NCBI GenBank assembly: GCA_031281275.1
Contig: JAITFP010000032.1
Span: forward strand, 1-42,294
From: Candidatus Fibrimonadaceae bacterium
GTDB taxonomy: Bacteria > Fibrobacterota > Fibrobacteria > Fibrobacterales > Fibrobacteraceae
Length of the DNA stretch: 42,294 nucleotides
Direction: 5' to 3'
In this document: piece by piece, positions 1-42,294 of the stretch
How the letters are laid out: every line of letters starts with the position of its first letter
Position numbering within the stretch: position 1 is the first letter of the stretch
Notes under the pieces: generated by a model
Database searches by the model: none
What the model saw: the letters and a program-made list of their open reading frames with translations, nothing else
What the model was told of the DNA's origin: nothing
Translations under genes and position numbers: made by a program

Positions 1-2
1 AT

Positions 3-959
3 TTACCTCACCCTCTGCTTTTTTTCTTCGCCGCGAATAAGGAGAGAAGGATTTTCCCTAACTTGGCGGCTAACATCGTTTAAGTTTTCCACTGCTTCTT
101 TTAAATAACGAACCACCACAGATAAATCTTCTTGATTGCGATATATGAGCTGGTCTCCCCTTTTTGCCAAAAGCTCCGCAGACTTTGCCGCATCGTTTAT
201 GCTTTTCACAGCGGCTTCTATTTGCAAATTTTGAATTTTTTTGTCTGTGTGCAAAGCTAAGGTATCTAGCCTTGCAATTGCAGAGGCAGCGCTGCTCTCT
301 ATGGCTTTCAGTTCCAAAATCAATGAGTTTGCATTTTCCAAAGCCAATTTTGCCTGATGCGGAATTTCATTCATATCTTTTGAACTTTTAATAAAAAAAG
401 TATCTATCTTGGCAGAGATGTTGTCTAAATTCGTTACGATATTCATCAAGCGTTTTTGATTGTAATCGTTTGTAATGGAGAGCAAATTGTTCAATATACC
501 CTCAATTTTTTCAATTATGTTTTCTGCTTGACCAGTGATTTGCTTTAACCCGCTAACCGAAGATTGTATAAAAGTACCTTTCTTGGCATTAGGGTCATGG
601 GGAGAACCTCCGCTGAGTTCAATGCTTTTTAAGCCCGTAAGCGAAATTCCGCCTATTAAGTTGGCAGTCATGGTTGTTTTTATGGGTGTTTCCGAAGAAA
701 CCTCAAAATTCACTATAACAGCATTCAAGTCTTCTTTATCCACTTCCAAGCCCGTAACCTGCCCCACCACTATTCCATTGAGCTTTACTTTCGCCCCAGG
801 GTTCAATCCGTCAACGGATTCGGTGAAACGAGTTTTATATGGCGTAAACTTTTCCGTTATTTTTTTGCCTATTAAAAAAGCCGCCGTCCCTAAAATCAAA
901 AAAGACATAAGCATCACAAAAATGCCAAGCCTTATCCTTTCTGCTTTAGTTGTTTCCAT
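3..959 (-). CDS. MlaD/MCE-family lipid-transport protein
   Basis: This 318-residue protein has one N-terminal transmembrane anchor (about residues 11-31) followed by an MCE/MlaD domain (about 38-118), with the typical segment around VDGLNPGAKVKLNGIVVGQV. The remainder is a long helical, coiled-coil-like periplasmic tail of about 190 residues ending in a basic KKQRVR. Family knowledge: MlaD-like proteins form hexamers in the inner membrane and bind phospholipid for transfer between membranes, together with an MlaE permease and MlaF ATPase. Those partners are not in the window and could lie downstream, beyond the left edge. A TATATT box lies 10 nt before the ATG with no clear Shine-Dalgarno, so the leader would be very short. 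The gene is complete: its TAA stop is at bases 3-5. Confidence 0.9.
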   Translation of the reverse strand: METTKAERIRLGIFVMLMSFLILGTAAFLIGKKITEKFTPYKTRFTESVDGLNPGAKVKLNGIVVGQVTGLEVDKEDLNAVIVNFEVSSETPIKTTMTANLIGGISLTGLKSIELSGGSPHDPNAKKGTFIQSSVSGLKQITGQAENIIEKIEGILNNLLSITNDYNQKRLMNIVTNLDNISAKIDTFFIKSSKDMNEIPHQAKLALENANSLILELKAIESSAASAIARLDTLALHTDKKIQNLQIEAAVKSINDAAKSAELLAKRGDQLIYRNQEDLSVVVRYLKEAVENLNDVSRQVRENPSLLIRGEEKKQRVR

Positions 960-1014
960 TATCTAAGTGAATATAGAAAATAAATCAGGGATTTGATTTC
1001 CTATATTACCATCA
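960..1014. promoter_or_regulatory. Divergent promoter region with two close -10 boxes
   Basis: The 55-bp spacer between the divergent MCE and CsgG-like genes holds a TATATT for the leftward gene (970-975, 10 nt before its ATG) and a TATATT for the rightward gene (1002-1007, 7 nt before its ATG). Neither start has a Shine-Dalgarno. The rightward box would place the transcription start on or next to the ATG. Confidence 0.5.
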
Positions 1015-2136
1015 ATGCCAAAATTCTTAATCTTATTATCCCTAGCCATCACCGCATACGCTCAGATGCAAGAAAGAGTAGCTATAATCCAAACACTAGA
1101 CACTCGCGATTCTGTAAGCATTACCGACTTAGCTTACCTAACCGACCGCCTACGCGAGACCGCCGTAAAGGTTTTGCCAAAGGATCGCTTCGGTGTGATG
1201 ACCACAGAGAGCATAGTTGCTTTTTTGGGTTCAATGGAGAACACTGTGAAGGCGTGCAAGGAGGCAAGCTGCCTTGCGGAGCTTGGCAGAATGGTGAGTG
1301 CAGATTACGTGGCTCAAGGGAATATAGGGAGATTTGGCAATGATTTAACTATAAAGGTGGAACTCTACAATGTCAAAAGCGGAAATTTAATGGATTCGTT
1401 TACGGGCTATTCTAAAGACATTTATGGTTTGTTAGCTTTAATAGATGAGAAAGCTCCTGATTTGTTTAAGAATATGGCAGATGTATCTAGTATCAAAAAG
1501 ACTGCACAACCTCCTACGGTTGCTGTACAGACACCTGCCACAGTTGATACCTCACAGCCGAAGAGACCACAAAATCCTAACCTTGTTCCCAAATATGTTG
1601 TAAAGCCTACGATTATATATAATGGAAATAATATTAGCATTCAAGAATATGTTCAAAAACTAATTGAAAAAGATCTTAAAAAGAATAAAGAAGAAATTCA
1701 GAAGTTATCTTTTCATTTATCACCTAGTGATAAAATAGCCTTATACGAAAAAAACCAAACATATTTGTCCGACCCTTTGGGTTATGCTGTACTAAATGTC
1801 TTGCCCGGCTTCGGACTAGGTAGTTATACACAAGGAGATATAACATCTGGAATTATACTATCTGTTGCAGATGTAGTTGGTTGGGGACTTGCCTATACTG
1901 CATTTGTGATGACGTATGACTATGATATAGGAGGTTATGTTGAGGCTGCTGTATCATATTGGATTGTTCGCTGTATTGCAGGTTCGATAGCCCCAATTGT
2001 TCATCAAAGTGGATATAATAAAACGTTGAAAGAAACGTTAAACATCAATGATAATATTTCCTATTCCATTGACCCCCTAATCATCCCAAAAGACGGACCC
2101 CCCGCCGTTGGGTTAGCTTTAAATTTGCGGTATTGA
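1015..2136 (+). CDS. Secreted CsgG/LpoB-like paralogue with a C-terminal membrane domain (paralogue A)
   Basis: This 373-residue protein has a short signal peptide (cleavage near AYA-Q, residue 16). A domain of about 140 residues follows that resembles the CsgG/LpoB/TolB-N group: the stretch GRMVSADYVAQGNIGRFG and then LTIKVELYNVKSGNL matches the 'lipoprotein assesses ADY...G.I..F' pattern of that fold. A proline/threonine-rich linker (about 160-200) leads to a C-terminal region with hydrophobic segments (about 255-345) recalling Borrelia P13-type membrane domains. The N-terminal domain recurs almost unchanged in two other genes here (25604-26410 and from 42050), but the C-terminal halves of the two complete copies differ. 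Function is unknown; a periplasmic or outer-membrane envelope role is inferred. Confidence 0.8.
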   Translation: MPKFLILLSLAITAYAQMQERVAIIQTLDTRDSVSITDLAYLTDRLRETAVKVLPKDRFGVMTTESIVAFLGSMENTVKACKEASCLAELGRMVSADYVAQGNIGRFGNDLTIKVELYNVKSGNLMDSFTGYSKDIYGLLALIDEKAPDLFKNMADVSSIKKTAQPPTVAVQTPATVDTSQPKRPQNPNLVPKYVVKPTIIYNGNNISIQEYVQKLIEKDLKKNKEEIQKLSFHLSPSDKIALYEKNQTYLSDPLGYAVLNVLPGFGLGSYTQGDITSGIILSVADVVGWGLAYTAFVMTYDYDIGGYVEAAVSYWIVRCIAGSIAPIVHQSGYNKTLKETLNINDNISYSIDPLIIPKDGPPAVGLALNLRY

Positions 2137-2182
2137 GATTGTTATTTACTATATTGTTATTTAGAAATAAAGGAGCCTTTCT

Positions 2183-2461
2183 ATGGTAATTACAATGCAG
2201 ATAATGAAAAAAAAATCAGATAATGAACTATTTGGAATGTGGAAAGACAGAGACGATATTGGCGATGCCAGCCAATACGTAAAGAAAATAAGAAAAATGA
2301 AGAAAGAACCTGCTGGAGTGGATTTCGTCATTAAAAGTACACCTTTAACTGACAAAGATAGGTGGGAAATAAATACTTTCATAAAAACAAGCAAAGCTAA
2401 ACAAAAAGCTATATATACTAAAAAGTCCCCCCGGCAAGTGCCGAGGGGGGAATGTTCCTAA
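2183..2461 (+). CDS. Small hypothetical protein, antitoxin-like N-terminus
   Basis: This 92-codon ORF has a good ribosome-binding site (AAAGGAG, about 8 nt before the ATG) and a TATATT at 2150-2155, so it is probably expressed. The N-terminal stretch LFGMWKDRDDIGDASQYV resembles the C-terminal end of VapB/DUF2281-type antitoxins, but no toxin ORF follows, so it may be an orphan antitoxin or a remnant. The last 15 codons read through the terminator hairpin of the convergent hsp20 gene, so that part of the protein is probably not under selection. Its stop overlaps the hsp20 stop by 4 nt. The antitoxin link is weak; the existence of a gene is more secure. Confidence 0.55.
   Translation: MVITMQIMKKKSDNELFGMWKDRDDIGDASQYVKKIRKMKKEPAGVDFVIKSTPLTDKDRWEINTFIKTSKAKQKAIYTKKSPRQVPRGECS
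2420..2452 (-). terminator. Intrinsic terminator of hsp20
   Basis: A GC-rich hairpin (CCCCCCGGC / GCCGAGGGGGG with a bulged A and a 4-nt loop) lies just beyond the hsp20 stop. On the minus strand it is followed by CTTTTTAG, a U-tract, which fits rho-independent termination of leftward transcription. Confidence 0.8.
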
Positions 2462-2832
2462 GCTATCTCAATCCGTTTGCTTTGGGCTTCGGGTTTGCGG
2501 CTTAGGGCAAGCGTCAAAATTCCGTTTTCGTTTGAGGCTTTTATGTTTGAGCTGTCCACCTCATTTGAAAGGTGAAATTCGCGCTCATATTTATATTCCT
2601 CGTCTTCGCGTTTGCGAATAGCGGAAATTTTCAAGAGGTTAGCTTCAACGTTAATTTGAATATCCTCTTTTTTAACGCCTGGTAGTTCTACCTCCAAAGT
2701 ATAAACACCATCTTTCTCAGCAAGATAACTTTTTGGTGCATAAGCTTTGGCTTCTTCACCGCGAGCATAATCCATTAAAGTATCAAATACGCGGTTCAGG
2801 TTGTGCACGGGCGAGTAATTTGTAAGTGTCAT
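2458..2832 (-). CDS. Small heat-shock protein, Hsp20/alpha-crystallin family
   Basis: The protein has 124 residues from the ATG at 2832. That start was chosen over upstream ones because GGAGG lies 5 nt ahead of it and the family normally begins just before the segment with LNRVFDTLMDY. The alpha-crystallin domain spans about residues 33-118, with the hallmark VELPGVKKEDIQI and NGILTLALSRK motifs and a C-terminal RIEI (I-x-I) that docks oligomers. Family role: an ATP-independent holdase that binds unfolding proteins in the cytoplasm. A strong hairpin terminator follows the gene. Upstream lies a near-perfect sigma54 promoter (separate entry) rather than an evident sigma70 or sigma32 promoter. 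Confidence 0.93.
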   Translation of the reverse strand: MTLTNYSPVHNLNRVFDTLMDYARGEEAKAYAPKSYLAEKDGVYTLEVELPGVKKEDIQINVEANLLKISAIRKREDEEYKYEREFHLSNEVDSSNIKASNENGILTLALSRKPEAQSKRIEIA

Positions 2833-2871
2833 AACATCCTCCATGTTTGTTGGTTCTACACTATAAATAAG

Positions 2872-2886
2872 GCAAAACCCGTGCCA
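2872..2886 (-). promoter_or_regulatory. Sigma54-type (-24/-12) promoter for hsp20
   Basis: On the minus strand the sequence TGGCACGGGTTTTGC matches TGGCAC-N5-TTGC, the sigma54 consensus, with GG at -24 and GC at -12. It ends 39 bp before the hsp20 ATG, giving a predicted start about 12 bp downstream of the GC and a leader of roughly 28 nt with a good Shine-Dalgarno. Activity is inferred. Confidence 0.6.
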
Positions 2887-3008
2887 CAAGCAAAAAATGC
2901 TATTTTTACGCTAAAAATGCGGTTTTTTGTGCAAAATTACCTAAAAATGTTTCAAAATAAAAAGAAAAAATGAAACAGGGGTGTTGCATTTTTTACTAAT
3001 TTTAACTT

Positions 3009-3155
3009 ATGACTGGAATCTCTATGCCCGAAGCCCTCATTGTCTGCGTGACAATAATATGTTTCACCGTTTTCATCACTCCTGTTGTCCTCAAAGGAAT
3101 GGACTATGGACTATGGACAAAAAAGAAAGAACTGATGAACGAAAAGAAAGAATAA
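3009..3155 (+). CDS. 48-residue single-pass membrane protein
   Basis: This short ORF ends 2 bp before the convergent prfB stop. It encodes a hydrophobic segment (about residues 8-28, EALIVCVTIICFTVFITPVV) followed by a charged, lysine-rich tail (TKKKELMNEKKE). That is the layout of a small inner-membrane protein with a cytoplasmic tail. A TACTAA box about 9 nt before the first ATG (2994-2999) would allow a short leader; a second ATG at 3024 with GGAA ahead is the alternative start. An ATGGACT heptamer repeat falls inside the coding region (MDYGLW). No family was recognised. Confidence 0.5.
   Translation: MTGISMPEALIVCVTIICFTVFITPVVLKGMDYGLWTKKKELMNEKKE
3099..3118. repeat. Tandem heptamer repeat (ATGGACT x2.9)
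   Basis: Three copies, the last short by one base, of the 7-mer ATGGACT run head to tail over 20 bp, inside the small membrane-protein ORF. This is one of four such heptamer tracts with different words in the window. Confidence 0.85.
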
Positions 3156-3157
3156 AC

Positions 3158-4244
3158 CTACTGAGATAGCAAAAACGCTTTTATAAAGGGCTTTATATCC
3201 CCGTTAAGCACAGCTTCTGTGTTTGATGTTTCGTGACCAGTGCGGGTGTCTTTAACTCGGCGGTCGTCTAAAACATAGGAACGGATTTGGCTGCCCCATT
3301 CAATTTTGCGCTTTTCTGCGGCTCGTTCATTTCGCTTTGCTTCTTCTTCGTCTTTGTAATATTGAACCAACTCGGCTCTTAGCATTTTCATTGCGGTGTC
3401 GCGGTTTTGAATTTGGCTGCGCTCCGTTTGGCAGCTAACCACTATGCCCGTTGGGTTATGCGTTATGCGCACGGCAGAATCGGTTTTGTTTATGTATTGA
3501 CCGCCCGCTCCGCTGGAGCGGTAGGTATCCACTCGCAAATCTGCGGGGTTAATTTCCATCTCCGCATCTTCGTAAATTGGGGTCATATAAACAGCGGCAA
3601 AGCTGGTGTGGCGGCGGGCGTTTGCGTCAAAGGGGCTAATTCGCACAAGGCGGTGAACGCCTATTTCTGAACGGAGCATTCCGTAGCTATAAGGGTCGGG
3701 AAGCTCTAGGGTGCAGCCTTTTATGCCAGCGGTATCGCCTTCTTGAATGTCTAAAACCTTGAAGGGTATATTTTCTTTTTCAAAATACATAGTGTACATT
3801 CTTAGAAGCATTTGAGTCCAGTCTTGGGATTCCGTGCCTCCTGCACCGGAGTTTATGGAAAACAATGCGGGCGCGGCATCGTCTGTGCCGTTTAGCATTT
3901 TTCTAAGTTCCATTTCGGAAATTTTTGCTTCTAAAGCAGCAACATCTTTTTCTATGCTTGCCACAAGTTCGTTATCGTTTTCGCTTTTTGAAAGTTCGTA
4001 AAGCTCGCCCAAATCATCGCATTGCTTTGAAACGCTTTCCCAGTTTGTTATTAAATCCCTAATGGAAGCAGCCCGTTTTAGCAAAGCCTGTGCCTTTGCG
4101 GCATCGTTCCACAAATCTGGATTTCCTGATTGTTTTTCCAAAACGGCGAGTTCTTCTGCCTTAACATCTAAGTCAAAGATACTCCCGGAGCTTGTCTATT
4201 CGCTCGCGGATTGAGATTAAGCCTGTGTGGGTGGTGTTTGCCAT
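3158..4244 (-). CDS. prfB: Peptide chain release factor 2 (programmed +1 frameshift)
   Basis: RF2 of 361 residues assembled from two frames. A 23-codon zero frame (starting MANTTHTG, ending DKLREYL) runs into TGA at 4173-4175. A +1 shift continues as DLDVKAEELAVLEKQSG and on to the stop at 3158. The protein has the GGQ loop (SSGAGGQYINK) that triggers peptidyl-tRNA hydrolysis and the SPF tripeptide (ISPFDANARRH) that reads UGA and UAA. The length fits the family (about 365). The gene has no Shine-Dalgarno; a TATATT lies 6 nt before the ATG, suggesting a leaderless message. The presence of RF2 also shows that UGA is a stop codon in this organism. Confidence 0.95.
4172..4190 (-). promoter_or_regulatory. 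Programmed +1 frameshift site of prfB
   Basis: Minus-strand CGG GAG TAT CTT TGA C: the slippery CTT, the in-frame TGA followed by C (poor termination context), and a Shine-Dalgarno-like GGGAG 3 nt upstream of CTT reproduce the classical RF2 autoregulatory site. Low RF2 allows slippage and synthesis of more RF2. Confidence 0.93.
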
Positions 4245-4250
4245 AGGGGG

Positions 4251-4273
4251 AATATAGTAAAATTTACTATATT
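4251..4273. promoter_or_regulatory. 23-bp perfect palindrome between prfB and the APE operon
   Basis: Arms AATATAGTAAA and TTTACTATATT flank one central A. Each outer end contains a TATATT -10-like box, one pointing to prfB (6 nt from its ATG) and one pointing to the APE operon (23 nt from its ATG, which has an AGAGGA ribosome-binding site). It may simply be two back-to-back -10 boxes, or an operator that couples both promoters. Confidence 0.6.
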
Positions 4274-4296
4274 TTAGGTATAAATAGAGGAAATTA

Positions 4297-4569
4297 ATGT
4301 CGGATTTAAATATTAAAATAAAAGAAATGATAATAAAAGCACTGGAGTTAGAGGATATAGCTCCAGCAGATATTGACGACTGCGCCCCCCTTTTTGGCGA
4401 AGGGCTTGGTTTGGATTCAATAGATGCTTTGGAACTTGTAATTGCCATTAAAGAGGAATTTGGAGTATCTTTTGTTCAAAATAGCGCAGAAACACGCAAG
4501 GCTTTTGCTTCTGTCAATGCTTTGGCGGAATATATAAACTCGGTAAAAAAAGGAGAAAATTGTGGATAA
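4297..4569 (+). CDS. Acyl carrier protein 1 of the aryl polyene cluster
   Basis: A 90-residue ACP with the phosphopantetheine attachment motif GLGLDSIDALEL; Ser41 would carry the prosthetic group. Acidic helices and size match type II ACPs. It is the first gene of the rightward APE operon and overlaps the next ACP by 8 nt, so the two are probably translated together. In the characterised E. coli system two ACPs (ApeE and ApeF) carry the growing aryl-polyene chain and the starter; which of the two this one corresponds to cannot be decided here, though the gene order suggests ApeE. The start ATG has AGAGGA about 7 nt upstream. Confidence 0.9.
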   Translation: MSDLNIKIKEMIIKALELEDIAPADIDDCAPLFGEGLGLDSIDALELVIAIKEEFGVSFVQNSAETRKAFASVNALAEYINSVKKGENCG

Positions 4570-4807
4570 AGAAGCTATTTTTGAAACTCTAAAAAAAGTT
4601 CTGATAGAAGAATTTGGCTTGGACTCCAGCGTAGTAACACCAGAAGCACGGCTAAATGAAGACCTAAAGCTAGATAGCATAGATGCCGTGGATTTAATTG
4701 TAAAATTAAAATCGGTTTTACCCAAAAACATAAATCCAACTGTGTTTAAAGAAGTACGTACGCTTCAAGACGTTGTTAATGCCATTCATGCAATAATACA
4801 ATCATAG
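4562..4807 (+). CDS. Acyl carrier protein 2 of the aryl polyene cluster
   Basis: An 81-residue ACP with the attachment site LKLDSIDAVDLI (Ser39). It starts with GTG at 4562, preceded by AAAGGAG, inside the end of the first ACP gene. It is distinct in sequence from ACP 1, so the pair is not a recent duplication. Gene order matches the ApeE-ApeF pair of the E. coli cluster. It would carry polyketide intermediates between the ketosynthases, ketoreductase and dehydratases encoded downstream. Confidence 0.9.
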   Translation: MDKEAIFETLKKVLIEEFGLDSSVVTPEARLNEDLKLDSIDAVDLIVKLKSVLPKNINPTVFKEVRTLQDVVNAIHAIIQS

Positions 4808-4823
4808 CAAGTGATAGCAAAAT

Positions 4824-5171
4824 ATGAGTGCATTTAAATTATATCCCGTAATAATAAACGCCATAATGCTTTTTTTGTTTGGAGCCTCGCTCTTTAAACC
4901 TCCCACCACAGTTTTTAAAATAGCACTTTTAAGCGACAGCTCCATTCGTAATTCCGTGCACATTGCGGCAATTGAAAATTATTGCCGCAATGTGACAAAG
5001 GTTTGGTGCATATTTTTTGCACTCAACGCTTCTATATCCCTTATCACGTTTTTGTATGCTCCAAACTGGATTTGGATACTTTATAACGGCTTTATTGCTT
5101 ATATTCTTATGGCTATCCTTTTTGCTGTGGAATGGTTTGTGCGTAAAAAAGTTCAAAAAGGTTTAAAATGA
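4824..5171 (+). CDS. Inner-membrane protein of the APE cluster (COG4648-like)
   Basis: 115 residues with three predicted transmembrane segments (about residues 7-27, 55-77 and 82-104) and a basic C-terminus (RKKVQKGLK). Small membrane proteins of this kind (COG4648) sit between the ACPs and the ligase in many APE clusters, ApeG in the E. coli order. Their biochemical role is unknown; anchoring of the synthase at the membrane is a guess. The end overlaps the next start by 4 nt (ATGA). Confidence 0.7.
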   Translation: MSAFKLYPVIINAIMLFLFGASLFKPPTTVFKIALLSDSSIRNSVHIAAIENYCRNVTKVWCIFFALNASISLITFLYAPNWIWILYNGFIAYILMAILFAVEWFVRKKVQKGLK

Positions 5172-6811
5172 ATTTCACTGAATGTTATAGCGAAAATGGC
5201 GTAAAAACGCAGGTCGATTTTTTAAGAGATGTTGCAGCTTTGCGGGAATTTGCTTCTAAAAATCCTTATAATTCCTATATTTTGCACAGTGAAAATTTAT
5301 ATTATTTTGCAGTGGCTTTTGCTGGCATTTTGCAGTCTAAAAAAAATTTAGCCATTAGCGCAAACACAGGAAATGAATTCATAAAAGAAATTAGCGACAA
5401 AGAAAGCTTTTTTTTACCCGAAGAAAAAATAAGAAATATTTGCTCTTCTTCTAAAGAGCCTTTTTCTGTGCAGTGGCAACCAATTGACCCCCAAGCAAAC
5501 ATTGCTTTATGGACAAGCGGAACAACAGGCAAACCAAAGAAAGTTGATAAAACATACAACCATTTGGATATTGAATGTAGCGAACTTGCCAACTTGTGGG
5601 GAAATGCGGCAAAGGATTGTCTGTTTTGCGAAACGGTTAGCCATCACCATATTTACGGGCTTCTGTGTTCTTTTTTGCTGCCTCTCCGCATTGGCGCACC
5701 TTTTTTTGCTGAAAGAATAGAAATGCCAGGCATTTTGAAAAAACTGCCAAATAAAGAAATTGTTCTTGTGTCTAGTCCGGCTTTCTTAAAAAGAATTCCT
5801 CAAGCCGATGCGTTTAAAAATTTGCCTATTTTTATGGTGTTTTGCTCCGGTGGGGTTTTACCTTTTGAAAGTGCAAGATATGCTGATAGCGTTTTGAGGA
5901 AATGGCCTGTGGAAATTTACGGAAGCACGGAAACGGGCGGGATTGCGCATCGCGTTTCAAAAAATGGGCTTGAATGGCAACCTTTTTCTGTGTGTTCCCT
6001 TTCGCTAGCAAACAACGGCTGCCTTAGCGTGGAATCTCCATACATAATAGGTGGAAAATTTGAAACTGGAGATTTGGTGAATTTTTTGGATAATGGAAAA
6101 TTTGAATTAAAAGGCAGAATAGATTCCATTGTAAAAATAGAGGAAAAAAGAATTTCTCTGAATGAAGTGGAAATGCGCATTATGTCCAGCGGCTTGGTTC
6201 AAGATGTTTGCGTGATTGCGCTGAGCAGCAAGCGGCAATATACGGCAGCGGCAATTATTTTGAATGAAAAGGGCAAGGAAAAATTTTTGGAAGCCACCGA
6301 ATTTCAAAAGAATTCATTTTTCAAAAAAGAACTTTCCAAATTTTTGGAAAGTGCAGTCATTCCCAAAAAATGGCGTTATGTGGAAACTTTCACTCAAAAT
6401 TCTCAGGGAAAAACTAAGCGCGAGGAAATAGAAGCATTGTTTTTGCCTCAAACAAAGGAAAATTATCAAATTTTATCTTCATCTTTTGAAAATTCAGAAA
6501 AGGGAGAGAGAAAAATTATTATGGATTTGCTTTTTCCAAATCACAGCGATTTTTTTGATGGGCATTTTCCGCAGTTTTCGCTATTGCCTGCCGTTGCACA
6601 AGTAGATACCGTTATTAAATTATCCAATAAATATTTGAACTCGCCAATTAACTTAAAAAAAATTTCAAAAATGAAATTCATGATTCCAATCCGCCCAGAT
6701 GTTAAAATGAAATTACACATTCGTTATTTAGAAAAAGAAAACACCATCAATTTTGAAATTTTCAGCGAACAAAATAAAAAACATAGTTCTGGAAAGATTT
6801 TCTGTGGCTAA
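5168..6811 (+). CDS. Acyl/aryl-ACP ligase fused to a FabA/ApeI-like dehydratase
   Basis: 547 residues. The N-terminal 440 or so form an AMP-binding ligase with the P-loop LWTSGTTGKPKK, the YGSTETGG adenylate motif and GDLVNF/KGRIDSIVKIEEKRISL hinge motifs, so it would activate an aromatic acid by adenylation and load it on an ACP. The last 100 or so residues (LLFPNHSDFFDGHFPQFSLLPAVAQVD...) are a hotdog-fold dehydratase with the conserved H-F-x-G-x-F-P-like segment. In E. coli these are two proteins (ApeH and ApeI, the latter pairing with ApeP); here they are fused. It overlaps the gene before by 4 nt and the next by 8 nt. Confidence 0.88.
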   Translation: MNFTECYSENGVKTQVDFLRDVAALREFASKNPYNSYILHSENLYYFAVAFAGILQSKKNLAISANTGNEFIKEISDKESFFLPEEKIRNICSSSKEPFSVQWQPIDPQANIALWTSGTTGKPKKVDKTYNHLDIECSELANLWGNAAKDCLFCETVSHHHIYGLLCSFLLPLRIGAPFFAERIEMPGILKKLPNKEIVLVSSPAFLKRIPQADAFKNLPIFMVFCSGGVLPFESARYADSVLRKWPVEIYGSTETGGIAHRVSKNGLEWQPFSVCSLSLANNGCLSVESPYIIGGKFETGDLVNFLDNGKFELKGRIDSIVKIEEKRISLNEVEMRIMSSGLVQDVCVIALSSKRQYTAAAIILNEKGKEKFLEATEFQKNSFFKKELSKFLESAVIPKKWRYVETFTQNSQGKTKREEIEALFLPQTKENYQILSSSFENSEKGERKIIMDLLFPNHSDFFDGHFPQFSLLPAVAQVDTVIKLSNKYLNSPINLKKISKMKFMIPIRPDVKMKLHIRYLEKENTINFEIFSEQNKKHSSGKIFCG

Positions 6812-7730
6812 AAATTCCGTTCATTGGGCAGACAAAAAGGAAGTTGCCGTTCTTTCGTGGCAATTGCGTTTTACGTCTTTTGTTGCCTGTCATTTTCCAG
6901 TTTTTTTGAAAAACACTCTTGCTATGGCAATAACGGCTTTTTATTTTGCAACTATGAAAAAAGAACGAGAAGCATCTAAAGATTTTTTGAAAAAATGCAG
7001 AGGAAAGGCTTCACTATTGGATTCCTACAAGCATTTTTTATCTTTTTCACTCTCTCTTATGGAGAAATTTTACTGTTGGAGCGGGGTTCCTGCTATTTCG
7101 CAAATAGAAACTCAACAAGACGATATGGACGAATTATGCAAAAGGCTAGAAGATGGCGAGGGTTGCCTTATGATATGCTCGCATTTGGGAAACATAGAAT
7201 ATTTATGGTCAAGTGCAGCCCTTGGCAAAACTCATGTAAAACGCAAATTTGAAATTTATCCAATTGCAGATACCGCCATAACCCCAAAGCAAAATAATGT
7301 TTTGAACAGAAACACCAAAACCATAAACGCAAATTCAATAGGCATTGAAGAAATAGCCCTTCTCTCGGAAAAACTTGCAACAGGAAATGTAGCCATTGTT
7401 GCAGGGGACAGAGTTTCTGCGAATACCAGAAATAGAACAATTCCCGTGGAATTTTTGGGAAAAGATGCTTCTTTTCCAATGGGAGTTTTTGCTCTTGCCT
7501 GTGCCCTAAAAGTACCTGTGTACTTTGTTTTTGCTCTTCGCGAAAAAGACCTCGGCTTTTCATCTGGCTGTAAAATGCACATACACAAGGCAAACTGCTC
7601 AATGCATGGAAGCTATTTAGAAAGAAAACGCCAAATTCCAAACTTGGCAAAAGAATTTGCTAAATTCTTGGAATATTATTGCCTGAAACATCCCATGCAA
7701 TGGTATAATTTTTATGATTTCTGGGCGTAA
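6804..7730 (+). CDS. LpxL/HtrB-like acyltransferase of the APE cluster
   Basis: 308 residues from GTG 6804, which was preferred over an upstream TTG because GGAAAG lies 7 nt before it and the overlap with the ligase shrinks to 8 nt. The motif CSHLGNIEYL gives the H-x4-E catalytic pair of the lysophospholipid/lipid A acyltransferase family, and AGDRVS follows. A hydrophobic N-terminal part would place it at the inner membrane. In APE pathways an acyltransferase of this kind is thought to move the finished polyene onto a lipid or glycolipid acceptor; the acceptor here is not known. Confidence 0.82.
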   Translation: MAKNSVHWADKKEVAVLSWQLRFTSFVACHFPVFLKNTLAMAITAFYFATMKKEREASKDFLKKCRGKASLLDSYKHFLSFSLSLMEKFYCWSGVPAISQIETQQDDMDELCKRLEDGEGCLMICSHLGNIEYLWSSAALGKTHVKRKFEIYPIADTAITPKQNNVLNRNTKTINANSIGIEEIALLSEKLATGNVAIVAGDRVSANTRNRTIPVEFLGKDASFPMGVFALACALKVPVYFVFALREKDLGFSSGCKMHIHKANCSMHGSYLERKRQIPNLAKEFAKFLEYYCLKHPMQWYNFYDFWA

Positions 7731-9195
7731 AATTACAATAGGCAAAGATTTTTTAAGTATAGAATCCCTATATGGAATAGCGAGCAGAAAAATTAAGGTT
7801 GAGCTATGCAATACAACTAAATTTAAACAGAGAATAGATGCAGGGGCGAATTTTTTAGACAAAATATTGATGGAAAAAGGCAGCATTTATGGTGTTACGA
7901 CCGGTTATGGCGATTCCTGCACGGAAAGGGTTAAACCAGAGCATTATAGAGATTTGCCGCTGTATTTAACCCGTTTTCACGGATGTGGAATGGGACGTTT
8001 TTTTGATGAATATTCAACAAGAGCCATAATTGCTGTTCGCCTGAATACTTTGGCACAGGGATTTTCTGGTGTTAGCTATGAACTGCTAAAACGCCTCGCT
8101 ATGCTTTTGGAACACGATATTTTGCCTTTGATTCCAGAAGAAGGTTCTGTTGGCGCAAGCGGAGACCTAACCCCGCTTTCTTATTTGGCTGGAACTTTAA
8201 TAGGAGAGAGAAACGTATTGTATAAGGGCAAAAAACGTAAATCTATTGATGTTTTGCGAGAATTGGGAATAAAGCCATACAAATTCAGACCAAAAGAAGC
8301 AATAGCGATTATGAATGGAACCGCAGTTATGAATGCAGTTGCAGCCCTTGCCTTTATGCGCGCCGAATACGCCGCAAATATGGCATGTAAAATAACGGCT
8401 ATGAATTCTCTTGCCATAAAAGGCAATGCCTATCACTTTGACAAAAAATTATTTTCTGTAAAACCGCACCAAGGGCAAAATTACGCTGCTGAAAAAATTC
8501 GCAAGTATTTGAATTACAAAGTTGGTAAACACATTATTTCAGAAAAGATTCAAGATGTTTATTCCATTCGCTGCGCCCCGCATATTATAGGGGTGTTTTT
8601 TGATGCTGCCCCACTGTTCAAAAAAATGATTGAAACGGAAATGAACAGTGCAAATGATAATCCTATTGTGGATCCGGAAACAAAATCCATTTTTCACGGT
8701 GGGCATTTTTATGGCGGACATATAGCCTTTTGCATGGATGCAATGAAAAATACAATAGCAAATATCGCAGACCTTTTAGATAGGCAGTTGGCAATTTTGG
8801 TGGATGTAAAATCCAATAGGGGTTTGCCGCCAAATTTGACGGGTAGCAAAAATATATCCATTAACCACGGGTTCAAGGCGGTGCAAATTGCTGTTTCTGC
8901 TTATACAGCCGAAGCACTAAAAAATACAATGCCTGCAAGTGTTTTTTCTCGCTCCACGGAATGCCACAACCAAGACAAAGTTAGCATGGGAACAATAGCC
9001 GCCAGAGATTGTATTCGTGTTTTGGAATTAACAGAACAGGTAATTGCATCTGTACTTATGGCTTCAGTTCAAGCGCTTCGCCTGCGGGGAATCAAAACGG
9101 ATTACGATTTTATTCCGCTAAAAGAAGACCGAGCCTTAGACAAGGAATTAACAGAAATTGTAAATTTAATCCGTAGGCGGCATTTTAAATTATAG
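7714..9195 (+). CDS. Aromatic amino acid ammonia-lyase (HAL/PAL/TAL family)
   Basis: 493 residues, close to the bacterial family length. The MIO cofactor triad is Ala148-Ser149-Gly150 (GSVGASGDLTPL), the catalytic tyrosine is Tyr59 (SIYGVTTGYG), and the later motifs YSIRCAPHIIG and NSANDNPIVD are intact. The family deaminates His, Phe or Tyr to an acrylate; in this context the product would be cinnamate or p-coumarate, used as aryl precursor. The specificity pair aligned with His-Leu of tyrosine lyases is Phe88-His89, a mix of the PAL-like Phe and HAL-like His, so the substrate is uncertain. It overlaps the acyltransferase by 17 nt. Confidence 0.9.
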   Translation: MISGRKITIGKDFLSIESLYGIASRKIKVELCNTTKFKQRIDAGANFLDKILMEKGSIYGVTTGYGDSCTERVKPEHYRDLPLYLTRFHGCGMGRFFDEYSTRAIIAVRLNTLAQGFSGVSYELLKRLAMLLEHDILPLIPEEGSVGASGDLTPLSYLAGTLIGERNVLYKGKKRKSIDVLRELGIKPYKFRPKEAIAIMNGTAVMNAVAALAFMRAEYAANMACKITAMNSLAIKGNAYHFDKKLFSVKPHQGQNYAAEKIRKYLNYKVGKHIISEKIQDVYSIRCAPHIIGVFFDAAPLFKKMIETEMNSANDNPIVDPETKSIFHGGHFYGGHIAFCMDAMKNTIANIADLLDRQLAILVDVKSNRGLPPNLTGSKNISINHGFKAVQIAVSAYTAEALKNTMPASVFSRSTECHNQDKVSMGTIAARDCIRVLELTEQVIASVLMASVQALRLRGIKTDYDFIPLKEDRALDKELTEIVNLIRRRHFKL

Positions 9196-9204
9196 GAGAT
9201 AACT

Positions 9205-9624
9205 ATGGCTGAACTTTCTACAAGCCTTGATTTTATTGTGGAGTTTTACGAAGTAGATTCTATGAAAATTGTTTGGCATGGCAATTATTTGAATTATATG
9301 GAAAGAGTTCGCTGCAAACTGCTCTCAAAAATTCAGCACAATTACAACCAAATGGAAGAAGCGGGTTATGCTTGGCCCGTTGTTAAAATTAAAGTGAAGT
9401 ACATAGCTCCTCTGCGTTTTTTACAAAAAGCACGCATTGAAGCCTTTTTGAATGAGTGGGAAAATTGCCTTAAAATATCTTATAAAATCACGGATTTAGA
9501 AACAGGAAAGCTATTGACTAAGGCAGAAAGCGAGCACATTGCCATAAATGTAGCTACCGGAGAAACGTGCTTTGTGTCTCCAAAAGAATTCACAGACAGG
9601 GTAAAGGCTTATGCAAATTTGTAA
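9205..9624 (+). CDS. Hotdog-fold thioesterase (4HBT/YbgC type)
   Basis: 139 residues with a single 4-hydroxybenzoyl-CoA thioesterase hotdog domain. The segment FYEVDSMKIVWHGNYLNYME contains the usual Asp (D18) and the HGNY turn. AGGAG sits 6 nt before the ATG. In APE clusters such an enzyme (ApeL position) could release or edit chains on the ACPs, or hydrolyse aryl-CoA. The end overlaps the next gene by 14 nt. Confidence 0.85.
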   Translation: MAELSTSLDFIVEFYEVDSMKIVWHGNYLNYMERVRCKLLSKIQHNYNQMEEAGYAWPVVKIKVKYIAPLRFLQKARIEAFLNEWENCLKISYKITDLETGKLLTKAESEHIAINVATGETCFVSPKEFTDRVKAYANL

Positions 9625-10090
9625 AATAACGCTTTTGTGCCTGTGTATCTCTGTTTTTGCTTTTGGAGAGGACAAAAACGCAGAACGCCAGATGTGGGAA
9701 AAATTGCAAAAAAAAATGGAACAGGGAATTAGCGGAAAATTTCGCCTTACAAAGAGTGTTGCAAAAATATCCAAGGAATTTGTTTCGCAGGGAATTTTCA
9801 GCGTTTCAAAAAAAGATGGAATAATATGGGAAACCGAAAAACCATTCCCAGACCTAAATGTATTTCCCATGAAAAAATTGCAGGAATATTTTTCTGGAGA
9901 TTTTGAAGAGTTGCAAAAAAAATTCGACCTAAAATTACTTGCAGATACACTAATCCTTTTTCCTAAGGAAAAAAATGTCAAGAAAATAATAACTTCTGCA
10001 ACTTTACTCGTTAAGGGGGATAACCTGCAGAGCTGCAAAATTGTATGGGCTAACAAAGATTATGCGTTCTATGAATTTATGGTTCCTTAG
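9611..10090 (+). CDS. LolA-like periplasmic carrier of the APE cluster
   Basis: 159 residues with a signal peptide (about 1-19, cleavage near AFG-E). The mature part resembles the LolA/LolB fold: an N-terminal helix, then GKFRLTKSV and DGIIWETEKPF strands, and a final strand series ending YAFYEFMVP. LolA-like proteins next to an MMPL exporter are typical of APE clusters (ApeM position). They are thought to carry the polyene lipid across the periplasm. The 3' end is shared with the start of the exporter. Confidence 0.75.
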   Translation: MQICKITLLCLCISVFAFGEDKNAERQMWEKLQKKMEQGISGKFRLTKSVAKISKEFVSQGIFSVSKKDGIIWETEKPFPDLNVFPMKKLQEYFSGDFEELQKKFDLKLLADTLILFPKEKNVKKIITSATLLVKGDNLQSCKIVWANKDYAFYEFMVP

Positions 10091-12338
10091 GCTCTATATA
10101 TTGCTGCTATTATCCGTTATTGGCATTGCCTTGACGGATTTGCCTTGGAAAATAGATGCGGATATGTATTCCGTTTTGCCAAACGGGCATATTTTAAAAG
10201 ACATCGGTGAAGCTGAACAAAAATGGAGCAAAAACATTTCTGCTAATTTTATGATTTTGCTGAGTGGCAAAGATTTTGACAAGGCAAAAGAGTCTGCATT
10301 TTTATTATACAACAAATTTGCAAAAGATAGTTCTCTGGAAAAATTTGAAATTTTTGCAGACAGCAATGCTGTACAAGATTTGCGAAATTTCTTTTTTGAA
10401 AATAAAATGAGGTTGCAAACAAAAGAATTTGTTCAAATCCTAAATACAAACACAAGCAAAATTCAAGAGCAGGCATTTTCTAAAATATACGGAGCTAATC
10501 CCTTAATTTCGCTTGAACATTTGGACGAAGACCCTTTTCTTTTGGGCGAAAACGGTATGGAATTAATTATGAGCAACCAAGCGATTGGAACTTGGGAAAT
10601 AAGGGATAATTTGCGAGTGGCAAAAGATAACAGCGGCAATAGCTACATTTTAATCAATGGAAAACTTGCCAAAGATGTTTCTCCCATTGCCAGCAAAAAA
10701 AATATTATAAGCAGAATAAAAGAATATGTAAAGGAGCAAAATTTGCACATAGCTTTTTCTGGCATTCCTTTCCACATCAATGAAAGTTCAGGAAACGCGC
10801 AAAGAGAAGTTGCAGCTATAACTGTTTTGTCTATGCTTTCCGTGATTTTATTGCTGCTTTTTGCCTTTCGCTCCGGCATTCCGCTAATTGCCGCAGTTGG
10901 AGTCACCTTAATTTCCGTGCTGTTTGCCGCTTCTGCTGTTCAAATTATTTTTGATAGAATACACATATTCACATTTGTATTTGGCACCAGCATTATAGGA
11001 CTTAGTTTAGACTATTCAATCCATTTTTTTTCCCATTGGAAAGTTGCTGCCGCAAATGAAAATGGTTTTAGCATTCGCTCTAAAATAATATTATGCCTAT
11101 TTTTTGGATTTTTAACAACACAACTAGGCTATGTAGCTCTAATGCTCACACGTTTTCCCCTGCTGGTTCAAATAGCAGCTTTTTCCTTTTTTGGGTTGAT
11201 GTGCGCATTTTTATCTGTGAATATTTTATTTCCCTATTTTAAATTGCCTCCGCAAAACAAGCGAACTTTACATATTGCTTTTGTTGCAAGATTTTTTTTG
11301 GCTGCAAAAGAATATTTTTCGGGCAACAAAATAGTGCGTACAGCGGTGCTTGCAGTACTTACAAGCACCTTTGTATTTGGGCTTATGAATTTCAAGATAG
11401 AAAATAATCTCAAAGATTTTTATTCTATGTCTAAAGAAATGCAAAGTTATGAAAAGCTCTCTGCTGAAATAATGAATGCTGGAACAGGTTTGTTTTATAT
11501 GGTTTGGGGTTCTTCACCAGAAGAAGTTCTTGAAAACGAAGAGGAACTCCGTTCTCATTTAGATACCCTGAGCAGCTATTTGGCGGTTAGTACCTTTGTT
11601 CCCTCCGCAAAAACGCAAGCGGAAGTTTACAACTCAATAAACAAGCATTTGCTGCCGCTTTATGAGGAACAGTCTATGATGTTAGGATTAACGATAAAAC
11701 CTCAAAAAGAGGAAAATAATATTTTAGATTTGAACTCTAAATTTCCAGAAGTAATTCAACAAACCATTGATAAATTGTGGCTAGGCAAAATTGGTGATAA
11801 ATATTACAGTGCGGTGTTGATTCTTAAAGTGAAAGACAAGGATTACTTAAAAAAAATACAGGTTAAGAACGCTATTTTAGTGGATAAAGTCAGTGAAATA
11901 GGAAATGAATTAACTGTTATTTCCAAAAAAATCATCCTTATGATGCTTGTTGCTTATGCAATTTCTTTGCTACTTCTCTCCATTGCCTATAAATTTAAGG
12001 AGGCTTTGAAAATTTTGATTGTTCCGCTTTTGGCTTCTGTAATATCGGCTTCTGCAATGTCTTTGCTTGGATTTTCCATGAGTTTCTTTGCAATATCTGG
12101 AACAATTTTAACGCTTGCAATTGGCATTGACTATTCTATATTTTTCTCCAAAGGCAACGGAGACGGCAAAATTACATTTTTTGCGGTTTTTTTATCCATG
12201 CTAAGTACCGTGCTTTCTTTTGGCTTGCTTTCGCTCAGCAATTTTGCCCCTGTTTCACATTTGGGTCTTTCCGTTTCAATAGGTGTAACCTCTTGTTTTT
12301 TACTATCGTTTTTTCTATTTTCACGCTATGAACGCTAA
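10062..12338 (+). CDS. MMPL/RND-family exporter of the APE cluster
   Basis: About 758 residues, with two repeats each made of a transmembrane helix, a periplasmic domain and a five-helix bundle. The helices lie near residues 5-25, 255-405 and 425-445, and 630-755. FGTSIIGLSLDYSIHFFSH and LTLAIGIDYSIFFSK carry the G-x-x-x-D-Y(S)I-type membrane aspartates that relay protons. It probably pumps the aryl-polyene lipid from the inner membrane to the LolA-like carrier. The start is not certain: ATG at 10062 or 10071, both inside the end of the LolA-like gene, and neither has a strong Shine-Dalgarno. Confidence 0.87.
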   Translation: MRSMNLWFLRLYILLLLSVIGIALTDLPWKIDADMYSVLPNGHILKDIGEAEQKWSKNISANFMILLSGKDFDKAKESAFLLYNKFAKDSSLEKFEIFADSNAVQDLRNFFFENKMRLQTKEFVQILNTNTSKIQEQAFSKIYGANPLISLEHLDEDPFLLGENGMELIMSNQAIGTWEIRDNLRVAKDNSGNSYILINGKLAKDVSPIASKKNIISRIKEYVKEQNLHIAFSGIPFHINESSGNAQREVAAITVLSMLSVILLLLFAFRSGIPLIAAVGVTLISVLFAASAVQIIFDRIHIFTFVFGTSIIGLSLDYSIHFFSHWKVAAANENGFSIRSKIILCLFFGFLTTQLGYVALMLTRFPLLVQIAAFSFFGLMCAFLSVNILFPYFKLPPQNKRTLHIAFVARFFLAAKEYFSGNKIVRTAVLAVLTSTFVFGLMNFKIENNLKDFYSMSKEMQSYEKLSAEIMNAGTGLFYMVWGSSPEEVLENEEELRSHLDTLSSYLAVSTFVPSAKTQAEVYNSINKHLLPLYEEQSMMLGLTIKPQKEENNILDLNSKFPEVIQQTIDKLWLGKIGDKYYSAVLILKVKDKDYLKKIQVKNAILVDKVSEIGNELTVISKKIILMMLVAYAISLLLLSIAYKFKEALKILIVPLLASVISASAMSLLGFSMSFFAISGTILTLAIGIDYSIFFSKGNGDGKITFFAVFLSMLSTVLSFGLLSLSNFAPVSHLGLSVSIGVTSCFLLSFFLFSRYER

Positions 12339-13485
12339 ATCGCTGAATATAGCAGATTTTGGAATAGCATGTTCCCTTGGAACCTCAAAAGATGCGGTTT
12401 GGCAGGCTTTGCTTTCTTGTGATGTTTCGGGAATAACTCAAAAAAAAATTTATGGAATGGAATATAACTTGGCTCTGCTAAACAGCGAGCAACTTGATAT
12501 AAACCGCATTTCCGAGCTGGCTTTAGAATCTATTGCTCCAACCATTGAAAAGGCTATTTCAAAATTCGGCAAAAAAAGAGTGGCGGTGCTTTGTGGAACT
12601 TGCTATAAGGGTTCAAATGAGGTTGTAAAGGCTCTTGAGATTTATAAAAAAAACGGAAAATTTCCTGATAATTATGAATTTGAAATGCAACAAACAGATT
12701 ATCCAGCTAAATTCATAGCAAAAAAATTTGGGTTGGAAGGAATTGCCATTAGCCATTCAACGGCTTGCGCTTCTAGTTCAAGCGCAATTATATCTGCAAG
12801 GAATTTATTGGAATCAGGATTTTGCGATGCTGTGATAGTCGGTGGAACAGATATTATTTCCGATTCCATTATACTTGGTTTTTCTGCATTGGAGGCAATT
12901 AGCCCAAAGCCATGCAATCCGTTTAGCAAAAATCGCTCCGGCATAACGCTTGGTGAAGGGGCAGCATTTTTTTTGCTTACCATAAGCGAAGAATTTTCCT
13001 GCGATATTAAAATAACCGGCTGTGGTGAAAGTGCAGATGCCGAACATATAACCGCACCACGCGCAGATGGCGAAGGTGCAAAAAATGCAATGAAAGCCGC
13101 TCTTGCAAATGCTGGTTTAAAACCAGAAGACATTGATTATATGAACCTGCACGGAACTGGAACAATGCTAAACGATGCTATGGAATCCATAGCTGTTTCC
13201 TCTATATTCCCTAGCACGCTTCCAGTTAGCTCAACAAAATCTCTCACAGGGCATACGCTAGGCGCAGCCGGTGCGTTGGAGCTTTCTTTTTGCTGTTTGG
13301 CACTTTCTTGCAAAAACACAGAAAAATTTTTGCCGCCTCACTTATGGGATAATGTTTTTGACCCGGAGTTGCCACATTTGAATTTTGTTTCCAAAGGCAC
13401 AAAAAGCAATAGATTAAAACGCTGCATAAGCAATTCTTTTGCATTTGGCGGTTACAATTCCAGCATTATTGTGGAGAGCGCATAA
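12328..13485 (+). CDS. Ketosynthase 1 of the APE cluster (ApeO-like)
   Basis: 385 residues of thiolase-fold beta-ketoacyl synthase with the full Cys-His-His triad: Cys147 (STACASSS), His275 (LHGTGT) and His309 (LTGHTLGA). In E. coli the KS at this position (ApeO) works as a heterodimer with the truncated, CLF-like ApeC; a matching partner lies at 17644-18255 on the other strand. Role: decarboxylative condensation of malonyl-ACP with the aryl or polyenoyl chain. It overlaps the exporter by 11 nt and the next gene by one base (TAATG). Confidence 0.9.
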   Translation: MNAKSLNIADFGIACSLGTSKDAVWQALLSCDVSGITQKKIYGMEYNLALLNSEQLDINRISELALESIAPTIEKAISKFGKKRVAVLCGTCYKGSNEVVKALEIYKKNGKFPDNYEFEMQQTDYPAKFIAKKFGLEGIAISHSTACASSSSAIISARNLLESGFCDAVIVGGTDIISDSIILGFSALEAISPKPCNPFSKNRSGITLGEGAAFFLLTISEEFSCDIKITGCGESADAEHITAPRADGEGAKNAMKAALANAGLKPEDIDYMNLHGTGTMLNDAMESIAVSSIFPSTLPVSSTKSLTGHTLGAAGALELSFCCLALSCKNTEKFLPPHLWDNVFDPELPHLNFVSKGTKSNRLKRCISNSFAFGGYNSSIIVESA

Positions 13486-13946
13486 TGGAACCTATTACAG
13501 AACCCTTGGAAAAACTTGTGCCGCACAGAGGAAAAATGCTTTTGCTCTCCAAATTAATCTCCTGCGAAGAAAAAAATAATTCTCTTTTAGCAAGCGTTGA
13601 TATTTCGCCAAGCAGTTTTTTTTATGATGATAATTTAAACGGCGTTCCTGTATGGGTTGGCTTTGAATATATGGCACAGGCTATTGCTGCTCTTAACGGA
13701 AAAAATGATTTGGCAAAAGGGCAAGAACCGGGGTTTGGATTTATTTTGAGCGTTAGCAATTTTATTGCCAGTACTCCATGTTTCAAACCGAATTCTACAA
13801 TTCTGATTTATGTAGAAGAAACTCTTGAAATGGACAATATGTTTATGTTCAATTGCTCAATAAAACAAGGTGAAGAAGAATTAGCAAAGGCTTCTATAAA
13901 TGCCGTGAAAATAAAAGACATATCTGAGGTAAAATATGAAAGTTAA
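13485..13946 (+). CDS. 3-hydroxyacyl-ACP dehydratase (ApeP-like)
   Basis: 153 residues of hotdog fold with the characteristic LVPHRGKMLLL start (His14 the likely catalytic base) and the VPVWVGFEYMAQAIAA helix of the ApeP group. In the E. coli pathway this protein pairs with the ApeI dehydratase; here the ApeI equivalent is the C-terminal domain of the ligase fusion at 5168-6811. It removes water after each ketoreduction to build the conjugated double bonds. The stop overlaps the ketoreductase start by 11 nt. Confidence 0.88.
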   Translation: MEPITEPLEKLVPHRGKMLLLSKLISCEEKNNSLLASVDISPSSFFYDDNLNGVPVWVGFEYMAQAIAALNGKNDLAKGQEPGFGFILSVSNFIASTPCFKPNSTILIYVEETLEMDNMFMFNCSIKQGEEELAKASINAVKIKDISEVKYES

Positions 13947-14670
13947 ATCCAAAAAAAGAGTTTTGGTTACCGGAGCAAGCGGAGGAATAGGAAAAGCCAT
14001 TGCAGAAAATCTCGCAATTGGAGGATACAGCGTGGTTGCCCATTACAACAATAATTATCCTTCTGCCAATGCTCTTGCAACCGCAATGTGCGAAAAGGGC
14101 TACGATGTGGATTTATTGCAATGCGATTTGCGAAACCGCACTCAGTGCCGTAGCGCAATTGAAAATGATATTGAGCAAAACGGAACATATTATGGCATAG
14201 TTACCAGTGCGGGAGTATGTTCAGACGCTGCATTTCCAGCTTTGACCGATGAAGATTGGGACAAGGTGATAGACACTAATTTGAATGGTTTTTTCAATAT
14301 TGTTCATCCGGCAATTATGCCTATGTGCAGAGCAAAAACTGGGCGCATAGTTGCAATAAGCTCTGTGGCGGGCATAGTAGGAAATCGTGGGCAGGTGAAC
14401 TACAGCGCATCTAAGGCTGGTTTGATCGGTGCAGTTAAAGCTTTGGCAGTGGAACTTGCCAGCCGTTCCATAACCGTGAATTGCGTTGCTCCTGGTTTAA
14501 TAGAAACCGATATGTTAAAAAATGTTCCGATGGATGTTGTGCTCTCAACTATTCCCATGCAACGAATAGGCAAACCTCACGAAGTTGCCGCTGTTGTTGA
14601 ATTTTTGCTTTCGGAATCTGCTTCTTATATTACCAGACAGGTGATTTCGGTGAATGGAGGATTGATATGA
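13936..14670 (+). CDS. 3-ketoacyl-ACP reductase (FabG-like, ApeQ position)
   Basis: 244 residues, a short-chain dehydrogenase with the nucleotide loop TGASGGIGKAIA and the Ser143/Tyr156/Lys160 catalytic set (ISSVAG...NYSASKAG). It would reduce the beta-keto intermediate on the ACP using NADPH. It sits between the two ketosynthase blocks and is overlapped by 4 nt with the next gene. The length matches FabG. Confidence 0.92.
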   Translation: MKVKSKKRVLVTGASGGIGKAIAENLAIGGYSVVAHYNNNYPSANALATAMCEKGYDVDLLQCDLRNRTQCRSAIENDIEQNGTYYGIVTSAGVCSDAAFPALTDEDWDKVIDTNLNGFFNIVHPAIMPMCRAKTGRIVAISSVAGIVGNRGQVNYSASKAGLIGAVKALAVELASRSITVNCVAPGLIETDMLKNVPMDVVLSTIPMQRIGKPHEVAAVVEFLLSESASYITRQVISVNGGLI

Positions 14671-15896
14671 GCAAAAGAGTGGTTGTTACCGGAGGTTCTT
14701 GTGTGTCTGCGCTTGGACAAAATTGGTCGGAAATTTTAACGAACCTGAAAAGCAAAAAAAACTGTGTAGTTCGCATGGAGCAATACGAAAAATATGCTCA
14801 AATGAATACAAAGCTCGCTGCACCGGTGAATTTTACACCACCCGATTATCCTCGACAAAAAACACGTGGAATGGGACGTGTTGCGCTTATGGCTACCTAC
14901 TGCACAGATTGCGCCATTAAAAATGCTGGATTAAGCGGCAACGCTATTTTACGTAATGGTCGCTGTGGAGTGGCTTATGGTTCTTCAATGGGAAATGTAG
15001 ATGCCCTGCTGGATTTTTTTTCAATGCTCACATCAGATAGATGCGATGGAATTACCGCAACAACCTATATTCGCTCAATGCCGCAAACCTGCGCAGTGAA
15101 CATAGGCGTATTTTTTGAATTAACAGGACGCATAATAACAACCAACACAGCCTGCACTTCTGGAAGCATGTCCATTGGCTATGCTTACGAAACAATAAAA
15201 AACGGACAGCAAGATATTATGATTGCAGGAGGAGCAGACGAACTTAGCCCAACAAGTTCCGCTGTGTTTGACACTTTGTTTGCAACCAGTACAAAAAACG
15301 AAACACCTCATTTAACTCCCAGAGCTTTTGACAAAGAGAGAGATGGCTTGGTTGTAGGCGAAGGCGCGGGAACCTTGATTCTAGAAGAATACGAACACGC
15401 AATAGCAAGAAGTGCAAAAATTTATGCGGAAATTGCCGGATTTGGAACCAACACAGATGGTTTTCACATAACGCAACCAAATAGAGACACAATGCAAATA
15501 GCTTTGGAACTTGCCATTAAAGATGCAGATATTTCACCAGACAAAATTGACTATGTGAACGCTCACGGAACCGCAACAGACAAGGGCGATATTGCAGAAA
15601 GCCATGCAACATACAATGCCCTTAAAAAATCCACTCCGGTGAGCACCTTAAAAAACTACATAGGGCATACACTAGGTGCCTGCGGAGCCATAGAGGCTTG
15701 GCTTTCCATAATGATGATGCGAGAGGGCTGGTTTGCGCCTAATATAAATTCAGATGATATAGATGCGGAATGCGCTAATTTGGATTATATACAAGGAGAA
15801 GGCAGGGAAATAAATGCAAAATATATCATGTCTAATAACTTTGCTTTTGGTGGAATAAATACCTCGCTGATATTTAAAAACTGGGATTCAAAATGA
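14667..15896 (+). CDS. Ketosynthase 2 of the APE cluster (FabF-like, ApeR position)
   Basis: 409 residues with a complete triad, Cys163 (TNTACTSGS), His300 (NAHGTAT) and His334 (YIGHTLGA), and the usual GGADE turn. It is closer to FabF than the first KS. In E. coli, ApeR is a stand-alone KS that probably makes the first extension steps or contributes to chain building. ATGA overlap with the reductase and a 4-nt overlap with the methyltransferase support one transcript. Confidence 0.9.
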   Translation: MSKRVVVTGGSCVSALGQNWSEILTNLKSKKNCVVRMEQYEKYAQMNTKLAAPVNFTPPDYPRQKTRGMGRVALMATYCTDCAIKNAGLSGNAILRNGRCGVAYGSSMGNVDALLDFFSMLTSDRCDGITATTYIRSMPQTCAVNIGVFFELTGRIITTNTACTSGSMSIGYAYETIKNGQQDIMIAGGADELSPTSSAVFDTLFATSTKNETPHLTPRAFDKERDGLVVGEGAGTLILEEYEHAIARSAKIYAEIAGFGTNTDGFHITQPNRDTMQIALELAIKDADISPDKIDYVNAHGTATDKGDIAESHATYNALKKSTPVSTLKNYIGHTLGACGAIEAWLSIMMMREGWFAPNINSDDIDAECANLDYIQGEGREINAKYIMSNNFAFGGINTSLIFKNWDSK

Positions 15897-16954
15897 GAGC
15901 AGTTGATGCCAAATTTGAAGCACAGCGCATTGCCTTTGCGCCCTTTGCATTCCAATGTGCGTGGTCAATGAGAGAACTAGGTGTTTTGGAATGTGTGAGC
16001 AAAGCCGGAAAAACTGGCGCAAGCATTGCAGAAATTTCCAAAGAATGTGAAATTTCAGAATATGGAGCACAGGTTCTTGCCGAATTTGGGCTTGGCACGG
16101 GAATTCTTAAACTTGCCTCTGAAAAAGAACCGCTCAAATACGCACTTGACAAAATAGGTTTCTTTATTCTACAAGATGAAATGACCAGAGTGAATATGGA
16201 TTTTGTACAAGATGTGTGCTATGAGGGGGCAAAATTCCTGAAAGACTCAATTAAGAACAAAAAACCTGAAGGATTAAAGGTATTCGGAAAATGGAACACT
16301 ATTTATGAGGCTTTGTCTAAACTTCCTCCGCAAACACAAAAAAGCTGGTTTGCCTTTGATCATTTCTATTCCGATATTGCTTTTCCCGAAGCCTTGCCCA
16401 TTGTGTTTAAAAATCCACCGCGCAAACTTGTAGATATTGGAGGCAACACCGCCAAATTGGCAATAGCTGCCTGCAAATACAATCCAGAAGTTGAGGTTAT
16501 TATAGTGGATTTGCCAGGGCAAATTTCTGTTGCAAAAAGAAACGCAGAAAATGCAAGCCTTTCAAAGCGCATACTATTTTGCGAAACAGATATTTTAAGT
16601 GAAAACCCAAATTTGCCATCCGATGCAGATGCCGTGTGGATGAGCCAGTTTTTAGATTGCTTTTCACTGGAAGAAATTTCCAGCATAGTGAACAAGGTTG
16701 GAAAATCCATACCAAAAGCAGAGCTTTTTGTGCTGGAACCTTTGCTGGATATGCAAAAATTTGAAGCAAGTGCTTACTCGTTGCAAGCAACTTCCCTGTA
16801 TTTCACCTGCATGGCAAACGGTAACAGCAAAATGTATAATTTTGCAGAACTTGTAAATGCCATTGAGAAGGGCGGCTTTGCTTTGCAGGAATCGCATCAT
16901 AATCTCGGCGTAAATTCCTATTCGCTATTGCGTTTTAAAGTAATTCCCCGCTAA
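15893..16954 (+). CDS. SAM-dependent methyltransferase (plant-OMT-like, Methyltransf_2)
   Basis: 353 residues with an N-terminal helical dimerisation domain (about 1-110, GVLECVSKAGKTGASIAEIS) and a C-terminal Rossmann domain with motif I LVDIGGNTAKLAIA, the acidic VIIVDLPGQ and MSQFLDCFSLEE. That is the layout of caffeate/acetylserotonin-type O-methyltransferases. In this cluster it would methylate the aryl head group (hydroxyl or ring position); aryl polyenes often carry such a methyl. It is the last gene of the rightward operon, and its end overlaps the convergent acyltransferase by 20 nt. Confidence 0.85.
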   Translation: MRAVDAKFEAQRIAFAPFAFQCAWSMRELGVLECVSKAGKTGASIAEISKECEISEYGAQVLAEFGLGTGILKLASEKEPLKYALDKIGFFILQDEMTRVNMDFVQDVCYEGAKFLKDSIKNKKPEGLKVFGKWNTIYEALSKLPPQTQKSWFAFDHFYSDIAFPEALPIVFKNPPRKLVDIGGNTAKLAIAACKYNPEVEVIIVDLPGQISVAKRNAENASLSKRILFCETDILSENPNLPSDADAVWMSQFLDCFSLEEISSIVNKVGKSIPKAELFVLEPLLDMQKFEASAYSLQATSLYFTCMANGNSKMYNFAELVNAIEKGGFALQESHHNLGVNSYSLLRFKVIPR

Positions 16955-17669
16955 TTTGCTCTTTTATTTTCTCCGTAAGCAGTTTTGAAGCCATGCCGCT
17001 TGGCATTTGTTTATATTCGTTAATAGAAATCGGCGGTAAAATATCAAAAACATAATGGTATCTTTGAGTTGGATGAAAACTGAAAAAAGCATCGTGTTTG
17101 CGAAGCCCTATTTTTTCGTTGCCGCCAATATGCACTGGCACAATTTCATAGCCAGTTTCAATAGCTAGCCGCGCTGCGCCTTTTTTCAACTCTATTGGCT
17201 TTCCTGGTATTGAACGTGTTCCTTCTGGGAAAATTATTACGTTATTTCCCTTTGAAAGAGAATTTGCAACACGATTTGAAATCTCTGCAAAGTCCAGTTC
17301 ATTGGAAATGTACAGAGTGTTCACTATTATCCGCACAATATTTCTTTTGCCAAGCACCCCGTTTACAATGCAATTTGCATTGGGAAGCAAAGAAATAAGC
17401 AAAACAACATCTAACAAAGATGGATGATTTGCAACTATTATTTTTGAATGTAAATTTTTGAGCAGATTTTTATTATTGATTTTTAATGTTAAACCGCCAA
17501 GCAAACGCATTTGCCACACAAAAATTGCAAAGAAAAAAGAAACTAACCGCCTCGGTTTAAAAATAAATAAAACAAGAAGCAATAAACTGAGCAAAATGCT
17601 GCCAATTCCAAAATTGACAAAAGACAGTACTTTTATAATAATTCTATATATGTAAAAAATTTTTTGCAA
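16935..17669 (-). CDS. PlsC-like lysophospholipid acyltransferase (ApeD position)
   Basis: About 244 residues from TTG 17669. Frame-open sequence continues to a GTG at 17768, but that part lies inside the end of the preceding gene and reads like an out-of-frame translation. One or two N-terminal hydrophobic helices are followed by the NHPSLLD (H-x4-D) and FPEGTRS motifs of 1-acylglycerol-phosphate acyltransferases. It follows the ApeC-like gene on the minus strand, the same pair as in E. coli ape. Likely role: attachment of the polyene acyl chain to a lipid. The start codon is uncertain. Confidence 0.82.
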   Translation of the reverse strand: MQKIFYIYRIIIKVLSFVNFGIGSILLSLLLLVLFIFKPRRLVSFFFAIFVWQMRLLGGLTLKINNKNLLKNLHSKIIVANHPSLLDVVLLISLLPNANCIVNGVLGKRNIVRIIVNTLYISNELDFAEISNRVANSLSKGNNVIIFPEGTRSIPGKPIELKKGAARLAIETGYEIVPVHIGGNEKIGLRKHDAFFSFHPTQRYHYVFDILPPISINEYKQMPSGMASKLLTEKIKEQISGELL

Positions 17670-18255
17670 AATCCAACCCTGAGCAAGAAAAATTATCTGG
17701 AACTTCCAAGCTGTTTTCCGATGGAACAACGGATAAAAAAAGCGCAAGCACAAAAGGCGTATTAGCACTCCCTATCAAAGTTTGGTAAGGAGGAGGAACA
17801 AGTTCGTCTCCGTGAACAAAAATGCGTTCTTTGTCTGCACCAGAGCGCAAAGCGGCAAGGCATTCGCAAAGCCCGTAATAAAAAGAATTTTTACCAGAGC
17901 ATATTGCAGAATATCCTTGCATATTTTTTTCTGCTATGGTTGCCATTGCAACCGGCGCATTAAAAACTGAATTGCTGAATTTTGCTGGAGATATTTTTTC
18001 ATTCTCCAAAATTTCTTCAGAAATTTTTAATTGCTGCGTGATTTCTCCATACTTAGAAGAAAAGGAAATTTTCACCTGTTGCCTACCCTGCGAAACTTCG
18101 TGCAGAGCGTATAGCACCATGCGAGAAAGCTGGCTTAAACGCCTTCTGAACACTGGCGAAACAAAAGGCAATGGCGGTGCTTCCGAGCTGCCTTCTCCTG
18201 GAGACCAAAAACACCATTTTGCAACATAAACCTTATTAAGCACATCACTGCCCAA
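17644..18255 (-). CDS. Half-ketosynthase, chain-length-factor-like (ApeC-like)
   Basis: 203 residues matching only the N-terminal half of the ketosynthase fold (the ketoacyl-synt_2 type, PF13723): FVSPVFRRRLSQLSRM, then FNAPVAMATIAEKN and AICSGKNSFYYGL. A cysteine stands where the KS nucleophile would be, but the histidine-bearing C-terminal half is absent, so it should not condense alone. E. coli ApeC is the equivalent partner of ApeO. The start may be ATG 18255 or GTG 18243; both overlap or abut the end of the upstream parvulin gene, suggesting cotranscription. Confidence 0.8.
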   Translation of the reverse strand: MGSDVLNKVYVAKWCFWSPGEGSSEAPPLPFVSPVFRRRLSQLSRMVLYALHEVSQGRQQVKISFSSKYGEITQQLKISEEILENEKISPAKFSNSVFNAPVAMATIAEKNMQGYSAICSGKNSFYYGLCECLAALRSGADKERIFVHGDELVPPPYQTLIGSANTPFVLALFLSVVPSENSLEVPDNFSCSGLDFAKNFLHI

Positions 18256-19234
18256 TGGCTTCTGGTGGCATATAATCTTTGTTCAAATATTGAACTTTAT
18301 ATGCTTTTGAGAGCTGGTCAAGATAGCTTTTTATGGCGAGTTGGCGAGAACGTTCTGCTTCAACACGTAAAATGTAATCTATTTTATATTCATAACTTTC
18401 AAATTTGCCATCGTTTCTCTCGTAGAGCATAAATATAACAACCTTGTTTCCACCTTGTACAAAAGGCTCGCTAATTTCCCCTACTTTCAAGTTTTTAACC
18501 GCATTAACAAATTCTGGTCCCTGATCTTTTGGCAAGAAGTTGTTCATAGCGCCGCCATCTTTTTTAGCACTGGGATCTTCGCTAACCTGAGCTGCCAATG
18601 CTGGGAAGTTGGCTTTTTTTGTGCGAACCTGAGCTGCATAACCTTTTAATATGTCTTTTTTGTCTTGAATGGCTTGAGCGCTTTCGCCTTTGGCAATGTT
18701 TAAAACTATACGTACCCCACTTATGGAATCGCTTAATATCGCCTCGTTTTTATGTTTTTCCCAATAATTCTTTTTATCTTGAGGCGTAGGGTCTTTTGGA
18801 TATGGAATTTTTTTCTCCAAAATTTGGTCTGCGAGTAATTGGTTTTCTATTTTTTGTCTGAATTCGACCTCGGTTGAGCCGCTCTTTTTGAGTTCTTGCT
18901 TAAAAACAGCTTCGCTTGGAAACTGTTTTTTGAATAATGCAATAAGGCTATCTGTTTTTTTGGCATCTGCTTTCAAGCCCTGTTTTGCTATTTCTGCCTT
19001 TAAAAGCTCCTGCCCCACAAGGTTATCTATAACCGCCCAGCGAAGCTGGGTCATTGTTTCGGGAGGGAGATTTTGCCCTGGTGCCTGAGCTTGGGCAAGC
19101 TGCTTCACCAAACTGTCTATTTTACCGGGGCTAATGCTTGCGTTGCCAACTCTAATCGCAGGAAGGTTGCCGCCATCAAGCCTCTGGGCATAAACTGAAA
19201 AGGCTAACAAAAAAATTAATGAGATTATTTTCAT
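18245..19234 (-). CDS. Periplasmic parvulin-type peptidyl-prolyl isomerase (SurA/PrsA-like)
   Basis: 329 residues with a signal peptide (about 1-16, cleavage at VYA-Q), a helical SurA-N-like chaperone region (about 30-165) and a rotamase domain (about 170-275, with VSEDPSAKKDGGAMNNFLP and LKVGEISEPF). The C-terminal helix returns to the chaperone core, as in SurA. Function: folding of exported and outer-membrane proteins. It is transcribed leftward ahead of the two minus-strand APE genes and overlaps the first of them by 11 nt. A TATATT sits 7 nt before the ATG with no Shine-Dalgarno, consistent with a leaderless message. Confidence 0.9.
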   Translation of the reverse strand: MKIISLIFLLAFSVYAQRLDGGNLPAIRVGNASISPGKIDSLVKQLAQAQAPGQNLPPETMTQLRWAVIDNLVGQELLKAEIAKQGLKADAKKTDSLIALFKKQFPSEAVFKQELKKSGSTEVEFRQKIENQLLADQILEKKIPYPKDPTPQDKKNYWEKHKNEAILSDSISGVRIVLNIAKGESAQAIQDKKDILKGYAAQVRTKKANFPALAAQVSEDPSAKKDGGAMNNFLPKDQGPEFVNAVKNLKVGEISEPFVQGGNKVVIFMLYERNDGKFESYEYKIDYILRVEAERSRQLAIKSYLDQLSKAYKVQYLNKDYMPPEAIGQ

Positions 19235-19270
19235 GGATGGTAATATAGTAATTTTCTAAATTCGGTTAAA
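19235..19270. promoter_or_regulatory. 36-bp divergent spacer with two leaderless-type -10 boxes
   Basis: TATATT for the leftward parvulin gene (19242-19247, 7 nt from its ATG) and TAAATT for the rightward glycosyltransferase (19257-19262, 8 nt from its ATG) share this short spacer. Neither gene has a Shine-Dalgarno. Confidence 0.5.
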
Positions 19271-20671
19271 ATGCCTTCCGTTTATACCCTGGCTTCGCAG
19301 TGCAACCATTGGAATAATACCCAGCTTTTAAAAGAATGTGGATTAATACCATTTATGTTGCACAAGAATTTTGGTTATAAAGCGGTTATGGTTGGGGAAA
19401 ATACCGGTAATTATCCGTATTTGGAGCATTTGCCCGGGCTTGAAATGGATTTTATTCAAAGTTCAAATAGCAATACAAATTCGCTGGTTAATAACTCTAT
19501 AAATTATATAAATCAAAATTATCAAAAAATGGATGCTCTTATAATGAGAGGACTATATCCAGTAACTTGCAAAATTATAAAAACATACAAGCAAAAACGC
19601 CCAAACGGAAGAATTTATCTTTACTTAGACGCAAACGGACATTGGATTGACGATATTAAATGGACTCTCCCAATATTTTTCAATACTCTAGCTTTATGCG
19701 ATGTCATTTCTACCTCCTGCTGTAAAATAGCAAAATATTTGAATAAAAAATGGCAGCCTTTTATTGTTGAGCATATTCCAAACGGATTTTTTAACGCAAG
19801 CGGTGAGCAAATTAAAAAGTACAAAAAGGAAAATGTCATTTTAACCGTAGGTCGCATTGGCACAGATCAAAAGGCAAACCATATTCTTTTGCTCGCCTTT
19901 GCAATAATAGCAGATAATATTCCAGATTGGAAAGTTCGCCTTGCCGGACCAGTAGAAGCTCAGTTCAACGAGTTTACAGACCAGTATTTCAAGAAATTTC
20001 CGCAATTAAAAACACGAGTGGAATTTTTAGGCAATATAACAGATAAAGGGAAACTCTATGCTGAATATGCCAAGGCTAAAATTTTTGCCCTTACTTCCCT
20101 TGCAGAAGGTGGTGCACCAAATGTAATCGCAGAAGCTCTGTTTCACGGCTGCTACACAATAACCAGCGATATAGACGCTGCAGTTGATATTACGGATAAC
20201 GGAAATTGTGGGAGTATTTTTAAAATAAACGACTATGAAGTTCTCTCTAAAATTCTCTTGAAAGTATGCACAAATAAAAAACTCCTGCAAGATGCGCCAC
20301 AAAAATCCACCCAATTTGCCAAGAGCCATTACGACTGGGATTTGATTATAAACAGAATTAATCATCTTTTGAACAACATACCTATAGACAACAAAGTTGG
20401 AGAATTAAATGTCTCTTGGCAACAAACAGCGGAAAAACTCACAAATATTGAAATATCCACAAAAGAGGAATTGAACCAAATTATAATGGATTTAAGCTAT
20501 TTGGAAAAACTTGCCGCAAAATTATTCAACGAAATTGAAGATGCAGATTTGAAATACAAGCTAAATCAAATTAAGGAAAAAGTTTTGAATATTCTCTATT
20601 CTTCCCCAACTCCACAAATAAAGCGTGATATTCTTGAAATAGCGGCACAGATAAGTCTAGGTTCTCCATAA
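19271..20671 (+). CDS. Glycosyltransferase, GT-B fold (GT4-like)
   Basis: 466 residues. The C-terminal Rossmann half (about 190-370) has the group's signatures: ILTVGRIGTDQKANHILLLAFA, VEFLGNITDKGKLYAEY and the E-x7-E nucleotide-sugar motif EGGAPNVIAEAL. It would transfer a sugar from a nucleotide donor to an envelope glycan or glycolipid; the acceptor cannot be told. About 90 residues beyond the GT domain form a helical tail. The last 101 bp overlap, antisense, the end of the convergent DNA glycosylase. Confidence 0.85.
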   Translation: MPSVYTLASQCNHWNNTQLLKECGLIPFMLHKNFGYKAVMVGENTGNYPYLEHLPGLEMDFIQSSNSNTNSLVNNSINYINQNYQKMDALIMRGLYPVTCKIIKTYKQKRPNGRIYLYLDANGHWIDDIKWTLPIFFNTLALCDVISTSCCKIAKYLNKKWQPFIVEHIPNGFFNASGEQIKKYKKENVILTVGRIGTDQKANHILLLAFAIIADNIPDWKVRLAGPVEAQFNEFTDQYFKKFPQLKTRVEFLGNITDKGKLYAEYAKAKIFALTSLAEGGAPNVIAEALFHGCYTITSDIDAAVDITDNGNCGSIFKINDYEVLSKILLKVCTNKKLLQDAPQKSTQFAKSHYDWDLIINRINHLLNNIPIDNKVGELNVSWQQTAEKLTNIEISTKEELNQIIMDLSYLEKLAAKLFNEIEDADLKYKLNQIKEKVLNILYSSPTPQIKRDILEIAAQISLGSP

Positions 20672-21206
20672 ACCATAGCCGCAAAGTTTCGTAAGGAGTT
20701 TTTTCGTCAAAGATTTTTAAAGCAGCCAAAGCTCTTTTTGTGTATGTGTCTATAACAAAAGTGGGCAAATGAAAAGCGTAAAGCAAAATTGAATCTGCGG
20801 TTTCCCTGCCAACGCCTTTTATTTGGAGCAGATTGTCGCGAGTAGGTTCTATTTGAGAGTTATCTATAAACCATTCTGCTACGTTTTTTAGGTATTTGGT
20901 TTTTTGGTTTCGGTAGCCGGCTGGGCTTATTAGGGTTGCTATTGTTTCATTATCTGTTTTTAGGATTTTTTCTGGGGTGTTTATTTTTGCATTAAAGAGG
21001 TTTATCAGGGCTTTTTCCACTTGGGTCCAAGCGGTGTTTTGAGTTAAAATTGCTCCCATGCAAACCTCAAATTTGCCTTTTCTTGTTTTTGGCAAGCCAA
21101 ACTCGCCTGGGTGATAACCCCTGCCCTTGTATTCGCTACGCAGGGGCCACCATCCTTGGGCACCGTAGAGAGAAAAGAGTTTTTTATAGAGTTTGGCTGG
21201 ATTCAT
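20571..21206 (-). CDS. HhH-GPD DNA glycosylase, endonuclease III / MagIII-like
   Basis: 211 residues with AILTQNTAWTQVEKAL (helix after the GWWPL start), the helix-hairpin-helix LLQIKGVGRETADSILL and the catalytic aspartate in FVIDTYTKRAL. The Lys of bifunctional endonuclease III is not in its usual place and no C-terminal 4Fe-4S cysteine cluster is visible. This suggests a monofunctional 3-methyladenine glycosylase of the MagIII type. Role: excision of alkylated bases. It is convergent with the glycosyltransferase, with a long 101-bp antisense overlap. A TAAATT lies 9 nt before the ATG. Confidence 0.85.
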   Translation of the reverse strand: MNPAKLYKKLFSLYGAQGWWPLRSEYKGRGYHPGEFGLPKTRKGKFEVCMGAILTQNTAWTQVEKALINLFNAKINTPEKILKTDNETIATLISPAGYRNQKTKYLKNVAEWFIDNSQIEPTRDNLLQIKGVGRETADSILLYAFHLPTFVIDTYTKRALAALKIFDEKTPYETLRLWFMENLDLSVPLFQEYHALFVELGKNREYSKLFP

Positions 21207-21237
21207 ACCATTATGAATTTACTAATTTTTTTATTCT

Positions 21238-23433
21238 GTGCATCTGTTATTTTTCATTCTGTTATCCTTTATAGCATCTTCGTATGCCGTGCCCATCAGG
21301 GGCGTGGTGGTAGAAGAATCTGCCGATAATGTTATTCCATACACATATATTTCATATATCTCTGGGAAAGCCATCGGACAAAGCGATGATAAAGGCAGGT
21401 TTGAATTTGAACTGGATAGCAGGAATGCAGTTTTGATTTTCAAAAAAAATGGTTTTGACAGTACCATAGTGGAAATACAAGACTACGGGGATTTGCTGGA
21501 TGTTGTTGTTAGTATGCGTTCAAATGCAAAGCATTTGGGAAGCGCAACCGTTGTGGGCGGTGGTGGCACGTGGCAAAATCCGCGTGTTGTTTCTGTGCAA
21601 AAGCTAGAAGATGCGGCTGGGCTTCGCTTTGATTTAACCGAACATTTGAGCCAAATGCCTGGAATATCTGGGCAAATGGATTTTTCTAGCAATCTGTTTT
21701 ATGATGGAAGCCGCTCCGAAGAAATTGCTTACCATCTTGGAGAATTTAGAATACCAAATATGCGGCATTTGGATATTGGATTCCCTGGCAATTTATCGGT
21801 GATAAATCCACACGCTGTTGAAAACATAAACATAAGCGAGCATTACGGCGCAAACCCCTTTAATCAGGGGCTTGCTGGCTCAATTCAATTTGAACAGAGA
21901 AATGAAAGCGATTTTAAAACTGATATTTCGCTTGGAACAACCCTCCGCGAAATTTATATGGAAGGACCTTGGCTTTTTTGGGACGGTTTTGCTTTTAGCA
22001 TAAGATATTTAGACCCATCAATGCTAAAAAATATGGGAGAAAAATTTTTCACAGAGCTTAAAAGAACAAATGAAAGCTGCGATGGATGCTCCAAAGACCG
22101 CAATTCTTTTTCTCTTTATTCCATGGATTTATACGGAAGACTTTTTGGCAAAGATTCCTCGCACAATTCCTGGGCAATAACAGGGCTTTACTCAAACGAT
22201 GAATACTCCATTCGCCAAGATACCACCACCATAATACAAGGCTCCCAGTTTTATGGTTTGACTTTTGCAGAATATAAAACCTTGGGCGGAACAAATATTT
22301 ATGCCGGAGTTATTTCAAAACAAACATCCGATACTTTAAGAGATACTTCAGCATTTAGAAGATTTGAAGGCGAACCCAATAGCCGTCCAGAATATGTGAA
22401 TTTCATAGATGGTTACGAAAAATCGCATTTAACCGCTAGTGCTGGAATTTCTTGGGAACAAACCTCTAATTTGGGTTTTGCTCTTTTATATGACTATCAC
22501 AGTATTTCAAAAAAAATAAATGACAATGTGTTTCAGGCAAATACTCATTACACAATTGCAAACGGAAATTATGCAAGCGTATTTGGAGCAGGTGGTATAT
22601 TTTCGCTTTCTTCAAAGGACATTGCCCCACTAGCTTCTTTTGACATAGAAAAAGGAGCAGGTAAAGACATTGCCATCTTTGGAAATGTTGCATGGCGTAG
22701 CGATTGGGACGAGAAATTGAACAGCGGCGGTGTGCTTAAAGCAGGGGCGAGATATTCTTTGGGCGCTTTAAAAATTTCTGCGCATGGCTTTGGGCGCTAT
22801 TATCCAAACCCTATTTTGCCAATTCCACGTGCTTATGAATATTATAAAGAACACCAAAAGGTTGATTTTGGATGGGTTGGAGGAAGCCAAGTAACTTTTG
22901 ATTATCACGCTTTGCACACATTGGCTTTCCAAAGCAATATCTCACACGTACAAGGCAAATACGTGTTTCCAGACGGTTCTCTCCCTTGGCAGGCAAATTC
23001 ACGCCTAGATATGGTTTCACATTTGAGAATTTATCCCAGAAGTGATTCCCTTTTATCCTTTATAATTAGCCACCGAGCAGCTTTGGACAGACCTCTTTAT
23101 GAATGGGAAATAGATCCAGTAAAAGAGCAAAGGAACATAAAATACGCAGACGAAACAACTTCTCTTTTTCGCACTGATATTAGATTGAATCTAGATTTAA
23201 AATCAAAAGCAAAGATCATTTTCCTTGAAAATGTTCGCTTTTTTATTGAAGCAGATAATATATTTGCTCCGCTGGATATAAAATTTTTAGGTGGAGAAAA
23301 CGCAAGGGAACGTTCTGTTGCTGTGCGCGACCCAGACGGAGATTCTACAAACGGTTTTGATATTGTTCCCTTTATGGCAAAGGGAATGGGACTTTATTTG
23401 CAATTTGGAATAGAAGGAAATTTTGGTATTTAA
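21238..23433 (+). CDS. TonB-dependent receptor-like outer-membrane protein
   Basis: 731 residues with a signal peptide (about 1-17, SSYA). Next comes a CarboxypepD_reg-like beta-sandwich (about 18-95, RGVVVEESADNVIPYTYIS...GKAIGQSDDKGRFEFEL), then a plug domain (about 110-215, LTEHLSQMPGISG...NINISEHYGANPF) and a long beta-barrel rich in aromatic-ended strands. The barrel ends LYLQFGIEGNFGI, close to the C-terminal strand signature though the last residue is Ile. Substrate unknown. The start is a GTG with no Shine-Dalgarno and is tentative. It is followed 1 bp later by the UDG-like gene. Confidence 0.85.
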   Translation: MHLLFFILLSFIASSYAVPIRGVVVEESADNVIPYTYISYISGKAIGQSDDKGRFEFELDSRNAVLIFKKNGFDSTIVEIQDYGDLLDVVVSMRSNAKHLGSATVVGGGGTWQNPRVVSVQKLEDAAGLRFDLTEHLSQMPGISGQMDFSSNLFYDGSRSEEIAYHLGEFRIPNMRHLDIGFPGNLSVINPHAVENINISEHYGANPFNQGLAGSIQFEQRNESDFKTDISLGTTLREIYMEGPWLFWDGFAFSIRYLDPSMLKNMGEKFFTELKRTNESCDGCSKDRNSFSLYSMDLYGRLFGKDSSHNSWAITGLYSNDEYSIRQDTTTIIQGSQFYGLTFAEYKTLGGTNIYAGVISKQTSDTLRDTSAFRRFEGEPNSRPEYVNFIDGYEKSHLTASAGISWEQTSNLGFALLYDYHSISKKINDNVFQANTHYTIANGNYASVFGAGGIFSLSSKDIAPLASFDIEKGAGKDIAIFGNVAWRSDWDEKLNSGGVLKAGARYSLGALKISAHGFGRYYPNPILPIPRAYEYYKEHQKVDFGWVGGSQVTFDYHALHTLAFQSNISHVQGKYVFPDGSLPWQANSRLDMVSHLRIYPRSDSLLSFIISHRAALDRPLYEWEIDPVKEQRNIKYADETTSLFRTDIRLNLDLKSKAKIIFLENVRFFIEADNIFAPLDIKFLGGENARERSVAVRDPDGDSTNGFDIVPFMAKGMGLYLQFGIEGNFGI

Positions 23434-23434
23434 T

Positions 23435-24118
23435 ATGAACGAACATCCATTGCATACATATCTTATGGCTCAAGGCGAACTAGGTGGCTTTGAGGTGGTG
23501 TTGCCTTTGCCTCTTTTGTCTGAACCTTTGTCTGAACCAGAATTCACAGAATTTAAGAATTTACAGAATATGGAAAAACCAGTGCAGAATGATGATTCTT
23601 TGTGGAAAGATGCGAGTAGTCTTAATGATTTTTATGAGGCTTTGAAAGAGCATTCTGTATATACTAAGGGTATGCGGTCTTTAAGTTTTTGTGTTCCTAA
23701 AATAAAAACAGATGTGCCTTATCTTTTGATTTTTCATTCGCCGCTTGAATTAACGGCAGAGGCTAGGGATATTTTGGAGAGGTTGTTTAAGAAACTTGAA
23801 ATTGATTTGAATGTATGCGGAGTATCTTTCTTTTTAAAATGCGAAGATGCCACTTTGCCAAGGGAAAAAAATATTTTAAAAGAAATGCTGTGCAAAGAAA
23901 TAGAACTGATAAATCCAGAAAAAATAATTTTCTTTAGAGAAGCACCCAAGCCAGAAAAAATTGAAACTCCCCCGCCAATAAGCGGAAATGCCATAACATT
24001 CGCTGGCAAACCCGCCATAACGCTATACTCTCTTTTGGAAATTCTCCCCGGTAAGCCGAATTTCAAGGAGAAAATGAATGAGGTTTTGAGTATAAGTAAG
24101 GCGTATTTAACAGCCTAA
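23435..24118 (+). CDS. Degenerate uracil-DNA-glycosylase-like protein
   Basis: About 227 residues from ATG 23435. The order of elements recalls family 4 UDGs: SLNDFYEALKEH (N-terminal helix), VPYLLIFHSPLELTAEARDILERL where UDGs have the GEAPG loop, VCGVSFFLKC (UDG: NVVKCRPP), MLCKEIELINPEKIIFF and a final GKPAITLYSLLEILPG where UDGs have the HPS/HPA loop. The catalytic GEAPG is FHSPL here, the HPS histidine is missing, and the N-terminal iron-sulphur cysteines are absent, so catalysis is unlikely. The fold assignment is by pattern only. It is cotranscribed with the receptor gene. Confidence 0.5.
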   Translation: MNEHPLHTYLMAQGELGGFEVVLPLPLLSEPLSEPEFTEFKNLQNMEKPVQNDDSLWKDASSLNDFYEALKEHSVYTKGMRSLSFCVPKIKTDVPYLLIFHSPLELTAEARDILERLFKKLEIDLNVCGVSFFLKCEDATLPREKNILKEMLCKEIELINPEKIIFFREAPKPEKIETPPPISGNAITFAGKPAITLYSLLEILPGKPNFKEKMNEVLSISKAYLTA

Positions 24119-24777
24119 TCCTGCAAACAACGAACACTGTATAGGTCGGGCTTTCTGCTGCCGACGATGTAGTTTACATCATCGGAGTTGTAGGACATAA
24201 TCCGGCGGTCGGCGAAGATGCCATCAAACTCATTGCTAATCCACCAATTGCCAATATCGCCGACACCGCTGAAACTGCCATCGGAATTGCCGTTGCCGCC
24301 AGGCAGGGCGGAAAAGCCATATTTGTCCTCGCCGTTGCCATTGTTCCAGCCATTTGTTGCTTTCAAATACTTGTCTTTACCGTCCACATAGCGTCCCAGT
24401 TCGTACCACTCCGCCTTGCTAGGGATATGCCAGCCTTCAGGGCATATTCCCCTATGCTTCTCTGATATTTCACAAGAATTCTTGTTGCAGCTAGCAGGAA
24501 GAGCCATTGCCGTTGCCCAGTCGTAAAGCCTGCCGTAAGTTGCGCAGTTGGATTCTTGGTTATCATAGCACTTGCTGCCCTTAACATTATAGTTAATGTT
24601 CTCCGTCATCCACACTTGCTTGCCAATTGTAACAGGTGGTTTATAATTCGCTATGTCATCGTGTCCAATATAATTAATGCCGCCCGAATCATAAAAGTTG
24701 TCTCGCTCCACAGTAGTGCAAGACAAAAGCCATAAGGCTGCCATTAGTGCGAACTTTGAGATGTGTTTATGCTTCAT
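24115..24777 (-). CDS. FISUMP-domain lipoprotein 1
   Basis: 220 residues with a lipoprotein signal (LWLLSC, lipidated Cys20) and a single FISUMP domain: TIGKQVWMTENINYN, CATYGRLYDWATAM, CPEGWHIPSKAEWYELGRYV, KYGFSALPGG and a closing YSVRCLQD. The GWHIPSKAEWYEL segment also recalls the sulfatase-modifying/C-type-lectin-like fold. Fibrobacter carries many such paralogues, generally on the surface, with unknown function. AGGAG precedes the ATG. Long stretches are nearly identical in DNA to lipoprotein 2 next door, so the two arose by tandem duplication. It converges with the UDG-like gene with a 4-nt overlap. Confidence 0.9.
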   Translation of the reverse strand: MKHKHISKFALMAALWLLSCTTVERDNFYDSGGINYIGHDDIANYKPPVTIGKQVWMTENINYNVKGSKCYDNQESNCATYGRLYDWATAMALPASCNKNSCEISEKHRGICPEGWHIPSKAEWYELGRYVDGKDKYLKATNGWNNGNGEDKYGFSALPGGNGNSDGSFSGVGDIGNWWISNEFDGIFADRRIMSYNSDDVNYIVGSRKPDLYSVRCLQD

Positions 24778-24801
24778 ATTCCATTCTCCTATTGGCTGAT
24801 G

Positions 24802-25458
24802 TTAATCTTGCAGACAACGAACACTTCGCAAGTCGCTCTTATAATTGTTGCCGCCACTACTCGCGCTCTTGTTGTCCACGTACAGGCTGTAAGCGTAGTT
24901 GCCGCCGGAGTAGCTACCGTCACCGTCAGCACTCCACCAAGTGCCGACAACATCGTAGAAACTGCCATCGTCCTTGCCGTAGCCTCCCGGCAGGGCGGAA
25001 AAGCCATATTTGTCCTCGCCGTTGCCATTGTCATTCCAGCCATTTGTTGCTTTCAAATACAAGCCTGCCGTTTTTTCACCGCCCACATAGCGAATCAGCT
25101 TCTCCCAGTCTGCCTTGCTAGGAATATGCCAGCCTCCAGGGCATATTCCCTTATGTTTCTCTGATATTTTACAATAAGCAGAGTTGCAGATAGCAGGCAG
25201 AGCCATTGCCGTTGCCCAGTCGTAAAGCCTGCCGTAAGTTGCGCAGTTGGATTCTTGGTTGTCATAGCACTTGCTGCCTTTAACATTAAAATTAAAGTTC
25301 TTTGACATCCACACTTGCTCGCCAATTTGAACGGGTATTATATCTCCCATATAATCAATGCCACCCGAATCGTATTGGTTATCGCGTTCCACATTCGTGC
25401 AAGAGAAAAGCCATAAGGCTGCCGCTAGTGCGAGCTTTGAGATGTGCTTATGCTTCAC
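24802..25458 (-). CDS. FISUMP-domain lipoprotein 2
   Basis: 218 residues, starting GTG with AGGAG ahead. Lipobox LWLFSC, then the same FISUMP plan as lipoprotein 1 (VQIGEQVWMSKNFNFN, CATYGRLYDWATAM, CPGGWHIPSKADWEKLIRYV, KYGFSALPGGYG, LRSVRCLQD). The two differ mostly in three loops: after the lipobox, around the YDWATAMALP cysteine pair, and in the GGNY/DGSF region. The framework stays almost unchanged at the DNA level. It lies 24 bp upstream of lipoprotein 1 in the same operon. Confidence 0.9.
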   Translation of the reverse strand: MKHKHISKLALAAALWLFSCTNVERDNQYDSGGIDYMGDIIPVQIGEQVWMSKNFNFNVKGSKCYDNQESNCATYGRLYDWATAMALPAICNSAYCKISEKHKGICPGGWHIPSKADWEKLIRYVGGEKTAGLYLKATNGWNDNGNGEDKYGFSALPGGYGKDDGSFYDVVGTWWSADGDGSYSGGNYAYSLYVDNKSASSGGNNYKSDLRSVRCLQD

Positions 25459-25469
25459 CTTCCATTCTC

Positions 25470-25613
25470 CTAATACCTTCCGCTAGAATCAGGGGGTAGT
25501 ATGTATGCGCATCCCCCATAATTAATGCCACCCGAATCCCAGCAGTTGTCTCGTTCCGCAGTAGTACAAGACAAACAAAATACAGCCGCAAGCATAAAAA
25601 ATCTTAAAACCAT
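25470..25613 (-). CDS. 47-residue lipoprotein, truncated FISUMP head
   Basis: From ATG 25613 (AGGAG 7 nt ahead) this short ORF encodes a lipoprotein signal (AAVFCLSC) and then TTAERDNCWDSGGINYGG. This matches the first 20 mature residues of the two FISUMP lipoproteins, and the ORF ends 18 residues later without the FISUMP domain. It is either a remnant whose domain was lost when a neighbouring copy recombined, or a genuine mini-lipoprotein. The start overlaps the end of the upstream CsgG-like gene by 10 nt. Confidence 0.6.
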   Translation of the reverse strand: MVLRFFMLAAVFCLSCTTAERDNCWDSGGINYGGCAYILPPDSSGRY

Positions 25614-26410
25614 AAGGAAACTCCTATCCCCGAAGCCAAAATTACGCCTCCAAGAATGTAAAACAGATTCCTTTGAGTTTTGGCACTCTCCACGTTTTTC
25701 CAAGCATCATCGTAAAAGGGTCTATCTTTCTCGTCAATGTTATAGCCATCATACGTATCTTTCACTTCTATGTCTTTCAAATATCCAGCAACCATCATGC
25801 CTGCCCCCAGTACGTCCAAACCAATAGCAACCCAAAAAGCGGTTTTGCTAGGCTTCTTTTCAATCACTATCACCTCCGGCTTGGCAGGCGCAGGCTCCAC
25901 CTTGGTAGCCTCAGGTTTCTCAACAACTATCGGCTTAACTTCCACAAGCATCCTTTTGAACAAATCCGATGCCTTTTCATCTATGAGAGCGAGCAATCCG
26001 GTTACATCTTTGGAACTGCCCGTGAACGAACCCATAAGGTTTCCCTTCTGCGTATCGTATAGCTCCACCTTTATTGTCAGATTCTCGCTAAAACGCCCTA
26101 TGCGCCCCTGAGACACATAATCAGCGCTCACCTTCCTTCCCAGCTCCGCTAGGCAGCTGGATTCCTTGCACACCTTCACCGTGTTCTCTTGCGAGCCAAG
26201 GAAGGCTACTATGCTTTCCGTGGTCATAACACCGAACCTATCGGCAGGAAGAATATTAACTGCCGCCTCGCGAAGCCTGTCGGTCAGATAAGTCAAGTCG
26301 GCAACGCTTATGGAATCAAAATCATCCATAGTGTTGATGATGGCAATGCGTTCTTGCTGCCCGTAGGCGGCAAGGGCAAGAAATAGCAAAATAAAAATTA
26401 ATCTACACAT
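25604..26410 (-). CDS. Secreted CsgG/LpoB-like paralogue with a two-helix tail (paralogue B)
   Basis: 268 residues. Signal peptide (about 1-17, AAYG-Q), then the same N-terminal domain of about 140 residues as in paralogue A (ERIAIINTMDD, DRFGVMTTESIVAFLG, CLAELGRKVSADYVSQGRIGRF). A Pro/Glu/Lys-rich linker (about 160-185) leads to two transmembrane segments (about 190-207 and 246-266). It sits in a leftward operon: 37-residue lipoprotein, this gene, truncated lipoprotein, two FISUMP lipoproteins. Its Shine-Dalgarno (GAGGA) overlaps the stop of the preceding mini-gene. An envelope-sensing or scaffold role is only a guess. Confidence 0.78.
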   Translation of the reverse strand: MCRLIFILLFLALAAYGQQERIAIINTMDDFDSISVADLTYLTDRLREAAVNILPADRFGVMTTESIVAFLGSQENTVKVCKESSCLAELGRKVSADYVSQGRIGRFSENLTIKVELYDTQKGNLMGSFTGSSKDVTGLLALIDEKASDLFKRMLVEVKPIVVEKPEATKVEPAPAKPEVIVIEKKPSKTAFWVAIGLDVLGAGMMVAGYLKDIEVKDTYDGYNIDEKDRPFYDDAWKNVESAKTQRNLFYILGGVILASGIGVSLWF

Positions 26411-26420
26411 TTAGTTATCC

Positions 26421-26534
26421 TCACTTTTTATATTTCAAATATGCTGCCTGCTGCGTTTTGGAAGCACAGGAACTGAGTGTGGATGCCATGGCTAATCCGA
26501 GGATAGCCGTGAGTAGAAAACGGTTGGTTTTCAT
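26421..26534 (-). CDS. 37-residue lipoprotein
   Basis: This very short ORF starts at ATG 26534 with AAGAGG 7 nt upstream. It encodes a textbook lipoprotein signal peptide (MKTNRFLLTAILGLAMAST then LSSC, Cys23) followed by only 14 residues, rich in Ala, Gln and Lys. A TATATT at 26571-26576 on the minus strand could be its -10. It heads the operon with CsgG-like paralogue B, 10 nt downstream. The tiny mature part suggests a lysis-type or entericidin-type peptide, or a membrane tether. Confidence 0.65.
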   Translation of the reverse strand: MKTNRFLLTAILGLAMASTLSSCASKTQQAAYLKYKK

Positions 26535-26677
26535 AATAAACCTCTTTGTTGAAGGGGAAAATTTTTTGCCAATATATACATGTTGCATAGTTAGTAACAT
26601 AGTAAATTACCAGACCAGAATTCACAGGATTTTAGGATTAACAGAAGAGCCTCCATTACTGGCTTTATTAACCAATT

Positions 26678-28693
26678 TCACTCCATAACGCAGTTAAAAT
26701 ACCCACAATCCATCACGCAACGAACCGAGAGTCCCATAGATTTGGAATATTCGGAATGAGCTACGTTATCTCTGTCTGTGCTTATATATTTGTATTTGCC
26801 ATAAGGACCATTGACATCGCTTGTCCACCAATATCCTTTTTCGCCACTTTCTGCAAAACCTTGGGATTTGGTGAAACCGCCTGGCAATGCGGTAAAACCA
26901 TAATTATCCCAACCACCCCACTCCTTTGATTTAAGTTTTCTGGCAACATCGCCGCCTGAACTCTCTATCAAATTCTGCCAATCATCATTGCTAGACAAAC
27001 GCCAAGGAGAGGGGCAAACTGTTTGAGCTATATCCCAATCATAAAGCCGCCCGTATTTATCGCAGTTTTCAGGTTTATTGTTATAGCAAAAACTTCCTTT
27101 TGCATTGTAATTTAAATTATTTGCCATCCACATTGTGTTGCCTATTTTAATTACATTGTATTTCCTGCTGTCGCGAGTATCTGTGAATATTTTGCTGATT
27201 TTTTTAATCGGCGGGTTTTGTATGCAAAGAACAGAGAGAGCATTGGATTTATCTTTCAAGGTACTGGAGAATCCTCCTGAGGGCGATAAACTCCGTGCCT
27301 GAGCAGAACCAGTAGCTTCAAATATTGTAGATGTCCACCAAAAACCGTTTTCTTCTAAATTGCGCCAGCGACCTATTTTTTCTCCGCTTCTCTGCTGTTC
27401 TATGGTATATTCATACACATCGCTATCACGCCATCCGCCTTTCAAAGCAGAAATGGCAGCCGCAAGTCCTTTGCCCGCAGATTTTTCCAATTCATTCCAC
27501 TCCGAGTCGCTAGGCAAATGCCAACCAACCGGACATACCTTAGCCGCAGTGTTCCAGTCATATAAACGCCCGTATTTTTGGCAATAAAAATCATCGTCTT
27601 CAAAACACCAAGATTTGCCTATGCTCGTTTTATAGTTCATATTTTCTGCCATCCAAACTTGATTGCCTATCTTGACCGTTTTGTATTGCTTTACATCGTT
27701 TGTTTTGCCAGTTTTAGGAATATTCTGAACGCAGCGAACCGAATAGCCAATGGATTTATTTGTGATTTTTTCGTCCAAGTTATTTTCATTTGTTTTAATA
27801 TGAGAGCTATATGCATCGTTATTTCCATACTCTGCTATGCCCCACCAATTTCCAGATTTTTCTTTATCTAAAAATTTGTATTCATTTGGGGATACTGCAT
27901 GGCTATATTCGCCGCTTAAACTTCCACCGAGCATTGGTGAAAATTCGGTTATTGATACTTCACTCCATTCGCGCCGAGTAGGTAAATGCCAACCGCTAGG
28001 ACATGCTTTAATCGCTGTATTCCAATCATATAAACGCCCGTAAATATTGCAATTATAATCATCGTTTTCATAGCACCAAGATTTTCCAGTTTTATAGTTT
28101 AAATTTTCTGCCATCCATAACCCAGAGCCTATTTTAACGGTATTGTAGAGCTTTATATCATTTTTCTTTTCGCTGGGTTTGGCTTTGATATTCTGAATGC
28201 AGCGAACAGCAAAATTGGCAGTTTCAACATTATCTAATTTGTTTATGCCACCAAAACCGGAATTTAAAACTACATAATAAACAATGGTATCTACGCCAAT
28301 ATTAGTGGCAGCCCACCATTTGCCCTGAGTTCCCCACCCGATTTTCGCTTTGAGTTTGGCATCCATTTCACTTATTTCTTTTTTTAAATCTTCCCAAGCA
28401 CTTTTGCTAGGCAAACGCCAACCCGATGGGCAAGCCTTTTGCACGGAATCAAAATTGAAAAGTTTGCTCTTTTTGTAATTCAAATCCTCTGCCATCCAAA
28501 CCCGCCCGCCTAATTTTAAAGTTTTATATTTCTTGTTTTCGCGGAAATCTGTGAATGTGCCTTTAATATCATCTAAGGTTATTTGGGTTTCTTTAGTGCC
28601 TTTAGTATCTGCAGGTTTAATATTTTTTGGTGCATTTTTTTGAGCAAATGCAAGACAGGCAAAGAGTAATAATAAAAAGGTAAATTTTTTCAT
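26678..28693 (-). CDS. Secreted protein with four FISUMP domains
   Basis: 671 residues. Signal peptide (about 1-17, AFAQ) and a Lys-rich spacer, then four FISUMP repeats of about 125-170 residues. Each has a VWMAE-NLNY start, a GRLYDWNTA and CPSGWHLP-type core (missing its YGRLYDW part in repeat 1), and an SVRCIQN/SVRCVQN end. The last ends VRCVMDCGYFNCVME with an extra cysteine pair. Domain boundaries are near residues 45-168, 178-328, 335-495 and 500-665. No lipobox is seen, so it is probably secreted or periplasmic. A TAGTAT box lies 6 nt before the ATG with no Shine-Dalgarno. Molecular function unknown. Confidence 0.88.
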   Translation of the reverse strand: MKKFTFLLLLFACLAFAQKNAPKNIKPADTKGTKETQITLDDIKGTFTDFRENKKYKTLKLGGRVWMAEDLNYKKSKLFNFDSVQKACPSGWRLPSKSAWEDLKKEISEMDAKLKAKIGWGTQGKWWAATNIGVDTIVYYVVLNSGFGGINKLDNVETANFAVRCIQNIKAKPSEKKNDIKLYNTVKIGSGLWMAENLNYKTGKSWCYENDDYNCNIYGRLYDWNTAIKACPSGWHLPTRREWSEVSITEFSPMLGGSLSGEYSHAVSPNEYKFLDKEKSGNWWGIAEYGNNDAYSSHIKTNENNLDEKITNKSIGYSVRCVQNIPKTGKTNDVKQYKTVKIGNQVWMAENMNYKTSIGKSWCFEDDDFYCQKYGRLYDWNTAAKVCPVGWHLPSDSEWNELEKSAGKGLAAAISALKGGWRDSDVYEYTIEQQRSGEKIGRWRNLEENGFWWTSTIFEATGSAQARSLSPSGGFSSTLKDKSNALSVLCIQNPPIKKISKIFTDTRDSRKYNVIKIGNTMWMANNLNYNAKGSFCYNNKPENCDKYGRLYDWDIAQTVCPSPWRLSSNDDWQNLIESSGGDVARKLKSKEWGGWDNYGFTALPGGFTKSQGFAESGEKGYWWTSDVNGPYGKYKYISTDRDNVAHSEYSKSMGLSVRCVMDCGYFNCVME

Positions 28694-28705
28694 TGCCTAA
28701 TACTA
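28694..28705 (-). promoter_or_regulatory. Leaderless-type -10 box of the four-domain FISUMP gene
   Basis: TAGTAT at 28700-28705 (minus strand), then 6 nt, then ATG at 28693, with no Shine-Dalgarno. The box overlaps the stop codon of the upstream gene, so this gene probably has its own promoter. Confidence 0.45.
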
Positions 28706-28903
28706 AGTAAATTCGTAAACTTTGCGAACGTTTAATACTTTTTCGCTCTCATTTACAAAAATATCTTCTTTTTCCGCATCGTCTATAAACCTTATATGGC
28801 TACCATCGGGAATTTTTTCCATTTCCGATGGATTGTCTATAAGATAACGCAGGAATTCTCCGGTACGCTCTATATCGAGTGTTACTTTTTCCTCATTTGT
28901 CAT
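28703..28903 (-). CDS. Small hypothetical protein (DUF5647-like)
   Basis: 66 residues, acidic. The segment FLRYLIDNPSEMEKIPDGSHIRFIDD recalls DUF5647 (a short family with an 'L..PE..EKIPDGAHV.F.D' pattern). The Shine-Dalgarno AAGGAG lies inside the end of the upstream small gene, one base away, so the two form a pair. The pair has the size and order of a toxin-antitoxin couple, but no toxin motif was recognised. Confidence 0.6.
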   Translation of the reverse strand: MTNEEKVTLDIERTGEFLRYLIDNPSEMEKIPDGSHIRFIDDAEKEDIFVNESEKVLNVRKVYEFT

Positions 28904-28904
28904 A

Positions 28905-29129
28905 CTATTTTCTCCTTTTAGACAAAAATCTTTCTTTATACCAAACCCAACGAGTTTTTAAATCTTGTATAGCATAATCCAATGATAATCTATCATCTAT
29001 TAAAGTTTCATATTGGCAAATAAAATCCTTTAGTTCTCCATTTATAGACGATATATGAACTCTAATTCTATTACAACCATCAAAACCAATCTTAATTAAA
29101 TAACTCTTATTCACATTGGTAATATACAA
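28905..29129 (-). CDS. Small hypothetical protein paired with the DUF5647-like gene
   Basis: 74 residues if read from TTG 29129, which has GGGGAG 5 nt upstream; GTG 29114 is the alternative start. The segment IRVHISSINGELKDFICQYETLIDDRLSLDYAI suggests a small beta-sheet protein of the kind often found next to DUF5647 genes, but I cannot name it with confidence. It lies just after a strong terminator and starts a two-gene unit. Confidence 0.55.
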   Translation of the reverse strand: MYITNVNKSYLIKIGFDGCNRIRVHISSINGELKDFICQYETLIDDRLSLDYAIQDLKTRWVWYKERFLSKRRK

Positions 29130-29148
29130 AAAACTCCCCTCACCCCCT

Positions 29149-29176
29149 AAAACAAAAACCCCCTTGCGGGGGCTTG
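29149..29176 (-). terminator. Terminator, left copy of a 28-bp direct repeat
   Basis: CCCCC-TTGC-GGGGG hairpin preceded by AAAACAAAAA, so on the minus strand the hairpin is followed by a U-rich tract. It ends leftward transcription of the nuclease operon. It is identical over 28 bp to the copy at 31240-31267. Confidence 0.8.
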
Positions 29177-29187
29177 GGGCTAAAGAT

Positions 29188-29207
29188 TAGTGGCTAGTGG
29201 CTAGTGG
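29188..29207. repeat. Tandem heptamer repeat (TAGTGGC x2.9)
   Basis: Three copies, the last one base short, of TAGTGGC over 20 bp, in the spacer after the nuclease operon. On the minus strand it supplies the stop codon of a small broken ORF. Confidence 0.85.
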
Positions 29208-29312
29208 ATACTTCTGCTATCTTTTCTCGTACCATTACACCAATAATCTCTGCTGGGCTTTTTTTACAGAAAGTTCATCTAAGCCAAATAATTTGGTGTT
29301 TAGTTTGCTCAC
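29194..29312 (-). pseudogene. Small broken ORF with an A7 slip
   Basis: From GTG 29312 the frame reads SKLNTKLFGLDELSVKKAQQ and soon stops. Around a run of seven A (29259-29265, minus strand) the next frame continues with a sensible IIGVMVREKIAEVSTSH. One extra A would join them into a 40-residue ORF. This suggests a recent indel in a homopolymer, or slippage. Not recognised. Confidence 0.3.
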
Positions 29313-29362
29313 GAAACCAATTCCCCGTAGCTAAAGCCCTGTGGGTCTCATATCTATACGCT

Positions 29363-30226
29363 TTATGCTTTCTGATAAGCTTGGTTAATGAAATCTTTTA
29401 TTTCATTAAATTGTTCTTCGGATTTGCAATTGCACATCCAACTATCTGTACCAAGATATCTCACTTCGCAATAGCTAGGAGGGATAAACCTATATTTCAA
29501 TTTAGTTTTGCTTTGAAAATTTGACATATCGGCTTTAAAGCATATAATATATTGCCCACCGTCAGTGTCCCAATAATTAAGAGAACAAAAATCATTGTCA
29601 TTTTTTTTGAAACGCATAATCATTTTAGAAGGATGCTCAGTCACATCACCCAAACTCTTTATATGTGACAATATTTTTTCAAATAAAGGTAATTGTTTGT
29701 TGGATACTGTTTTTTTAAAATATTCTACATCCTTAATTTGTTGGGATTTTGGTTTTTCTGATGATTCATCAAATTCTACATTGGGCTGACATACAATATC
29801 AAACTCTGGTTCAGCTTGATTAGGATTAATTCTTCTAAAACTTATTTCTAATGCATAGATATTCATACCGTGTTCATTCAGCATATTAATCGTGTCTTTG
29901 AATTCTTCTATTTCACTTGCAATAAAAATTAGAATGTCTGCTTGTTGGTTAGACATATACAATAAACCTCTGCCAATATGCTCAGGATCCAATTCTTTCC
30001 ATTGTGCTTCTATCACTACACGTTTGCCAGTATTTTCGGCTAAGATGTCTATTCGTCTTTGACTGGCTTTTAAGCCTACTTCTGTCTCTGCTTTCACCAG
30101 AGGTAAACCAAGTTTATCGCTGAGAAAATCTATGTTATCTGCTAACCATGCTGTAAAATCTGTTTCTTTTTTGACAGTTAAATCTTCATAGCTAACATAC
30201 GTTGGCTTATTTAATGTTAATGGCAT
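29363..30226 (-). CDS. PD-(D/E)XK nuclease-like protein, partner of the PvuRts1I-like enzyme
   Basis: 287 residues. The N-terminal half has a PD-(D/E)XK-type core: RRIDILA (Asp60), VVIEAQW (Glu73-x-Gln75) and the following EHIGRGLLYMSNQQADILIFIASEI. This is the pattern of DUF4268/DUF91-like restriction and repair nucleases, with Gln in place of the usual Lys. The C-terminal 120 residues (LFEKILSHIKSLGD...WDTDGGQYIICFKA) form a separate, unrecognised domain. The ATG has GGAGAC ahead and lies inside the last 20 bp of the PvuRts1I-like gene, so the two are translated from one message. Confidence 0.7.
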   Translation of the reverse strand: MPLTLNKPTYVSYEDLTVKKETDFTAWLADNIDFLSDKLGLPLVKAETEVGLKASQRRIDILAENTGKRVVIEAQWKELDPEHIGRGLLYMSNQQADILIFIASEIEEFKDTINMLNEHGMNIYALEISFRRINPNQAEPEFDIVCQPNVEFDESSEKPKSQQIKDVEYFKKTVSNKQLPLFEKILSHIKSLGDVTEHPSKMIMRFKKNDNDFCSLNYWDTDGGQYIICFKADMSNFQSKTKLKYRFIPPSYCEVRYLGTDSWMCNCKSEEQFNEIKDFINQAYQKA

Positions 30227-31163
30227 TGACTTGTCTCCTATTATTGCTTACTGTACGGTGTGGGTTTGATGGCTTGGTTCTAACTATAGGAAATTCTTTG
30301 GAAATCCTTTTCCAATATGCCCTTTTTTCTTTTTCTCCATAATATTTGAAAACACCCGCAAATTTGTATTTTTCTCCATCATCTAATCCTACAAATATGA
30401 GACGATTTTGTTTGTTTAGTTTATACAAATCTTTCCCTTCTGAAAATACATCTTTTTTGTTCCATTTATTGCCGTAATTGGCGTACCTAGAGCCAAGTTT
30501 TGGAAACCAAACTTTGTATTTCTTATATTCGCCTACTAATGTTTTTGGGGTAAAAAAGCCCCTTGATTGTTTATTACTCGATTCCCAAGAAAAAATCATT
30601 TTAAGTGCATCTCGCTGACTTCCAAAGACAACATAGTCATCGGTAGAAATCGTTTTTTTGCGTTTAAAATATTGTTCGGAGGCTCTTGGCGGTGGATTCC
30701 ACGGCTCAATTTTTTTACTTTTAATACGTTCTTTTATTTTTTCCACTATTTCATTTATTTTACTTTCTATTTTTTCAAATGAAATTTCTTTTTCGGATTC
30801 TTTTGAATAAATTTTAATACGAAACTCTTTATAGCCTGGCTTGACTTCTCTTATTTTCTTTTCTCGTTTTTTGTCTTCTTCTTTTTGGTTTTCGTGATGT
30901 TGCTCATCGCATTCGATTCCTATGTTTAGCTGAGGGAAGTATAAATCTATGCGATATTTTTTGCGGTCTTTGCAAGTGATGCCCTTTTCTCGGACTGGTT
31001 CTAAATCACAATTTTTTAAACGATTCCAAATGGCATAAACTACGTAGTTCTCATATTTTTTTCCACGTTTTTCATTTTTTTCAGAGTATTCTTTGTCTTG
31101 TTCGGATAATCGTTTGCATATTTCCTTAAATTTTTCGTTTATGTAAGTATTTTCTTTTTTCAT
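30207..31163 (-). CDS. PvuRts1I/AbaSI-like modification-dependent endonuclease
   Basis: 318 residues, near the 290-320 of the PvuRts1I group. An N-terminal Vsr-like nuclease domain carries RIDLYFPQLNIGIECDEQHH (Asp73, Glu84, Asp86, Glu87, His89/90). A lysine-rich helical linker follows (about 120-165). The C-terminal domain (VVFGSQRDALKMIF, KYKVWFPKLG, NRLIFVGLDDG then KFAGVFKYYG) matches the SRA-like half that recognises the modified base. Known members cut DNA with 5-hydroxymethyl- or glucosyl-hydroxymethyl-cytosine, as in T-even phages. A Shine-Dalgarno GGAG precedes the ATG. The codons are rich in AAA/GAA, giving a lysine-heavy protein. Assignment rests on recalled motifs. Confidence 0.72.
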   Translation of the reverse strand: MKKENTYINEKFKEICKRLSEQDKEYSEKNEKRGKKYENYVVYAIWNRLKNCDLEPVREKGITCKDRKKYRIDLYFPQLNIGIECDEQHHENQKEEDKKREKKIREVKPGYKEFRIKIYSKESEKEISFEKIESKINEIVEKIKERIKSKKIEPWNPPPRASEQYFKRKKTISTDDYVVFGSQRDALKMIFSWESSNKQSRGFFTPKTLVGEYKKYKVWFPKLGSRYANYGNKWNKKDVFSEGKDLYKLNKQNRLIFVGLDDGEKYKFAGVFKYYGEKEKRAYWKRISKEFPIVRTKPSNPHRTVSNNRRQVNAINIK

Positions 31164-31239
31164 ATTACGATTCTCCGTTTTTTAATACCAACCTTAAACA
31201 TTATATATAATATACATTTTTTTTGTGTAATGAGTACGA

Positions 31240-31272
31240 AAAACAAAAACCCCCTTGCGGGGGCTTGTTTTT
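31240..31272. terminator. Bidirectional terminator, right copy of the 28-bp repeat
   Basis: The same hairpin as at 29149, here with A-rich sequence on the left and CTTGTTTTTTC on the right, so it can end transcription in both directions. It lies 3 bp after the leftward gene ending at 31276. Confidence 0.82.
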
Positions 31273-31275
31273 TCA

Positions 31276-31521
31276 CTACGCAAGCCCAGTTTCTTTTTTA
31301 CGCATTTTTAAACGGTTACGTAATTTCTTAAAAATACTATCAAATATATTTATATCTGATTTAACAATTATTGCATCATCCGGCAAGTCTGGATGTTCAT
31401 CATCAAAATCTGGTTCAAAGCCTGAATCTTCAAGAACTTTGAGGCGAGCATATAATTCCTCATTTAAAGGGAAAGCCTTAGCTGCCTGCTTTGCAGTCAT
31501 GACATACACTTTATTTTCCAT
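31276..31521 (-). CDS. Small hypothetical protein
   Basis: 81 residues from ATG 31521, chosen because GGAGATGG lies just upstream; 18 extra codons upstream are open but lack a start signal. The protein begins MENKVYVMTAKQAAKAFPL, has an acidic middle (DFDDEHPDLPDDAIIV) and a basic C-terminus (FKKLRNRLKMRKKE). The acidic-then-basic layout fits a DNA-binding antitoxin or small regulator, but no family was recognised. It is followed by a terminator. Confidence 0.6.
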   Translation of the reverse strand: MENKVYVMTAKQAAKAFPLNEELYARLKVLEDSGFEPDFDDEHPDLPDDAIIVKSDINIFDSIFKKLRNRLKMRKKETGLA

Positions 31522-31582
31522 AATACCATCTCCTTTCTTTTCTACCTGCAATCCTAACAGAAATAAAACTGCCATTGATTTT

Positions 31583-31812
31583 TTAAACCGAAATTTTCAT
31601 TTCCAATTCTTTAAGTCCAAGCAAAATTGCAGTTTTCATAACATTTTGATAACCTACATTGAGGAAACTGTCGACTGCTTGTGCTCGTTTTTGCATTGCA
31701 AGTGGAATGTCATAGCTTCTTCTCTAAAAAGATTTCTTTCTGGAGTGCCAACTTTTCCAAATCTAACATCCATAATTTCATCAACGCTTGCTACTTTTCG
31801 ATCTGCTTTCAT
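31583..31812 (-). pseudogene. Frameshifted small antitoxin-like gene
   Basis: ATG 31812 has AAGGAG ahead. The frame begins MKADRKVASVDEIMDVRFG then KVGTPERNLFREEAM, like the N-terminus of HigA-type antitoxins (ERFGKIGTPER.. pattern), and stops at 31654. One base around the EEA codons would restore a second frame that runs ...PLAMQKRAQAVDSFLNVGYQ... to TAA at 31583. The helix-turn-helix expected in HigA is not seen. Probably a decayed gene. Confidence 0.5.
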
Positions 31813-31890
31813 AATACTCCTTCATTAAATTATACCTCCAAAACAACTCCCCTTAGCTAAACGGGATTCAAATAAGCGTTTTGTTTGTCA

Positions 31891-32088
31891 TTATTTTTTC
31901 GTCCAATAAAAACTGCTGCCAACCTTTTTCATACTTTTTCCTATGTCCATTCCTATTTTTCCTCAGTCGCTTTTCAACGCTAAGTAATCTCGTTCAAAAC
32001 CGCGAGAAAAGTCAGGGATAGCAACAAAATTACCCCACATATTAAATGCTGAGGCATAACCCGAAAGAAAATGTTTGAATTTACTCAT
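31891..32088 (-). pseudogene. Small protein with an in-frame TGA (41 + 23 codons)
   Basis: ATG 32088 opens MSKFKHFLSGYASAFNMWG then IPDFSRGFERDYLALKSD and meets TGA at 31963-31965. The same frame continues with GKIGMDIGKSMKKVGSSFYW and stops at TAA 31891. I recall short proteins of this type ending 'G-D-W-x-x-V-G-x-D-(I/M)-x-K-A-M', which would put a Trp (TGG) exactly at the TGA. It may be a nonsense mutation, or a 41-residue product may be real. RF2 is present, so UGA is expected to terminate. Confidence 0.45.
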
Positions 32089-32142
32089 GCTATAAAATAT
32101 ACAAAAAAGCACACCCCCCAACCTCACCCAAACCGACTCCCT

Positions 32143-32170
32143 AAAACAAAAACCCCCTCACGGAGGCTTG
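32143..32170 (-). terminator. Terminator of the Ig-repeat lipoprotein gene (third repeat copy)
   Basis: Related to the 28-bp terminators at 29149 and 31240, with three changes in and around the loop. The hairpin is shorter (CCTC/GAGG core) but is followed on the minus strand by the same U-rich tract. It lies 4 bp after the stop codon. Confidence 0.65.
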
Positions 32171-32174
32171 AAGT

Positions 32175-34130
32175 TTAAGGGGTGCAACTAGGAAGAGTAC
32201 CGCCAGTAGCATTTTCTATTTGCCACCATGTATTTGCCTTACGTAAAATATAATAACCTCCATCAGCAGGTTGTATTCCGTTAAGGAAAGTAGTGAAACT
32301 CATAAAACCATTTGTCAAAGCAGCAGGAGCTTGTCCATTCACCAATGTAAATGTGGTTGAACCTACATCGCCTTGAATTCTATTAGCTCCCGTAACAAAT
32401 ATGCAAAGATCATTTCCCCACTCATTCTTGAACGGTTCATTAACCTCGGCTGTACCACCTGTTACTTTGCTATCGTTCGAAACAAGAGCACCTGATGCTG
32501 CAAACATTTTAGAACCTTTAAATGCAATATTACTGCACCAAGCGGGTTTATATGCGCACGTATTAGCGGCGGCTACCGTTATTTTACCGCAGGATGCAGT
32601 TTTGCCGCTACAGTTTCCAGTGCTTGCTGTTACCGATACGTTGTATTCAGCTGCTGTAGGATTAGTCCAACTAGGTGCACCTGGCCAATCAAGACCAGCA
32701 TTAAGTGTTGTTGAAGTGTTATCACTACCGTTGCACTTCACTGTTGGCGGGGTTATAGATTCGCCTACCTTGCCTGTTGCAGCCAAGCCAGTGCAAGCAA
32801 GCGTGTATGTTACAGCAGGAGCACTTACTGTCAATGTGCCGCTACAAGTGGCAGTTTTACCGCTACAATTTCCAGAGCTTGCTGATACTGATATGCTCGT
32901 GTATGTATTTGCCACAGGATTATTCCAAGCTGGCGCAGTAGGTGTACCTGACCAATTAAGACCACTGCTAACTGCTGTGCCATTGCAAGTCACTGCCGGT
33001 GGAGTTATTGGCGTTCCTGCTGTGCCTGATGCAGGTACAGCAGCGCAAGCGAGCGTGTATGTTACAGGGGCTGCACTTACTACTAGTGTGCCACTACATG
33101 TAGCAGTTTTACCGCTACAGTTTCCAGAACTTGCCGATACTGATATGCTTCTGTATTCACCTACCACAGGATTACTCCAATTCGGTGCATTTGTCCAATT
33201 AAGACCGCTACTAACTGCTGTGCCATTGCAAGTCACTGCTGGTGCGGTTATTGCCGTTCCTGCTGTGCCTGATGCAGGTACAGCAGCGCAAGCGAGCGTG
33301 TATGTTGTTGAGCCAGAGCTATTGCCCGCTGTTGTACTTGAACTGCTCACCGTACTTGCCGTACTACTACTACTTGCTCTGCTAGAACTGCTCACCGCAC
33401 TCGCCGTACTACTGCTGCTCACCACAGTAGCAGCACTGCTACTACTGCTTGGTGCCGTGCTACTGCTGCTCACGGGCACGGGGCAGCCGCCTTCGGCGCA
33501 TATTCTAAAAGTGCCTTCGCATTTAACTGTTTCGCCCTGGCATGGTTTTTTATTGTCATCGCTATCTACCCTAGCTCGAATATCATCATAATTTTTTATT
33601 TCTGTCGGATTTGTCCACCTAGGAGCATTAGACCAAAAAATCTCGGTTTCCTGATCTAAAGTAGTTACTTTGGTCGGATCCTTTTTATCTGTGCATTTTA
33701 CCTCAGGCATATTCTTCTTAGGAACAGCCTTTCTCACCGTTCCTGTATCATAACCAACTTTCACCACACAAGAGAGAATATATGGAGATTCAGTAGAGGA
33801 AGAACTGCTCTGGACCGCACCGCTTGAGCTGCTTTGCGCATTAATTGAGCTGGAGGAGCCGCTTGCTTTTGTACTGCTACTTGAATCATCATTTTCATCA
33901 CTAGAAGAAGATTTTCCTGGTTTGGATGAACTCGATGGCGTTTCTGCTATCATAGATAATCTATCCTTGTCATCCTGCAATTTTTCATAAGCTTTATCAT
34001 ATTGTTTCCTAATATTGGGGTCTTCAACATCTTCTGGAATACCCCTGCCACATGCAATTACTATGACAATAGTTACAAATACCGCCAAAGCAAGCGGTAT
34101 AAAATGAACGAATTTAATTTTTTTAATCAT
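32175..34130 (-). CDS. Large lipoprotein with poly-Ser linkers and Ig-like repeats
   Basis: 651 residues from ATG 34130 (AGAGG ahead). Lipobox IVIAC (near residue 28), then two serine-rich linkers (about 65-115 and 225-280), which in Fibrobacter separate secreted domains. Between them is one divergent module, and after the second linker come three related modules of about 80 residues (YTLACAAVPASGTAG...TCSGTLVVSA) with two cysteine pairs each, probably Ig-like. A C-terminal domain (about 535-651, CAYKPAWCSNIAFKG...LPSCTP) may be the functional head. Surface adhesion or polysaccharide binding is a guess. Two of the modules are nearly identical in DNA. Confidence 0.82.
   Translation of the reverse strand: MIKKIKFVHFIPLALAVFVTIVIVIACGRGIPEDVEDPNIRKQYDKAYEKLQDDKDRLSMIAETPSSSSKPGKSSSSDENDDSSSSTKASGSSSSINAQSSSSGAVQSSSSSTESPYILSCVVKVGYDTGTVRKAVPKKNMPEVKCTDKKDPTKVTTLDQETEIFWSNAPRWTNPTEIKNYDDIRARVDSDDNKKPCQGETVKCEGTFRICAEGGCPVPVSSSSTAPSSSSSAATVVSSSSTASAVSSSSRASSSSTASTVSSSSTTAGNSSGSTTYTLACAAVPASGTAGTAITAPAVTCNGTAVSSGLNWTNAPNWSNPVVGEYRSISVSASSGNCSGKTATCSGTLVVSAAPVTYTLACAAVPASGTAGTPITPPAVTCNGTAVSSGLNWSGTPTAPAWNNPVANTYTSISVSASSGNCSGKTATCSGTLTVSAPAVTYTLACTGLAATGKVGESITPPTVKCNGSDNTSTTLNAGLDWPGAPSWTNPTAAEYNVSVTASTGNCSGKTASCGKITVAAANTCAYKPAWCSNIAFKGSKMFAASGALVSNDSKVTGGTAEVNEPFKNEWGNDLCIFVTGANRIQGDVGSTTFTLVNGQAPAALTNGFMSFTTFLNGIQPADGGYYILRKANTWWQIENATGGTLPSCTP
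32960..33310. repeat. Near-identical 243-bp tandem module in the lipoprotein gene
   Basis: Stretches of the second and first Ig-like modules repeat with a period of 243 bp (81 codons): for example GTTCCTGCTGTGCCTGATGC begins at 33013 and again at 33256. This indicates a recent internal duplication or gene conversion and a potential for repeat-number variation. Confidence 0.75.
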
Positions 34131-34209
34131 AAAATAACCTCTTTGAATGTAGAAAAAATCCACACCCCCTAATAGTAAATATATATATTTTTACAAAAAA
34201 ATGACATTT

Positions 34210-36249
34210 CTAGTCAAAAAATCCGCTTTGCAGACTCAAAAAAACGCTATTTTCACCTTTTTTAGTGATATTTACGCCATTTCCAATAGAGTATATCTTA
34301 CTGTATCCAAGCACAAAATCAAAAGTCGGCATTTTAATCCTGATTTTTGGCTCCGCAAAAAGCCTTTTTGCTGCCATTTCGCTCCACGGATTTGGCTCCC
34401 CATCTTTTGCAAAACCGCCTACCAAAAATATGCCGCTCTCCTGCCATTGCAAAGAAAAGCCAACGTGCGCAAGCCCGTATAAATGCGAAGAATTATATGG
34501 GGTTTGCCACCCCTCCATATAGCTACCCATTCCCATAGCAAAACGATAGCGATTATCCAGAGCAGGGTCGGGGTCAAAATAATAAAGACCGTAAAGTTTG
34601 TTCGGCAAAATAAATTTTCCTTTATCGGTTCTGCGGAAATTCGCGCCGAACTCCGTTCCTGCGCTTATAGATACATACTCGGTTAATGACTTTGTAATTG
34701 ATAGAATTCCTTGGCTGGAAACATAAAGCGGAGCCTCTTGGTCAAAGCTATGCACAGAAACAGCCTTGAAACCACCCATTAGCTGCGCCATAAAGCCCTC
34801 TTTTGCAAACCATCTATTGTATTCCTCGCTTTGCCAAAGCCATTTAGCATAAGGAAACAGCGAGCTAACCCCCACAGCTTCGTAAATAAAACCTATTGGC
34901 TCTGGCTCCTCGTCCTCATCATCATAAGAGTCTTTATCATAAATAGGATAGCCAGAGGCACCGCTTGTTATGTCTCTGCGGTCAAGTTCAACAGCAACTT
35001 GCAAACGCTCTTTTTCAATGCCAAGAATTATTCTGGCTCCGCTTTCTTTTAGCAACCTCATATCTCTATCTTTAATGCGCTTTTGAAAAAAGGAAGTTGG
35101 CTCGTATTCATAAAATTTTGCCTTTGCGTAAAAATCACCATTGCCCATAAAAAACTGCTCAAAACGCAAATCCGGTTCCACACCTCTTGCTCCCTGCCCG
35201 TAAAAAGCCATTAAATTCAAATTGTAGCCAAACTGATTCACAAAACGAAAATTGGCATTTGCCGCAACATTTGCACCAAAAAGCGTTCCGCCAAAACCTA
35301 TGAGCGCAAGCGATAACTGCGGGTTGCTCTCCGAATTTATCTGCAATAAAGAACCCGTATCCAAAACTAAATGCACTTCCCTATAAGAACCGTCTTCTTG
35401 CAAATTTATCAAAAAACTACGAACCCCAAGAATGCCTGTATCGCTAGGGTTCCAAAAACTCTTTAAATGCCCCTGAATTTCGGCAGGAATGCTATCAAAA
35501 ACGGGAAAGTAAAGGAAACGCGGAGGGGGGATGGAGAGTTGAGAGTTGAGAGCCCGGAGTTGAGAGTTTTGGAGGGTTTGGGCTAGGCGGGAGCGGCGGG
35601 ATTGGACGGCTTGGATTCCGGCTTCGTAGAGGGAGTCTGGATTTGGTTTTGAGTGGGGGCGTAAAATTATCAATGTGGAATCTTCGTGCCACAGCTTTTG
35701 CTGGTAACGCTCTGCTGCCGAGCCATTTGTGTCTCTTAGAGCAATGGGGGTGGAGAGAATTCCGCCAGCCACCGGAGGAAAGGGATAATTTTCCAAGCTA
35801 TCTATTTTGCGAAAAGGTATTTTTGAACCTATATCGGAACGCCAAAGGCTTTCCTGAACTCTTAAATCAAAAAAAACCTGCCCGAAATACGGTTTGCTTT
35901 CGGTTAGTTCAACTAAAAAAGGAGAGCCGTCTTCTTTGTGTTTTATCAGCCATTCTTTTTGCCACAGAGCAACTTTTTTAGGTTGCTCTGTTTTTGACAG
36001 CGAGTCCCAAGATTTAATCAACTCCCTTATTTGCGCTGAACTCCAGCCCGCACTCCACAAAGCACCCACATAAGCACCCCACTGGCTGCCAACAACCGTA
36101 TCTATTGGTATTTGAAACCTTTCTATTTCGCTCAAAACTCCCAAATGATATTCAATTGAAGAATAATCGCCATTCATATATAACACCGCAGCACTTGTTT
36201 GAAACCACAAAAGAGCAGTGAATAAAATGGTCTTTGGTATTTTTAGCAT
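34210..36249 (-). CDS. Patatin-barrel (type Vd-like) protein with a dead patatin site
   Basis: 679 residues from ATG 36249, 2 bp after the murB stop. Signal peptide (about 1-20). An N-terminal patatin-like domain (about 22-240) has the right order, IPIDTVVGSQWGAYVGALWSAGWSSAQI, but G-x-S-x-G reads GSQWG (nucleophile Ser replaced by Gln), the oxyanion GGGxRG is replaced by MNGDYS, and the D-G-(A/G) motif is AGG. The remaining 400 or so residues are strand-rich (SLALIGFGGTLFGANVAANANF...) like the Omp85/PlpD barrel. It therefore resembles a PlpD-type autotransporter whose lipase has been lost. A heptamer repeat lies in the linker. Confidence 0.72.
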   Translation of the reverse strand: MLKIPKTILFTALLWFQTSAAVLYMNGDYSSIEYHLGVLSEIERFQIPIDTVVGSQWGAYVGALWSAGWSSAQIRELIKSWDSLSKTEQPKKVALWQKEWLIKHKEDGSPFLVELTESKPYFGQVFFDLRVQESLWRSDIGSKIPFRKIDSLENYPFPPVAGGILSTPIALRDTNGSAAERYQQKLWHEDSTLIILRPHSKPNPDSLYEAGIQAVQSRRSRLAQTLQNSQLRALNSQLSIPPPRFLYFPVFDSIPAEIQGHLKSFWNPSDTGILGVRSFLINLQEDGSYREVHLVLDTGSLLQINSESNPQLSLALIGFGGTLFGANVAANANFRFVNQFGYNLNLMAFYGQGARGVEPDLRFEQFFMGNGDFYAKAKFYEYEPTSFFQKRIKDRDMRLLKESGARIILGIEKERLQVAVELDRRDITSGASGYPIYDKDSYDDEDEEPEPIGFIYEAVGVSSLFPYAKWLWQSEEYNRWFAKEGFMAQLMGGFKAVSVHSFDQEAPLYVSSQGILSITKSLTEYVSISAGTEFGANFRRTDKGKFILPNKLYGLYYFDPDPALDNRYRFAMGMGSYMEGWQTPYNSSHLYGLAHVGFSLQWQESGIFLVGGFAKDGEPNPWSEMAAKRLFAEPKIRIKMPTFDFVLGYSKIYSIGNGVNITKKGENSVFLSLQSGFFD
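35534..35568. repeat. Tandem heptamer repeat (GAGAGTT, interrupted)
   Basis: Two full GAGAGTT copies, a partial one, a 4-bp interruption and then GGAGTT-GAGAGTT. It lies inside the patatin-barrel gene, where it encodes the Leu/Ser/Gln-rich linker (QNSQLRALNSQLS). Confidence 0.8.
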
Positions 36250-36251
36250 AT

Positions 36252-37094
36252 TCAAAAGATACAAATTTCAGGCTCCAACACAATGCCGTGTTTTTTTCTC
36301 ACTTCTTGAACTATTTTTTCCATAAGTGCTTTTACATCGCTTGCGCTTGCGCTTCCTCTATTCACAATAAAATTCGCGTGAAGCTCGGACACTTGCGCAT
36401 CCCCTACCCTGTACCCTTTAAGTCCGCAAGAATCTATCAAATATCCCGCAGATAAATGGCTATCGGTTAGCGGTAAATTGCTTGTTGGATTTTTAAACAC
36501 AGAACCTGCGTTTGGATATTTCAAAGGCTGTTTTTCGCGCCGCCAAGCCAAAACCTCTTTTCTGTTCTTGTTTATAATTTCTTTTGACATTGGAACAAAA
36601 TCAAATTCGGCAGAGACAATAATTTCGTCTAGCATTTTAAATAAACTGTTCCTATAAGAGAATTTACATTCTTTATTTGTTCTTGTCACTATTCCACCAT
36701 AATTTGTCACAGAAACAACGCTTTTTATGCAATCAGAAATTTGCTGCCCGTGCGCTCCGGCATTCATAAAAATCGCACCTCCAATGGTTCCCGGAATGCC
36801 TTCCAGTTTTTCCATTCCTCCCAAGCCCTTGTTTGCGGCAGCGTGTATAACATCGTGCAGGGATTTTCCAGATTCCAACTTTTTCCCTATTTTTATCACC
36901 AAGCCATCATAGCCATTGTCGCTGAAAAGGATATTGCTACCATTGCCCAAAATGAAAAATTTTTCACTATTTTTTTTGCAAAACATCAACAATTCCCTAA
37001 TCTCGGCAATGGACTTAGGCTCGGCAAATAACTTTGCAGGTCCACCTATTTTAAAGGTGCTGTATTTTTTCAATGAGACATTTTGTGAAATCAA
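36252..37094 (-). CDS. murB: UDP-N-acetylenolpyruvoylglucosamine reductase
   Basis: 280 residues. Reduces UDP-GlcNAc-enolpyruvate to UDP-MurNAc with NADPH and FAD in the cytoplasm. FAD-binding motifs are intact: YSTFKIGGPAKLF, GNGSNILFSDNGYDGLVI and GIPGTIGGAIFMNAGAHG; the C-terminal domain has FSYRNSLF, NAGSVFKNP and GDAQVSELHANFIVN. The short form without the long insertion fits a type II MurB. The start is TTG 37094, supported by a strong AAAGGAGG 6 nt ahead and by the family's N-terminal NVSLKKYSTFKIGG. It overlaps the upstream coaE by 44 nt. Confidence 0.95.
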   Translation of the reverse strand: MISQNVSLKKYSTFKIGGPAKLFAEPKSIAEIRELLMFCKKNSEKFFILGNGSNILFSDNGYDGLVIKIGKKLESGKSLHDVIHAAANKGLGGMEKLEGIPGTIGGAIFMNAGAHGQQISDCIKSVVSVTNYGGIVTRTNKECKFSYRNSLFKMLDEIIVSAEFDFVPMSKEIINKNRKEVLAWRREKQPLKYPNAGSVFKNPTSNLPLTDSHLSAGYLIDSCGLKGYRVGDAQVSELHANFIVNRGSASASDVKALMEKIVQEVRKKHGIVLEPEICIF

Positions 37095-37614
37095 TGCAAA
37101 CCTCCTTTGAACCGTTATTTACAATCTTAACTATCTTCCCCACTAGCCACTCCCCACTAGCCACTCCCTGCACCCTCATTCTCCTCTCAATATCGCTCTG
37201 GCTCATTCCTTTTTTCAATAGGCGTTCTCTTCTTATGTTTTCATCGGCTTGTACTATCCAAATTTCTTGCATTTTTTTTGCGAAATCTTGCCATTTATAT
37301 AAAACGGCAGCTTCTATAAAGTGTGGGTTTCTTTTTTCAATTTCATTTTGCAAAATGGGGTGAACTATGCTTTCCAAAAGGCAGAGTTTTTGTTCGTCAT
37401 TGAAAACAATTTGCGAAATATAAGGGCGATTCACTCCACTTTCATCAATAGCCTCATCCCCAAACTCCCTTGCAATTTTCTTTCGCAAATCCGCATTTTC
37501 CCTGTAGAGCTTATGGGCAAGGGAATCGGCATCCAAAACCTCAAAACCCGCCTCCCTAACAACAGATGCCACAAGAGATTTTCCAGAACCTATTAAACCA
37601 GTGATGGCTAGCAT
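37051..37614 (-). CDS. coaE: Dephospho-CoA kinase
   Basis: 187 residues; phosphorylates the 3' hydroxyl of dephospho-CoA, the last step of CoA synthesis. Walker A GLIGSGKSLVA near the start, DADSLAHKLYRENADL, HPILQNEIEKRNP, then the LID RERLLKKGMSQSDIERRM. Near residues 150-165, where the family normally reads MP.EEK..AD.VI.N.G, this protein has GVASGEWLVGKIVKIVNNG, and part of that is encoded by a heptamer repeat. TAAATT lies 7 nt before the ATG with no Shine-Dalgarno. The end overlaps murB by 44 nt. Confidence 0.93.
   Translation of the reverse strand: MLAITGLIGSGKSLVASVVREAGFEVLDADSLAHKLYRENADLRKKIAREFGDEAIDESGVNRPYISQIVFNDEQKLCLLESIVHPILQNEIEKRNPHFIEAAVLYKWQDFAKKMQEIWIVQADENIRRERLLKKGMSQSDIERRMRVQGVASGEWLVGKIVKIVNNGSKEVCIDFTKCLIEKIQHL
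37140..37167. repeat. Heptamer repeat CCACTAG/CCACTCC x2 inside coaE
   Basis: A 14-bp unit CCACTAGCCACTCC repeats twice, i.e. four related heptamers over 28 bp. It lies in the coaE reading frame and encodes part of VASGEWLVG. The CCACTAG word is the complement of the TAGTGGC repeat at 29188. Confidence 0.85.
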
Positions 37615-37647
37615 TGAAGTGAATTTAGAAATTTCTACATTATGGCT
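37615..37647. promoter_or_regulatory. Divergent leaderless-type promoters of coaE and the phosphohexomutase gene
   Basis: On the minus strand TAAATT (37622-37627) is 7 nt before the coaE ATG. On the plus strand TACATT (37636-37641) abuts a first ATG at 37642 and is 6 nt before a second ATG at 37648. By the spacing seen elsewhere in the window, the second ATG is the likely start. Confidence 0.45.
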
Positions 37648-39264
37648 ATGCCTAATATAAATATATCAGAAATTTGGAAGCAAATTCAAGCTCCGGGTTT
37701 TAACCCAGAGCGTGTTGCAGAACTCGTGGAACAGGTAAAGCAAGCAGCAATTAATTCAACCGAACCTGCTGTTGTGAGTTTTGGCACAAGTGGTTGGCGT
37801 GGTGAAATAGGTTCTGAATTCACGCTTAAAAATATTCAGGTTGTGGCAAAAGCCATTTTGCAAGTTTACAGAGATGCAGATGCAGCCACTTTTGAAGCAC
37901 TGGGTTTAAATTCCTTTGAAGAATTGCAAACAAAAGGCTTGGTAGTTGGGCACGATAACCGCCTGCTTGGCAAGGAATTCTGCGAAGTGGTGGCAGACCA
38001 GTTCATAAAAGCGGGCATAAAGGTTTATTATGGCGGAGAAATGCCAACGCCGGAATTCAGTGCTGCCATAGAGCTTTTGGGTGCGGCTTGCTCGGTGAAT
38101 ATGACCCCTTCTCACAATCCAAATCATTATAATGGAATAAAATTCAATCCCGCAGATGGAGGTCCCGCTGGTCCAGAAATCACGGATAAAATAACCGCTA
38201 ATTCAAACAACATAATGAAAACCCATGTTTGGGAAGGAATGGGCAGCATAAATTGGGAAATAATAGACCCAATTAAAATCTATAAGTTATTCTCAGAAAA
38301 ACAGGGAACAATAAAATACGGCAGAATTCAATCCTTGCTATCAAAAGAAAGCATAGACTTGGTGTGCGACCACGTTCACGGCTCAACAAGAGGCAGACCT
38401 GCCGCATTTTTGAACAACCCCCAGTGCCTAACCAGCCTAAGAACCGAAACAGACCCCTTGTTCGGCGGCATTGCTCCAGAACCATCTTCTAAAAACCTCG
38501 CTGGCGTAAAGCAGGTTTTAGACGCCAGCAAAAGTCGCTTTCGTCTAGGCGCAATTTTTGACCCAGACGGCGACCGCATTCGCTTTTACGATGGCACAAG
38601 GGAAATAGATATGAACAGTTTTGGCGCAATAGCTTTTCATTATATGGTAACTTGGCGCAAAGAAGAAGGTGTCCTCGCAAAATCTGTTGCAACATCCAAT
38701 TTTGCAAATATCATAGCAGCAAAACTAGGCATTCCTGTTATGGAAACCCCAGTTGGTTTTAAAAACTTTCGCCCTTGGCTAAAAAGAAATGCAAACCCCA
38801 AAGCCTTAATAGCCTTTGAAGAATCCGATGGCATAACAGGCTTAAACAACACTTTGGAAAAAGACGCTTGCTTTGGGCTTTTGTTAGCATTAGAAATTAT
38901 GGCAGTAACAGGCAAAAACCTAGGCGAATACTTAGACCTATTATACTCAGAATACGGTCGCCTTTATCCCGAACGCTCCGGCTTTGAGGTGGATAAATCC
39001 TTGGTTGGCGCTCCCCTGCTGGATAAGGTTCAAAAAATAGCGGAGTCTGCAAAATCTGGCACGCAAATTTCTATTGGCAGCAAAAACAAAAGCGTCAAGG
39101 AACTTATAACCATAGACGGCGTTAAAATAATATTCACAGACGATTCTTGGATGCTAATTCGCCCAAGCGGAACAGAACCAAAAGTTCGCATTTACGCCGA
39201 ATGCCGCGACCTAGAAGAAAAAGAAGATATGTTTAAAACGGCACAGAATTTATTTTTTAGCTGA
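37648..39264 (+). CDS. Alpha-D-phosphohexomutase (phosphoglucomutase/phosphomannomutase)
   Basis: About 538 residues. Interconverts hexose 1- and 6-phosphates. All four motifs are present: the substrate/phosphate start SFGTSGWRGEIG, the catalytic phosphoserine loop MTPSHNPNHYNGIKF, the Mg-binding DPDGDRIRF and the sugar-binding EESDGITG, with the C-terminal RPSGTEPKVRIYAE phosphate loop. The length is above the bacterial PMM norm (about 450) but matches the longer phosphoglucomutase group. The start may be the ATG at 37642 or 37648. It is followed 8 bp later by the MurU-AmgK fusion, hinting at a shared role in making wall or glycan precursors. Confidence 0.9.
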   Translation: MPNINISEIWKQIQAPGFNPERVAELVEQVKQAAINSTEPAVVSFGTSGWRGEIGSEFTLKNIQVVAKAILQVYRDADAATFEALGLNSFEELQTKGLVVGHDNRLLGKEFCEVVADQFIKAGIKVYYGGEMPTPEFSAAIELLGAACSVNMTPSHNPNHYNGIKFNPADGGPAGPEITDKITANSNNIMKTHVWEGMGSINWEIIDPIKIYKLFSEKQGTIKYGRIQSLLSKESIDLVCDHVHGSTRGRPAAFLNNPQCLTSLRTETDPLFGGIAPEPSSKNLAGVKQVLDASKSRFRLGAIFDPDGDRIRFYDGTREIDMNSFGAIAFHYMVTWRKEEGVLAKSVATSNFANIIAAKLGIPVMETPVGFKNFRPWLKRNANPKALIAFEESDGITGLNNTLEKDACFGLLLALEIMAVTGKNLGEYLDLLYSEYGRLYPERSGFEVDKSLVGAPLLDKVQKIAESAKSGTQISIGSKNKSVKELITIDGVKIIFTDDSWMLIRPSGTEPKVRIYAECRDLEEKEDMFKTAQNLFFS

Positions 39265-39272
39265 AAATCATA

Positions 39273-40844
39273 GTGCTTCACACTCTAATACTAGCTGCCG
39301 GTTTGGGAACAAGGCTTCGCCCCTTAACCGAGCGAATAGCAAAACCACTTATTCCCATAGCGGACAACTGCCCCCTTGGGCGGCAAGCCTTGCTAGCAAA
39401 AAAAATAGGCTCAGAAAAAATTCACGCAAACGCGCACCATTTGGCGGAACAAGTACAAAACGCAGCAACAGAACTCGGCATTGACAAGGTTTGGTTTGAG
39501 CCTGAGATTTTGGGAACAGGCGGTCCAATTCAAAGAATGTACAATGATGGAGAGAGAGGCGAACTCTTAGTTTTGAACGGAGACTGCGAACATAATTTAG
39601 ACATTGAAACATTTTTGGAACAAGCGAGAAACTCAGGAGCTACTTGCGCACTTCTAGCAATAGATAATCCAGAAGTAAATACGCTCTGCATTAAAGATGA
39701 GCATTTAGTTGGCATTGAAAACAGATTTGGCGAAAAAGGCACGGAAAACGCAACATTCACAGGCATATCTTGGTATTCAGAAAAAGCCTGGGAGCAAGTT
39801 GCAGAAAAAGATATAAGAGATTTTTGGGCTAAACTGATAAAAAAAGGCGAAAATCCTTTTGTGCAAATAGCAGATAAAAATTCAATTTGGATAGATATTG
39901 GCTCCCCAGAAGGCTTGATGAAAGCAGTGTCGGGCAAAAACCCAGATTCTTTCGCCGCCGCTGGTTCCGCTGGTTCTGGAAGAAAATATTACAGAATGTC
40001 AAGCGCAGGGCATTCTTTGATTTTGCAGCAATCTCACGAAGGAGACTCAGATTTTGAACGTTTTGTTCGCTATGGAAAATTATTCAACACGTTAGAACTT
40101 CCAACACCGGAAATTTACGCCGTTGATGAAAAAGAAAAGCGTGTAGTTATGCAAGATTTGGGTTCTGTTAGGCTCTGCGATGCCACGCAACCAATGCTCT
40201 ACTACCCCGCTGTTCTGGAAAAACTAATTGTTTGGCAAGAAGCGAGCAAGCGAGCCTTTGCTCTTGACAAGGAACTAGCAAACAGAATTTTTGACGAAAA
40301 CTATTACCTTTGGGAAACATCTTACTTTGCAGAAAACTATTTGCAAGCTCATTTGGGATATACAGAAATCCCAGCGGATTTATCCGCATTTTTCAAGGAT
40401 TTGGCAAAGAAGGCTGTGGCGCAGCCAAAAGTTTTGATGCACAGAGATTTTCAGTCGCAAAACGTAATGATTTACGGTGAAAATAAAATTGCTTTCATAG
40501 ATTTTCAAGGCGCAAGGAACGGTTCAATTTACTATGACGTAGCTTCTCTGTTGTGGGATCCATATATGATGATTCCAGCAGAAACGGTTAAACATTTGTT
40601 TGAACTTTGGTTCCACGCAAATCCGCTTTTGAAAGATATTTCTTTCGAGAATGCTTGGGAAGATTTTTTAGTAGCAAGTACGCAAAGGCTTATGCAAGCC
40701 CTTGGCGCTTATTGTTTTTTGAGCAAGAAAAAGGGGATAAAATCTTTTGAGCAGTATATCGAGCCTGGGTCTAGGAGACTAAGCGAGGTGGGCTTGTGTC
40801 TGAACCAGAATTCAGACAATTTTCTATATTATCCCCAACGATGA
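39273..40844 (+). CDS. Fused MurU-like nucleotidyltransferase and AmgK-like sugar kinase
   Basis: 523 residues. The N-terminal part (about 1-225) is a sugar-1-phosphate nucleotidyltransferase: LILAAGLGTRLRPLT, FEPEILGTGGPI, LLVLNGDCEHN and WIDIGSPEGL. The C-terminal part (about 235-515) is an aminoglycoside-phosphotransferase-like kinase with HRDFQSQNVMI and IDFQGA (catalytic Asp and metal Asp). In Pseudomonas the separate AmgK and MurU phosphorylate MurNAc/GlcNAc at C1 and convert the product to UDP-MurNAc, bypassing MurA/MurB; here both would be one protein. GTG start, no clear Shine-Dalgarno; cotranscribed with the mutase. The substrate is inferred from order and fold. Confidence 0.8.
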   Translation: MLHTLILAAGLGTRLRPLTERIAKPLIPIADNCPLGRQALLAKKIGSEKIHANAHHLAEQVQNAATELGIDKVWFEPEILGTGGPIQRMYNDGERGELLVLNGDCEHNLDIETFLEQARNSGATCALLAIDNPEVNTLCIKDEHLVGIENRFGEKGTENATFTGISWYSEKAWEQVAEKDIRDFWAKLIKKGENPFVQIADKNSIWIDIGSPEGLMKAVSGKNPDSFAAAGSAGSGRKYYRMSSAGHSLILQQSHEGDSDFERFVRYGKLFNTLELPTPEIYAVDEKEKRVVMQDLGSVRLCDATQPMLYYPAVLEKLIVWQEASKRAFALDKELANRIFDENYYLWETSYFAENYLQAHLGYTEIPADLSAFFKDLAKKAVAQPKVLMHRDFQSQNVMIYGENKIAFIDFQGARNGSIYYDVASLLWDPYMMIPAETVKHLFELWFHANPLLKDISFENAWEDFLVASTQRLMQALGAYCFLSKKKGIKSFEQYIEPGSRRLSEVGLCLNQNSDNFLYYPQR

Positions 40845-40957
40845 CACGCTGCATAAAAAATGCCATATTAAAGGAGCTTCCACCGCAGGCTCTCGTACGG
40901 GCAACCCTACGTGGTTGCCCTCAAAACAACCCGGCATATTTACACGTAAAATATTAA
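40841..40957 (+). CDS. Possible 38-residue ORF with hairpin
   Basis: An ATG overlapping the stop of the fused kinase gene (ATGA) opens 38 codons (MTRCIKNAILKELPPQALVR then ATLRGCPQNNPAYLHVKY). It spans the hairpin at 40899 and ends 12 bp before the poly-C tract. Coupled translation is possible, but nothing else supports a protein; it could simply be the RNA leader region of the repeat element. Confidence 0.25.
   Translation: MTRCIKNAILKELPPQALVRATLRGCPQNNPAYLHVKY
40899..40920. other. Perfect 8-bp hairpin before the poly-C tract
   Basis: GGGCAACC / GGTTGCCC around a 6-nt loop. No U-tract follows on the plus strand, so it is not a clear intrinsic terminator. Confidence 0.6.
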
Positions 40958-40965
40958 TATAAACA

Positions 40966-40996
40966 TTTGCCCCCCCCCCCCCCCCCCCTACAAAAG
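40966..40996 (+). promoter_or_regulatory. Poly-C(19) tract between promoter-like elements
   Basis: Nineteen C residues (40970-40988) separate TTTG (40966-40969) from TACAAAAG (40989-40996). As TTGCCC-16-TACAAA it resembles a sigma70 promoter; as TTTG-19-TA it resembles the Bacteroidota -33/-7 spacing. Any slippage of the tract would change the spacer length, which is a classical phase-variation arrangement. The tract may also be an assembly error in length. Confidence 0.55.
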
Positions 40997-41017
40997 CCTA
41001 TGTAAAACCGCTAGCCA

Positions 41018-41269
41018 CAGCCGGAAGCACGGCAAACAGTGTTCAAGGCAGGTTTATGCTTGCCGAGAGTTCGGCAACTTGCTTTTTGTGCAGAAATATA
41101 CTTGCCGAAGTTCCGGCAACCTGCTTTTGGGGGAAATTTACACTTGCCGAACATCCGGCAACCCCATTTTTGGACAAATTCACACTTGCCGAAGCTCCGG
41201 CAACCGCATTTTTGAACAAATTCACACTTGCCGAACATCCGGCAACCACATTTTTAGCCCCAAAACCAC
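41018..41269 (+). repeat. Six tandem 42-bp units, each with a hairpin
   Basis: The inverted repeat TTGCCG-6 nt-CGGCAA begins at 41018 (degenerate, CAGCCG), 41060, 41102, 41144, 41186 and 41228, always exactly 42 bp apart. Between hairpins the units share a CAANCNCATTTTTGNACAAA-like spacer that becomes more similar in later units; the last unit diverges after the first half. 42 bp is four helical turns, so the hairpins face one side of the DNA. It lies between the poly-C tract and the DUF6261 gene and also encodes a 14-residue protein repeat. Confidence 0.9.
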
Positions 41270-41292
41270 CTAAACAAAGGAGTAACCAATGA
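41056..41292 (+). CDS. Leader ORF with 14-residue repeats (LAExPATxFxxKFT)
   Basis: 78 codons from ATG 41056 (AAGG/AGG-like Shine-Dalgarno ahead). The 42-bp repeats encode five units of 14 residues with the consensus L-A-E-x-P-A-T-x-F-x-x-K-F-T, ending in KPPKQRSNQ. The TGA stop overlaps the ATG of the DUF6261-type gene (ATGA), and a second Shine-Dalgarno AAAGGAG lies within it, so translation of this ORF could control the next one. The other frames of the array are open too, so protein selection is not proven. Confidence 0.45.
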   Translation: MLAESSATCFLCRNILAEVPATCFWGKFTLAEHPATPFLDKFTLAEAPATAFLNKFTLAEHPATTFLAPKPPKQRSNQ

Positions 41293-42053
41293 AAATCAAC
41301 AAAATTGATTTTAGAAACCTGCGCAATGACGCGCATTTCCAGTTCCACACCGAGTTCCGCGACCTCGTGGTGCAACACAACCCCGAAACCCTCAAAATCA
41401 AACCCCAGTTTGACGGCTATCTGCCACTATACAATAGGGTGGACGACGCCCTCAAAAAGATAGTAAAAAGCGAATTCACAGCCAAAATACACGAAGCGGA
41501 CAAGGCGAGAGACGAAATCTATCTGGGAATGTCAGAAACCGCCGCCGCCGCACTTAGGCACTTCAACCCCAGTGTTCGGCAAGCCGCAGAGAGGCTAAAA
41601 ATACTATTTGACACATACGGCAATGTAGCCAGCAAGCCGCTGAACGAAGAAACATCGGCTATATACAATATATTGCAGGAATTGAAAGGCAAATACTCTG
41701 CCGATACGGCGAGCATAGGAATAAGCCAATGGGTAGCCGAGCTGGAAACCCGCAATAAAACATTCGAAGCCTTGGTAAAAGAGCGTTTTGACGAGACCGC
41801 CCACAGAACCGACATAGTTCTGCGCGAAGCACGTGGCAAGCTGGACGAATCCTATCGCATAATCATAGAGCGGTTGAATGCCCTTGCGGTTGTTGAGGGC
41901 GAAGCCGCTTACGAAGCCTTTATGAGAACGCTCAATGCGGTTGTTGCCAAGTATGCGGTGAAGCACCATCGCCATCGTCTGAACCCCGATTCGCCCGATT
42001 CACCCGATTCACAGGATAATGGCACTAATACGCAGAATTGGGGGACTGTATGA
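41289..42053 (+). CDS. DUF6261-type helical protein
   Basis: 254 residues, almost entirely helical. It starts MKINKIDFRNLRNDAHFQFH, with RLKILFDTYGNVASKPLNEE and LQELKGKYSADTASIGISQW in the middle. This matches a family of unknown function common in Bacteroidota and Fibrobacterota that I recall as DUF6261. The C-terminus has an SPDSPDS-type low-complexity tail. AAAGGAG lies 6 nt before the ATG. It is coupled by ATGA overlaps to the repeat-coded leader ORF upstream and to the CsgG-like paralogue downstream. The GC content is visibly higher than in the surrounding genes. Confidence 0.7.
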   Translation: MKINKIDFRNLRNDAHFQFHTEFRDLVVQHNPETLKIKPQFDGYLPLYNRVDDALKKIVKSEFTAKIHEADKARDEIYLGMSETAAAALRHFNPSVRQAAERLKILFDTYGNVASKPLNEETSAIYNILQELKGKYSADTASIGISQWVAELETRNKTFEALVKERFDETAHRTDIVLREARGKLDESYRIIIERLNALAVVEGEAAYEAFMRTLNAVVAKYAVKHHRHRLNPDSPDSPDSQDNGTNTQNWGTV

Positions 42054-42294
42054 GGAGTAATGGTGTTTTTTCGGTTATTCTTTTGATGTTGTTTGCCCTT
42101 GCTGCTTATGGGCAGGTACAGGAGAGAGTAGCCATTATCAATACTTTGGATGACCGCGATTCCATAGGGTTTTCCGAGCTTACTTACCTAACCGACAGGC
42201 TCCGTGAGACGGCGGTTAATGTTCTGCCTAGCGAGCGGTTCGGGGTGATGACAACCGAGAGCATAGTTGCTTTTCTTGGGTCAATGGAGAACAC
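42050..42294 (+). CDS. Secreted CsgG/LpoB-like paralogue, 5' part (paralogue C)
   Basis: The gene starts at ATG 42050, overlapping the stop of the DUF6261-type gene, and runs past the right edge. The visible 81 codons give a signal peptide (about 1-21, AAYGQ) and the same opening as paralogues A and B (ERVAIINTLDDRDS, DRLRETAVNVLP, RFGVMTTESIVAFLGS). DNA identity with paralogue A is high in this part. Confidence 0.8.
   Translation, partial: MRSNGVFSVILLMLFALAAYGQVQERVAIINTLDDRDSIGFSELTYLTDRLRETAVNVLPSERFGVMTTESIVAFLGSMEN

Follow-up and report, generated by a model that had tools for sequence, protein, structure and literature searches.

PvuRts1I/AbaSI-family enzymes act on phage DNA with modified cytosine, cutting 5hmC/5ghmC DNA and sparing C and, for the most part, 5mC. 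The closest described relatives of the first of the two nucleases considered here belong to this family, whose known members work alone (PMC4157451, PMC4027163). In PvuRts1I, the flipped base is thought to be held by W205, P207, W215, N217, and E228, and activity was abolished by the substitutions W215A, N217K, E228K, and E228A (PMC4157451, PMC4027163). In its nuclease domain, K17, E20, D57, E68, E71, and H74 are residues whose mutation weakens or kills the enzyme or which are conserved in the active site (PMC4027163, PMC4157451). GmrSD is a type IV system directed at glucosyl-hmC. DUF4268, the usual C-terminal domain in the family of the second nuclease described here, also occurs as a fusion with GmrSD proteins (PMC4619093).

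The window, the whole 42,294-nucleotide stretch that was analysed, encodes two minus-strand open reading frames of 318 and 287 amino acids (gene 1 and gene 2) that overlap by 20 bp, with coordinates and lengths exactly as given by the first-pass annotation, a model's reading of the letters. The genes and the features around them were as follows.

30207–31163, minus strand: gene 1, PvuRts1I/AbaSI-family modification-dependent endonuclease, 318 aa (Pfam, PADLOC, PDB, fold)
29363–30226, minus strand: gene 2, partner nuclease, 287 aa, PD-(D/E)XK plus DUF5655-like (PADLOC, Pfam, AF2 and Foldseek)
30207–30226, minus strand: overlap of gene 1 and gene 2, 20 bp (sequence read directly)
31240–31266, minus strand: 27-nt terminator-like hairpin at the upstream edge of the unit (sequence motif)
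29149–29175, minus strand: identical copy of the 27-nt terminator-like hairpin at the downstream edge of the unit (sequence motif)
31200–31229, minus strand: promoter-like site TACACA-18-TATAAT, 37 bp before gene 1 (weak evidence)
28694–32174: variable interval, flanked by a FISUMP-repeat gene on one side and a lipoprotein-like gene on the other (synteny with sister species)

Gene 1 and gene 2 are most likely transcribed as a single unit, because the same 27-nt minus-strand hairpin bounds them on both sides. Direct reading of the sequence identified a Shine-Dalgarno GGAG approximately 9 nt 5' of the ATG of gene 1, and a Shine-Dalgarno AGGAGA 7 nt 5' of the ATG of gene 2, the latter lying within the 3' end of gene 1. 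Promoter-like sites numbered 20 in the region versus 13.9 expected, which makes the site at 31200–31229 a weak one. The shared unit proposed for the two nucleases is supported, on sequence evidence, by the overlap, the flanking terminators, the Shine-Dalgarno sites, and a G+C content of 33%.

The gene 1 protein matched Pfam PvuRts1I-like_N (PF21598; E=2.5e-19, 70.2 bits against a cut-off of 27) and SRA (PF18491; E=9.7e-12, 45.5 bits against a cut-off of 30.2), as well as PADLOC mREase_II (E=1.2e-36). A phmmer search of the PDB returned AbaSI and PvuRts1I only (AbaSI 4PAR, E=3.5e-17). The AF2 model had a mean pLDDT of 80.5, and its five best Foldseek matches were all AbaSI or PvuRts1I structures aligned along the whole chain, with full-length matches to 4par and 4oq2. 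Overall TM-scores were moderate (~0.47), as is expected if the relative placing of the two domains, the nuclease at residues ~34–148 and the SRA domain at ~166–293, is poorly modelled. The assignment to the PvuRts1I/AbaSI family is borne out by all of these searches, and the predicted fold is the expected combination of SRA and Vsr-like domains.

The nuclease active site of gene 1 (I83-E84-C85-D86-E87-x-x-H90 plus D73, E38, and K35) was intact. In an alignment of 80 relatives from many phyla, residues K35, E38, D73, E84, D86, E87, and H90, which correspond to K17, E20, D57, E68, D70, E71, and H74 of PvuRts1I, were identical in 76–80 sequences. The VWFP motif lies at residues 218–221 and FAGVF at 268–272, with W219, P221, F268, and G270 near-invariant. 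Both elements picked out by the first-pass annotation, a Vsr-like IE-x-DE-x-x-H site and an SRA-like C-terminus with these two motifs, were therefore present and conserved far beyond chance. Gene 1 shares the domain order, fold, and nuclease active site of its family, together with the SRA residues W219 and P221, but its identity to AbaSI is ~25% (structural alignment), its base-pocket loop is not alignable with confidence, and it carries a ~25-residue C-terminal extension whose end overlaps the second nuclease gene. With it, the AbaSI family gains a divergent member from a bacterium of the Fibrobacter family.

W219 and P221 of the base pocket are retained, and the equivalents of W215, N217, and E228 shift with the alignment register. 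The N217 column holds N in 78 of the 80 relatives and the E228 column holds E in 77; multiple alignments place gene 1 K237 and K248 at these two columns. In the HMM alignment it is Y230-G-N232 that falls opposite the W-x-N motif, and E242 lies close by; pairwise alignments of the loop disagree and mostly leave a gap. The AF2 model failed to settle the register, as the loop falls in a low-confidence block (pLDDT 52–62). The pocket loop of gene 1 is thus divergent, and because of this divergence and the uncertain register, specificity for 5hmC/5ghmC is taken from the family. Cutting of (g)hmC-containing DNA, as had been suggested from the sequence, is plausible on family grounds but not assured.

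The gene 2 protein matched PADLOC PDC-S11 at residues 4–165 (PDLC04911, E=4.2e-31) and PDC-S18 at residues 155–286 (E=3.2e-5). Pfam placed DUF5655 at its C-terminus just under the cut-off (1.6e-4, 22.2 bits against 24), and the C-terminal domain matched that of a Fibrobacterota DUF5655 protein (L120). PDC-S11-type proteins carry the RefSeq annotation 'DUF4268 domain-containing protein', whereas a Pfam scan of the gene 2 protein found no DUF4268 (PF14088). The C-terminal DUF4268 usual in this family has apparently been replaced in gene 2 by a DUF5655-like domain. Gene 2 has the same N-terminal PD-(D/E)XK domain as PDC-S11 and matches PDC-S18 (PD-(D/E)XK plus DUF5655, as in L120) weakly but repeatedly in its C-terminal domain, although the nuclease domain of PDC-S18 is of another subfamily. 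E49, D60, and E73 are kept among relatives, and Q75 in all but a few of them, so the separate PD-(D/E)XK core (D60, E73, Q75) claimed for this protein stands. The AF2 model contained a clear PD-(D/E)XK core, for which Foldseek returned NucS/EndoMS (E=2.8e-3), and an alpha/beta C-terminal domain of low confidence, with E. coli YjbR among its weaker matches (probability 0.97, E=0.16).

DUF4268 was present at the C-terminus of most of the gene 2 relatives scanned (all six of one set and L130). It was absent from the C-termini of L131, L136, L138, and L139, some of which had RAMA-like or HTH-like domains instead. The PDC-S11 nuclease domain is accordingly a cutting module that occurs with several kinds of domain resembling readers: DUF4268, RAMA-like, HTH-like, and DUF5655-like. 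Viral contigs carry the PDC-S11 nuclease domain with RAMA-like or HTH-like C-termini (L131, 3875–4705; L136, 1774–2553; L139, 3956–4798). A relation between the gene 1 and gene 2 proteins was looked for and none was found.

Conservation of the pair was investigated from both sides. The AbaSI-family loci checked numbered 91, including a few near-duplicates. Genome contigs supplied 79 of them; the others were on a viral sequence (one), on plasmids (five), or among the matches of a whole-genome search (several). The 79 were found by searching genome contigs with a seven-sequence alignment; a single-sequence scan found nothing. The partner was beside the AbaSI-family gene in 0/91 loci by tblastn and a nuclease-domain profile that recovers all positive controls at E<1e-48, with a few neighbours hidden by short contigs. 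Conversely, none of 32 gene 2 relatives had an AbaSI-family gene near it in the surrounding DNA examined. Partner relatives occurred anywhere in the genome in 3 of 50 AbaSI-bearing genomes versus 6/199 and 2/168 in comparison groups, which is not a clear excess. Within Fibrobacterota, two other AbaSI-family genes scored over the cut-off (in G073 and G123), both without the partner. One candidate second pair (L020) was not counted, as the nuclease lies 3.7 kb from the AbaSI gene with other genes between, one of them on the opposite strand. None of the other genomes searched had the two genes as neighbours, an outcome that had been named beforehand as contradicting a conserved two-gene defence unit, and on these sequence comparisons such a system is not supported.

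The pair lies in an interval that differs from that of G053, a sister species in which one of the flanking genes is 85% identical. The distance between the FISUMP-repeat gene and the lipoprotein-like gene is 3.48 kb here versus 0.55 kb in G053, where the syntenic place is taken by a gene for a ParE toxin together with one small gene and the nuclease pair is absent. The G+C content of the pair is ~33%, versus ~40–47% for most of the flanks. The 27-nt hairpin occurs in the genome of the window as the two exact copies listed above and a third with three mismatches (32143–32169), and nowhere else; these three copies delimit consecutive gene cassettes within one variable locus. G053 has one copy, with one mismatch, in the syntenic place beside the ParE cassette, and the hairpin is absent from ten other genomes of the genus. 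Occurrence at a single locus fits, without proving, a role of the hairpin as the recombination site of a cassette array, and the interval has the appearance of an exchange site for small cassettes. Short minus-strand reading frames also occur at 31583–31812, one of which looks by eye like the start of an XRE-type antitoxin, with no Pfam match obtained. They look like the remains of a toxin-antitoxin module within this interval.

Other AbaSI-family genes have neighbours of their own. Three of the relatives adjoin a DUF2779 gene whose product gives a weak Cas4-like match, an association that recurs in distant hosts:

L049, 5361–6623: AbaSI-family/DUF2779, Desulfobaccales MAG, genes overlapping by 8 bp
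L050, 6860–8338: AbaSI-family/DUF2779, Methylotenera MAG, genes overlapping by 8 bp
L092, 4401–5933: AbaSI-family/DUF2779, Bacteroidales MAG, DUF2779 gene 16 bp upstream

Four Bacillaceae loci (L070, 6843–8054; L078, 6834–8045; L080, 6834–8045; L085, 6834–8045) have, 29 bp downstream of their AbaSI-family gene, a gene for a HEPN_RES_NTD1 plus RES protein. These domains were scanned in L070 only, and the proteins of L078, L080, and L085 begin near-identically.

The best explanation, to which we give a probability of about 0.62, is that the locus is a horizontally acquired defence cassette of two self-sufficient single-gene modules. Gene 1, a normal member of the known AbaSI family, would act without a partner as a type IV, modification-dependent restriction enzyme. 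Its SRA domain would flip the modified cytosine of incoming DNA, probably that of phages, and the Vsr-like PD-(D/E)XK domain would then cut at a fixed distance, sparing a host whose own DNA is without that modification. Gene 2 would be an unrelated PDC-S11 candidate defence nuclease with an exchanged, DNA-reader-like C-terminal domain, carried in the same operon and acting independently. The common transcript would be a result of joint acquisition. This reading is favoured by the family and fold of gene 1, the catalytic residues conserved in both proteins, the modular partner nuclease with its varied C-termini, and the identical terminators bounding a unit that is low in G+C and missing from the sister species. 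Because the searches turned up no second genome with this pairing, with the partner beside none of the 91 AbaSI-family loci and no AbaSI-family gene beside the 32 partner relatives, the locus has the appearance of two jointly acquired defence genes and not of a novel two-part system. Against joint acquisition of separate modules, the 20-bp overlap and internal ribosome site tie the genes to a shared transcript, an arrangement seen in many genuine two-component systems, and the three relatives abutting a DUF2779/Cas4-like gene make helper nucleases conceivable. A true two-gene type IV system, in which modified DNA would be recognised and cut by the AbaSI-like enzyme while gene 2 processed the cut ends or contributed a further reader, draws on the same overlap and the Shine-Dalgarno inside the end of gene 1, the single transcription unit suggested by the flanking terminators, the two intact active sites, and the YjbR-like, DNA-binding-looking fold of the gene 2 C-terminal domain (Foldseek probability 0.97, in a low-confidence region of the model). 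Such a pair would be like GmrSD in having two parts predicted to attack modified DNA, but neither DUF262 nor DUF1524 is in the pair and the folds are unrelated. We consider a two-gene system unlikely, as the pair was seen once only, with no reciprocal neighbours in either search, and described members of the gene 1 family act singly.

The remaining alternatives concern the base pocket in whole or in part. An active AbaSI-like enzyme that reads a modification other than 5hmC/5ghmC through its changed pocket loop is less likely again: lysines at the N217 and E228 columns (K237 and K248) would be telling, given that N217K, E228K, and E228A abolish PvuRts1I activity (PMC4157451, PMC4027163), but the register is uncertain, with the HMM alignment, the pairwise gaps, and the low pLDDT all bearing on it. 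If the changed loop does confer a new base specificity, the enzyme could serve as a mapping reagent. We regard as improbable a broader version in which a second PD-(D/E)XK nuclease has been recruited time and again by enzymes of the PvuRts1I family, its kind differing by lineage (PDC-S11/DUF5655 here, DUF2779/Cas4-like in L049, L050, and L092), that finishes off the cut genomes of modified-DNA phages, with the pocket here altered to read a different cytosine modification. Least probable is a decaying or inactive acquisition, with the modified-base pocket broken and the genes drifting. The divergent loop, the extension of gene 1 beyond the usual C-terminal end, and the small, fragmentary reading frames in the same interval would agree with decay, but neither frame is truncated, both have ribosome sites, and no catalytic residue has been lost.

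Elsewhere in the window, positions 4824–17768 have, by eye only, the look of an aryl-polyene/flexirubin-type pigment cluster, with ketosynthases, an ammonia-lyase-like gene, acyltransferases, a methyltransferase, and an exporter.
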